From positions 29,273,925 to 29,337,924 of the forward strand of contig NC_089725.1 of NCBI RefSeq assembly GCF_035083965.1: a DNA stretch of 64,000 bases, in the 5' to 3' direction. This DNA is from Branchiostoma lanceolatum. Lineage: Eukaryota > Chordata > Leptocardii > Amphioxiformes > Branchiostomatidae. Both the position numbers and the translations under genes were made by a program. This document shows, piece by piece, positions 1-64,000 of the stretch. The notes under the pieces were generated by a model. That model was given only the letters and a program-made list of their open reading frames with translations, searched no databases and was not told the DNA's origin. The first letter of the stretch is position 1; every line of letters begins with the position of its first letter.

Positions 1-1615
1 TTTCTGTGTAGAATATGAAGCTAACTGTGATGTACCACCCATTCTACAATTTATCGTGATGAATCCACTTTTTATTTTTATGATACAAATGAGGTTGGAA
101 AAGTAGATAAATGCCTTTTTTCTGGCAAATACATTGAAACAGTGCTCTACATGTCTTACACGGTTCAGCAGTTGTCTGAGAGTGAATTGTTAGAAAAGTG
201 CTCAGTTAGCTAGCTAGCTAGATCGGTCCATGCCATTTGTCAAGTCAAAGAGAGTTCCTACTATATACATGTACTAGTATTGCACACTAGATAATTGAAC
301 AAGGTTTACATGTATGGTGCTACACATGTAGTTATGGAAATGTTGGGACCAAATCAAAGTCTACTGTGAAGATATTAATAGGTGGGAACTTTGTTTTAGC
401 ATATCCAGCAGCTTTTCCTCTGAATCGTGTTCTTGCCTTGGGCAAGAGTATGGGGGTCTGATCTCCAAGAAGATGTAGGGTCCAACTCAGTGTTCTATGC
501 GTTTTGGTGGAATTTAGTACATTCTTGTAGTGGTGTACCTCTCACTCTTTGCCTTCTACAGGGGGGGGGGGGGGGAAGAGAACAAGACCAATAACATGTG
601 CAACTGACCTGGACCCTACATCTGCTTGGTGACATCTACCAATATAGGAAATGTACTGTATTGAAATGTGTGCAACATGAGCCCCATATTGGAGCAATGT
701 GTACTAAACTGGAATGATTCTCATTTTGTCATCCAAGTTTAAGTTAAAAGGCATCTTTGTCATAAATTCTAACGAACGAAATAAAGAAAGATACTGAAGC
801 CCATAGTGTTTTTTAGTCTTTATTATAAACACTACGATATATTTACATTTCACAAAGGGAGAGACAGTATAATTGCCAAGCCCTTTGCAGGACTACGAAG
901 TATATAAAAAAGATAGCAACAGTAAAAGGTAGGATGAGAGAAAAAGACAATTTGAAATTAAATATTATCATGTTCTAAAACTAACATCTCTGACAGAGAG
1001 ATGATAAGACAGTTGTACTATGAGCACAATAAATTGTAGATTCATTCAAAAACTAGTTTCCTTTATCCTCTAAGAAAACAAACGTTAGAAAACAGCTGCC
1101 AATAAAATGTTCTAGATTACAATTTGTACACCTACATACTAATTATAGAAATTATGATCAGAATATCCCCTTTTTCCTCTCTTCAAGGACTTTCTAGAAT
1201 TATGAAATATTTGCGTATTTCAAGTCTGAAAACTAGTAAAGCGTAGTATACCACACACTACACACATAAGTTCCAAATACCAATCATCAGTTAGTTGCTG
1301 CATAAATCCTGCAAATCTAGCAGAGTGACTTGACTTGACTAGCAGAGTATCGGCTCCTATATAATCATTGAGCCTTGTGATGAAGCAGAAGAGAAAGAAG
1401 ACGATAATCGAGAACACTATACATGATGATGCGGGACAAACAATGTTACAACAGTCATGTGCACGAGTGCATGTGATGCATGTGAAGTTTTTTGCCATAC
1501 ATGTACTTACATTGCAAAAGCTACAGGCTGAACATTATTTTCAAAATTTCTTGTTTTCCGTCAAAGCTTATCTAAAGTAAAGAGAACAAATTCTACAACT
1601 ATTGTATTTCACGTC
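1..1615. other. 3' flank of NUSAP1 and tail of the preceding interval
   Basis: No coding exon can be supported here. A plus-strand AATAAA at about 780 and a minus-strand AATAAA (TTTATT read on plus) at about 821 face each other. This fits a NUSAP1 3'UTR running down to about 800 and possibly a plus-strand gene entering from the left, but the latter is inference. A run of about 14 G lies near 561, and an inverted-repeat element at 461-634 is listed separately. Confidence 0.5.
461..634. mobile_element. MITE-like element, CTCCAAGCAGAT family
   Basis: The left end (ATCTCCAAGAAGATGTAGGG) and the inverted right end (complement of CCCTACATCTGCTTGGTGAC) match over about 22 bp and frame roughly 170 bp of non-coding DNA containing a poly-G run. 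The same end sequence recurs at 12260, 22099, 51061 and 56214, so this is a dispersed family of short non-autonomous DNA elements. Confidence 0.7.
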
Positions 1616-4600
1616 TTAGCATTCAATCCCTCTTCTGGCCAGCATGCGACTGTCCTTGGCTTTTCCTCTGTTCTCCTGCATCTTCTTACGCCTGTCGTCC
1701 CTGAGGAAAGGAAAGGTGTTTGTGAGACACTGTACAATGTATAATATTTTGTATAATGTATATACTAGTCTTTTATCACATTCTAGTGCAAAGGATTGTA
1801 AACTACATCACAGTACATGTGTGTTATTTACGATCCTTTGTCATGACAACTCAATAACATATAAAGACCATTCAATCGATAAAATTTTTGTATGAAGAAC
1901 ATAAGAACCACTACAATGATCCATCAAAACTGCAATCTAACAGGTCAATATTGCAGCACATCAGGTAAAACTTTAACTATACATAGTTGTGAAGATGTAT
2001 CAAAATGTTGTTATACACAGAAATGACAGCATTACAGGAACATATGGTAAGTTGAGCTATTGCTTCAATACTTTTCATTGTAGTACACATGTACTTCAAC
2101 TCAACAGTTCTGACATTCCACTTGTAGAACTTGAACTGTTTGAAACAATTACCGGCTCTTGATGACCGGCCTCTTGTACATCTGCTTGGCCTGCAGGTAC
2201 CTGTCCACCTTCTCCTTCTGCTTCTTCTCTTCCTCCTCGTTTAGTGGCCGCAAAGCACCTGTGGGACAAGTCAAACAAGGTCTTTACTATAAAAAAGTAT
2301 TCCATTTCTGTAACACAAAGATACAGGGAAAAAACGAAGTAACATCACATGCAATACTATGGCATGTCCCAAACAGAATAGAAAACCAATGTTCTGTTGC
2401 ATTACCAATGAAAGTCATCAGGAGGACCAAAATCGACCTTGACTTTTATTCTCAGACCTACCCACATATCCACTATTATCTTCTTGACTCATGCTGGCCA
2501 AAGTATGCAAAAATATGAACCAACACACAGAGTGAGACAGGCCAAAAAAAATAGCTGTAGACACACACCAAGACAATCACAAACGGAGACCTAAATCAAT
2601 ATCTCTGTTTTCACTGAGGTAACAATACCTTCTTCACAGAGGTAAAAAGAGGGAAAAGGCAGACAGAGAATGATATCCAGGCCCTCAAAATCAATGACAT
2701 CATCCTTACCAGAGTGCGGCTTGTAGGTCAGAGGTTTCTGTTTGGAAGCCTTGAGGTCAAAGGTTGGCTTGGGGGCAGGTGAGGTGAAGGTCGAGTTCAT
2801 GGTAGAGTTCATGGTTGTGTTCATTGTGGAGTTGAAGGTCACATTGCTACCAGCGGTGAACTTGAAAGGTGTGATGTGCTGACCTGAAAAGTAAAGGCAG
2901 GGAATTACACAAGTTGTTTAAAAAAAAGTTTTCTGGCACCCCAAAATTGTATGTTTTTCATTGGTAGAACACTATTGAAACAGTATTGGTTAGCAACCTA
3001 CATCAACTCATTTAGTGATAACCTAATATGGTACATACATGTATGTGACTTAGCTAAATAAAGAAAGTAAAGTGGTACAATCAACCCTGACCGGCCAAAC
3101 AGCCAACTCCTGCCATAGACCACATTAAAACAGTTGTGTCCAGCTTTAGCTAAGACCCTATGGCTATGCTAACCAAACATCTGCTTTCTTCAACCAGCAA
3201 CATGTACATCATCATCATCATCATAGTTCGTCCGGATTTACTCCGGTGAGATACAGTCAATAAAGTATACAGTCAATAATGTACATCAATTCAACATATG
3301 TGCACAGGTGTTCCACTCCTACTCACCCACAGACTTGCGTGCGCTGGCAGGCTGTTCTGGTTTTGCGAAGGCTGACGGCAGGGCGGGCAACACAAGCTTC
3401 GTGGGGGGCTTCAGTGCTGATGGGCGGAATCTAGAGACACAGAAATATCTTATCATTCTCATATTATTGTTCTGGACTAGGGTAAGTACCATCTTCCGTC
3501 GTTACGGCTTGCTCGATTTTTTTCTAAGCTTTGAGCAAGTGAAAAGATTGAGCCAGCAATAACAACGGTGGATCTGGACTGGAGAAATATAGTGAATCAT
3601 TAGGAGATATCAAGACTGTAGTATGAGTGTATAACTAGCAAGTAGCAGTATATTCACATGTCATGTGGCATGTAATCGTTTTACAGCCACATGGCCTCCT
3701 CTAAGCTATAGTTCCCTCTCAATTACTTCTTGCTATCAACAGAACTGATGATAATATTCTAACACCAAATCAAATTGGAGGAAAGAATCATTCCATTACT
3801 AGATGGTCTAGCAGTGCAAGAAAACAACAGTAAAAGTGTGTGTAGTGGCTGACAGGGCACAGGACCTCACTTGACATCCCTGAGTTGCTTCTGTTTCTGT
3901 AAGAGTTTTTTTATGATGATGTTCGTCCATCATTTGTAAGAATCTTTTTAATCTGTAAGAATGCCACCTACTTGACAGCCTTCTCGGCAGTAGTCTTGGG
4001 TTTGGCCTGTGAGGACGTGTTGGTTCCAGGTGTGGACTTCATGATGGAGGAGGGAGTCTTCCTCACCACGCTGGACCTCCTGGCTACGGGCTTCACCACA
4101 CGACCACTCTGGGGGGAGGAACATCGACATGTCAGGTGGTACAGCATTTCAACTGATCAAACACAAGTAATCTTCATATGTATGGGTATTTCACTGGATC
4201 CACATGCTGACCACAGGATCCTAGCCTCCTGTACAGACCTCCTTCTGAGTTGCTGCCTTTTTACTGATCTTTGCTGTTTTCTGATTGCTTGCATGTCCTG
4301 ATTAGGTAAGCTTAATCGGTGTGCCGTAGAAACTACCTGCAACCAAGAAGGTCTGTGTAGGTTTCATTTGGATTTTGGAGTAACATACTGCCCCTGGTAC
4401 CTAAGAGGCTACGGAAACTTCAAGTAAATTCAACATTGCATTGAGGATGATGAAAATGTTTAGTGACCACTTGATTTTAATTGTGTAACCTTACCTTGTT
4501 GCTGCCTGGTGTCTTCATGGCCATTGACCTCCTCCCGGGGGTGATGCCAGCGGGAGTTCCTGTTGCCCGGGGAGTCGGCTTGGTCTTCAGACTCTGCACC

Positions 4601-7600
4601 GTAGCCTTGGCCTCATCGGCAACAAGCTGGGGTCAGGGTAAAATAGCAGAACAAATAAGAAAAGAAGATTGCAATAACATGTTGTGAACTAGGTAATGCT
4701 ACTAAGATAACTCTGAAATGTGTTATGATATATATCTGCTAACCTGAAAAAATCTCTCAGACTCTTTTTCATAGTGGAGGACAATCACATATCCCAATGT
4801 ATTTTTTTCCTTGTGTGCAAAGATGCCAATTATGATTACGTGGATGCATTTTCCATTGCCATTTTTATGCACACATAATTACAGTAACTATAGGGAAACT
4901 CAGATAGCCAAAGGAGCTTGCAAGACACATTAGGCACTGACTTTGAAACAAACTGAAGAAAGACTGATTGTAACTTCAGGATGTTATTACAGCTGTATAT
5001 GATAAGAATACTACTGATTGCTGTGTCTTGAACTCTTCTTTAGAAAAATCAGACCAAATAACTTTTCCACTCGTGTCAAGATTGGTTTTGTTGTTACAGG
5101 GAAAACTCACCCTCGTTCAACCAGGACCCCATATCACTCCATGATCGGTCGCGAAAGGGGTCCTGGTAAAAAGCTTCGCCACATATGGTTATGGCAGGTC
5201 GACGAGACTTGCTCATGAATAATTAATGAGCTGACCTTATTTGGCACAAACGGCAGTTGTAGCTCATGAATAATTAATGAGCTAGCCGTAACATGTAACC
5301 TGATTGGTCGATAGCTTCCCAGCGTTCTTTGCGTGTTGGCTTCCGATGAGAGGAAGCAAACCCTCTGATTGGCTGAAGCTGTTTTGGTGGCGACGTCGTC
5401 ATAACCATATGTAGCGAAGCTTTTTACCAGGGCCCCTTTCGCGACCGATGTTACGTGGAGCGATATGGGGTCCTGGTTTACCTTAACGAGGGTGGGAAAT
5501 CTATGTTTCCAAACCTTTGCCTTCTTGACAGAAGCAGTGAAGGCGTCAGTCATCTTTCGCTTCCTAGCCAGGTAGACGTCGATGGACTCCATCTTCTTAA
5601 AGCCTTTGTTGTGGATCTTGTCCCAGTCCTTGTTTCCTAAAGAGCCATAAGATTCAAATGTTATCTAAAACAAAAAGACCTTCTGGGTTTTTCTGTGACA
5701 ACTCATCAACAGGAATATACCAGTCCATTATACATAGCCATGTTAAAGGTTGTTATTCATACATATAGAATACAACACGGGGTATTCCGTATCACCCGAG
5801 GTACCAGCCCGACCGCGGGTCGGATCGCCCGACGGCCGTAGGCCGGAGGGCGATCCGACCCGCGGTCGGGCTGGGACCGAGGGTGATGCGGAATACAATG
5901 TGTTGTATTTTATTTATGTCATACCTTGGCCATACCCACCCGAGAAAACACACATTTCAATGCGGAATGCGCCAGAAGTTGAGGGAGTTTTGTGTCCTCG
6001 AACAAGAAACTGTAGCAACATTGATTCCAATCTCCGAATCCGGTATTCGAATTTCCGACGGCCGCGCAACCGACGCGTTCGAAATGCGTTCGAAATATTC
6101 TATGGAAGCCTGTGTGATAACCCTCCCGAACCCTATGTGATCCAGATAGTTATCACACGGTCCGGAACACCCGTATCAGGCCCAGGCATGACATAAATAG
6201 CCATACTGTAGGTTGTTATTTGAATTACAAGATTTTGTCTTCACATAGGTCTTCTTGTATCTCATAAAAGAAAGGCGTTTGAAGCCCTATATGGATGTCA
6301 TATCAGCTACACAACCACATCAATACTAAAAAGTTAAAGAAACTTTGGCAGATAAAATCCATGTCATCTGCCAAAATTTCTTTAACTTTTTAGTAACATT
6401 TCTAATGTTGGCAGATTAAACCCATTTGGTAGACAACTAGTGTAGCTAAGAATCCATTTTGAGATATCAACCAGATGAAACTATGTACTGATGTTGGAGT
6501 GCCTGCTTACCTGGAGTGACGGGCTTCTTGTTGCTCTTCTGCAGGTAGGCGCTGAACCTGGGGATACTGGTGCTGCTGGGGGCAGTCTGGTCCTTAGCTG
6601 GCACTGCAGGTGGGAATAAATATGTTCATTATATGACAACTACCCACCGGGGCACCCCTACATGACATCCTATTGCTTGAGACTACAAAGCTAACTTCAA
6701 CCATTCATATTCTTACTTCTGCGGTGAGTTAAAATGTTTACTACAAAAACATAGTACTGTTTCTTGAGCTTATTTCTTGATCTAACTTTAAATCTCTGTT
6801 TTATTACAGAAAATATTGACTGTTGGAAAGCTTGATACTGTCATTTGTAGCCAATAAATGGGCAGTTTCCTGTGCATGTAGAAGAACATACATGGACAAC
6901 AAACACCCTCCCCACGTTATTGAAGCAGTGGTGTTAATATCAAGAGATTTCAAATTCTCTGATTTCATTAAGAAAGTTAGAAACACCATAGATACTCACA
7001 CTTGGCATCCACCCTCTTCTTCAGCTCTGCCATGACCTCAGCCTCCAGAGCAGCCTTCTCCTCTGCTCCCATGGCAACCGCTTCCGTAGCTTCTGTCTCC
7101 TCCTCCTTCTTCTCGATCTCAAACGTGTCCCTCTTGATCTTCTTGGCCCTGGGACCGGACGAGCCTCTCTTCCCAGACTGGGGCTTCTCATCGTCAGAGC
7201 TGGTGGGGGTCTGGAGGGGGAAGAAGTGAATTCTTTATTCATATGGAAGTAACAAATGCTGCTGGGGTTAATCAAAGATGACGATTCAATCCATACTGAG
7301 TTATAGTACTGTATGCATTCATGGGAAGTCCGAACAACTTCTGTTCCCAACTATGCATTTCTTCAAAGAATCTACACTCTACTGTTCACCAGCTAGACCT
7401 CTGTCATAAAAACTAGAAAAGGTTTGAAATACGAATGTATACCATGTGCTGGAGAGTGAAAATGATCTAAGGACCATTTGTATGTTAGAGACATAAAGAC
7501 TGTGTACTCTAGAATCAGGGAAGAATTCTGATCATGATATTTGAGTAAGAATATGGTCACAGGTCTGTGATTTTAACTGTTCAAGAAGAACTACCACTAC

Positions 7601-10142
7601 ATTACATCTACCTTGGACCTCTTGGACCTGCGTAACACCGCAGGGGGAGACTCCATGGACAGGAGGGGTGTCTGTGGTTTGGGTGGCTCAACTGCTGCCT
7701 TTGCCTTCCCAGCTGAAGTGGGAGTCTTGGATTTGCTGCGGCTTCTGCGTGCAGCAGGCACCTGTGGAGGCGTCGGGGTCTTGGATTTGCTGCGGCTGCG
7801 ACGTTCGGTGGGTTTCTCTGCAGGTGACACACTGGCGGCCTGCGTGTGAAATTGTGAAAATCTTTGTAAGCAAAGTGGAGATACATGTACCAGAAACACA
7901 ATGCTTAACAAAAAAAAAAAATACACTGGACTTCTGAGAGGAGAGGCTAAGGCTGACAGGGTTATGCAGTATAAATAAAGGATCCATTGATAACAGCAGA
8001 TTTAAAAACATAACACAGAATGTTGTGAATGGTGGGAAAAGATTATCAGAATACAGTAAAGGACTCCAAAGGAAATTCTGAATCCTACGAGGCTGCAAGG
8101 ACATGACTCACTGTAAGAAACATGACTGATAAATTGTTTGATAGTACACATGTACCTTTTCCTGTGCAGGGGTCGGTGTCTTGGACTTGCTACGACTGCG
8201 CCGTTCCACAGGTTTCTCTGCAGGTGACACAGGACTGACAACCTGGAAGCGAAATTGTGAAAACAATTGTGAGCAAAGTTTATAAAACAACAGGGTGGAG
8301 ATACCAGAAATACAATGTTATAGCAACTGATGAAAAACAGAAGAAAAAAAAACTTTATTCAAAATGTTGTGAATGATAGGAAAACAATTACAATCAAGGA
8401 TTGGTACGGAAATTCTGGCTGATACAAAAGACACGACTCAGAAAGACCTTGATTGTTGACAAGTACACATGTGCATATGCGATTGAGTATCCAGGATTCC
8501 TGTATATGATATTTGTGTTCTGTGCTTTATGTAAGGCATCAACAATCAGGCTACGCTGCCTCGATTGGATCTGTAATGTTTTGTAACAATTTACCATTAA
8601 AGACAAGTAAACATGCACATGTACCTTTTCCAGTTCAGAGTCAGTAGTAGTGGTGTTGACTGGAGTGGAAGTCTTCTTGCCACGTCCAGCCCTGGTGCGC
8701 CCTCCACGTCTGTTCACCTTGGCTTCTGGTGTCTTCTATGAAATAGCATAACAAGGGGTTTTTAATCCTAATGAGGTCCAGTTATGTTTCTGGCGTATCT
8801 TTCTTCTATGGTGAGAATACTAGCTATTGTGTCTTCGAATATTTTAACCTACATGTCTGCAATGATTGTCTGTAAGTGAATCGATAAAAAGTAGCAGACA
8901 GAAGGTAATGACAACATTCAAATCATCTTGTAGAGTAGTACACAAGAAACAACTATTTAGTATTATTTACACTTTACAAATACAAATGTACCATACCGAC
9001 AAATGATATGGTTGTTATCTTACCTCCTCTGTGGAGACATCCGTGTTGGACTCCACACTGTCAGCAGTGGTATCCAGGGAAGCGTTGACTGTGGCCTTCT
9101 TGGCCGCTTTCTTGGGTCGTCGACCCCTCCTCTTGGTGACTTTAGCGGGAACTTCAGGCTCAGGAGCCGATGTCTCAGCACTGGAGTCTGCACTGCTTGC
9201 ATCTGTACAGGTCTGATGTACAAAAGTATTAATTTTACCTTTCCACCTTCGATGTTAGAAAGCTTAGTAAGACTCTACTATTAAAGAGCAAATTATCAAA
9301 ATATCTACGGTACCAAAATCCCACAATGTGGAGAAGACAAAATTGAAATTGCAGGGAAAAATATATCTATATACAAATTGCAATTTGGCAGGCTTAAAGA
9401 ATGCAAGTATCATTGGTACAAATTTATTATGGATATATAAATAAAGAATTTCAACCCCTGAGACTCAGTATAAACCATATGCATGGTAAAGTATAAGTTC
9501 TATTATATCAAATACACAAACCAACCTTGTAGTCCGAGGACTGTGTTGTTGACTCAGTGTTGTTCTTGTCGCCATCTTGCTTCTTGCTGTGGTACTGCTG
9601 CAGAGCACTTATTAAATCGCCTGTCTAAAAAAAAATATACATATCATAACATGACTCGAGTTAATATAAAACTGTACATCTTATCAGTACACCTCTTTTA
9701 GTACGATACAGATTAGTATTTCTGACACCTATATATGCGTATCCTTGGTTTGTAACATAAAAGTAATTAAAACATGAAAGTTATGACCGAACTTGAAAAG
9801 TTGTCCAAGAAACCTGCTTTGAATTTGAAAGTTGTCTTGACACTTTACAGATAAAGTTTGAAAATTTTGTTGTTGTAGTAGTTAGTAAGGATGACTATAT
9901 ACATTTCTCAAAGGGGTGGACGCTCAGAAATTCTTAGTACACATTATCAAAAGCACCCATAAGTCAGATAATATGCAGAAACGCACATAAAAATCTGAAT
10001 ACACAAACGTTAAAAAATGAATAGGGAGGGGGGCATTATTTACCTTCATGTTGGCCTTGATCCCGGCTTGTTTCGCCAGTTTCTGCAGCTCGGAACGCTT
10101 CATGCTGCCCAGAGCGTCAACATCAACCTCCTTGGCCGTCAT
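1616..10142 (-). CDS. NUSAP1: Nucleolar and spindle-associated protein 1-like (about 658 aa)
   Basis: Microtubule-binding spindle and nucleolar protein acting in mitosis. Coding exons in transcript order: 10044-10142, 9526-9624, 9024-9212, 8625-8735, 8156-8242, 7612-7839, 7000-7210, 6511-6603, 5515-5636, 4495-4626, 3972-4108, 3327-3430, 2710-2883, 2153-2258, 1616-1700. Phases chain without a break. The first two exons encode a SAP-like helix pair (MKRSELQKLAKQAGIKANMK, then TGDLISALQQY). Family signatures follow: IPRFSAYLQKSNKKPVTPG, DKIHNKGFKKMESIDVYLARK, FDLKASKQKPLTYKPHSG, and a charged C-terminal helix ending MLARRGIEC. Exons 5-6 carry RRSRSKSKTP repeats. Exons 1-6 are all multiples of three and can be skipped in frame. 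It is longer than the human protein (about 440 aa), mainly in the basic linker. The ATG at 10142 is the first in frame and precedes the SAP segment directly. The exon 11-12 junction is the least certain. Confidence 0.9.
5108..5494. mobile_element. Long-arm foldback element beside NUSAP1 exon 9
   Basis: About 85 bp at 5108-5193 (starting CACCCTCGTT, containing GGTCGCGAAAGGGG and AAAAAGCTTCGC) recurs inverted at about 5402-5494. The interior holds two copies of the palindrome-like GCTCATGAATAATTAATGAG near 5212 and 5252. It ends about 20 bp from the splice donor of exon 9 (exon edge 5515). No transposase is encoded. Confidence 0.8.
5767..5917. repeat. GC-rich near-perfect palindrome in NUSAP1 intron 8
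   Basis: The left arm (AGAATACAACAC, TATTCCGTATCACCC, CAGCCCGACCGCGGGTCGGA, TCGCCCGACGGCC) is followed after a few bases (GTAG) by its reverse complement ending GTGTTGTATT. Arms are about 70 bp. The core is far more GC-rich than its surroundings. It abuts a second inverted-repeat unit at 5912-6203. Confidence 0.8.
5912..6203. mobile_element. Inverted-repeat element adjoining the GC palindrome
   Basis: The ends TTATTTATGTCATACCTTGG (about 5912) and the complement of CCAGGCATGACATAAATAG (about 6185-6202) are inverted copies, with an inner GTGTGATAAC / GTTATCACAC pair. Open frames crossing it are by-products of the palindrome, not genes. With 5767-5917 it may be one composite element. Confidence 0.6.
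6325..6400. repeat. Short hairpin repeat
   Basis: ACTAAAAAGTTAAAGAAA, then TTTGGCAGAT, is followed by the inverted copy ATCTGCCAAA, TTTCTTTAACTTTTTAGT. It is a 70-bp palindrome inside NUSAP1 intron 8, probably a small MITE. Confidence 0.6.
7612..8242 (-). repeat. Tandemly duplicated NUSAP1 exons encoding RRSRSKSKTP
   Basis: Exon 5 (8156-8242) and exon 6 (7612-7839) both begin with V-S-P-A-E-K-P and continue ERRSRSKSKTPTP. The intron upstream of each is also similar (GAAATTGTGAAAA, then GAGCAAAGT or AAGCAAAGT, then GTGGAGATAC). Exons 4 and 5 share the donor context ACATGTACCTTTTCC (plus strand). This is exon duplication inside the gene. Confidence 0.75.
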
Positions 10143-10693
10143 CTTGACTGGATTTCACCTCAAAATTACCTCAACTTTACGAAAAAAACAGCAACAAAGC
10201 CGAAACAAAACACACGCTTCTGACAAACCGTCGCGCTATCTCGACGCCTAAATTTGAATATGGCGGAAATTTTGTATTACCGTCGCTGATTGGTTAATTT
10301 TTAAAAGACAGTCTCTCATTGGTCGAAAAATTCCCAAGGATCTCTTCGCGGGCACAACAATGGGCGACCTCCAGCGATTACAGTTAGAACAGCAACTTTT
10401 TGACTGAGGAAATTTGTTTTAAACTGTGACAAATTATTGCGTTGTTTCTACGGAAAATCCACATAAATATAGGACAGTACACAAATATAGGTTACCCAAT
10501 CTAACGGCATTTTTACCAAACAGCCTGTTTTTTCTTGTACAAAGCAGAGGTGCAATCCCCGATCCGACCGCAAGGATCGCGTTTCTGGAAGGATCTTGCG
10601 TAACGTTCCTTTCCGGCTGTCTGATAGAGGTCAACGCGTGGCGGCGGGCGAGCAGGGCATCTTTGTCTGTGTTTTATAGCAAAATACACCACT
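10143..10693. promoter_or_regulatory. Shared NUSAP1 / COX7A2L promoter region
   Basis: The two start codons are 551 bp apart in divergent orientation. Two ATTGG (CCAAT on minus) boxes at 10289 and 10318 lie 29 bp apart, followed toward NUSAP1 by GGCGGAAAT (E2F-like, reverse) and a TTTGAA at about 10251, which resembles a cell-cycle CHR element. AATATGGCGG near 10257 resembles a YY1 site. Motif calls are by eye. Confidence 0.55.
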
Positions 10694-12817
10694 ATGTTTT
10701 ACAAATTTAGCAACATCTCAGGAAGAATAGGGGCTGCGTCACAACAGGCAGCCTTCAGACCGGAGGTGAGTCCGAAAACGGCCGAATTGGGTGGGAAATT
10801 CTGGGCGATTGTGTGATCTGATATGATACTCGTAAAAGTGGACGCCATGTTTCTCCGGTTTACAAGCGGTAGAACTAGTAGAAGCCGGTAAACTGTAGTG
10901 GGTGTGCCTCACGTCAGTCTACAGTACAGATTCTTGGTTTTAACGATCGACAAATGTATACTTGTTAGCGCAAAGGGATTTCAGATCTTCCGTTGTTGTT
11001 GCTTACTCTGAAGCTAAAAGTGAAACATGAAAGTGACCTTCAGTCTTGTTCAATTATGGGGGAGGGGGGCGATTTGAACATGGCTATGTAAGATCAAGGA
11101 CATATATATCCAATATAATGTCCTCGATAAGATCTTAAGAGGTTTATAAAATCAGTAGATTTGTAGATCTGCCTGTACAGTTATAAATGATAAGACATGA
11201 GTAGAGAAGAACCTTTGTAGGTCGGAAGTGTAGAAATTATGTCAGTTACAAATAAATAAAGTGGTAGCTATGCTACAGGCATCAAATCACACTTCGCCTC
11301 AAATTAAAGAAGATTACTTCTTCACCCTTTCAAAATATAACATACTGCTGTGAAGGCCCCCCAGACGTGAACAAAACCCGACAGGGCGTTGTTATGCAAA
11401 TCAAGATAATGTCAAGACGAGCACTGTTTTCAAGCCGGGGGCCTTCACCTTTGACACTGCACATGCGTAGTAGCAACTCCGAACTAGCTTATAACATACT
11501 GTTAGTGTTAGGAACGTAAAGTCGTTGATCTGGACGGAAGCAGCTACTAGCGCTTTCACACTTCCAAGTACGCATGTGCTTAATTGAAGGCCCCTGAGAC
11601 ATAAACAAAAGCTTTGGCTCCAAAATGCTACAATACGTACCTTGAAATCCACAAGAAGTGTGTATGTATGGCTTATCTAGAGCTGTAACAGAATAAACAT
11701 GTTTTTAGCAATGTTATTATAACGATAATAATACCTCAGTTGCATAGTCTGGCCCACAGGAAGAGATCTTATTACTCGGACCCATTCTAGAAGATGAAAC
11801 GCTCACATCAAGGACGAAAAGACTAGAGTACAAATGGTCTATGGGACGAAAAGACTAGAATTAGTAGAAAGCATGTGTCTTTGTGTTAGTCCTCATTTCT
11901 CACACCATACCATGCATGTCTCCTCCCCAGGGCATCCTGCCCCTCACACAGACAGAAGCCCCGCCCTTGATATTCGGCTCACCTGTAAAATCAGCAGGTG
12001 AGGAGGCGGCAGCTCCAAGGGGGAAACCAACGATAGTCCGGAACAAAGTCCCAGAGATGCAGCAAATCATGCAGGTATGGAGACATATCTCTTAAGACCT
12101 TGCAGTGGGTGTTCCAGGCTATCTTGACATTGCAACTTGTATCAATTCTATTCAAATCCTTTTTTTTCTGATTCAAAAAACTAAATTCAACACTGTAGGA
12201 AATCTACTTAGGTTCCTTCTTTCACTTTTGAGAAATGTCATACACATGTATATTTTTAATCTTCAAACAGATGATGGGGTAGAAAGTTGTAACATTTTAT
12301 GACCTTCTGAATCTGATAGAGTACTGTCAGAAAAAAGCAGATCAGAAAATGTTACGAATTTCTAACCCCAACATCTGCTTGTATTGTTTAGTCTAACCAT
12401 TGAGACCATGTAGGCCAAACTTTAGATTACACTCCCTCCAATACTCACTATCTTCTATGTAGCTTGTGCTGGAATGTATGACAAACCAGGATGGTACCTG
12501 TGCTAAGTTTGACCTAAATGCCCCCCTGACAATTCTCCTGTCTTTCCCACAGAGACCTGGTAACATGTTGTATGTGAAGAAAGGTAGGGTTAGGGTAAAG
12601 AGGATATTAGTTTTGACCTACATGGCACAAATTGACGCAAAGCATTCCTGACAACCTCCTGTCTTCCCCACAGAGACCTGGTAACATGTTGTACGTGAAG
12701 AGGGGAGGACTTGACGCTATGCTGTACAGAGGGACAATGGGGCTCACGGTGTTGGGAGTTCTGTACGCCTGCTTCGGCCTCTTCCAGGCCATGATGCCCA
12801 AGAAGAGCCAGGATTGA
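10694..12817 (+). CDS. COX7A2L: Cytochrome c oxidase subunit 7A-related protein (COX7A2L/SCAF1-like), 119 aa
   Basis: Small inner-membrane protein that links complexes III and IV in respiratory supercomplexes. Exons: 10694-10765, 11931-12074, 12674-12817; all junctions are phase 0. The start MFYKFSNISGRIG matches the MYYKFSG start of the family. Exon 2 holds TEAPPLIFGSPVK and NKVPEMQQIMQ. Exon 3 holds RPGNMLYVKRGGLDAMLYRG, then a single transmembrane helix (TMGLTVLGVLYACFGLFQAM) and PKKSQD. Length matches the family (about 114 aa). Intron 1 (10766-11930) holds a diverged repeat with GAAGGCCCC near 11345 and 11588. A likely poly(A) signal AATAAA is at about 13606. A partial copy of exon 3 lies upstream at 12553. 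It is distinguished from ordinary COX7A by the long N-terminal region encoded by exons 1-2. Confidence 0.92.
12260..12384. mobile_element. MITE-like element, CTCCAAGCAGAT family
   Basis: CTTCAAACAGATGATGGGGT, then AGAAAGTTGTAACATTTT, at the left is matched by the inverse of AAAATGTTACGAATTTCTAA, CCCCAACATCTGCTTGTA at the right. The arms are about 38 bp with about 50 bp between. It lies in COX7A2L intron 2. Confidence 0.75.
12553..12651 (+). pseudogene. Partial tandem copy of COX7A2L exon 3 (possible alternative terminal exon)
   Basis: A splice acceptor (TTTCCCACAG) and the first 27 nt of exon 3 (coding RPGNMLYVK) are repeated 121 bp upstream of the real exon. A possible donor GTAGGG follows at 12584. 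Splicing out there would give 31 nt and break the frame. Read through, it would end at a TGA at 12649-12651, giving 32 residues rich in K/R and V instead of the transmembrane helix. Whether it is used cannot be told. Confidence 0.7.
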
Positions 12818-15019
12818 CACCAGCTGATGTCCTAGATGCTGTGGGATGGGGCAATATTCACAACACACAGATTCACTCACTAGTCCCGAGACTGTCCTGA
12901 CAATGCCATTGGTTATGTGTGGTTTTGAGACAGACTTGAACTGGAATGGACTCATGTTTTGGAGGGGATAATTGATACAAATGTATACCACAACAAATAT
13001 GCCAAGCTTGTATTTCATAACATGATTACTCCCTGGCCCTGCTTACACCACTAGTATTTTTAGATGACTTTCAGCATTGAAATGTGATCACATGAACTGA
13101 TTGTTTTTCTGAGTGGAATAACTGGTAACAAGTACTACATTGTATGCTGCAACATATATGAGAGCTTGTATTTCAACCTACCACCACCAGTAATAATCTT
13201 ATAACATATGAGAGTCAAATGGTATGCTGTTATTTGAATGGTCGACACCTCAATTAGACACATTTGTACAGTATTTACTTGTTGAAAGACAAGCCATTTC
13301 TTGTTTGTTGAAGTCAAAACAATCACTAGACCCAAATCTTCCATCTATTTTATGTGTTTGCACATTTTATTCAGAGGACTGAGTAAGACACAAACTCACT
13401 GCATAGCCCTGTGGAATTGTACTTGCCATGTACAATGTTTTTGATTTTCTGAAGTTGCTGCAGTATCAAAGGTGGCTTAGATTGTGAACTTATGAATATG
13501 AGAGACGTCATTATATGATATGCGGCTTATATGATATATAGATTTCTTGGGTCTACAACACCAGAGTTTTATTCTTGTGTTCTCTGTAGTCTCTATGGCA
13601 GAGAAATAAAGAAATGTTTTTGAAATGTTTCTGAGTGGTCCTCTTGCTCTTTCAAGCATGTTGTATCACGTCTAATGTAAGGAGGTTGTGGACAGTTTAT
13701 ATCCTAATTGCACGTGTGTCTCTTACAGAAGAATGATTGCATTTTGAAACTGAAAAAAAATGTAAAGGTCCCAGTCTTTTTGAGGCAGTTGTTAAGATTA
13801 TAGGCAGTTGGGGCAGTGTGTTGTTAATCCACTGTGTCCAGGGTATGGTGTTGGAAAGCAGAGCCCATATAACCCTTCACCTTCCACCATGTGCACCTCT
13901 ATACCTCCCCAACAGAAGTCAGGTACATGTAGTAGACCCATTTACACCTGGGTGGAGTGAGGAAAGTCGTTTATATTTTGCAAGGAAACAATGCCTAGCT
14001 TGATGAAGAGACATCATTGATAAAAGACCTCCCCATCCCATCTCCATTCAGGTAGATGTGAGCACACATCTTGTATCCTGTTCAGGGCCAGAATTTAAAG
14101 CTGTCCCAGTGTCCACAGACCACTAAAATGTAGGCAGGGACAGCTCAAAAATCCCTTAGGACATTTTGGGGACAAATATTGGGACAATAAAAAATCATCA
14201 ATATGTCAGCCCTTCAAGTGTTTCTCAGCCATTTTTCTAGTTCAAAGTAGAGCTGACTGTGACTAGGGTAGAAACATGATCAGATCATCCTCAATTGATT
14301 TCCTTGGTTGCTTTCACTCACCTTTTATAATTAAGGGCCGTAGTAATTCCAAGCTATACTACAGGAACAGGAAGATGCATTTGTGAAGAAGATAGCTAGC
14401 ACAGAATGAAAGAAATTATACTTCGCATCTGATTCATTTGGATATAAAAAGTTTATTACATGTACTGTAGAACTAAATTTAACCTATCTATATTTGCATT
14501 ACTGTATACAAATAAACTGCATTATTCTGACTATCCATGATTTTGAATAAAACTTCATCTGTGAGTCAGTAATTAAACAAGACTAACAAAATCATGGATA
14601 TTGTAGAGACTTCATATGTTATTTCTGTATAGATCTTACCAACAAATTTTTCAATCATATAAAGGATCAGAGGACTAATCGAAACTTGGATGATACATGT
14701 ATGTGCTTTACTTTGTGTACGGAAAAAGCAATTTTGTTTGTCAGGAATCCAGTCTGGTTACCAACAGTCACTACGAGCTTGCAGGGTAGCGGTCATTGGA
14801 AGCGGACTAAAGCTAACAAGACTGGATTCAGGCTATGATTTTGTGGCACACGACACATCTCTACACTACATTTCTGAAGTTCTGATATGCAGCTGTATTT
14901 TTGATACACTTCTATCTGAAGACATTCATCAGTAGAAACAAGTTCACATCTTGAGCACAAAGTTCTAATATGCTGCTATATTTTGGGTACACTTCTATCA
15001 GCACCAGGTGAAAGGCGTT
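12818..15019. other. COX7A2L 3'UTR and tail-to-tail spacer with ISOC2
   Basis: No supported coding exon. COX7A2L 3'UTR probably ends after AATAAA at about 13606. A TTTATT at about 14449 could be the ISOC2 poly(A) signal on minus. A 90-bp inverted-repeat element lies at 14743-14831. The rest shows nothing I recognise. Confidence 0.5.
14743..14831. mobile_element. Short inverted-repeat element (AATCCAG family)
   Basis: The ends AATCCAGTCTGGTTA and TAACAAGACTGGATT are inverted copies about 60 bp apart, with an inner AGCTAACAAG. The related, longer copy at 24990-25132 shares the ends and the internal GCGGA/AAAGCTAAC pieces. Confidence 0.6.
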
Positions 15020-16042
15020 TCACATCTTTGGTACGAGTCCAGAGTCAGGTGCGCTGACTTTGATGAGTCCCTGAATCTCCTTGAACTTGGGGTGGTTCTT
15101 GTCCGCGACCAGCTGCAGCAGGGTGCTCTCCGAGGTGGTAACGACTGCGCCGGCCTGGCGCAGACGGTCGAAGGCGTACACTCTGGAATCAGGAAGGAAT
15201 GGAACAAGAAATCATATTTCACACTGAGACTGCATGTAGCTTACATTAATCAATATGCCCTTCTGTAGTCGCCACGGCTATCAGACCATATGAAATTACT
15301 GTGTGTGTATGTTTGCTTTGGTAAAGGTTGTGGAACAGGGTTGATCACATTACGGCTAATTGAAACTTTTCCTCCATTTGTACGAGGAGGTTACGCTGCT
15401 GTACATAGGGCAGCCGCCAGGGGGCCCAAAATATCATTATCATTTCTAGTTTTTGTCACAACCCTACCATCACTATAGCCGTTGTTGGTGCTCAACAGAC
15501 ACAAAGGCTGCATAAAACATAACCTCCATTTTTCATGGAGGTAATATGGCATCAAAAAGCCAAAGTCGCATTTATTAAAACCTGCTATAAAGGCTAATCT
15601 CCACACACCTGTCCATCTGACTCCTTGAGGAAGTGGCGTCTGCTATGACGTGCACGTCCATGCCCCGCGCCAGCAGGTCCAGTGCCGTCTGCTGCACGCA
15701 CACGTGCGCCTCTATCCCGAACAGCACCACGCTACGGACAGCCGGCATGGTCTTCAGCACGTCTTCAACCTCCGGGACCACCATGGAAAACTTGGTCTTA
15801 GGGACTACGACCTTTGCACTGCTGACGTCCAACTCTGCAACGGTACTGCCCAGTCCTTTCGGGTACTGTTCCGTTACGATCAGAGGGATGTCTAGGATTT
15901 TGCTGGCCTCCACGAGCCTCTGTCCGATTTGTAGGATCTCTGGAAAGAATCTGATCGCCGGTCGGAATCGCTCCTGCATGTCACAGAGGAAGAAAGCGGT
16001 GGTTTCGGCGCTCAAGTTGCCCAAAACTCGTGTGGCAGCCAT
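15020..16042 (-). CDS. ISOC2: Isochorismatase domain-containing protein 2-like, 198 aa
   Basis: Cysteine-hydrolase (isochorismatase) fold protein. The mammalian homologue is mitochondrial or nuclear with an unsettled substrate. Exons 15609-16042 and 15020-15182 join at AG|A (Arg). The candidate catalytic triad is visible: D21 in [11 protein letters not shown]82 in VPKTKFSM, and C115 in [17 protein letters not shown]. The second exon carries [16 protein letters not shown] and [13 protein letters not shown], then APDSGL near the end, as in vertebrate ISOC2. The length matches the family (about 200 aa). The start [15 protein letters not shown] is the only in-frame ATG upstream of the fold. A GC box (GGGCGGGGC) lies 30 bp upstream, at about 16073. 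Sequence alone cannot exclude ISOC1, but the short N-terminus favours ISOC2. Confidence 0.9.
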
Positions 16043-18291
16043 GTTTGATGTAGCCAGGTGTACTGCTGAAGTGGGCGGGGCATTCGTGGTGGCAGATTCG
16101 GAGTAAAGCGAACTCTGGCGACTTCAAAATCTGACTAACCTACTGTAATGGATGTTAGGGTTTCCCCGAATGTTGTGCATAAGCGCTCCAAAATCCCGCT
16201 TATGTTATGGTTTCCCAGGCCCTGGATTTCCCCGAATAATAATAATTTGTGAACAGGCGCTTCAGAATCTGGGGAATTCCCCGAGTACGCCAGTCAGGCA
16301 TGTCAGGGGATTCCCCTTACTCACTGTGCATGTGCATGACATGAACTGTTCACGTGAAGAACTTGCACGCTTCCATCTGAAGCAACCTCTACAGGTGACC
16401 AACCAGGTACGGCCAAAAAGACACTGGCCAATCAGGTACCGCCAAGAAAGGCTCACATTTTAGAAATCATGCTTGTCTGGGGCAGTCATATGACTCTTTC
16501 CGCGAAAATACAGCGTGGGATTTTTGTTTACGTATAGTCCAGTGATGTAGTTCAGGAGTGTAGGGTAAGAGCCTCAGTGTGTGAGCTGTGCATTCATATG
16601 TGCGGTAGGAATACTAGAATAGCCCATAGCGTGCAGGGCTTGTGCTACATTTACGCTAATCCCGTGTAACAGGTTGCAGAAAGTCTCGTAGGAGATCAGG
16701 AGGAAGCTGTTAGCTAATGCTTGTTCACAAACGATCAAGGGATCAACAGTTCACCACATGCACAGCTCAGGTTGGTGTTAACGTTACATGAAGTTCGGTG
16801 TTGTGCACGCTCGCATCTTTTTCTCTGTGTATTACCGGTGGGCTCGTTGACCAGCCTGGACATTTGATAAATCAAATCATATGGATGAGAATTGTATTAT
16901 AATTTTTCCTCCAAGGTTGATAGAAAAAAAGGCCAAACAAGTCTGAACGGGTAGCGTAATATTTGCCTTAGGGGATGTCTACACAATGTTTGTGTGTTAT
17001 GTTCCGCTTTCAGACTGAAGCTAGTAAAATGGTAACCTTTACGTGTATTGTTTCATGCATAGGAATATGTAGATTGTATTTTCATGAGCAGTATGAGCAG
17101 CAACAGTTGCTCTCGCCTTGTATTGTGTTACATTTGTATCTCTCATAGTACTGAAAAGTTACTGGGTTATTATAATAGCAAATCCAGGGTTTGTTATGAT
17201 CACGTGACCATTCTTACGCAATGAAAGACTCGTGACTTGAGTGAGGTAATGCCATGCGCTGTAGAGTGTCGACCCTTGTAGTAAGAGGAGCTGAGTAAGA
17301 GAGACCTCTGGCGACTTCTCGAGGTTCTTCAAATTCTCTCTCAAAAGGAATATTTTTCACAGCAAAAATTCAATGGACTACTAAGTAAGGTTCATACGAG
17401 GAAGGGGCAAATGAGATTTGATTTTCAAATGTGTTTAATTATTTTTGGGGTGGGGGAAATTTTGAAATCCTTTGTTTACACACCTGAGTGAGGTGACCCA
17501 ACCTGACCCCTGGGTGGAGTAATTGAGGACATTGAGGAAACAGGTGGGAAAGTTGGTATTCATTCATTCTTGTTGCCAACTTCCAACTTTGGTTAAATGA
17601 TTAGTGGGCATATAAAGTCTTGCAGTAAGTGTGTTGATATAAAAGCTGTTAGAATACTACTCTCCGAGCAGAGGAGTGGCTCCGGCTGGTTTTGACATGT
17701 TTTAGGTGTTTTTGTCGGGCTTTCTATTTTGTCTCGTTTTCTTTATGTCGCCAAGCCAAGTAGAATGCCCGACAAAAATGCCTAAAACACTTCAAAAACC
17801 AGCCAGAGCCATTCCACTGCCTGGGGAGTATTGAAATACATTCAGAATTAGCATGATTGCTGATTTGTTGCTGATTTGTGAATAGGATTCCACAGAACCC
17901 GCATCTGGCTTTTACTTGACCTTAAATATTGCAGGATGATGGTTAATGGGTCAGAATGATTTTCCTGCCTCTACAGCACTGTGTCGCAAATATCTTCATA
18001 ATGGCATTGTAAGTGTAATCGTAAAAGATAATGAAAGTTGTGATGGGGGTCTCTAAAGTATTATTCCATTTAAGAATTTGAAGGGGTGCTTAAGAATAAT
18101 TTTTGGAATACATGCACTTTTATGCAAAGCTTTTATTGGAAAATTTTTGTATAGGATGGAGCACATGCAGCACAAGGCCAGCTGCTCTTCTTGGTTATCA
18201 ACTAATGAAACATTGCAGAAATAAACTCCAGCAGATTATGATATTTTATATATCTTTTTCCAGAGTAGAGACGAGCCCTGAGTGTTAAGAG
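16043..18291. promoter_or_regulatory. Divergent promoter and 5' untranslated region of the death-domain gene
   Basis: It separates ISOC2 (minus) from the plus-strand death-domain gene. A Sp1-type GGGCGGGG is near 16073. A clear acceptor (TTTTTCCAG, 18255-18263) precedes 28 nt of 5'UTR and the ATG at 18292, so at least one noncoding exon must lie upstream; CAGCTCAG|GTTGGT near 16766 is a possible donor. A MITE-like element lies at 17658-17830. 16150-16310 contains repeated TTTCCCCGAAT-like pieces I do not recognise. Confidence 0.45.
17658..17830. mobile_element. MITE with 9-bp target duplication (Mutator-like size class)
   Basis: It begins TACTCTCCGAGCAGAGGAGT and ends with the inverted copy ...CACTGCCTGGGGAGTA. 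The interior arms TTTTAGGTGTTTTTGTCGGG / CCCGACAAAAATGCCTAAAA also pair. Flanks TTAGAATAC and TTGAAATAC form an imperfect 9-bp target-site duplication. A second copy with a perfect duplication is nested at about 43920-44101. Confidence 0.75.
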
Positions 18292-20706
18292 ATGACGACC
18301 AACTCTTCAGCCAGCGGTGACAGGGAGTCTCCAGTGCTGAGCCCAAGAGAGGCAGGCCAGCCCTTCACCTACACACCTGCCGACAGGCCAAAGAAAAGGT
18401 CCTCAAAAGGCGGCAAAAAAGGCAAGAGGGAAGAAAATGATCAACCACCCTGTCAGCCCGAAGTTGTCACAGAAGAAGTCGGGAGTGACGGAGGTGTCAT
18501 TGAAACCACCTGCAAGGATGTCGTTGTGTACGTTCCCCGCAACCACTTGTCGGGGAGGGGGGTGCAAGAGGTGACCGTTACCGTGTCAACTGATTGTCCA
18601 CCAGAAGCCCAGGGCCCCCAGACCGCAGCGGTTGCACCCCTGGTTAAGGTAGAGCTCAGCAAACCAGAGAATGTGGAAAAGACCATTGTTGTGGATGTCC
18701 AAATGGATACGAGGATCAAAGAAGAGGAGAGGAACACCACCCACATCGAGTGCCTTCGAAGCAGCTGTCCCAACAATGGTTATGAGCAAGTCGACCGTCA
18801 ACTGTACCGGATGATGCCAGGCAACATCATCAGACTGCTTCTGCAAGGGCCAGGTCAGGAAAACTTCATCATGGTGGTGGCTAAGACCGTGAAGGACTAC
18901 ATCTGGGACACGCTGGAACGAAAGGTGACTTTTGCAGTGTTTGGTCCATGGAGTCTCCAGAAATCCATGGTCCCGGTGCTGTTCTATTCCTGTCATGGTC
19001 TCCGTGGACTCTTGGCATGGTACGACTCCTTGAGGGAAAGGATGGGATCTGCCAGTCAGGCAGAGGGTCATGTACAGTGGGGAGAGAGCTACGACATATA
19101 TGTGGGCAAACCACAGAGACTTGAGGTTACTGCATCACTCAAATCATCTTCCTGGGAAGTTGATGAAGAAAACAAGCAAACAGTCATAACTAAGGGAGCT
19201 CTGAAGAAAAGACGCAGCGACAAATATGGGTTCGTAGTGACAAAGAAGAGCGGCAAGAAGACAGACCCATTCGTCATCACCTTCAAAGTAAAGCAGGAGG
19301 AGAAGAGCAAGGCGTTTGAATTCCATGTTGCCACCCCAGCTGGCCCTCCTGACAGCGCCCCAACAAGCCCACGGCTGAAGCGTAGAAGAAGAGGAACGCC
19401 ACAGAGGAGGTCAAGCGCCAATCTACATCCGACAGCTCCCTCGGTTATCAACTGTCAAATCGTCAGGGCCAAGCTGACCAGACACAGAAGCCAGTGGTAT
19501 AAACTGGACTACAACCAAGGACAGTTCATTCCAGTCTTGACCAACCAGGGAGTCTTTGGCCACAGTGATAAGGAAGAAAAGGAGTACTGGGTGGGATACA
19601 CCGATGGAAGAGTTGGCTTCTTCCCGAGTGATGATGTGGAAATCGTGGAGAGTCTCCGTCCCGAGGTCTGTCCGACCAAGGACGGCCTTCTCCGGTCCCT
19701 CCTGGAGCCCTGTCGTCATCTGAAGTTCAACTACAGTTTCATCCGACAGGAGATTGTCAACAACCTTGTGAAGTGGCCCAAGCTCGCGAGGCAGGTCGGC
19801 TTCAACGAGGCTGACATCGAAGACATCAAGGTCAGGAACTGCGATGACGGCAAAGAGCAGGTCGCTGCGATGATGGAAGACCTTCGACAGCGCATTGGGG
19901 AGGAAAAGCCTGAGCTCCTGATGACTGTCATCGATGGACTGTTCCGTTGTGGGATTCCTTACAAGAAGGTCGACTGTCCTCAGCTGGCACTCAAGATAAT
20001 GTTAGACTCCCTTCTGTACACTGTGGCCCTCAGCACGCACCCAAGCTACCTGGAGCTGGGAGCTAAGCTCGGGTACAACATCATCCATCTGATGAGAATC
20101 AACCAGCAATGCAAGGGAGTGAGCAGCTCTGAAAAAGTAGGTTTTCCTTTTCTTATTTATCTTCCCTTGTTTCTCTTGTGAATTTTTCTTTCTCAACAAT
20201 ATAATAATCAGTGCCAATAATGCAAGGTAACTGTTACTCAAGCAACTGGATAGATTTAGGAAACGGTCAGACGTTTCAAGTAGCATCCAGGAGTCACTGA
20301 CAAAAGGTAGTGGATGCTACGAAAATGTCTGACCGTTTCTTAAATCTTGAGTATCTGTTACTAGCACCTTGCATATGTTATGTTACCTGGATGTCTAACC
20401 ATCATCAATGTACTCATTGACAAGTTCACATATCATATCATATGCTGGTCTCTTCATACTGCCTATTGGTCTGGATTGATGAGTTCCTGTGTCTGTCCCC
20501 TCCAGGCGTGCCAGCCAGAGTACGCCGTGCTCCAGGAGTGGCAGGCGCAGAAGTGGAGCGGGAAGAACCAGGACCCGGTGGACATGCTGCAGTGGCTGCA
20601 CATCGTGGTGCAGGAGATGAGCGAGGGTAGCCACGGCGACCAGGAGTTCCGACACATCCAGGGCGTCATCCTCTTCCTGCTCTGCTACAGGCGCATCCCG
20701 CTGTGA
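18292..20706 (+). CDS. Uncharacterised protein with SH3-like segment and two death-domain-like segments, 681 aa
   Basis: I do not recognise a named orthologue. Exons 18292-20136 (615 codons, unusually long here) and 20506-20706 join in phase 0 (SSEK|ACQPEY). Residues 1-150 are low-complexity and charged (PKKRSSKGGKKGKREE). Residues 151-350 form a compact region with alternating strands and no family I can name. Residues 360-372 are a basic patch (RLKRRRRGTPQRR) resembling a nuclear signal. Residues 387-453 look SH3-like (QIVRAKLTRHRSQWY, then GYTDGRVGFFPSDDVEIV). Residues 478-560 resemble a death domain (WPKLARQVGFNEADIEDI, then QVAAMMEDLRQRIGEEKPE). Residues 571-660, crossing the intron, resemble a second (YLELGAKLGYNIIHLMRI, VLQEWQAQKW, DMLQWLHIVVQEM). 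This suggests an adaptor in apoptosis or innate signalling, by inference. Poly(A) signals are near 21794 and 21979. Confidence 0.8.
20219..20400. mobile_element. Hairpin MITE, ACTCAAGCAACTGGAT family
   Basis: GTTACTCAAGCAACTGGAT, then AAACGGTCAGACGTTTCAAG and TAGCATCC, is followed by the inverted arm GGATGCTACGAAAATGTCTG, ACCGTTTCTTAAATCTTGAG. It lies in the intron of the death-domain gene. Copies occur at 35138, 38372 and 59689. Confidence 0.75.
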
Positions 20707-22098
20707 GGCTGGTACTGTCAGACTTGTGTTCAATTCATTTTGTGGACTGAGAACAGCCTTATGTTTGACACCCCCTTACCATAACCCTAACAGTAACATA
20801 GGAGTTATGTAGGGTTATGGTTAGGGGTTTTGGAAATGCTTCTCTCTTAACTATCAATGGTATTTATTTTTGTCTAACATGTATGGAAATTGGAAATAGT
20901 GTTACATATATTTGACTTTGTAAGTCAATTAGATTTTCCAAATCCTGTCTTTCTTAGTCTAAAGTGTCCTGTGTGTAAGGTGCCTGTTGTATAGTCTATA
21001 GACCACTCTTACAGTAAACCAGACTGGATACTGTCTCCCGGTCATTCAGAACAGCGTGAATCATGGATTTGCTTTGAAAAGATATGATTGAATTCATAGG
21101 AGAGACATTCTGATGCACATGCAATGCAAAAAATAATGTGAGTGTAATAGCAACGTCAAATGCAATTTGAAGGTTCTTGAAGAGCCAACCATAATAGTGT
21201 TGGAAAGGAATCACAGTGTAGGTTAAAGTGAAAAGATACAGGGTTGATGTATCCAATAGTTGTTTTAAAGACACAGAACAAAGGGCTGCTTTGTAAACTT
21301 TGCTACTTTTGATGGATGAAAAACAGTTTGTACATATCCAGGGATGTGTTTTTAGGACATTTTGCCGTGCTGGTAAATGGTTTTGCCTGTTGCATTTTTA
21401 TACCCAAGAACTTGTGTATTTGGTGAAAATATTGAATATTTAGAGTATTACTCGTTTTGTGTATATTTTGGTGAATGGTTTGTGTACTCATTTCCTACTT
21501 ATAAATATGTAATTTGAAAAATGTTAGCTTATCATCTACTACGGTATTACCCACCACAAATGAAATGTAGCCGGTATACAGCTTCAGAAAAACAAAAAAT
21601 CAAAACAGTGGCCAATTTGAGAACATCATTTTGATAATTTTATACAGGAACATGTACCAGGATATCCATTTGTAAATTTTTGCTAAAATGTTGTAAATGT
21701 TTGGTATGTTATCTGTGATAGGTGGTGCTTGCTTCTCCAGTTGTCCTATGAATTGATTTAGGTAACAACATAAATACCCTGACAGGCAGTAGAATAAATG
21801 AAATATTGACAGTAGTATAATGTCATCTGGTTACAGGGTCTGCAAAGTTGTGAATATGATGGAAAATATATCTATTATAGTAATTGCATGGAACCAGTAA
21901 AACGTCTGTGTGCTGAATTTGTCACAAATGTTTTACGCCAGGTTTTACGTTGGTGTATTTGGATATCTAATTGCGTAAAATAAACCAGGACCTGTACCTG
22001 AAATGTATGACTATTTTGTGTGAGTCATATCATGCCTCACTGTTGCTATGGTTAAAACAGCTGCACTCCGCCCACCTTAGTTACTGCCCTTAAAATAA

Positions 22099-22388
22099 AT
22101 CTCCAAGCAGATCTACCGGTGGCAAGACAGACAAAGGGCCAAAGCAAGTATCCAATCCGCCACCTTGGCTATGAGGACGGGCAATGACATCATTTTTGAA
22201 AAGAAATGCTCTTCCCTGTTTGAGTGAAGGCAGATCCCTGGTACTGTTCTAGCCCTTTGATGTTATCTTGCAACCAGTAGATCTGCATCGGCCTGAGTTT
22301 CATCCTGTTTAGTTCCAGGCTCATGGTGAAGGTAGAGCCTGGAACTGAAACAGGTTGACACTCAGGCTAGATCTGTTTGGAGATTACC
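22099..22388. mobile_element. MITE-like element, CTCCAAGCAGAT family (longest copy)
   Basis: It starts CTCCAAGCAGATCTACCGGT and ends with the inverted GCTAGATCTGTTTGGAG. It is about 290 bp and includes an inner inverted pair near 22305-22365 (AGTTCCAGGCTC / GAGCCTGGAACT). No coding capacity. Confidence 0.7.
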
Positions 22389-23092
22389 TTAAAATATCAT
22401 GAAAACACAGTCAAAAAGAAATTTGCATCAATTATGAGACCACATTGTTTTGTTTCATCATGTCAGTCTACAGGGTAAAATGTATGCTATCTTGCATGCT
22501 GCATATTTAACCGACAATTAAATCATGACACACACAACTTGTAAGAATAACTACAACATGATGCAATTAGTACAGATGTATGGATACACATGATTCATGT
22601 GCGCAGAGATCCAAACAGATCTTTAGCAAACCTAAATTCCTTGGTGCTGTTAATCTAATTTTATCATCATCGATTTCCACTTTTTCTTACAAAAATGCAA
22701 AACACAGATAAAACACAATGTTAATAATGAAACTAAAAAAAAAAATCAACCTTAGTATCGAACGTTACATTTCACCCCAATGAAATCTGGACTATTTGAA
22801 ATCTAGCTTTATAATACTTCATTCTGTTGCATTTTTATTTCTCATTAACTATTTTGCTGCTATCACTTTTTATGTAACATGATGCCAGGACAGTGCTGAC
22901 AAACGTACGTAAAGATCACAGTCAATAACAATTGGTCATGATTCTCTTGTGTCACACACTTTGCATTGATACACATTAAGACACTGAATTTGCTAATTAA
23001 GGCATGAATGAGAAGCCTCTAACAGTTACATACATCTGTGGTGACACATCCCGGACATGGCTATGGCTCAACGATACGTTAAACTTTATCTA

Positions 23093-23345
23093 ATCAGGGC
23101 TCGATACATTTTTTTAGTTTCCTGCCATATTGCAAGTTGTTAGAAATTTTGCTTGCCCTCTAGACAAACTTTTTGCAATATTCAAGGCTTTAGCATGATG
23201 ATACTTGGCTAAATTGCAATGGATGGACAGCATTTCTTTACCTTACCTTGTCTACTTGCAAGTTGTACATATTTTTACCCACCATCTAGAAATGTTTTTT
23301 TTGTGGAAATTCTAGGTTGCAGGTTGGTCTTTTGAGCCCTGTTGA
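23093..23345. mobile_element. Inverted-repeat element, CAGGGCTCGAAATAC family
   Basis: It begins CAGGGCTCGATAC and ends TTTTGAGCCCTG. A better-preserved relative fills most of a PC intron at 43431-43640. A fragment is near 34265. Confidence 0.5.
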
Positions 23346-24114
23346 TGTATGTAATGCTACGTGAAGCTTTTATTCCTTTACATCCGCCCTTCCTGGACTT
23401 AAATAACACCATTCTAGATTCTGATAATCTATATTCAAGATTTCACCACAGTTGCACGTCTAGATACAAAATATACTTCGATCTACCACAGTGTGAATCC
23501 AAGATAGCACTTCTATGACTTCTTCTTTCACCACGTACCATAGGCAAGAATACATTTAGGTAGATTCTCTGTGAGTCATATATATAGGTCCCTCCTACAT
23601 CTACTTCCAACAACACTTTGCAGACACTAAGTGGTGCAACGACAGGTTTTAAGATTTAGCACCAAAAACCAGCTATGCTACCTTCACTGTGTACTATTTT
23701 AAGCTTATTAGCACTTACACTTATTTGCATTTTTATAGTATTTTTTTTTCATACATGTTTCGTTCCTTCACACCCCACCTTTATTCACATACTTTCTTCC
23801 TGATTCTATTACTTTATATCATTTATGATTTAAGAAGGCATAAATTGACAAGTCTGAATATCTATATCTTCTTATTAGACTAACGTACAAACAGTGTACC
23901 TCAATATGGCTCCTTCATCCACAAGCTCCCCATCAGTAAATAGATACTATTTACCAGGTTCTCAGTGTTAATTGACGTTTAAGAAATAGTACAACTTTTA
24001 GTTTCCCACCTTATGTGACAAGATATGTAAATCAACAGCTGCTGGTTAATCTTTGCAGCCAGCATCTCCCTTTCAAAATGTTTTGTTTGGTGGACAACAT
24101 CATACTAGTAATAC

Positions 24115-24436
24115 TACAGTCACATTTGCACCGGTGCCCATAGGGGGTGTAGTCCTGGTCAGGCCCCAAAGATACAAATTTGTCCCGGTGGATTGCCGGG
24201 TACAGGGGGTTCCTCCCTGTGATCACACGGTTAGCTTGAGGAGTCTACCTGTTACCAGGTCCCGCATTGATTTTAGCTTCGAATTTAAAACTTCCAGGGT
24301 CCCGACCGTGCCCAAAAATAGCCAGTTAACCGCATGGTCCCCAACGGAGCCATGTAGGGGTCCCGCCCGAAAGTGCAAAAAGCAGCCCATGAGCTGCCTG
24401 GCAGGGCCCCTTTTTCCAATTGTGACCTACAAAATG
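24115..24436. mobile_element. Probable dispersed repeat with short inverted ends
   Basis: A block of GC-rich sequence distinct from its AT-rich flanks begins AGTCACATTTGCACCGGTGC and ends TTTTTCCAATTGTGACCTAC, whose inner bases GTCACA(A/T)TTG are inverted copies. There is an open frame across it (24053-24439), but it has no domain and I do not treat it as a gene. Confidence 0.45.
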
Positions 24437-24989
24437 TAAGCATTAGGAAGCCCTATTGATGGATGGATGAATAGATGGTTGGAAAACTCTATGTTGAAAT
24501 ACATCAATTAGTTTAAGCTGGATAATCCAATGTGACATTGTGATTTATTTGTTTCTACCAGTGATCTGTTTGTTTCATACTTTACCACTACTTTTTTTTG
24601 TCTGTTTATTGTATACTCTATTGACTGCTGCTGTAGAACTACCAAGTAACCTGTTTGTTTGCTACTTTACCACTACATCTTGTCTGTTTATCGTACACTT
24701 AAGTGACTGTTGCTATAATGGAACTTCAACGATGTCACCACTGCAGTATTTACTATCCATCCACCCAATATAAGAGCGGAGGGAGTGTAGTTTCTTCATA
24801 GTTAGCCACTGATTATAGTTTTCTCTGGCCATAAACGTTTTTCTCACCTGTCAATGTTTCATTACAGCTGTGAGGAAGGTACAGAAAACATTGGCAGATG
24901 AGAAAAATTTATTTGGTTGTGTACACTAGCCTGGATGCCAAACCCCACACGATAGATCATGATTTCAGAGCTTGGGGGTCTGGCATAGC

Positions 24990-25132
24990 CTGGAATCCAG
25001 CCCTGTCAGCTTTGGCTTGCTCCCCAAGATCCGCTAGCCTACCAACAATTTGAATTGTAATGACGCCCCAGTCGTGTAAGCAGGCTAGCGGATCTTAGGG
25101 AGTGGGCCAAAGCTAACAAGGCTGGACTCCAT
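24990..25132. mobile_element. Inverted-repeat element (AATCCAG family), nested in a duplicated flank
   Basis: TGGAATCCAGCCCTGTCAGC, then TTTGGCTTGCTCCC, AAGATCCGCTAGCCT, pairs with the inverted AGGCTAGCGGATCTTAGGGA, GTGGGCCAAAGCTAAC, AAGGCTGGACTCCA. The flanks carry direct copies of ACCCCACACGATA(A/G)ATCATG (about 24944 and 25264), so it sits inside a larger duplicated block. Confidence 0.65.
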
Positions 25133-25199
25133 CCTGAGGTCTGGCATCCAGTCTATTTGTGTACACAACAAAACTCCAATGACCTAAGATATAGTATAG

Positions 25200-25258
25200 C
25201 TGTAGAATTTGGTGACTACTATTTTGAGGGCTATTCCAAGTCCACCAACAAGTTGGGA
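25200..25258 (-). pseudogene. Partial tandem copy of the PC terminal exon
   Basis: GAATTTGGTGACTACTATTT, then GGGCTATTCCAAGTCCACCA and ACAAGTTG, repeats the end of the PC gene at 25371-25415, including the stop codon and the last codons (L-V-D-V/L-E-stop). The copy stops before the biotin-carrier core. It lies about 180 bp downstream in transcript sense. Confidence 0.7.
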
Positions 25259-25392
25259 CCAAACCCCACACGATAAATCATGATTTCAGAGATTAGGGGT
25301 CTGGCATCCAGGCAATGTGTACACAAGAAACCTAACTCCAGTAACCTATGACCAAGTAGAGAATGGAGAATTTGGTGACTTATTTCTGCGGG

Positions 25393-28300
25393 CTATTCCA
25401 CGTCGACCAACAAGTCGTCGCCCTCCAAGCTCATGCCCTTTTCTACGGAGATTTTCTTGACGACGCCGTCGACGGGCGCCTTGACGACCATCTCCATCTT
25501 CATCGCGCTCAGCACCACCAGGGGGTCGCCCTTCTTGACCTTGTCGCCTTCTGCAACCTTGACATCGACGACGGAGCCGGGCATGGGGGCTCCGATGGAC
25601 CCCTTCACGCCCTTCAGGGCCTTGGGGTGGAAGTGCATTTCCTGCAAAACAAGGGCATGTTGCATTCCCTCACTTCAGATACATGAAAGCAGAAAAATTA
25701 TTATTTCTTTGCCTTTAACTTTTGATTTACCATTTTAAGCTAACCTACATCCTGCTACATTTCACCATTTCAAAGAAGCAAGAGGAAGCTGAAGTTACTA
25801 GAAACTAATATATATTAGATGTGCCAAAATATCTTGCTGTTGTTGTGATTTGTACTTAGCCAAACAGGAAAAATGTGTACAATGAAGGTCTTCATTCTGA
25901 CACTCAGCTAGCAGTCTTTAGATCTATAGGATACTTGTAGGTTCGGCAGTTTTCAGCACCATCTGAGAGCAAAAGTAAATTTCTCTGTTTTGGTTTTGTT
26001 TAAAGATTCGATTTGAAAGATTTAAAGCAGGTGGTTCTTAACATAAGCAAAGGAAATACAGTTAAGAGAAACTAGTTAACTTTTTTTTAGTCTTGGGACT
26101 GACCTTGAGCGCCTGGTTGTCCTTGACCAACACTGACCGGAGCTGCCCGTTCATCTCGAAGAAGACCTCCCGCTGACCCATCTTGTTCAGGTCTCCCACT
26201 GCCAACGGCTTGATGGACAGGGTCTTGCCTTTCTCGATGGCCACCTAGAAAAGTGAAGGCATTCTTATGTCACAAATTCCATATTACCAGCCTATGGGTA
26301 AGACAGTAAGACCCATCTTGCTCTCCCATTGCCAGTAGTTTGATGGACAGGGTCTTGCCATTCTCGATGGTGACCCCAAAAAATTATTTTCTTACACCTT
26401 CCAAGTTCTCTGTCTATTGGTAAATATGCGAATATACTTTCATCATCATCATATTGGGCAGCTTGCCCGGAATAAGGCTGCTCTCTCCCTCCAGGTGTCA
26501 CGGTCCGCCATTAGTTGGTCTAGTTATATATACATGTACATACTATAGTATGTCCAATTGTAAGAGGATATGAAAGTATAGTGACAATACAGTCAAATCT
26601 GCCCCAAAAGACAACTTTGGGACTGATAAATTCTGATCTATAAAAACAGGTCGTCTCTATACACAGGATTCATAATGCTTGTGTCAATGGGACAAATTAT
26701 CTAAGGAACCACCAAAAAGTGGACTCACTGGTCAGGTGGTCCCTATGTAGAGGTGGTCACTTGTACAGGTTTGACTTAACATCACTACCGGTCACAACAC
26801 AACTGTTGGTGTGGCCTCAAACCATCCATACACATGGAATCCTGTGCTTGGTGCTGAACACTCTCCGCACACATATAAACCTGTCCTTGGTGCTGAACAC
26901 CTTCCACACATTTACAAACCTGTTCCTAGTGCTGAACACTACTACAAACACACACTGGCTTTTCTTTCCTAGGCCTTACAGGTATATCACGCACATCTAT
27001 GACTGAAAATATCATCAATAAGTAAGTAATAGACCCTTAAGAACTTCTTACCTCACACTCCTCAGCAATCTTGGGTCCCGTGAGGAACAGTCTCGTCTCC
27101 AGACAGTCCACCGGCCCGAAGTCGCTCCTGAATATGATAAAAAGTATGTGAATAGCTATGTATATCTGGTCTTTTATGGTGCCATGATTGACAAGACTTT
27201 TCCCATAGGGACAATACTTAAGCGTCTCCATCAAAATCGTTAACTTTAAAAAAATCATAGAAAATCTCAATTTGTTGTATCATTAGACAAAAAAGAAAAT
27301 TGAATGATCAGAAGAATTAATCTATGAGACGGAGCTATTTTCAGTGACTTCCATCCAGCGTATGCAAAACTTTGGTGTGCCATTGCCTACCTGAAGTCTA
27401 AGTACTCGTCCAGAACGGTTGGGTAGAGCGCGGCACTCAGCACGTCCCAGTCCTGCACGGGGATCTTCTTACCGAACTTCTCCAGGAGCTGGAGCTTCAG
27501 CGCGGCGAAGTCCAGCGGCGGCATGGACTCACCGGGGCGGCCGGTCACTTTCTTCATGCCCTTCAGGATCTGGGGTGGAGATTTTAAATTTTTTAATCTT
27601 TTTATTTAAAAAAGTTTATGGAAGACATGCAACAGGTTACAACGACAGAGGGTTACAATGCGGTAGAAGTCCAGTTCTGGCATGGTGGCCGGTCACTTTC
27701 TTCATGCCCTTCAGAATCTGGGGTGAAGATTTTTATAATATTCAAAATATATCTAGATTTACAGTAGTATGAATGATATGTGGGCAGGAACCTGGAGAAA
27801 TGTACCCAAACTGGGGCAGCCAGTCACTTTCCTTTCATACCTGTTAGGATCTGGGATGGAGATCTTTTTGTTGAAAACATTTTATTGAAGCCATAAAACA
27901 GATTAGAACAACAAAGTGCATCCCTGACAGAAAATCTGCTTTGATTGTGGTGTGATGACTCTGCAGTCCCTGTGAAAACCGCAAACATAAACCCATGAAA
28001 AATGCAGTGGTATGCATGTAATGCCGTAACAATTGGGCATGTTTTTATCGTCTCACACACTTTGCCTCGATACAAATGAAGACACTGCATTTGCCAATCA
28101 AGACATGAAAGATCTTTAAAAGACTAAACTGACCTTTGACCTGAGGGGTTCTGGGAAGCCACCGTACGGCTCGCCGAGGTAGCCCTGGAAGAACTCGATG
28201 ACGGAGCTGGGGAGGGACAGCTCCTCCGCACGGTCCAGCACCATCTCAGGGGTCAGCTTGTTCTGCACCATGAACTGGGCAAGGTCACCTACGACCTTGG

Positions 28301-31300
28301 ATGATGGGGTCACCTGGTGGGAAAAATTGCAGATGTTTAGGAGTAGACTTGGATTTTGAGATGTCGTTTTAAGATGACATTGTCTACAACAGAAAGATGT
28401 CTTCCAAATAACATTAACAGTTCAATCCATAACGGAGTGGCTGCATCTTGATCAAGGTTTTAGTTTTCCACATATTTTGTTGTACATTTTGACTGAGGTA
28501 GGCAGGGCCATGGGATCAGTCTATTGTGGAGAATCATGCCAAATGAATCAGTTACGATATCTCTGTTGAACAATGAATATCTCTCAAGACTATGAATAAC
28601 AAAGAACCATTGAACCAATGAACAACCTGTACCCAGCCTACATCTCTGTTGTACAAGCAGATTATTAAAGAACAATGAATAGTCCAAAAGACTTATAGTA
28701 TGAACCATTGAAGAACACTATACCAAGACAGGTACCTTAATGACATCACCGAGAAGCTTGTTGGCCTCAGCATACGCCTTCTTAATCTCAGGGAACTTGT
28801 CGGCCAGCCCTAGACTGTAGGCCTGGAACTGCAGGTTGGTGTACTGGCCGCCCGGGATCTCGTTCTCGTAGACGTCTGCGTTGCCGCTCTTCATGGAGAC
28901 CGTGCACTCGAAGGGCGAGTACAGCTGTCTGGTCTGCTCCCAGTACGCACTGTAGTCAAACACTCTCTCCAGAGGGATCCCTGGGGGAAAAGAGCACACA
29001 TGACATTTCTCAGTTTGCTGAGGCTGACACTAGGGATGAAATGATTGGGTACTTGTTTTGTACATTTTCATTTATGTGTGATGAATTGTAATTGTAAAAT
29101 CGACACCACTCAGGTATATCATTGTCAAGTGTTTACCAAAGTTAAGAAATATCAGCAGGTGCACGATGGCATTTTGAAAACATGACCGGACCATTTCTTG
29201 ACACACTGTACCTTTTCAGACAATTTCATTGCCAGGGACCCTTGCATGATGTACAAACTGTACAAGACTTATATAACCTACATGAATATGCACCTGTTAT
29301 GTGTCTCTGTAATGCCAAGTATGTGTAATGATTCCACTCCATGTTTACAGATCTATCAGGACTTCAATCATGCAAAATGTATATTTCTTATCATTTGTCT
29401 GACCGTTTTATTACCTTTTCACTCATGATCATGACCTCAACAAAAAGAAGCCTGCAGGCCATTTGGATATTCTCATTAATAAACAAACAAACAAACCTGT
29501 ATCCAGCTCAGTGCCCTGTAGGGACGCCACCAGGGCTCCCATGCTCGGCTGCGACGTCATCCCAGACATGGAGTCCACCGCCACGTCGACCACGTCTGCC
29601 CCAGCCTCCGCGCACGCCAGCATGGAAGCCACGCCTGCGCCCGACGTGTCGTGGGTGTGCACGTGGATGGGCATGTCAGGGTGCTTGTCTCTCAGGGCAG
29701 AGATCAGGATCTTGGCAGCCTGGGGCTTCAGGAGCCCAGCCATGTCCTGCACAGAACAAGGGGAAACATTAAAAGGCAATCCAAAATGGCACAACTCACC
29801 CTGTTGCCTATATCATTTTGTGACCCTTAGGGTCCCACACACAAGAAATAGAAGAGCTGAAGATGTATCAAAATGCTGTATGTCTAAACTGGAAAGCACA
29901 GAAGGGGGATTCAACTTCCATACTCTTTCCAATAAGTGCTGAGTGCTTAGCAGAGAAGCAGTATGATATACTATTTTCAAAGTCTTTGGTATGATTGACC
30001 CTCACCTTTCCTCTCATGACCTCAATAAAAAATGGCCCCACAGCCAATTTGAGCTTCCCATGAATAAAGAAAGGTTCAGACAAACAAACACACCTTGATG
30101 CTGAGAACGTGCGTCCCCGCCTTGATGAGTTCGTCCGCCAGGTCCATGTAGTACTTCAGGTTGTACTTGGTCTTGGTGGGGTCGGACACATCGCCGGAGT
30201 AGCAGATGGCGGCCTCCACGATTCCGCCCGCCTCTCCCGCGGCCTCCATGCCCAGGATCAGGTTTGGCAGGTAGTTCAGGGAGTCAAACACGCGGAACAC
30301 GTCCATGCCAGTCTCCTTGGCGACTTTGCAGAACCTGGAAAGAAAAGAGCACACAGGATGAAACCAAGGACTTTTAGAATCAATTTGGCTTTGAAATGTC
30401 CATTTTCTTTTCCCTTATCAAGGTTCAAAAATGTACAATGTCTTTCCATGTGGGATGTTGCTATAACTCAACTAGTAGCAGCCTCACAGTTGAGCTCCTG
30501 CTTCCAATTACAATGTAGTTGCAGTTCAATCTTGGGTCAGGACATCTCGGTATCTGAAGGGTGGTTAAATACTTACTCAAAGATGACATTGTCGGGGTAG
30601 CTAGTGTAGCCCAGAGTACTAGTGCATTATGCTGAAGGGCTAGTGTGTTAAGCTGAAGGGTTACTGGTAAATACTGGCTATATACATATACAGACACTCA
30701 CTCAAAGATGACGTTGTCTGGGTAGCTGGTGTAGCCGACGCCGTTGGCTCCCCGCAGCAGCATCTGGAAGGGGATGTTAGGGATCCGCTTCCTCATTGCC
30801 TCCAGACGCTCCCACGGGCACTCCTTCAGGAACCGCAGCGCCACGTCAAACGTCGCACCTGGGGGGGGGGGGGTCAAACATTGAAGTCAAAAGTCCTTCC
30901 CTCACCATACAGCAGGTAGATACTGTAGATGCAGAAATGTTCGCGGTGGTTTTATGTTCAAGGTTTTTATGGTAAGCTCTTTACTGCGAACTTAAAACCA
31001 CTGCGAAATGCCATTCCAATGTGTGACTGTAGCACTACTAATACTATTGTTTCAAACACCAACTCAAAACCACGGCGTACACTCCATTTTCCCCCTACCA
31101 CGAAATCAAATCCATGCGAATTTCTGCATTTACAGAATACAGAATATTCTTGAGACTTGATAATTAGAAAAAAAATTATATTAGGGGCAATAGAATTTGA
31201 TGACTTCATGCATATGGTCACAAAAATAATATCTAGAATTCTTTCATACCCAGCTATCAATAGTCGGTACAACTACGGTTCTTTCTTAAGTCATTAATGA

Positions 31301-34300
31301 GAGAAGAATGGAAAGTAAAAATGCTACTTTAGCCAGGGAGGAAACCTTAAGTCTCTGAAGTCTTGCGTAAAGTCTCACGATAATAAATGAATCAACAGTA
31401 TTGACTGCTCCCCTCACCTCCCCAGTTCTCCACACTGTACATGTTGGCGAAGTTGTGCGCCACGAAGGGGGCGATGCGACACAGGTCATACGACCTGACC
31501 CGCGTGGCCAGCAGGGACTGATGAGCGTCTCGGAACGTGGTGTCCATCAGAAGCAGGCCCTTGTGGTTACGCACGGCCTTGGCGAAGCCTTCCGGACCCT
31601 CCTCCACAAAGATGTCGCGGAAACCTCTCGGCAGAGGCTGGTCTGGAAGGTGAAAATAAAGAAACTGTGAAAAATAGTTTTATCAGGTTGATAAATCAGT
31701 GTTTAACTAGTTCTTTGTGCACGGCCAGGATATAATTACAAATGTTTCAATGACCGTCTGTCACCATCCTCAGGGCATTACTGATTGGTTCTACTTTGCA
31801 CTGCACCTAGGTGTTGCTGCTGCAGTGTGAAGAATGCGGTGCCAAGCGTGACTAAGTTTTTATAACCGGTTAACCATCATGGTATGACTAAATATATACT
31901 CCAGTAGGAAGTAGAACCAGTCAGTATGGCAGACGGTCACCTGAACGTCAGCAGGTGATTATATACTGGTGTACATAGAACTTTAAAAATAAATAATAAA
32001 AGAATTATGTTGTAAATGATTTTCATTCTTTCCGTCATTCTATGCATGTCAAAGTTGGCTTTCAGGTTCAAATCTGGAATCAATCAGTATAAACATGTAT
32101 TGAAAATTAATTCTCCAAGTGTAATGTAGATTTTCCTATAAGGTCTTTACATTTGAGGGGCTAATCTACACAATGTATTTGGTCATTAGACTGAAAGAGT
32201 TCATGAGCTATACCAAGCTAGCTGGATGCAACAATTGCTACTTTTCTGTGATATTTCATGAGGTATAAGTTGCAACCATTTACGAATGTTTCGGCAATGA
32301 GATTAGAATTCTCTAAGCTGCTGGAGAGAGTTATGATTAAAATTGGGGATTGAAGTCAAAATCAAGTCAATATTCTATTATAAAGGCTTTTAAATTAGTG
32401 ATATCTATGTCCTAAGTTATTGATTGAATTCTACAAAATCAGCATGAAAAATGGATGTGCTAAGGGTCTGTCTACAACTCCTTTTTGCCAACTTGTTAGG
32501 ACACACCAATTCATTTCCTTGTTATCAGAGTTTTTAAGTTGATAATGTAGCACAAAGTCAACATGAGAACATGGGGCTGGGAGGAAAGTTTGAATCTGAC
32601 TACTGTATATTCAGTCCCAAAAACTGTGTGAACTAAGACCCTGTTCATATCAGGACTATCATAGCCAGTTGAATTAATTTAGCCTGTTAATTTGCGTTCA
32701 TATTGCAGGCTCCATATTGGGCTAAGATAGCCGGCTAAATTAGCCGGGTAAATCTTTATTAATAAACTAATTCAACTGGCTATGATAGGCTAAATATGAA
32801 CAGGGTCTAAAGGTACAGGCTTTCCCCTCAGACTATGTTTTCATGTCAATCTTCCAGTTAAGCACGATTTTTCGCCAAATCCAAGAACAAAAAAACTGAA
32901 CTGGTGTGACCTTTTTTGGGCCTATCACTCTGTTTTAACCTTCTCCCTGCTGCCTAACCCTGTAATCAATACAAATTTGGTGCCAAGAGGCTACTTCAGC
33001 AGGGAGAAGGTTAATTGGTAAGTATGCTGCTATTTGTTCCCTCACTAAATCATTCTGTGGAAAACTGCTCAAACCTGTGGACACTTTATTGGTACACAAT
33101 CGAAAAATAACAAGAAAATCAGTGAGCAAAAAATGAAGAAATCATCAGTGAACATAACATTGTGAACAGTTGCACACGTGGAGCGCGGAAGCTTGAAGCA
33201 CGATTAAAGTCATTCGCAGGAAAAGAAGCAAATTAGGTTAGAGAACCACCTTGCCTGGAGTCGTCCTGAAATGTGAAGGTAGCGTGCAGGGCTTTCTCCA
33301 GCTTAGAATCTTAATCCGTCTTTTCTGTTTGACAGTGCAAAGCCCCACATTGAGCGGTGAAGGCCTGAGAAAGCCAGGTCAGTTTGGGGGTTATGGGAAA
33401 GTTTGGACTTTTTAACTGTCTGAAAGGATCTTGTTTCTAATTTAGAAGCCTGGGGCAAATTTCAAATGGCTTTATCTTGATTTTGCAAAATTTTTGTGAT
33501 GCTGTTGATGACTTTTTTTTCTGGGGGACAGAATGGTTAAAACTTTGTCCTGAGCAGCAAAATCCAAGGATGTAAGAAAGGACGGATGCTGGAGAAAGCC
33601 CTGGTAGCGTGATTAAAAGCAGATGAGAGGCAAACGGATTAGACAATGAACGAGTTCACATGCAAAGCTGTTTGCACGAAAGCTTGGCAGGAAGCAGAAA
33701 TTAAGGCAGCACAGTTCGCTTGTGGTGCATATCAACTCTTAGGCAGCATTGGAAAGATGCCATAGTCACGGTGGTAGGTTTCAAGCTTGAAGCTGTGCAA
33801 ACAGATGTATTTTGGTCTGTTTTGATTTCAGTCATTTGGGTTGAAACAATTGTGTTGATATCACTTTTATATGTGACCTTCTTACCAGCATTTGATTGCA
33901 TTTTTAGGTGTTCATTACTGTTTAATACTTTAATTACTAAAAACACAATAAAGCTCATCAAGTTAAAAAGAACTTTTTTACAAAAGGGAAACAGCTGCAA
34001 AACTTATTTTCTTAGGAGGGAACATTATACGACTGACATTAAATCGAAGCGTCATGCTTGTTATAATTTGGGAGGTGTGTGTAGAAGATGTATTTCCAAT
34101 CTTGGAAAATCAACCCTGGTACCATCCTTCAATATTCCATTGTGTAAGAGAGCTTCACAGTCATTCAGTTAATCAACAGCATAGCACTTATAAGTTACAC
34201 GTCCCACCTGGAAATCACAGACAGTTATGATTACCTTCACACAACAACACTTCCTTGTCATGAGCAGGGCTCAAAATACCACCTGCATTATCATATAGGT

Positions 34301-37300
34301 TAGTGCAGGTATCTGTGATGTCTACAGTCTACCTGCAGTGGTCCATATACTTGATATGTGAGTTAGTGTATCACTGTATGACAGTACTATGTGGATTTTC
34401 AATTTCTGCATTGATTGTTATCGTCTGTGAAATGGCAAATAAAGAATTGGGATCTTTTAAAAATGATCCACATTGCTATATTAATGGACGTGGTGCAAGT
34501 AAAAGTGATTTGGAAAGTTATCTGCACCAGTGCAGGTATATGCAGAATAAAGAAGTACATCAAAACCTGTACAAGTGACCACCTCCACATATTTTTTGGT
34601 GGTCCGGTCCCTTAGATAATTTTTCCTATTGAGACAATACTCTGTCTAGCATAGTGAACACTTTTCCACTTAGACCAGATTCTACCGGTCCCGAATTGAT
34701 AAATGAATGAATGAATAAATGACAGGTTTATTCAGCAAATTCAGGTCCGAGTGAGTGATTTCTTCTTTAACTGTTTTGACTGTACAGTATTTCGAGCCCT
34801 GGTTATATACACATACGTCCCTGCGCCTGTATCCACTGAGCCACGGCACAGTGAGAAGGACAGCTCACCTCGTCTCTGCCTTTTGTCTGACGGGTCTGGA
34901 ATGGTGGGAGCCCCAAACACACACAACATGGGTGACAGGAGAGCAGAGTTAGTCACCAGTCACCAACATGAATGACATGCACACCCAGGACGTAAGAGTA
35001 AAACTATGCTAGCACATTTAAACTACACATGGATATAGATATAGAAATATGTTCATACAAAGTAGAAGTATCAAAGAACCCTGTAAGCACCTTCGTTAGC
35101 ACAATAGTATAGATTAAGACGTTGATGAAAGTTAGACATCCAGGTAGTAAGATACGCTAAAAATAATTACTCAAGCAACTGGATACAATTTTGAAACAGA
35201 CGTTTCAGACAGCATCCACTGTCTTTCGTCAGTGACTAACGATAGGACTGAGAACACCGTCTGAAACGTCTGACTGTTTCAAAATTTTATCCAGTTGCTT
35301 GAGTAATTATTTTTGGAGTATAAATTAAGATTAAACTTTGTCGGTTTGTCATAAAAACTTGTATCTCATTTCAATATTGACGGAGGTCCTGCAACATTCC
35401 CAAAATTGTTCAAAGAACAACTGTGGGGCACAAATTTGGCATGGCTGCCTGAAAATTGGTACATTATTATCTTCCTGTTTGACATGATACAGTACTGGCA
35501 TTTCTTGGACACTGCAAAATAAAGCTTCTCGTCAAGGATATCAGTAAGTGTCCTATATAATCATACAACAAACTACGATGAATGTAACTGCGCCGTAAAA
35601 CACGCACCAGCCGACTTGACACTTGAAGGCTTAAAAGTAATCAAGAAATACAAGTGCATAATGGACTCTATGTTACAGTGTTTGTAGTGATGACAGCACG
35701 TCTTTATACTACAAATTGGTACCGCTTAAAGGTTGAATGTATTTTCAAACCTCATATTTAGATAACCTATCGTCTCAAGGTCAAATCATAATTTTCATGT
35801 AAGCATAAATGTTTTGTAGTATACGCAATGACTTTGACACTAAATAAGTTTTAAACATGAATGACTCACCGAAGGGCACCGGGGGCACCACGGGCGTGAT
35901 CTCTGCTGGCATGAGGCCGGTGGGGAGGGGGGTGCAGGGCCCGTTGACCATGATGTGTGCGATGTAGTAGAGCAGCTTCTGGGCGCGGTTGCGGCTGGGG
36001 ATGAAGTTGAAGAGGCCGGGGTTCTGGTCGATGAAGTGAGTGGAGATGGCCCCCGACAGGAACTCCTCGTTGTGCAGCACGTTTTGGAGGAAGGGGATGT
36101 TGGTCTGTGGAAAAGGGTCAAACAATATCACTGTTGGTAATGTTTGCAGTGGTTTTGTTTTTGGTGCTTTTTGCGGTGACCTCTCCTTTGTGAAATGATG
36201 ACACCGTAAATATGTGTTTCCACTGCATTAACAGTACCTGTGCTTAGTCTACACAAAAGTCTACACACTTAGTACATTGTGAAAACCTCACTTATCTTCC
36301 TCCTGCAGAATTAAGTCCTGCGAAAGATTTACAGTTGTAGCTGATTTCACAACAGGTGTAGCAATTCCTAATCAATGCACGAAAATATGCCAATTTTTGG
36401 AAACTTACACTGTAGACCAACTCTATATGATGACCTGTACATACATGTAGTGGTCACCTACAATGTACCTACTGTGACCAGTTTCTTGAGTGCTACCATA
36501 ATATTGATGACAGCAGTACTTTTTGAGATGATAATATCGTCCTTACCTTGACGCCTCGGATTCTGAACTCGGACAGCGCTCTCCTCATCTTGGTGGCGGC
36601 GGAGCGGTGGTCGATAGCGTGCGCAATCACCTTGCACAGCAGCGAGTCGTAGTGCGGGGAGATGATTGCGCCTGCGAAGGCCGACGCGCTGTCCAGACGG
36701 ATCCCCATGCCCTCTCCGCTCCGGAACACCTGCGGGAGTTAGGGCAGCACATGAGCAACAGTTACCTATCTCTGTAGATCCAAGTTACCCACATCTATCC
36801 TTGGTTTCAGTTAGGGTAGATATAGATATACATAGACCTGTCCCCAGCTTCTATACACCAGTTGCCAGTACATATGGATAGACCCTGTTTACTCACCTAA
36901 ATACCCTGTTATATGTTAATATAGACCCAGGTCACCCAATTCTACCCAGGGTTAAAGTTTGAGCAGACACAGATAGACCCATCTCTAGCCTACCTAGTTC
37001 CAAGGTTGGGGTGGGTACAGACATACCCAATTAGAGTAGATACAGACCCAGGTTGCCAACCTCTTTCCTAGATATAGGCAGACCCATCTCTAGCCTGACT
37101 GTAACAGGATTAGAGTTCATATGGATAGACCCAGGTACCCACCCATATCCAGACTATACCAGGGTTAGAGTAGACCCAGGTTACCCTCCTTCATCCTGGG
37201 TTAAAGTTAAGGTAGATACAGATAAACCCATTTCTAGCCTACCTGTACCAAGGTTAGAGTAACAGATAGACCCAGGTTACCCACCTCTATCCTGCCAGTA

Positions 37301-40300
37301 TCGGGCTGGAAGTTCCGGCCCGGGTCCTCGGTGGTGACCCGACACTGGATGGCGGACCCGTGGATGTTGATGTTGTCCTGGGACAGACCCAGCTCAGGCA
37401 GGGTGTTCCCCTGGGCGATCTTCAGTTGGGACTGCACCAAGTCAACCCTGCAGTACAAATTTATTTGTTTGTTTGTAAATACGTTGCATACCTGGTAAAC
37501 CACCTCAATACAAAACACATCAGGGTTGTATTTGAAAGAGTACAAGCTGCATATCTGGACTCATTTGATCCACTCACACCTTTTGATAAGTGTGGTGGGT
37601 TCTTTTACATGCTTAAGGTGTGGCTCTCCTCAAACACAGGACCTCCATTTAACGTTCTATCTAAGGGATCCGAAATTATTCATCACTTCACTATCACTCT
37701 GGACAAATTTGGGGAAAATAAGACTTCCTACTCTACAATATCATCATAGAATCACTGAGTGTCAGTCTTATTCATAAGTGTGGTGGGTTCTTTAACATGC
37801 TCAGGGTGTGTCTCTCCTCAAACGAAGAACCTCAGGCTTTATATCCCATTCGAAAGGACATCCCTAACCGAAGCTAGGCACCTGAGTCGAGTGAGGAAAT
37901 CGGTGTCAATTGCCTTTCCCAAGAGCACAGCATTGGGTTTTGTGAGGGATTCAAACCCGGAAACTTTAGAGTCTAAGACAACAACCCTGACCATAAGATC
38001 ATCTTCTTAGCTAAGGTGGCAAACTGTACTCATAAGCCTGCTAATTCCTCTGGCATGTTATCAGTCTACTTGGCCAACTTCTACTCTTTCCAGCTGTCTC
38101 TGGAGTCTGGTAGAGGCTACACCTCGTCACCTTATTTCGTGACAATCACAGGACGACTCACCCGGTGACCTCCTCCGTTACCGTGTGCTCCACCTGCAGT
38201 CTGGCGTTCACCTCGATGAAGTAGAACTTCCCCTGCTCCTGAGGTTACAAGAAGTAAGACAGCTGTTAGCACCCCCTCCATTCATGTAACTTAGTATAGT
38301 CCATCATAAATATTGAGTAAGGTCTTCGTTCTATTCGCATAGTGCATGGTTAAAAACCTACTGATCTACTGATCTTGCTCAGTGTCACTGATGAAAGGTA
38401 GTGGATGCTACCTAAAATGTCTGACTGTTTCTACAATTATATTCAGTTGCTTGAGTAACTGTTATTTGGCGTAATACAATCTCTTCTTCATGCAACCTGG
38501 AGTCAAGCACATGTCTTTGGGTGGGTTTGAGAGATCTCTAGTGCAGCACCCCCCAGGTATGCACAGTTTAGATATACAGGAGTACATTATATTTACACTG
38601 GGGGACGTTGGGTTGGAGTTCTGTTTGGACGCATCTTTTCAGGGAGGCGGAATTATGTACCCTGGTTGAATTATGTTAGTAGATGTAAGTGCTAAAAAAA
38701 TCCTAGAATAGATCAGTAGCGACATTCTACACTACAGCAACCTCACCTGGTCCAGGAGAAACTCCACCGTTCCGGCGTTCTCGTACCCAACAAACTTCGC
38801 CAGCTTCACGGCGTCAGCCAGGATGTCCTTCCGGATGACCGGGTCGAGTTCCGGGGCAGGGGCGTACTCAACGACCTTCTGGTACCGCCGCTGGACGGAG
38901 CAGTCGCGCTCGAACAGGTGCACAACGTTTCCTGCCTTGTCACCTGTGTAGGGGAGTGAGAGTTATGAAAGTGAAAGTGGGATCAAACAGGTGCACTATG
39001 TTCCGTACCTTAATTGTCACCTGCACAAAAGTGAAAGTGATCTCGATCAAGCTTTAGTTCACTGAAGAGCTGATCTTCCACTGGTTATGACAGAGAAGAC
39101 ATAGGCTATAAAGATTTACAGTTCATTGCACTGGGGAAACTCCCCAAGCTCTTCTTGACCAGAACAATGTCGACCGTCCTGTCCTAAGGAGTACAACGCT
39201 ATCTAGTTTGTATAAACGCAAACTCCCGTTGTCCAGGGCTTTTATGGCCCCTCCCCACAGAGGGCGAGTCAATCAAGCTAAACCCTTTCCAGTAGCGTGC
39301 ATGTTGGGCGAGCAACAACAGCTGGGAATCGAACTCAAGACACATATATAAAGACTTAGAATGCAACTGTGAACTGTGTAGAGCAAGCTTGGGAACAAAC
39401 AAATGCCAAGAGTAGGGATCAGATGCAGGTAGACATCAGAAATACTTGCACAGCTCCAATTTTACCTTTACTAACCCGTATATGCAGGTATCATTTCTAG
39501 CCCTTTTCTGACAAAAAAAGAGGGAATTCCTCACCTAGAATCTGCACCTCGATATGTCTGGGCTTCTCGATAAACTTCTCTATGAAGAGAGAGCCGTTGC
39601 CAAACGCTGCCAACGCCTCTGAGGTTGCACGCTGGAAGTTTTCGTTCAGGTCCTGGGAACAAACAAGGATGATCAAACATAACTAAAAAAGCGAGTGTTC
39701 TCCTGCATTTGGAAGTTCAGGGCTTTAAACCCAGCTGGGTTATACCAAAGACATGTCACAATTTATCAATTCATTTATAGATCTTAAGGGTTGACTGAGT
39801 AAGTGAATTCGAACATACTGCTTTTGCTGCTTAGCACTGAGCACTCATGTCATGAGAAACAGTATGGGAGTTGAACACACTCCACTACATGTGTTCTATT
39901 TCCCAGCTGTAGTGACCTGTGTGGCTCAAGGGCATTAGATATAGAGATGGGCACTGCCTCTATAGTCTGCAAGTTATGGGAAGGATCTTAACTAACTTGA
40001 ATAAGCATTTTGTCTTCTGCTTTTTGTACTAACAGTACTGTTTCAACAGCAAACTTTAAACACTTCAAAATTCTCCTTTCCCCTAGCTACTACCACAAAG
40101 TCAAGTCCCCGCAACAAGAAATGATAGTTTGGGCACCCGCTAACGAATATAGGAGCCCCAGTAGTAATCAGATGGCACCCAGGCTACATGAATGAATTTT
40201 CAGTGCACAGGAAAGAATCATACCTCTTTGTTCCTGACGATGCGCATGCCCCTGCCTCCCCCTCCAAACGCAGCCTTGAGGATGATGGGGTAGCCGTGCT

Positions 40301-43300
40301 CAGAGCAGAACTGCTGGGCCTCCTCTAGTGTGGACACTGGACCATCTGTACCGGGCACCACCTGCACACCTGAGGGGAAAAGTTACAAAAAGCCATCAAA
40401 TACTGTAGGACTATCTCACTAGATAGCTTTAAATAACCCTTGCAGTTAGATGTGCAAACGCAGGTCTAGAGTGACATGTCGATCAGTATGATATAACCAG
40501 CTGCTGTCACGCCACATGCCTGCAAAGCTGGTGTGTTACACTTAAGGGTGATCAAACTGCAGATGCAGATACAGAAACAATTTTTCTTCTCAAATTTCAT
40601 AAGGTGCCAAAACTTGCACAGGTATCTCTTTAGTGTTTATGGAGTAAGCAACTTGACATTCATACAAACTTTAAGTTTCTTGAAACATTTGATTTATTAC
40701 AACAATCAGGTCTCCCAAATTTACGAACTCAAGCAGTTTGTACACGTCAGGTATGTTTCCTGGCTTTCCTACATTTTCATACAGCTACAAGATGACCCTT
40801 ATAACCAGCATTTTCCTACAAACAATTTATAAATAAATGATGCCCCAACCTGCAGCGATGGCGATTTGTCTGGCTTCCACCTTGTCTCCCATCTTGCGGA
40901 CGATTTCCGGCGCCGGGCCGACAAACCGTATCCCGGCATCGACGACCGCCTGGGCAAAGTCAGACCGTTCAGACAGGAAGCCATACCCAGGGTGGATGGC
41001 ATCTACGTCGTTTTCCTGAACAACACAAGTTGGTGGAACAGTTAAAAGATTATCTTTTTAAAAAAGGTGCAGACAACAGGCTTACAAAAACATATCTGTC
41101 ATGCACACAAAATGATAGAGGAGGTTATACCAGGGTGGGTGGCGTCTACACTGTTTTGCTGAACACAAGTTGATGGAACAGTTGAAAACAAATTGAAGAC
41201 AACAGGCTTACAAAAACATATCAGTCATGCAACATAAAATGATAGAGGAGGAAATACCCAGGGTAGATGGCATCTACATCGTTTTCCTGAACAACACATC
41301 TAAGTTGATAGAAAAGTTTAAAGCAAGACCCAAACAACAGGCTTACAGAAACAGATTTGTAACATGCACAAAACATGACAGAACTTAAATAATAGATAAA
41401 GAACAAAATGTTAAACAAAACGTTAGACATGAAAAAAACAAAATGCAAATCAAGAAAGGGTATTAACTTGTAAGAATGTGTAAGTATCGATGATTGATCT
41501 ACCATCACTATTGGAAGGAGAAAGTTGGTACAGAAGCTTTCAATCCTGTAAACTGGAATGTATCAAAACAACTATATTCTGCCAATTTGTGAAATATGCC
41601 TACAATCTTACTACAATAAATGCAAAGGTTAGATTGTTTATTTGACCAATGGTTTCTGTTTGCCCAACAAGAACAACAGCTAGCACTCTTCGGGTAATTT
41701 AAACAACATTTGAGTCTGAATCTGCATGAAACCAGTCATGAATCTTATTCTGAAACATGAAACAGGTTGGTTAGAGCTACAGAGTAAAAGGTTAAAAACA
41801 TACACTACAAGCTAAGAAAGCTCTGCTTGTGCTATTTGTGTTATCTATTGCCCTGACAACACTGTGTCATTGGTATAACTACACATCTTCATTCTTTTCT
41901 TAAACATCATGTCATTGAGATAGACAGGTGCTGCCATTGTTTTTGAACACTAGAGGTTTTGCTGTAGGGTGTTAGACAGTATGCACACTACCTTCTGAGT
42001 ATGTGCTTGTACAGTGTTACATAATAGCAGTTCAGAAAAACATCAACATGTAAGTCTTGTGTACTCAGTAAGTTAAGTCATGCCTAGTGGTTGGACTTTG
42101 AATCTTACCCCGGGTAACTTTTTATCACGTCTTGTTTACATATGATGGTGGGTCGGAGTCAAATGTCAAACGAAGTTTATGTACACAGGGGGAAAAACTA
42201 TGCTAACAGCTAAAGACGTATGACACTTTATAATTCATCCACCTTCGAGAGGACTTAATTTTGCAGTGGGCACCCAGACTGACAGGAAATGTCTATTCTC
42301 TACAGTGCGATTTTGCAGTAGAGATGTTACCGCAAAAATAGAACCTCTATATTCAATGATTTAGAGTATTTCAATACCTACAAATGAATGAGTCAGATGT
42401 TTAGCTGAACCTTTCGTTTGGAACAAACTGACAAACAATAGGTGTCCTTGAGTCATTCTATAGTGACGCAAACTTACAGATGTTGTTGTTATTCCACCGT
42501 TGGTCCATTGTTATTGTTCTAAAGTCCAGTTAACTGAGTCAGTAATTACTGCTCTAAAAGGTCAAGCCTGCGGGCCAATACGTAAGGGCATACAATTCCG
42601 ACATTTATATTTCAGGCTATTACAGCGGAGTTTGTATTACACAGACTATCCTAATCAAAAGCATATCTGTCCTTTCTGTCCTCTCAAATTTTGTGTGACT
42701 GCCAGCATTTTCTCAGCAAATGCTATGAACAAGCCAGGGCAGCCTAAATCAAAGTAGCCTTGTGTATGTCAAGGTTTAAGGTGCGTAATGGTTTATAACA
42801 ATGGAAAGCAGGGAGATAAAAGATAACAAACTAAACTATTGTTACTGGAAATCATAAGAAAAAATTATAGCTATGCCATAACAACTGGTATATTGAAGGC
42901 TGTGTATGTAACATCTTATTGCGTTGTTTGTAATTACGTCACTGAAGAGTGGGTTAATAAAAGACAGTGGAATGTTAGCAGAATAACTGACTACACAGAC
43001 ACATACAGACACATGTTTAACAGTTAGTGAAATAACTTAATTAAGACGTACATATATCAGTTTAAGACTATACATTCCAAAGGAATAATGTTCAGCCACC
43101 AGAAAAAAAAGGGGATTGTGGTGAGAGAAAAAAAAGCAGCATGCCCGGACAAAGCACAGACAAGTCTGGTACGTCACCTTCGCTATCTGAATATACTCTG
43201 GGATATTGAGGTACGCTGCCACTGGAGGTAAACCCTTCCCTATGGGGTAGGCTTCGTCGGCTTTCTGTCTATGCATGTGCATTCTGTCTTCCGTGGAATA

Positions 43301-45330
43301 AACGGCCACGGTACTGATTCCGAGCTCCGTGCAGGCTCGAAAAACGCGGATGGCGATTTCACCTGTTGGGAGAGGGCAGACATCGAAAAATCATGTTAGA
43401 CTACATGTGTATCTTTCGTAGAACATGTCACATGTCAGGGCTCGAAATACTGGGAGCATGTGCACCTTTGTACACCCAAAATTGGAGCTCTGCACGCAAT
43501 TTTGAACTGTAGATGCACCTGTACACAAAGATAATTGTGTAGGCTGTTGCTGACATTCTATTCCGAATTATTTTCTGTGCACCTTCAATTTTTGGTTAGG
43601 TGACCCAGTGCACCTGTTCCCAAAGATGAGCCCTGACATGTACAGGCCAGAATACCTCCTCACCTTAGCTATCTCTATGTATTCGGGTACGTTCAAGTAC
43701 GCGGCGACAGCGGGAAGACCCTTCCCTATGAGGTAGGCTTCATCTGCCTTCTGTCTGTACGTCTGTAATCTGTCCTGCTCGGAGAACACCCCCACCGTGC
43801 TCATGCCGAGCTCGTGGCAGGCACGGAAAATGCGGATGGCAATCTCACCTGCACACCCCAAAACAAGACGCTGTCAAACAGCAGCCTCCGTTGCAGACTC
43901 CTTCCGGCTGTTTTCTTTTACTCTCCAAGCAGAGGAGTGGGTCCGGCTGGTTTTTGACATGTTTTAAGGCATTTTTGTCAGCTTTCGATTTTGTCCCATT
44001 TTCTTCATGGTTGGCGACATAAAGAAAATGGGACAAAAACGCCGAAAAACACATAAAAAACAGCCTGACTTAGTTCCAGCTTTCCTCTGCTTGGACAGTA
44101 GTTTTCTTTTTCAAGCCTTAATTCTCTGCCAGCAATAAGAAAGAAAACAGTAACTTGGAAAAGAAAAAAAACGGAGGGAGTCTGCAACGGAGGCTAGTCA
44201 AACAGGTGGTCAAATTAAAGTACCAGTGAAATGAAATTTCCTCTACAATTCACATCAAAATTTTGTCTTTTCTGAAGACATCTAATAAATATGTAATCTT
44301 TAACTCAGTGGTCTACTGTATGCTCTTTGGTGGGACAAATTAGCAACGGGTCCTGAAGTCACAGAAAGGACTAGGAGTCCTTTCTGTGATGTCACGACCT
44401 GTAGCTTATTCGTCCAACCAAAGAGCACAGTTGATTTAAAGATTACACAGATGCATTTAGAAAAGAGCAAATTCTTACATGAATGATAGAATAAAGTCCA
44501 CTTCACTGGCACTTAAATTGGCAAATTGTGAACTATGGCCAATTTGATTCCGTGAAGGATTGGATAATGTTGTGTATTGAAATTTTCAAGAATCATTTTG
44601 GAATCAGATTTTAAAGTTTCAAAAAGCTGGTGACTGTTGAGGTATATGTATATGTATAATATATATATGTATGGATTGATATGATTATACTTATGAAAAT
44701 ATATAGTACTTTATATGTAACAATAGGATGGCAAAATACAGTTTGGCATTAACATCTGATTTAGACAATTAATGATAGAAATTCTAGTATGGTAGTTTGG
44801 AAACAAAACAATTGCACAATGCACAAACTTTGCACAATGGCTTGGACAAACATCAAGCAAACCGAATGTTTGTTCTTAATATACAGTCAAACCTGTACAG
44901 GTGACCACTTCGGACCACCTGGCTAATATGACTACTTTTTGGTGGTCCCCTTACTACGTAGGGCCTTACATATAATTTTTCCCATTGACAAAAGGATTTA
45001 AGATTCAGAACCCTGGCTGTAGTACCACCTGTCTAAATAGACCAGATTTTAGGTCTTCTTGGGCAGGTTTGACTCTAACGTATATACCGTGGTAATAAGA
45101 CTCTGATGATGGGAAATGGCCCCAAACTTACCTCTGTTGGCAACCATGACCTTCTGTATGGGTTTGTCGGTCTGGGTGGCGGTCTCCGGCTGCGTGGAGT
45201 AGTGACTCCTAGATGCGGCGCCCCCCAGGGCACGGGCATGGCCCCCCAGGGTGGGGGCATGGCCGGTAACACGTAGCTGGGCCTGAGCCACACGCTGCAC
45301 ACACGCCACGGGGGACTGCAGACGGAACAT
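25393..45330 (-). CDS. PC: Pyruvate carboxylase, mitochondrial (1203 aa; 1212 with microexon)
   Basis: Biotin enzyme converting pyruvate, bicarbonate and ATP to oxaloacetate in the mitochondrial matrix. Exons: 45132-45330; 43664-43848 or 43178-43362; 40850-41015; 40224-40369; 39535-39652; 38747-38943; 38162-38238; 37285-37447; 36547-36729; 35870-36104; (34869-34895); 31418-31642; 30702-30858; 30094-30334; 29497-29746; 28736-28980; 28134-28313; 27391-27569; 27052-27127; 26104-26244; 25393-25641. All phases agree. Order: Arg/Ala-rich transit peptide without acidic residues to about 50; biotin carboxylase 60-510 (GGGGRGM ATP loop, [14 protein letters not shown]); carboxyltransferase from about 580 ([26 protein letters not shown], carboxylated Lys about K764 in SIK|DMAG); biotinyl Lys about K1169 in SAMKMEM. 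These sit 23-25 residues later than human K741 and K1144. The exon 13 acceptor has a C13 tract. Many introns carry MITEs. Confidence 0.97.
25538..25546 (-). other. Biotin attachment site region of PC (approximate)
   Basis: The terminal exon encodes [16 protein letters not shown] and [10 protein letters not shown], the biotinyl-carrier hammerhead. The lysine of A-M-K-M accepts biotin; by codon count it falls at about 25496-25500, within the stretch reading CATCTCCATCTTCAT on plus. Coordinates here are approximate to a few codons. Confidence 0.5.
26300..26380 (-). pseudogene. Partial copy of PC exon 20 start
   Basis: CCCATCTTGCTCTCCCATTG, then TTTGATGGACAGGGTCTTGC and TTCTCGATGG, repeats the first third of the exon at 26104-26244 (coding [12 protein letters not shown]) but lacks a good acceptor and the rest of the exon. 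It lies just upstream in the transcript. Confidence 0.7.
26589..26777. mobile_element. MITE, ACAGTCAAACCTG family
   Basis: The ends ACAGTCAAATCTG and CAGGTTTGACT are inverted. The interior has AATTATCTAAGGAACCACC and AAAAGTGG. Related copies are at 34563, 44883 and 56887. Confidence 0.75.
26828..26945. repeat. Short tandem repeat, about 48-bp unit
   Basis: AACCTGT(C/T)CTTGGTGCTGAACAC(T/C) followed by a CACACAT-type spacer occurs three times in a row in a PC intron. Confidence 0.7.
27662..27868 (-). pseudogene. Two partial copies of PC exon 18 start
   Basis: GGCCGGTCACTTTCTTCATG, then CCCTTCAGAATCTGGGGTG, at about 27688 and a more diverged CAGTCACTTTCCTTTCAT with AGGATCTGGGATGGAG at about 27820 repeat the acceptor and first codons ([10 protein letters not shown]) of the exon at 27391-27569. 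Each copy is followed by the same GGAGATTTTT-type intron sequence, so the unit spans the splice junction. Confidence 0.75.
30570..30620 (-). pseudogene. Partial copy of PC exon 13 donor end
   Basis: ACTCAAAGATGACATTGTCG, then GGGTAGCTAGTGTAGCC, repeats the last codons ([10 protein letters not shown]) and donor edge of the exon ending at 30702. The copy lies about 120 bp downstream in transcript sense. Confidence 0.7.
30921..31137. mobile_element. MITE, TACTGTAGATGCAGAAATGTTCGC family
   Basis: The ends TACTGTAGATGCAGAAATGT, TCGC and GCGAATTTCTGCATTTACAG, A are inverted copies. A related copy with a diverged right end lies at 58901-59100, and loose fragments with TTGCGGTGACCTCTCC occur at 36165 and 59618. 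Confidence 0.75.
31751..31939. mobile_element. MITE-like inverted-repeat element
   Basis: TGACCGTCTGTCACCAT with ACTGATTGGTTCTACT at the left pairs with AGTAGAACCAGTCAGTATGG, CAGACGGTCA at the right. No coding capacity. It lies in the PC intron upstream of exon 12 in the transcript. Confidence 0.7.
32637..32808. mobile_element. MITE-like palindromic element
   Basis: GACCCTGTTCATAT with CTATCATAGCCAGTTGAATT at the left pairs with AATTCAACTGGCTATGATAG and ATATGAACAGGGTC at the right. Confidence 0.75.
32935..33015. mobile_element. 80-bp element with TTAACCTTCTCCCTGCTG ends
   Basis: TTTAACCTTCTCCCTGCTG and CAGCAGGGAGAAGGTTAA are nearly perfect inverted ends around about 45 bp. The TTAA at each edge could be a TTAA-type target site, by inference. 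Confidence 0.7.
33279..33610. mobile_element. MITE-like element with GGGCTTTCTCCAGC ends
   Basis: GTAGCGTGCAGGGCTTTCTC, CAGC at the left pairs with GCTGGAGAAAGCCCTGGTAG, CG at the right, about 330 bp apart. Confidence 0.65.
34563..34700. mobile_element. Truncated MITE, ACAGTCAAACCTG family
   Basis: AAACCTGTACAAGTGACCAC at the left, TTTTTTGGTGGTCC and TTAGATAATTTTTCC inside, as in the copy at 44883. The right inverted end is not clear. Confidence 0.6.
34869..34895 (-). CDS. PC: Candidate 27-nt in-frame PC microexon
   Basis: An acceptor (CCACCATTCCAG) and donor (GAG|GTGAGC) bracket 27 nt encoding DPSDKRQRR. Entry and exit phases match the flanking exons (35870-36104 ends with one base of a Gly codon; 31418-31642 starts with the other two), so inclusion adds nine residues and skipping loses nothing. 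It would lengthen the linker after the biotin carboxylase domain (VVPPVPFG ... [11 protein letters not shown]) with a basic stretch. Human PC has no such insert here as far as I recall. Use is inferred from splice sites and phase only. Confidence 0.65.
35138..35320. mobile_element. Hairpin MITE, ACTCAAGCAACTGGAT family
   Basis: It begins GACATCCAGGTAGTAAGATA, CGC and has long arms TTACTCAAGCAACTGGATAC, AATTTTGAAACAGACGTTTC, paired with GAAACGTCTGACTGTTTCAA, AATTTTATCCAGTTGCTTGA, G. The loop contains AGACAGTGGATGCT-type sequence (on minus). Confidence 0.8.
36760..37290. repeat. Degenerate minisatellite in PC intron
   Basis: Units of roughly 55-65 bp built from TAGACCCAGGTTACCCACC, TCTATCC(T), AGGGTTAGAGTAGA and TACAGATAGACCC recur at least seven times with drift. 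It ends directly at the donor of the exon 37285-37447, so the last unit overlaps the splice site context. Confidence 0.75.
37520..38010. repeat. Dispersed repeat, two partial copies
   Basis: TTTGATCCACTCACACC, AAGTGTGGTGGGTTCTTT, GGCTCTCCTCAAACACAGGA and CCGAAGCTAGGCACCTGAGT define a repeat also present at 50662-50930. Copy one covers about 37533-37670 and copy two about 37775-38000. Function and class unknown to me; there are no clear inverted ends. Confidence 0.6.
38372..38475. mobile_element. Truncated hairpin MITE, ACTCAAGCAACTGGAT family
   Basis: Only the right half is present: GTCACTGATGAAAGGTAGTG, GATGCTACCTAAAATGTCTG, ACTGTTTC and CAGTTGCTTGAGTAAC. Confidence 0.65.
38970..39030 (-). 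pseudogene. Partial copy of PC exon 6 start
   Basis: GATCAAACAGGTGCACTATG, TTCCG and TTGTCACCTGCAC repeat TCGAACAGGTGCACAACGTT and TTGTCACCTGTGT at the 5' edge of the exon 38747-38943 (coding [12 protein letters not shown]). The copy lies directly upstream in the transcript and keeps the acceptor-like TGCAG/GTGACAA arrangement but not the frame. Confidence 0.65.
39050..39345 (-). mobile_element. tRNA-derived SINE (minus orientation)
   Basis: Read on minus, a B-box-like GAGTTCGATTCCC near 39340 is followed by GCTCGCCCAACATGCACGCT, ACTGGAAAGGGTT and, at the tail, AATGAACTGTAAAT, CTTCTCTGTCATAACCAGTG, GAAGATCAGCTCTTCAGTGA. The same body and tail occur at 61040-61310 on plus, which defines the family. 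Confidence 0.7.
41120..41305 (-). pseudogene. Two partial tandem copies of PC exon 3 start
   Basis: The acceptor region and first codons (ENDVDAI-PGY) of the exon 40850-41015 are repeated at about 41133-41160 and 41257-41290, together with intron sequence (AACAGGCTTACAAAAACATA, TC and AAAATGATAGAGGAGG). Unit length is about 130 bp. The second copy still reads [11 protein letters not shown] after an acceptor; neither continues into the rest of the exon. Confidence 0.8.
43178..43362 (-). CDS. PC: PC alternative exon 2b
   Basis: 185 nt with acceptor CCCAACAG|GT and donor AAG|GTGACG. It encodes [20 protein letters not shown] through to [12 protein letters not shown], the N-terminal strand-helix unit of the biotin carboxylase domain (residues 67-128). 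Relative to exon 2a it differs at 15 of 62 residues, including [15 protein letters not shown] where 2a has [15 protein letters not shown]. It is closer to human PC in [11 protein letters not shown] and [10 protein letters not shown]. No stop or damaged site. Confidence 0.85.
43431..43640. mobile_element. MITE between the two PC alternative exons
   Basis: It begins CATGTCAGGGCTCGAAATAC and ends GATGAGCCCTGACATG; the ends are inverted copies. Its 210 bp make up most of the 301-bp intron separating exons 2a and 2b. The interior repeats TGCACCTGT(A/T)C and AATTTTTGGT / ACCCAAAATT pieces. Confidence 0.7.
43664..43848 (-). CDS. PC: PC alternative exon 2a
   Basis: 185 nt with acceptor GGTGTGCAG|GT and donor AAG|GTGAGG. 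It encodes [20 protein letters not shown] through to [12 protein letters not shown]. It occupies the same place in the protein as exon 2b and shares entry phase 1 and exit phase 0, so only one of the two can be used in a functional mRNA. Core residues matching E. coli biotin carboxylase R16, R19 and E23 (R-x-x-R-A-C-x-E) are kept in both versions. Confidence 0.88.
43883..44195. mobile_element. Outer MITE carrying a nested second element
   Basis: The ends CAGCCTCCGTTGCAGACTCC and GGAGTCTGCAACGGAGGCTA are 19 of 20 inverted matches, flanked by a perfect 9-bp duplication GTCAAACAG (43874-43882 and 44196-44204). The body is interrupted at about 43920 by the TACTCTCCAAGC element. Confidence 0.85.
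43920..44101. mobile_element. Inner nested MITE (second copy of the 17658 family)
   Basis: TACTCTCCAAGCAGAGGAGT at the left, inverted CCTCTGCTTGGACAGTA at the right, with a GTTTTCTTT duplication on both sides (8-9 bp). The internal arms CCCATTTTCTTCATG / ATAAAGAAAATGGG pair. Edges are accurate to about 2 bp. Confidence 0.8.
44287..44460. mobile_element. Long-arm inverted repeat
   Basis: ATGTAATCTTTAACTCAGTG with GTATGCTCTTTGGTGGGAC at the left pairs with GTCCAACCAAAGAGCACAGT and TTTAAAGATTACACAGAT at the right. The centre is a perfect CAGAAAGGACTAGGAGTCCT, TTCTG hairpin. Confidence 0.75.
44883..45074. mobile_element. MITE, ACAGTCAAACCTG family, next to PC exon 1
   Basis: ACAGTCAAACCTGTACAGGT, GACCACTT at the left; GGGCAGGTTTGACT at the right. 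It ends about 57 bp from the donor of PC exon 1 (exon edge 45132). Confidence 0.8.
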
Positions 45331-45406
45331 GGCGGGTGTGGAGGCTGCCTAGGCCTGGGGAGTACAACAAAACAAGGATATCAGAACTGGCAGACTTCAT
45401 CCTCTA

Positions 45407-45823
45407 CTAGGGGTGGATACCGGTTCGGCTTGATAAGGTCCAAGTCCAAGTTTAGGTCCAGAGATTTAGGTTCAGGTCCGGACCTGAACCTGGACCTGAT
45501 CCTGTCCAGTTGATGTTTTGTTTTATTAGACCAATATTAAGCATAGAGAATTGATACCGACACGCACAACTATAAACCTTTCATGGTGAGAAGACTTTCA
45601 AGATAAACTAGTGTTTGATATTTGAATGTTACACTTATTTAAATGCCTTTTTTGTCAGAGGCGAGACTCAAAACACTTATCAAACAAAATAGAAAAATAT
45701 ATTTGTACTTTGTTCAGTTTTTTTTGGACTCAGGTTTTTGGCTTTCAGGTTTTTTGGACTCGGTTCTTGGATGTACGTTATAAAGGTCCGAATCAGGTCC
45801 AGCGAACCAGTATCCACCCCTAC
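45407..45823. mobile_element. hAT-like MITE in the PC 5' intron
   Basis: The ends TAGGGGTGGATACCGGTTCG and CGAACCAGTATCCACCCCTA are inverted and flanked by CCTCTACT copies, an 8-bp duplication give or take one base. TAGGGGTGG ends with an 8-bp duplication are typical of hAT elements. The interior is rich in AGGTCC(A/G) repeats. Confidence 0.75.
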
Positions 45824-45857
45824 CCTCTACTGCTCTCAGAATCATCCAGTCCTACAA

Positions 45858-45930
45858 ACACTGAGCACTTTCCATCAAAAGCAATCTAAAGAATCTATAT
45901 ATTGTTTTTGATGGAAAGTGCTCAGTGTTT
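45858..45930. repeat. Hairpin repeat
   Basis: CACTGAGCACTTTCCATCAA, AA is followed after 25 bp by the inverse TTTTTGATGGAAAGTGCTCA, GTG. Likely a small MITE or part of one. Confidence 0.65.
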
Positions 45931-48900
45931 CTTCTAATGCCTGTAGGACTGATGTGTTTATAGAGTATCTTATACTGTTGTATATCATGATTTAGAATTT
46001 GCCTGTGAACTGATTGAGGTATCACATGTAGTTGGAACAGGCTGATTTTATCATGGACCAATGCAGGTAAGATTTGATTTCATTTCTTTATTTGCTTGTA
46101 AAAAAAAGTGCAGCCAGAGCTACCCAACTAGCCGACGGCTATTACAAAGCATGGATGCAGGCACATATAAAAAACACCTGCACAGCTCCAATCTTACCTG
46201 CACTACACTGCATATGCAGGTGGTAATTCCAGCCCTACAGTACAGGTTTTACAGTCCGTCAGACATGTCAGAGGGGACTTTGAGCCAACAGTTCTGTAAA
46301 CCCACCATATCTGTTTGCACTGTGGTTAGTGCTTATCTCTTTTATACAGCATGTTACACTGTGGGTACCCAAAACCAGCTGTGTGCCTGTGTAATGTCAG
46401 TCTCTTGATAAATAAAGAAATAAATTACGGCGAAATTATATCACTGTAGCTACACAGTAGCAGCAGTTTCTATTGTTTGCTGGAAGTTTGTTGAACCATA
46501 CTATTCTTTTGAATCCATTCCTGGTGTTACTGAAGATCTTAGGGATCAATTTCTGCGTTGGCAATTGCAGTTCAACTTTGATTTGCATTTAGGGATCTAA
46601 TGTCACAGTTTGGTGGGGAAAAGGTCAAAACAACAACGTATGGAAAAATCACATTTTTGTGGTATCATGATTTTGCAGGGGAGAGGCACTGCAAAAATAA
46701 AACCACAACCAGTCATATAAAGATCTACAGTATTAAAATACTGGACTAAGTATGAAAAGATCCATTCCCAGGTAATTACTGAGGCAGGAAAATTGTACAT
46801 CAGGGGATGATGTTTTTCCGCTTCTCATATGAAGCATGATAAAATACAATCCATCAGGGACAATGACATTCCAAATCTACCATCAATTCATACACTATTA
46901 CATACATGTAGTGTTACTATTAGTAACATTACATGTACAGCAAAGGTGTTGCAATATTCAACTAGGATAGCTGTCGAAATGTTGGCACTAGTTCCATTTT
47001 TGGTTGTGAAATAAGAACATTGTGATTATTGAACTACCAACCAGATCAAGGACATTATATAGGACACTATATGTCCTTGACCTGATGAAAGTATTTACGA
47101 ATCTAGGATATTGGAGTTTTTTTGTCTGTAGCCAAATATTTGTTATTGGCCATTTTGATAGTCTCCTACCTTGTAATCTAAAACTTGGAAAGCTGTTACA
47201 ATATTAACAGCAAATGGTTATACTATAGTATAATATTTGCACAAATTTAAAGTCTATTAGACAAAAGAATTATCTTTCTAGATGTTGCCCTAGGACATAC
47301 ATGTAGTAACCACATCAGTCAATGTCAGACACACATCACAGATTGTAGTATGGCTCTCCTACCTGTAATGTGGGAATAATAGATATAGATGCCGGCAATA
47401 TGGGGGTGCGCTTGTCTATAACGGCATTACGAACGACCTCTGCACTCACAGCCCAGGGGACTTTATCACTTACCTCTAATCTAGTCTTATTGACTTTTGA
47501 GTAGCGGGCAAATTATGTCACAGATTTTCTAGCTGTCCAGGAGGGGACTGTGCGATGACAGGCTACGCTGCAGGGGAAATTTTCAATGAGGGACGTCATG
47601 AATATAATATGGAGGAGGAGTGGCCACATTTTGTGGGAGTGGGAAATTTTTCTTTTCTTTCACTAACCAGAGAAATGAGAAAAAATGACAAAAGGACAAA
47701 AATGAAAAATTAGGGACAAAAATTGTCCTAATTGTTGAGTACATTTTTACATCATAGTTTTTTTTTTCACACACTTCGCCAAGCACGACCATGTGTCCTT
47801 CAAGCGTCCTTGGACCGATCACATGACGTGACCACAAGATTAATGCAAAACAGCTTTTTCAATGACTATTATATTTCTTAAGAGGATCATTCTTTAATCA
47901 GAACACATTACTCAGTATGCTGTAAATTATGCTGGAACCACAACTGTACTAGAACCAAATCTATGTTCAATTCTAATAGAACAGGCAGGGTCAAGTTAGG
48001 TCATTTATACCAAAGGCTGGTGGGATTTTATATGAAGTACTTTAACATAAATCAGCTGATACCATCTGTTTGGTGCCATATTGCATTATAGGGAAGTCAT
48101 ATGAACAGGATTAGGTGTATACCCCAGGGAAATAAATAACGGTGTTGATGGTCTTATTATGAACCACACGTGATGTAAATCACAATCCTACACAGTACAC
48201 ATACACACTGTACAGTACATAATTACAAATTGTCTTGTGATAGCATGTTTAGTTGATCAAAGTTGGTAAATCACATTATGGAGAAATTAAGCTGTTTGCC
48301 AAACTAAAAAAATTACACTGACCAGAATTTTCAGTTGGATTGCTCAGTCTTCTTCAGCTATCTGACCCAATTGCTCTAGACACAAGACTAAATTTATGTT
48401 TGTGTTGGCAGTTAAATTTTTCCATGTCTCCTGTGATTACCTACATGTATGTAGGTGCTTGATTTTGTTACCTGATTTTAACCTGGTGACTGGTTTAAGC
48501 TAGACTTTGAATCAATAACAACCGTTTTAGCATGACTGCCATGGTGACGGTGTTGACGTAACCCACTATAAATGTCAACACAATTTTGTTTCGGGAACTG
48601 ATTTATTGATTGTGCAAATACAATATGCCACCATCCTATATGACCATAATTTATAAGACTATTACAGTACAGTATTTGACTTGGCAGGGCTTACAAGTTA
48701 CAACTGTATGTAGCAAGGGTAATGTACTTCCTTCCAAGTCAACATCGAAAAATCTGTAAAATTCATCTATAACGGTTACCCCGAAAATAATGTGCATACT
48801 TTTTGTGAGACACTGGTAAGTGACAATGTACAGATCACAAAATTCTTAGGTTCATGCTTAGGCAAATCAGGGATCTAGAACTTGCCTGCTATATCAAAAC

Positions 48901-50350
48901 CTTATTCTTTTGCTAATTATTCATACAAATTTTTTGCTAATCAGTAATATCCCTTATTCAAATGTCAACCAAACAAAGAAGGCACAACCCTTGCTACTGC
49001 ATCAAAATATCAATACCTGGGGATATTTTCTGCACGCTTTTAGCTTTTAATTTAGCATAGAAAAATGCCTACACGTCTGAGGGTAAAGTTGCCCCCATAT
49101 AAAACTAAAAGAAGCCCACCAACCTAACAGCACCCCTGCTAGGCACAAGGACAGTCAGTAAATCTAAAACCTTGACATATCCATATAGTTTATGGTCATA
49201 CCATAACAGACTGGGGTCATTGACCTTGTTGGTGCTTATGAGTCTTGTGACTGTTTTCCGTGAAAATGTAACTTGACAAACACTGAAACAGTGTAATCAA
49301 AGAAACTGCTGAGTGGACAAAGAACAACAATAACATGGAGCGGCTTTGACGTAATTGGAATAATACAACCCTTTACTGGCACCGTTCCAAGATTTCAATG
49401 GGATCTGTGTCTGCCATTATGAAGCCCACTGACTGCACGTGGACTACGTGCTATATGCCATGTAGAATATCAATACTAATGTTTTAACCATAACAATAAC
49501 AATTGACAGTAAAAACGCCCCTTTTTTCGCTCCCCCTTCAGTTAATTGGAGAAAGCTGTTGATAATGAGGTGTTATTCTATGATGTCGAGGGAGGAGCAA
49601 CAAAAAATGCATGATGCAAGAATGATTTGTTACTGTCAGTTGTTTTCAGTAATATGCAAATGCATCGACGGCATGACTATAAAATGGCTGACAAATAATG
49701 TCTGTGCATAAAGTAACACAAATTTGGTGACTGATGAGAAATGCCACTCAGGAAAACAGGGACTTACCTTTGCCAATTATGGAAATCAACTCCACAAGAC
49801 GCTAACTGGCAAGTCTCTTCCTGTAGCAGCAAATTCTGCGACGTGGACAACGCGTCTGTCTTGACCAAAGAACGCCCTTGCAACAACTGTTCCACGGCTT
49901 GTTAATCTCTACCTAGAATACCGTCAAGTTGACCGCCATAGTTACGTGGAATGACTGCACAAATGAAGGGAAAATCCAGACGTGGCCTATTCCGTGCGGC
50001 CCGAACTGGTTAGGTCGCAAAATCAAACCGGTGCTCATTGATATCGTAGGTCGTTGACCTTTGACATATGCAGTGGACTACTCCAATGTTGATCAATATA
50101 TACAAACGTTGTTCATATCATTAGCGTTAAATCTACAAAATTAGTATACTTTGAAGTTTGGATATAATTAGTTGGGAATTATTGACATTATTGCGAATGA
50201 CATTTTCTCCCCTCGTTCGTATTTTTATGGAGAATTTCTGAAATTGAAGTTAAGTCCCCCTGTTCACGAATGGTTTCATCTGCACAAAATGGCGGACTGA
50301 ATTTTGATTTTCGACTTCTCTGTGTTTTGTTGGAATTTCTAGCTAAAACG

Positions 50351-53300
50351 ATGCAAAACATGAACGATTCACACGCTCCCCTGCCGTCCCAACAGTCGGC
50401 AGAAACCACGTCAGCATCAGGAGCCTCCGCCTCGACTTCAGGGGAGAGAAAATTCGCTCAGATTCCGAAAGAGTCCGTGAAGGCCCATGCGGAGTCCATC
50501 GGCATATCCGAAGTGTCGGGCGATGTTTCCGCGATGGTTGCCGAAGACGCCTGCTACAGGCTACGGGAAGTCATGCAGGTACGATCTCTGGCTTTATTGT
50601 ATACCTGCTTAACCGCCTCGTGGCGTAACACACCAGTTTTGTACTCTACTCTACTATAGTCTACTCTGAAGAGTACTAGTACCAGCTGCACATCCGGACA
50701 GATTTATTTGATCCACTCACAACATGAAGGACCCCTACTCTTTTTCGATGAGTGTGATGGGTTCTTTAACATGTTCATTGTGTGGCTCTCTTCAAACACG
50801 GGACCTCATTTTAACGTCCTATCTGACAGATGTCCTTTAACCGAAGCTCGGTACTCATTTTCACCTGAGTGAAGTGAGGAAATTCGTGTAAAGTGCCTTT
50901 CCAAAGGGCACAAGCAATGTCGGGCATTTTTCTCAATATTTTTCAATGTTTCTTGTTCTTCTAGGCGAGCTGCCAGTTTATGAGACATGCAAAGAGAAAG
51001 CGACTGACAGCAGAGGACTTCAACAGGGCGTTGAGGTGGAGTAATGTGGAGGTAACTAAATCTTCAAGCAGATGTCCGAGACAAAATTGTTACGTTTTCC
51101 TAGCTGACAGTTTCTATAACAGTTTGTAAAACAGACGGGCAGTGAGGAAAGTGTAACTATTTTACCTTCCAACATCTGCTTGGAGATCATGATCAGAGGT
51201 AACAGGGTTTTACACACGAACACACGTTAATCTAGATACCACTAGTATTGTGTTGCAGAGGCGTCTTGTGTGGAATGCGAGCTGCTATGTGTGAAATGCA
51301 AAGCATTTGATTTTGAGTGTGATGTCAAAGTTCTGGATAAAAGTTTACTACTGATCACTGTGATGAGTTTTAAGGGTAAAAGTATGTCGTTTGCCATGCA
51401 CTAGAATTATGAAAAAGACATAAACAAATACAAACTGTGTGGAGGTACTGTGATGAAATGCAAACCTGTGGTTATTTTTTTTACTTTCACACCAAGGATG
51501 AGATGAAAATTTGAGTTTAGCAATGTATGTACAATGATCATACATGTATGTGCAAATACATGTACATGTATCTCATAAGTGTATTTTGTTTTTAGCCGAT
51601 GTACGGTCACAACTCCCCTGACCCCATGGTGTTTCGACCAACCAAAGACGCAGAGCTGTACTTTTACGAGGACAGGGAGATCAACCTTACGGAGTTCGCC
51701 ATGGAAACCATCCTGCCGAGAAACCCCGGGGAAACAACTGTCAAAGGTAAAGGGTTTTACTGTAATGAGCTAGTTCATGGTTCAAAGTGCATATGTGCAG
51801 TGTGATGCATTGTGGGTGATGTGTCAAAGTTGAAGGTCCCTGGCCATAAAAGAAACAGTCTTTGTGTATTGCTGAGGCCTTCAACTTCGCGTTACCCACA
51901 GTGCATCATACTCTGCATGCACACTTTAAACAATGAACTTCAACTTCAACTTCAACTTAATATACCCCCAGATAACCCCGCGAGGGGCAAAGTAGGGGGG
52001 GGAGGAGGTCCCGGGCTAAGGCGGGCAGGCCTCCAGCCTGGCGCGGAAAGACTCAACGGTGGGAGCCGTAACAACCGCGCCAGGCAGGGCGTTCCACTCG
52101 GGTATGGTGCGAGGGAAAAAAGAATATTTGAATGAGTCTGTTCGGGCGTAAAGTGGTTGGAATTTGAGCGTGTGGCTTCCCCGGGTGCGCCCCTGAGCTG
52201 GTTTCAGTAGACTATCTGTATTAATATTGATGTGGTTATTAACTAGCTTATAGAAAAAGGTGAGACGGGCGTTCCTCCTCCTTTCAGAGAGAAGGGTCCA
52301 CTGCAGGTCATTGAGCATTTGTGTCACGCTGCTAGTCTGCCGGTAGTCATTCAGAGTCACTCGGGCGGCCCTGCGCTGGACGGCCTCCACCGCCTGTATC
52401 CCTTTGGTGGTGTACGGGTCCCAGACGGTGGCACTATATTCCAAGTGGGGCCGCACCAGCGCTTTGTAACAAGTGGCCTTGACCCTAGATGGACAATGGG
52501 TCAAATTGCGCCGAATGACCCCTAGTACCCTGCCGGCTTTGCTAGTGGCGTAGTTGATATGGGTGTCCCACCGCAGATCATCGGACAGTTGTACTCCAAG
52601 ATAGGGGTGGGACTTGACACCGGTGAGGGCTTCTCCACAGAGGGAGTACTGGGTTAGAATGGGGTGCTTTTTACGGGTGATATGGAGGATGTGGCATTTA
52701 GAGGGATTGAACGACATAAGCCAACGATTTTGCCAATCTGTTAGTGCATCAAGATCAGACTGTAGACCTTGTGCGTCAGAAGGCGTGCTGATAGTTCGAT
52801 AAATCAAGCAATCGTCGGCAAATAATCGAACGTGTGAATCTACGGAGCTGGGGAGGTCGTTAATGTACAGTAGAAAGAGCAAAGGGCCTAACACTGTACC
52901 CTGAGGGACTCCAGAGGTGACCCTGACAGCTTTAGATGTTCCGCCGTCAAAGACAACCCTCTGGGTTCTCTCTGTTAGGAAGGCCCTAAACCAAGACTGA
53001 AGAAGGTCAGAAATGCCGTAGTGCTCGAGCTTGCTTAGCAGCCGCTCGTGGGGCACGGTGTCGAATGCCTTGCTAAAGTCAAGCACCGCGACATCGACCT
53101 GTTTGTTATGGTCAAGATTGTTGGCCAAGTCTTGGAGGGTGAGTACCAGCTGGCTCTCACAGGACAGACCCTTCCTGAAACCGTGCTGCGCCGGGGACAG
53201 AACGCCATGAGTGTCAAGATGTTTCATCATGTGGCTGTGCACGATGTGTTCGAGCACTTTGCCACAGACCGATGTCAAAGACACCGGCCTATAGTTGGAA

Positions 53301-56300
53301 GGCATTGTTCTGTCACCCTTTTTGAAGATTGGAGCGATGTTAGCTGTTCTCCAATCCTCAGGTACGTCTCCCGTAGATATTGATTGGGAGAATATTGTCT
53401 GTAGTATTGGCGCAATTTGCTCGGCAACAGTTTTCAGGAGGCGAGGTGGTATTCCGTCTGGTCCTGTGGACTTGCTGGGATTAAGACTAGAGAGCTGTTT
53501 GGCTACCCCCTCCACTGAGATGTTAAGGGAGGGGATAGTTGGAACTACGGATTCGCCGAGGGTAGGAACGGTAGATTTATCCTCCCTGGTAAACACTGAC
53601 TCAAACTGGGCTCCCAGTGCATCAGCCTTTTCCTGGGGGTCAGATGTTAGCACCCCCTGGTGTCTTATGGCCGATGCACCAGTAGAGTCCTGTCTGAGAG
53701 ATTTGACATAGCTCCAAAAGGCCTTGGGATTATCCTCGATGTTTGTCTCAAGGTAGTTGGAAACATAATCCCTATGGGCCTTCCTAACTCTCTGCTTAAC
53801 TCCCTTCCTACACCTCTTGAACTTTGCCCAGGCTTCATGGGAGTTGGATCTCCTAGCCTTGGAGAAGAGTTCAGACCGCTTACGAAATGCTTTGCGAATC
53901 TGGGGTGTTATCCAAGGTTTGCTAGACTGTGGCCTCACTCGTTTCCTGGGAACATGCTTATTGGCAGCACCACTAACGGCTGCCTTAAACAGCTCCCAGT
54001 TTTCTGAGGCAGTATTATGCTGTGCTTGGTCTGCGAACTCACGACTGTATGTTACCATATCCTGCTGGAGTGCATCGATGTTGGCTTTCCTCCACAGGTA
54101 TATGAGTCGGTCTTTCGTGTTTGATGTTTGGGGCTTTACTTGAACGTCAATCAGCGGGATGTCGTGATCGCTGAGACCTGGCAAGATTTTGACTCTCTCC
54201 ACTAAGGTGGAATTTGTGGTGAGAAACAGATCCAGGGTGTTCGAAGTTTGCCCTACAGTGTGAGTTGGTTCGCAGACCATTTGTTCCAGACCGCAGTCAT
54301 TGGCAAGGCTGATGTACTTGCTCGTGAGACTGGATGGGTTAGGGGCGATGGTATTTGCTACGGGGTTCCAGGTCGCATCTGGCAAGTTGAAGTCCCCTGC
54401 TAGCCAGATGTGGGCATTGTTGTTATTAGCCCGCATTTGCAGCACTGATCTTTCTAGTGCTGCAAAGTCATCCTGACCAGCCTTTGGGGGGCGATAGTAG
54501 GCCCCGATGTAAATGGACTTACTGTTAGCCAGCTGGACCTGGACCCACGTCAACTCGCAGGGACATTCCGGTTCAGGGTGGTGGGTTGCAATGATGTTGT
54601 TCTTTACAGCAACAAGCACACCCCCTCCCCGGCCAGCTCGGTCTCTCCTGAACACATTGAACGTGTCCGGAAAGACTTCACTGCTGCCCACTGACGAGTC
54701 CAACCATGTCTCAGTGCCAACAACAATGTCTGGTTGCACAGCTTCGCAGAAAGCATGCAGTTCAGGTACCTTGCCACGGATGGATCGGAAATTGATGACA
54801 CAGGTCCTGACTGGTTTGGTGTGTGTGCGGTCACGAGGTGGTTGGGTAACATTGTGACTAATAGGCGAAGAGGTAGCGATAGGGGAGCCTATAGATCTTG
54901 CTGGACTGGAACAGGTGCTGGTGTCGAAAGAGGAAAAACAATTAGAAGTTTCAAAGACTGTAGTGTTGAAAAGACTGGAGCTGAAGTTGGGTAGGCCGCA
55001 GGAGCAGCAAATCCAGGACACGTTAGGGTTGTTGATGGCATTGTAGGCCGGTGCTGACATACCCATGCAATCAGTATGATACCATACATCGCATGAGTCA
55101 CAGCAGATGGCATGCCGGCCACTGACCGTTTCCCATCTGACGGCTTGATGGCATACGCCGCAGGGGTACTTCGGTGCCCTAGGTCCCGGATTCAACTCCA
55201 CATCTCCAGACAGAAGTATTATGAGAGCTATACAGAAAAGGGTGAGTTTAGGTCTGCGATGAAGTGCCAGTTTAACCTTAGAGTTTATAAAGATAGAGAC
55301 AAGTGCAAGCTTATAGGGGTGGACGGCATGTCTGATGTCCAGCAAGGTAGTTAATGGAAATGGACTGTTAAAGATTTGGTTAGGGCAGTGAGGGATTCCT
55401 TCATGCCTTGGAGTGAAGGGGGAGGGATGGTGTTCCGGACTAACAAGTAAGACAAAGAGGTGAATGGTTAGCAAAATGGCGCCCAGAATTAATGGTACAC
55501 ATGAGGCATGCATGCTACTCGACCTGCAGTGTTTCTCTCCTACTCAGGAGGAGGAGCGCCACGCTGCCGGGGGGGGGAATTACATGGTAAATATAAATGA
55601 GTACAATGAGAAAATATACTATAAAGAATGTAAAATAGGAACGGTCTCACCGGTAGAGATGGTAAACAGCGTCAGACACGATCCAAGTGTGGGGAGGGGG
55701 GCACGGTACTAGTGGACTAAGCTAAAAAGGGGTAAAAATACACAACCCAAGGGCGACCAGGGGCCTTAAAAAGTTACTACTGTATATGTGGGTATGTGTT
55801 AAAGTGGATAACTGTGAAATGAAATATGGATGGTTGAAAAAGAACTAAAAAAAAGCCTAAAGAAGTGGAGCTCCAGGGAAGCCCGACCGCCCGCCCGGGG
55901 TGACCTCTGACCTCTGAACTAGCTTATTACCTCCCACTTTTGGAGTTCAATTTGTGAAAATCTTAGAAGGGCTATTTTGTCCCAGGATGCCTTTTGAAGA
56001 GTGTTGAAAACTTATACATCTTTGTCTAACAATTGTATTGCTGTCTTAAATGTTAGATAGCTACATGTGTTAGTATCAAGATTAGTAAAAAAATGTTTTT
56101 GATGAAGTCTAAGTTGTTTTTCCATTTTCTTCATTCTCACAGCTCAGTGGTTGGTGGTTGAGGGTCGTGATAAAGGAGCAGGTAAAAATTCATCTCAGTA
56201 CTTAGTTTGACTCATCTCCAAACAGATCTTGGGGTGGAAGATCATGACGTTTTCTGACCAGAGAGGTTTTCTGGCAGTTCTTTGCATCGTTGAGGCTGTC

Positions 56301-59300
56301 AAAAAAGCCTGGCCAATCAGAAAACATGACCAACATCTGCTTGGAGATTACACTTTCACAATATCTCTTACATGGTATATGCTTATTAGTCCTCAATATA
56401 CAAATGTACATCTGTATGCTCTGTATTTGTCCTATGTAGTCTGTATTGTATTGTAAGCCAAGTCGGTTGCATACTGTTGTAAAAGTCAGCACATGTCAGT
56501 TTTTACTGCAAGTCCAATTTTGTTATCAATAAACCAATCAATCAATCAATCAATCAATCGAATTCAGTCAAACTGTAAATTGTCTTAAAAAGCTGTCTAT
56601 GTTGTGATGATGATGATTTATACCCTGGACGCTATGCCCTTTGCGAGATTTTGTCCAGTATGTAGATGTAGATGTATTATTGAACATTGGTTCCACATTG
56701 CAGGCAGCTCCCCAGCCCTGTCTGAGGAACTGGTGCAGTACTACGACCAGGTCACACGGGCCATTCTGGGGGGAAATGAACAGCTTATCAAGGTGAGTCA
56801 TTGCTTGGGAACAAGAATGTTGCACCTACATATTTTTGTCCCGACAGTAGTACCATCACAGCAAATAGAAAAAACAGGAACCAATAAAGTCAGGTCTGTG
56901 TGGACAAGTGGTCACTATAGACAGGATTCTTAATGCTTGTGTCACAAAAAATTATCTAAGGGATCACCAAAAAGTGGTCACTTTTAGTTGTACAGGTTTG
57001 ACTGTATAAAGTGAAGATCTCTGCCATGTTTGTGTTCCATACCTACAAGGATACAAAACAAGTAATTTTTAGTGCAAAGTAGTTGGGCATTGCATATTAA
57101 TGACACAGTACAAAACTGACATGCTTGTAGTCATTGATGAAGCCAGGGGGATCATTTTCAGAGTACTACTGTTACAAAAATCTGTATTCCTTGGTTCACA
57201 AGTTGGAGATTCCTGTACAACACAAGAGAGGCGTATGTTGACCTGATGTGTTTATTAGTCCTCTCTGTTCCAGACGGCTCTAGCTGACTTGAGAACCAAC
57301 TCCCGGGTCTCCGCCCTGCTGCCATACTTTGTGTACCTGGTGGGAGAAGTGAGTTTGTTTACATCGTTTCTGTGTAATTTTTTTCCTTATAAGATACAGG
57401 GATTCTGAGTTACACTTACAGTAGTAAACTCTACTTGTCTGTGAGAAACTGCAGTTTTCATGTAATTTCTCCCCTTTCATCAATAGAGTCCTTCCCCTGT
57501 GATACCTGATCTAGACCGTTAGATTATTTTGATGGAGGACAGTTTAATATGGCATGAAATCTGTACAAACTTAGTCCTGACTTCAGTTGACAGATGATGA
57601 TGATAGATTTATCATGCCCTCCTCCCTCCCAGGTGAAATCCATCAGCCATGACCTGGAGGCACTGACACGGCTGCTGCAGACCGCCCAGGCTCTCATCCA
57701 GAACCCACACCTGTACCTGGGACCTTACGTTAGTGCCTACAGTTTCACTCCTTAGACATAGTAATCCTAACACTAACCCTAACTAACCCTGGTGCAGACT
57801 GCCCAGGCCCTCATCCAGAACCCACACCTGTATCTGGGACCTTACGTTAGTGCCTACAGCTTCACTCCTTAGACATAGTAATCCTAACACTAACCCTAAC
57901 CCTGGTGCAGACCGCCCAGGCTCTCATCCAGAACCCTCACCTGTATCTGGGACCTTACGTTAGTGCCTACAGCTTCCTTAAACATAAACATACATGTACA
58001 TGTAGTAATCCTAATCAGTGTGATATAGCAATGAGTGAAAAGAATACAAAGTTCAGCCGTCTACTGTCAGTGTCTGCTTAAACTCCAGAAGGCGGTGTTA
58101 TTTTCCACTAGATTATGTATCAATGAATACATAATCAGCCGACTTTTTACAGAATTTTGCTTATGGTGAATTACACAAGGTGTGTTTTTTAAAGCACTTT
58201 AAACATGATACTCACTAGACCCTTGCGGACCCTACCCATGTATCCTTATGTTTAAACATACATCTTTAATGGTGAGTATTTTTGGCATAGATGAGGGGGG
58301 TTAAGCACAATAAGAAGGCCAATTGTTAATTAGATATAAAAGAACATAAAGCAAGACGAGTTTGTCTTAACCACCCTGACATTCTTTTTGTAATCTACCA
58401 TTTGTCAGGCCTTGTCAGGCACATTGTAATAAGCCATAGGCTGAGGTCATCTGGGGAATTCGGTAGAATACTTAATGCTTTTTGATGCGCATTGGACTAG
58501 TGGGTACTTTATCGTATACATGTATTGTAAAAAGTATTCATTTTTACTTCCTAAAATTATCATCCATTGGAAAATAACTCTTCCTCTGGACTTTAGGACT
58601 CCTTTAAACTACACATACTTTATATATCTACTGCATATTCCTCAATGAATGGATCCTCACTGTAGTACATGTAATTGGAAAATCATTGCTATGATGTTGT
58701 GCCCTGTCCAGTTGAAACAGCTGGTGGCCAGTGTGATGTACTGTATCCTGGAGCCGCTGGCTGCCTCCATCAACCCCCTCAACGACCACTGGGCACTCAG
58801 GGACTACGCCGCACGGCTGCTGGCGCAGATATGCAGGTACTAATGCAGTAGCCTGAGTAGCCTGGTATCCATCCTATTCTAGGTGCGGTTTGTCCTTGTT
58901 GTACTGTAAATGTTGAAATGTTTTCGGCGGTTTAATGTTCACGGTTTTTACTGTGACCTCTTCTCTGCAAACTTGAACCCACCGGGAAAATGTTTGTTCT
59001 CTCTAGCTTTCTGCCCACCTACCCCCTTGTTTCAACCGCAAACTACCACAAACACTCCATTTTCTCCCTACACCGAAATCAAATCCCGACAAACTTAAAG
59101 GCACCAGTTCCTATTGAATGTCTGGTGCTTATGTCCAGAATTATTTGGAGAATCAAATATTTCTCAGAAGCAATGTAACATGGACCAAAGTTCCATGGAC
59201 CAATGCAAGTTCTTGTTGAAACCCTGTAACTGTATGGTTATGAGTCAGAGGGATAGATCATAGCAGGGTCAAAAGAAATGAGCACATTCAAAATTGGTGT

Positions 59301-61970
59301 ACATCTAGACTATATTTTCCATGTAAAGATACAAACTGTTCCTGCATAGTTTGATATTCTCAGTCTTTGATGTTCATCATATTGATGTTATAAATGTCTA
59401 ATGTTGACCCGTTTCTCTCCTGAGGTCTGGCTGTATGAGTGTGGAGGGTCTACAGAAACAGCTACCGCTGGCCCTACAGAAAGTGCTGGTGGACCCAGCC
59501 AGACCCCTGTGTTCTCACTATGGAGCTGTGGTGGGACTCACAGCGCTGGGGAGCAAGGTAAGACAGTGACTTGTATCCTGCTGTAAATCTTTAAAACTTT
59601 CGCGGTGCCTTTATTTTTGCGGTGACCTCTCCACCGCAAATTCATGACACCATGCATATGCGTTGATGAAGTAACCTTCAAGTAACCTTTGACATCCAGG
59701 TAGTAAGATACGCCAAAATTAGTAACTGTTACTCAAGCAACTGGATTTTGAAACGGACGTTTCAGACAGCATCCGCTGTCTTTCGTCAGTGGATGCTGTC
59801 TGAAACGTCGGACTGTTTCAAAATTTTATCCAGTTGCCTGAGTAACTATTTTTGGCGTACCATGCATATGCCTTTGCAATGTATCACTACTGTGCTACAG
59901 AATTGTTGTCTTACTGGTCCGGACCTTTTAGCCTAGTGGTAAGTGCGTTGGGTTTGTACGCTGGTGGCCTGGGTTCGATTCTTGTGAGCGCGCACCAGGA
60001 GACTCAGTCTGTTATTCTACTTGCCTTGTGCATTTTAATGTTAACACTAGAGTATGTTGTACCCCCAGGCTGTTGAGGAGGTGCTGTACCCCCAGCTGGG
60101 TACCTACTGGCCCTTCCTGCAGAGCTGGATGGAGGACAGAACCATCTCTAATGCCCAGGCCAAGGCTGACGCACACAGAGTACAGGGGGCCATTCTGGTA
60201 GGGGTTTCAGTTCAGTCTCATGACATACTGCTGAAGTGATAAGGATGATACATTTTTTGCAAGTTTTATCAATACTACAGATATGTACAGGGTGACTACA
60301 TGCCTAAAACAAACGCCTGGGCATTGTCAGGAGGTAGTAAGTGAAGCCAAGGTCCTTGCTGTTGGTGAAGCATTGGTTCAAAAGTGTCGCTTTTCAAAAT
60401 ATAAGTCTTATTTTTAATCTACAGTACTTAGAAGATTGAGAAAATCATGCAAATGTATAAAAGCCCATGATACATTTGCATGATTTTCTCAATTTTGAAA
60501 GTAGATGAAACGGGTTTTGGCTATATCATCTTCCTATAAACATGTTGAGTTCTTTTTTCCATGTGCACATGTCACTTTGATTAAGTCCTCACTGTAGAAT
60601 ATTTCCATTTTCCCTTCCACCCCAGTCTGCAGCAGAGCTGCTGTTGAAGACGTACCAGCAGAGCAGCTCTGACCCGCACGCTGAGTCCAGCCATGAGAGC
60701 TCCCCCAACCAGAGCCCCCACCACCCCGACGCCAGCGACTTCACTATCGGCACCTTCGGCCACCTGCTGGAGTCCAGCGGCACTGCAGGTCCCAACTCCG
60801 GCGGCCACAGGTAGGTAGCACACGTAGTCCAGTATTATAGTCCACAAGAAAATACATAATACGATAAACAATAGATAAAAACAGGTGCAGGAGGAGGAAA
60901 AATTAAAGCGTATATAGCTTATACTAGGCCCTCCTCCTCTATACTATTCAAAATTAATCATAATCGATAAATAATATAGCAAAGTAATAGAATATGATAA
61001 TAAAGGATAAGGATAATCAAATAATCAATGGTGTGAATAAGATAAGAACTGAACCTTGGAGATGGTTAGCAGCCCTGCCTCTGATACTAGAAGCTGTGAG
61101 TTTGATCCCGGCTTTGTCGCTTGCCCGACATGCACGCTACTAGAAAGGGTTGCAATGGACGAGACGTTAAGCCGTGATCCACTGTTCATCGTGCTCGTCG
61201 AAAAGAGCTATTGTGATTTCCCCGGTACAATGAACCTGTAAATACTGTCTGTCTTCTCTGTCACAACCAGTGGAAGAATAGCTCTTCAGTGAACTAAACT
61301 GGATCACAGTTGATGTTTATTTCATTGAATAAAGTTGGGGGAAGAAAAAAAACTAAACTGGATCAATATCACTTTCTTCTACAGGCGGGACAAGGGCCCT
61401 GTGCCGATCACCCAGATGTACTCCGACCTATACAGCTTCTTTGGGGACAGCCTGGCGGTTAGGGTAGGAAACGGCGCGCCCTTCGTACCCGCCAAGGAGG
61501 AGGAATCCGACCAAGACGTGGAGCCTATTATTGAGGCGGGGTCATCGGCATTCCCTTCAGTTCAGGTCGAGAGGGTGGACCTGCCCCCGATGCTGACCTT
61601 CGCAGGAAACGGGCAGCCCATCGACCTGTCCAGCATGCCGTCCACCAGCGAGGCCACACACACCACCGGCGGCAGGCGCACCTCCAAGCGGAGACAGAGC
61701 TCCAAGGAGTCGCCCAAATCCAAGAGAGCGCGGCGAGCTCCCTCAATGTCAGACATTTTCAGTCTCTCCAGGGCTTCCCAGCGGAAGAGGGACATCGTGG
61801 TGAACATCCGCGGAGGGAGGCAGGTTGGGAAGAAGAAGACCAAGCCTGGCGCGCTCCTTGGAGCCGAGCTGAGTAGACTCTGCCGTAGAGTCCCCTTCGT
61901 GGGGAAGAGGAAGAAAGTGAAGACCCTACCAGGGAAAGTTTTGCAGCCTAGTATGGGCATGCTCTTATGA
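50351..61970 (+). CDS. TAF6L: TAF6-like protein, PCAF/SAGA subunit (about 640 aa)
   Basis: Histone-fold scaffold subunit of SAGA/PCAF-type acetyltransferase complexes in the nucleus. Exons: 50351-50578, 50965-51051, 51596-51746, 56143-56181, 56704-56792, 57274-57348, 57633-57728, 58712-58836, 59425-59557, 60069-60197, 60626-60810, 61385-61970; phases chain to a stop at 61968-61970. The histone fold runs from about 30 to 105 (IPKESVKAHAESIGI, AEDACYRLREVMQ, RKRLTAEDFNRALRW). The HEAT-type middle domain (170-390) has TNSRVSALLPYFVYLV, YCILEPLAASINPLNDHW and CSHYGAVVGLTALGSKAVE. TAF6L rather than TAF6 is supported by LYFYEDREINL and a basic tail with GRQVGKKK. An in-frame ATG at 50270 would add 27 residues; 50351 has the better context (A at -3). 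Intron 3 carries a CR1-like element. AATAAA is near 62616. Confidence 0.93.
50662..50930. repeat. Dispersed repeat, third copy
   Basis: TTTGATCCACTCACAACATG, GAGTGTGATGGGTTCTTTAA, GGCTCTCTTCAAACACGGGA and CCGAAGCTCGGTACTCATTT match the copies at 37520-38010. Located in TAF6L intron 1. Confidence 0.65.
51061..51188. mobile_element. MITE-like element, CTCCAAGCAGAT family
   Basis: TCTTCAAGCAGATGTCC with GTTACGTTTTCC at the left pairs with GGAAAGTGTAAC and AACATCTGCTTGGAGAT at the right. It starts about 10 bp after the donor of TAF6L exon 2 (51051). Confidence 0.7.
51782..51930. mobile_element. MITE-like element with TGATGCATTGTGGGT arms
   Basis: AAAGTGCATATGTGCAGTGT, GATGCATTGTGGGT with AAGTTGAAGG at the left pairs with CCTTCAACTT and ACCCACAGTGCATCATACTC, TGCATGCACACTTT at the right. 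It abuts the 3' tail of the CR1-like element. Confidence 0.75.
52016..55513 (-). CDS. CR1-like ORF: 2A-like motif, PHD finger, endonuclease, reverse transcriptase (1165 aa)
   Basis: It copies the element by target-primed reverse transcription. Residues 5-25 and 90-102 are hydrophobic. Residues 103-111 are GDVELNPGP, the consensus of 2A ribosome-skipping peptides, with the break expected between G110 and P111. Residues 118-172 form a PHD-type zinc finger (CGVCHQAV, CCDSCDVWYHTDC, WICCSC). An apurinic-type endonuclease spans 237-458 (N241, E268 in TETW, GDFN 373-376, SDH 448-450). The reverse transcriptase spans about 720-980 (LDFSKAFDTVPHERL, SGVPQGTVLGPLLFLLYIND, FADD 898-901). A basic C-terminal region follows. 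No stop or frameshift interrupts it, so the insertion looks young. A separate ORF1 was not seen; the 2A motif may release an N-terminal 110-residue product instead. Confidence 0.93.
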   Translation of the reverse strand: MHASCVPLILGAILLTIHLFVLLVSPEHHPSPFTPRHEGIPHCPNQIFNSPFPLTTLLDIRHAVHPYKLALVSIFINSKVKLALHRRPKLTLFCIALIILLSGDVELNPGPRAPKYPCGVCHQAVRWETVSGRHAICCDSCDVWYHTDCMGMSAPAYNAINNPNVSWICCSCGLPNFSSSLFNTTVFETSNCFSSFDTSTCSSPARSIGSPIATSSPISHNVTQPPRDRTHTKPVRTCVINFRSIRGKVPELHAFCEAVQPDIVVGTETWLDSSVGSSEVFPDTFNVFRRDRAGRGGGVLVAVKNNIIATHHPEPECPCELTWVQVQLANSKSIYIGAYYRPPKAGQDDFAALERSVLQMRANNNNAHIWLAGDFNLPDATWNPVANTIAPNPSSLTSKYISLANDCGLEQMVCEPTHTVGQTSNTLDLFLTTNSTLVERVKILPGLSDHDIPLIDVQVKPQTSNTKDRLIYLWRKANIDALQQDMVTYSREFADQAQHNTASENWELFKAAVSGAANKHVPRKRVRPQSSKPWITPQIRKAFRKRSELFSKARRSNSHEAWAKFKRCRKGVKQRVRKAHRDYVSNYLETNIEDNPKAFWSYVKSLRQDSTGASAIRHQGVLTSDPQEKADALGAQFESVFTREDKSTVPTLGESVVPTIPSLNISVEGVAKQLSSLNPSKSTGPDGIPPRLLKTVAEQIAPILQTIFSQSISTGDVPEDWRTANIAPIFKKGDRTMPSNYRPVSLTSVCGKVLEHIVHSHMMKHLDTHGVLSPAQHGFRKGLSCESQLVLTLQDLANNLDHNKQVDVAVLDFSKAFDTVPHERLLSKLEHYGISDLLQSWFRAFLTERTQRVVFDGGTSKAVRVTSGVPQGTVLGPLLFLLYINDLPSSVDSHVRLFADDCLIYRTISTPSDAQGLQSDLDALTDWQNRWLMSFNPSKCHILHITRKKHPILTQYSLCGEALTGVKSHPYLGVQLSDDLRWDTHINYATSKAGRVLGVIRRNLTHCPSRVKATCYKALVRPHLEYSATVWDPYTTKGIQAVEAVQRRAARVTLNDYRQTSSVTQMLNDLQWTLLSERRRNARLTFFYKLVNNHININTDSLLKPAQGRTRGSHTLKFQPLYARTDSFKYSFFPRTIPEWNALPGAVVTAPTVESFRARLEACPP
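55181..55207 (-). other. 2A-like ribosome-skipping motif in the CR1 ORF
   Basis: Codons for GDVELNPGP follow a hydrophobic stretch (TLFCIALIILLS). The D-x-E-x-N-P-G-P core is complete. 2A-like sequences are known from APE-type non-LTR elements of sea urchins and lancelets, so the presence fits the family. Activity in this copy is inferred. Confidence 0.8.
56214..56348. mobile_element. MITE-like element, CTCCAAGCAGAT family
   Basis: ATCTCCAAACAGATCTTGGG at the left, inverted ACATCTGCTTGGAGAT at the right, with inner CATGACGTTTTCTGACCAG / TGGCCAATCAGAAAACATG arms. It lies about 30 bp after TAF6L exon 4. Confidence 0.7.
56887..57006. mobile_element. MITE fragment, ACAGTCAAACCTG family
   Basis: The right end TTGTACAGGTTTGACTGTAT and the inner AATTATCTAAGGGATCACCA, AAAAGTGG match the family. 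The left end is eroded (AAGTCAGGTCTGTGTGG). Confidence 0.65.
57720..57990 (+). pseudogene. Two partial tandem copies of TAF6L exon 7 end
   Basis: The last 50-odd nt of exon 7 (coding LLQTAQALIQNPHLYLGPY), its donor GTTAGTGCC and about 60 bp of intron recur at 57790-57895 and 57903-57985. The copies keep the coding frame of the fragment but have no acceptor (CCCTGGTGCAGAC starts). Between units lie short TAACCCTAAC runs. Similarity is very high, so the duplication is recent. Confidence 0.85.
58901..59100. mobile_element. MITE, TACTGTAGATGCAGAAATGTTCGC family (diverged)
   Basis: GTACTGTAAATGTTGAAATG, TTTTCGGCGG at the left; internal TTTCAACCGCAAACTACCAC and ACTCCATTTTCTCCCTAC as in the copy at 30921. 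Confidence 0.65.
59689..59862. mobile_element. Hairpin MITE, ACTCAAGCAACTGGAT family
   Basis: GACATCCAGGTAGTAAGATA, CGCCAAAAT at the left, then GTTACTCAAGCAACTGGAT, GAAACGGACGTTTCAGACAG, CATCC, paired with GGATGCTGTCTGAAACGTC and AATTTTATCCAGTTGCCTGA, GTAAC and TGGCGTA. It lies in TAF6L intron 9. Confidence 0.8.
59925..60015 (+). repeat. tRNA-like SINE head
   Basis: TTAGCCTAGTGGTAAGTGCG resembles an A box and GGCCTGGGTTCGATTCTTGT a B box, about 30 bp apart. The acceptor stems do not pair and no CCA-type end or intact cloverleaf is seen, so it is a tRNA-derived repeat, not a tRNA gene. It lies in TAF6L intron 9. Confidence 0.6.
60433..60500. repeat. Hairpin repeat
   Basis: ATTGAGAAAATCATGCAAAT, GTAT and its inverse ATACATTTGCATGATTTTCT, CAAT flank a 14-bp loop. 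In TAF6L intron 10. Confidence 0.65.
61040..61310 (+). mobile_element. tRNA-derived SINE (plus orientation)
   Basis: A GATGGTTAGCAGCCC A-box-like segment and GAGTTTGATCCCGGC B-box are followed by CGCTTGCCCGACATGCACGC, TACTAGAAAGGGTTGCA and the tail CTTCTCTGTCACAACCAGTG, GAAGAATAGCTCTTCAGTGA. The body and tail match the minus-strand copy at 39050-39345. It inserts in TAF6L intron 11, about 75 bp before the last exon. Confidence 0.75.
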
Positions 61971-64000
61971 TGTGCTTGCTGCTTGGAGATTACACTTTAG
62001 ACAGAGTTGACTCTTGCTGGAGTGTTCCGTTCGTGGGGAAGAGAGAAGAAAGTGAAGACGCTACATGGGAAGGTTCTGCAGCCTAGTGTGGGAATGCTCC
62101 TTTGATGTGCAAGTGAATTTGAAGGGGTAACCCATACTACATTTTTTCACTAGCAGCTGATAAATCCCCCTTTCTACTAGACAGCAAGCGCTAATTTAAT
62201 CCACAATGTGAAATGATTTAAAAGACAACAAAACATATAAAGATTTGTTCTTTATCTATGAATTTGTTTAACAATTAGTCAAATTTTTCTCACTCAGCAG
62301 TCGCAGCCTCTAGTTAAAAGGGAGTGTAAGCAGACTCTGTAACTTATTGTATTTTATATTGTACATACATGTAGAGATAGGCAAGATTGAATCAATGCAC
62401 TCTTGTGAACAGAAGGACAGCACACAGGAGACTCCATGTGATGTCAGAGGAAAAATATTTAGTCGTGTACATGAAAAAAGCATTAGGTTATTTACCCTCA
62501 TGAAGTACTCTTCCTCTTCCTGTTGTAGCGACTGCTATCATCTTGTTGATCATTCTGTCGCTAGTACCGGTAGCCTAGCAGTAGTATCATGCTAAATAAT
62601 CATTTATTGAATCAAATAAACATTTCATGTTGTGAAGAAAAGTGCAAAGTTGTAGTATTTAAAAAAAACTAATTTCTAAGTAATGCCATCCTTTCCTGGG
62701 CCTGTTTCCTTAAGAATAGTTTACCCATTTCTGAAGACTTTGTGGTGAATTGGCTTATGGTCCTTTTTTCCTGTCAAGAGCTACAGCCAAGGATAGTTTG
62801 CACAATATAGAAATATTCAATTTCATTGGTTAACAAAGTTATTATTGCCCTGAAGAAGATGACAGTCCACTGAAATGTTGGCAGGTGAAAAACATTGGTT
62901 GTGCAGAAAGAACTTTTACCAAACTTTACTGTAGTTCACTGGTCTATGACATCCTGTTTTAGGAGGCCATGTTCAACAAGTACTTAAATTAACCTAAGAA
63001 GAACACAAAACACATGTACAAGACTAAACACAAAACACACATACAACTACAAATTTATTACTTGTCATGTTACTACCCATTGCATGGGGTTTTCAAAAGA
63101 TTAATATCTCCAAAAATATCTCCTATATGTCAAATATGTTAAATTAGATTATGGCTTAAAATGTTTGGCACAGTTTGGCACATTCTGGAGAAAAAAATAT
63201 AAATAATAGTCTCACTACACATCACAAAATACTGATACAACATTTTAAAGGCACTGCCACTAATAACAGTAAGTACAATTATACAATAATGTTATCTTTA
63301 CTGACTGTTGGATAAGGCAACACTGGCATAGTATCTGTGTAAACATCTAGCAGGCTAGTCACATTTTACATACTATATGTAACACACTAATCATATTTCC
63401 ATGTTCACTTCAAAACATAGAAAATGTGTGAAAAAAGCCTTAAATTGTGTCAAAAATGTCTTTACGTAATCGTATCAAGATGTCATTGTTGCTACAGTTC
63501 ACCTAAGACACATCATTTCTTAAATCTTAAGACTACATGTCTTCAATCTTAAGACTACATTTCTTAAATCTTAAAACTACATTTCTTAAATCTTAAGACT
63601 GTTAGCTGTTAAATATCTTGAGGACTTAACAAAACACTGACATTGTAGCAATAGCTTAGAGCCTACAAATATCATATGTCAAGGAAATACTTATTCTAAT
63701 ACTGTTTGGGATAAAATGCAACATACTATGGCATGGGTGACTCCACACCATCAAATATCATTGTTACTGGCAGTCTGGCACACATGTGATTAAACATACT
63801 AAGACATTGATCTACAATCCTGTTGCTTGAACAACAAAGATGTCTACTCTAACATAAAAGTGGTTGCTAAGAAAGACCTTTCTATACAACATTTAAGATA
63901 AAATGTTTACATGTTTGGTCTACAAATTACATGTACAAAAATATCTCAAGTCATGGTCCAGCCTTTTATCACAGATATTAAAAAGGAGCCTTTAAACACA
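61971..64000. other. TAF6L 3'UTR and downstream AT-rich sequence
   Basis: 62018-62106 is a tandem copy of the last 85 nt of the TAF6L coding sequence (coding VPFVGKR-KKVKTL-GKVLQPS-GMLL, with a frame-shifting base). It is separated from the original by a fragment TGCTTGGAGATTACACTTTA resembling the end of the CTCCAAGCAGAT family. AATAAA near 62616 probably ends the TAF6L mRNA. 63485-63602 holds about four 22-bp TTCTTAAATCTTAAGACTAC units. No coding exon is supported after 61970. Confidence 0.6.

Follow-up and report, generated by a model that had tools for sequence, protein, structure and literature searches.

Two intact tandem copies of exon 2 were found in the pyruvate carboxylase (PC) gene of Branchiostoma lanceolatum. 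These copies, 2a and 2b, are probably mutually exclusive exons that selection has maintained and that would provide two PC isoforms, through which biotin carboxylase (BC) pairing and acetyl-CoA activation would be tuned; we put the probability of this reading at about three in four. In the proposed sequence of events, exon 2 of an intact mitochondrial PC gene underwent an ancient tandem duplication, after which purifying selection would have retained both copies. Use of one copy per transcript keeps the frame and would yield two PC isoforms (2a and 2b) that are 15 positions apart.

The PC gene and its duplicated exon

The window comprised the whole stretch of 64,000 nt that was analysed. Its minus strand carries what looks like an intact gene for mitochondrial pyruvate carboxylase; the coding span opens with an ATG at 45330, and its stop codon ends at 25393. 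The features referred to below are as follows:

45132..45330, minus strand: exon 1, coding part; ends ...VMVANR/G at donor GAG/GTAAGT; common to both isoforms
43883..44195, minus strand: foldback element in intron 1, putatively MITE-like; 37-nt outer arms, 89% complementary
43664..43848, minus strand: exon 2a; 185 nt, 62 residues
43363..43663, minus strand: intron between 2a and 2b; 301 nt
43178..43362, minus strand: exon 2b; 185 nt, 62 residues
41118..41298, minus strand: two decayed tandem partial copies of the acceptor and start of exon 3, just upstream of exon 3
40850..41015, minus strand: exon 3, the common next exon after 2a or 2b
25393..40369, minus strand: further PC exons, collinear with human PC from residue about 163 on, stop codon included

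Exon 1 would supply the start codon at 45330 and a mitochondrial-type leader. Human PC (7wta) was the top match among solved structures, both with the first 277 residues as query (459.6 bits) and with a stitched 801-residue remainder (1291.5 bits). When the window was searched by tblastn with human PC (residues 316-341 and 1037-1057 being outside the query), the exons were found in order from human residue 46 to 1178, and exon 2 alone was found doubled as a whole exon. Two PC parts outside the human query correspond to open frames with AG/GT borders at 38162-38238 and 27052-27127. Frame-keeping GT-AG joins that match human PC well were obtained for 14 exon pairs, a set to which the joins to these two open frames do not belong. 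The BC, CT and BCCP parts lie in order in one gene that is closest to animal PC, as befits a single-chain PC, and all PC exons would form one transcript unit. Scans of the whole window with Rfam models and for tRNAs gave no matches. On the plus strand, an open frame at 18289-20181 encodes SH3BP4-type UPA and Death-like domains together with an SH3 domain; this SH3BP4-like gene runs towards the PC gene.

A preliminary description of this DNA had proposed that 2a and 2b are alternative versions of one BC exon, and its measurements were reproduced throughout. Both copies are 185 nt long, with entry phase 1, exit phase 0 and AG/GT borders, and they are identical at 47/62 residues and at 137/186 nt (the shared first G of the codon included). 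The R-x-x-R-A-C-x-E core, described as kept in both copies, is indeed identical in the two. Their 62-residue products align without gaps to human PC 46-107. When each copy was used as a tblastn query on the window, the other copy was recovered at E 2.6e-29 and the next match at E 0.084 (2a) or 0.57 (2b). The exon 2 duplication is therefore far beyond chance, and a chance likeness of 2a and 2b was ruled out.

Over these 62 residues, identity to human PC is 46/62 for 2b and 41/62 for 2a. The 15 residues that differ between the copies are spread between human positions 52 and 104; their tendency to gather at residues 24-31 is marginal (P 0.053 with all columns counted and 0.060 with the 47 variable ones) and is given no weight here. 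At these 15 positions human PC agrees with 2b alone at nine, with 2a alone at four and with neither at two, so the pair is not just an original exon and a degraded duplicate of it. The Biotin_carb_N model matches both isoforms, at 140.2 and 148.1 bits against a cut-off of 25.5. Both are also matched by the PC model TIGR01235 as fragments, at 192.6 and 205.3 bits; the cut-off of 1114 applies to full-length proteins, and fragments of 129 residues necessarily score far lower.

Residues at the differing positions were also counted in 80 aligned BC sequences, namely 77 of 80 prokaryote loci (three had been dropped because no open frame was obtained with the motif filter) together with PC of human, Geobacillus and S. 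aureus. The prokaryote loci had been taken as the best 80 of 173 relatives; other BC proteins may be mixed with PC among them, and the set is without invertebrate PC. All 15 residues of 2a are present at least once in these sequences, Gln at human 74 being found in human PC alone. Two residues of 2b, His at human position 74 (human Q74) and Pro at human position 85 (human L85), are found in 0/80, and 2b is thus possibly impaired.

Selection on the two copies

Differences between 2a and 2b fall at codon positions 1, 2 and 3 in the numbers 11, 6 and 32, so that 32/49 are at third positions. By the method of Nei and Gojobori, this one pairwise comparison gave dN 0.154 and dS 1.90, the latter near saturation and therefore imprecise, and a ratio of 0.08. 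The synonymous excess was significant (Fisher P 1.7e-11).

Lancelet assemblies are known for high heterozygosity, and two alleles, or a mis-joined paralogue, might have been placed side by side in the assembly. Such an artefact is hard to reconcile with the extent of the repeat, which covers 192 nt at 74% identity, that is, the exon plus merely 3-4 nt per side, and no similarity was found between the flanking introns of 2a and 2b. A DNA identity of 74% together with near-saturated synonymous sites is far beyond that of alleles, and no second whole exon was found doubled in the tblastn search with human PC. We consider an assembly artefact highly improbable.

Simulations were run in which one copy evolved freely for a fraction of its history, a run being passed when the frame stayed open and at least 47 identities were retained. 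With the distance as estimated, at most 1% of runs passed for a free fraction of 20%, 0.1-4.4% for 15%, and 0.7-34% for 10%, the last range reflecting the constraint assumed. When the distance was set far lower, at 0.4 per branch, 16-29% of runs passed for a free fraction of 30% and at most 1.8% for 50%. These pass rates exclude long neglect of one copy and make a recent spell of neglect possible. Neither copy is therefore likely to have escaped selection for longer than a small share of its history. The preliminary view that selection had kept both copies is well borne out by the ratio and the simulations, and purifying selection on the protein sequence of both appears well supported.

As an internal control for the look of unselected duplicates, three other exons of this gene are represented by decayed partial copies. 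Upstream of exon 3, the copy at 41246-41298 is 91% identical over 53 nt and that at 41118-41170 is 64% identical, with a spacing of about 130-140 nt; the less decayed one (41246-41298) runs into a stop. Both are possible decoy acceptors. Another remnant, at 26310-26370, copies part of the start of exon 26104-26244 but has lost 5 nt and lacks AG at its border. For the exon that ends at 30702, an ungapped 41-nt copy of its end and donor, with 4 mismatches, lies in the next intron (30571-30611). Tandem duplication across exon borders thus recurs in the PC gene, and all products but exon 2 are fragments.

Reading frame, splice sites and flanking introns

That inclusion of both copies or of neither would break the frame had been proposed earlier, and this was confirmed. 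Because each 185-nt copy leaves an incomplete codon, 2b is read in a shifted frame when both copies are included and meets a stop within 2b, and exon 3 is shifted into stops when both are skipped. As these early stops lie upstream of many later introns, transcripts with both copies or neither would be expected, on general grounds, to undergo nonsense-mediated decay. Exclusive use of 2a or 2b in mRNA is accordingly what the frame would favour, and we infer it from the sequence.

Splice sites were scored relative to one another, with one site left out at a time, on 16 donors and 16 acceptors of this gene; sites around exons 38162-38238 and 27052-27127, and a few others, lie outside this set. Exon 2a has the best donor of the 16 and the second weakest acceptor (2.1 bits). 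Exon 2b has the 6th of the 16 acceptors (12.6 bits) and the 10th of the 16 donors, and a candidate branch site, CTAAC, lies about 34 nt from it. Since its acceptor is the better one, 2b would be the probable default isoform, and 2a, having a weak acceptor, would need an activator.

Steric exclusion was rejected as the cause of exclusive use: the intron between 2a and 2b, at 301 nt, is long enough to splice, and exclusion by crowding is therefore not expected. Five of five tests for intron-intron RNA duplexes in this one genome, by a method insensitive to short pairings, gave results no better than shuffles (best z -1.05, with 12/60 shuffles as low). Within the same intron there is a 19-nt direct repeat (89%; 43514-43532 and 43609-43627), which contains an acceptor-like ACAG/GTGCA.

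The splice sites also bear on an alternative in which splicing of both copies or of none lowers PC output through nonsense-mediated decay, one isoform alone mattering as protein. With the donor of 2a the best, the acceptor of 2b good and the intron between them spliceable, joining of both copies would be favoured, and both-in and skip-both products alike yield early stops. However, the protein sequence of both copies is preserved at a ratio of 0.08, which is unneeded in a poison exon, and we hold this alternative to be improbable.

The foldback element of intron 1 ends 34 nt upstream of exon 2a and has a predicted fold of -150 kcal/mol. It is flanked by a 9-bp direct repeat, CTGTTTGAC, at 44197-44205 and 43873-43881, and may influence the use of 2a. 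Partial relatives of it lie at 17658-17807 and, inverted, at 17700-17830. A second foldback in intron 1 (44321-44427) has 52-nt arms that are 85% complementary and 3 nt apart.

One copy may instead have been selected for most of its history and lately lost from transcripts, either 2a through foldback damage near its acceptor or 2b through its proline. The low rank of the 2a acceptor would fit such a loss, as would the closeness of the foldback edge to 2a, the possible branch site held by the flanking direct repeat, and the residues of 2b at two positions that are absent from the 80 relatives. The simulations, moreover, allow neglect in the last tenth or so at the estimated distance, and more if the distance is lower. 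Against this, neither copy has a stop, a frameshift or a lost AG/GT, and exon 3, which every PC requires, has an even lower acceptor score (1.9 bits). A fading exon is on balance unlikely, less so than the two alternatives above, and selective retention of both copies as mutually exclusive exons is the reading that we prefer.

The encoded segment and the control of PC

The segment encoded by exon 2 lies in the first part of the BC domain and bears the conserved residues of the BC dimer. The accessible text of PMC5059739 places the adenine of acetyl-CoA in a bond with the main-chain carbonyl of Ala47 in S. aureus PC (Ala45 in the M. flagellatus enzyme) and its 3' phosphate in interaction with the opposite BC monomer. 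A count along the chain alignment puts S. aureus Ala47 at codon 35 of exon 2, where it matches human A80, the alanine in HRYKADE. With the same offset of 2, S. aureus R19 and E23 would be the second R and the E of R-x-x-R-A-C-x-E in exon 2. Among BC-interface mutants of S. aureus PC, as far as that text goes, R19E is inactive, E23R aggregates and K442E breaks the tetramer, and the two-subunit M. flagellatus PC tolerates equivalent changes (PMC5059739). This tolerance indicates that the BC interface surface is not critical in every PC.

The acetyl-CoA site lies partly at the BC dimer interface according to the available portion of PMC5895798. In the portion of PMC9581989 that is available, acetyl-CoA is described as bound by a separate allosteric domain in L. 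lactis PC, with slight activation (127 to 154 per min); on this description exon 2 can supply merely one side of the site. The residues listed there as holding MgATP run from 116 to 286 (PMC9581989), and exon 2 corresponds to about residues 16-77 of L. lactis PC, counted from alignment ranges. The preliminary description had located the isoform differences near the BC dimer interface and on the ATP-lid side. The first of these placements agrees with the equivalent residues in the accessible text of PMC5059739; as the MgATP contacts so listed are outside exon 2, the second is replaced here by the acetyl-CoA side of the BC dimer.

Both isoforms share the acetyl-CoA alanine, the lysine preceding it and the dimer core, and any effect of the isoforms on activation is therefore a guess from proximity. 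The alanine lies four residues beyond the end of an isoform-specific cluster at human 73-76, which reads LQTY or MHMH. The other nearby difference is at human 57, between the C and the E of the R-x-x-R-A-C-x-E core. The likeliest purpose of the pair would be tissue- or stage-wise tuning of BC pairing and acetyl-CoA activation, as PKM exons 9/10 do for pyruvate kinase. A more specific version, which we offer tentatively, is that the exon swap would switch acetyl-CoA control, one PC isoform being strongly acetyl-CoA-dependent and the other less so, with the exon encoding the BC-dimer side of the activator pocket.

The PKM exon swap alters allosteric control of the tetramer. In ketohexokinase, exons 3a/3c are a duplicated alternative exon of a metabolic enzyme that changes its kinetics. 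The closest analogue is the mutually exclusive pair of PKM exons 9/10 (M1/M2), which also sits in a central pyruvate enzyme. Both code for segments of 56 residues, and the length of exon 10, 167 nt, is likewise indivisible by 3 (available text of PMC3498831). PKM differs in enzyme and fold, and exclusivity was proven by experiment there, whereas for PC exon 2 it is deduced. C. elegans COQ-2 also has an exon swap that changes key residues of a metabolic enzyme, but, in the part of PMC8659336 that is accessible, the swap alters substrate choice in quinone synthesis and not a dimer or activator site. Mutually exclusive use of tandemly duplicated exons is also documented for FGFR IIIb/IIIc, including in amphioxus, whose Fgfr has an extra exon IIIx (PMC5703972, accessible part). 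Unlike PC exon 2, the FGFR pair concerns receptor ligand specificity, is controlled by Esrp and is common to chordates.

No recognisable report of alternative PC exons or of such PC isoforms was found in the open-access literature, in keeping with the preliminary statement that none was known. A Drosophila PC 'isoform E' is, in the available part of its source, a protein spot without exon information. The exon-swap device is thus already known (PKM type), and its probable occurrence in PC would be new as far as the open-access literature goes.

Animal PC is usually viewed as a single protein controlled by acetyl-CoA and transcription. A PC with a swappable BC-dimer/activator segment would add splicing as a control of a main anaplerotic step, and the two copies would offer a natural sequence pair, 15 positions apart, for dissecting acetyl-CoA activation of PC. 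If the exon swap did act as an acetyl-CoA switch, the division of pyruvate between oxidation and anaplerosis would be set at PC by splicing, as a counterpart of PKM1/PKM2 one step downstream.
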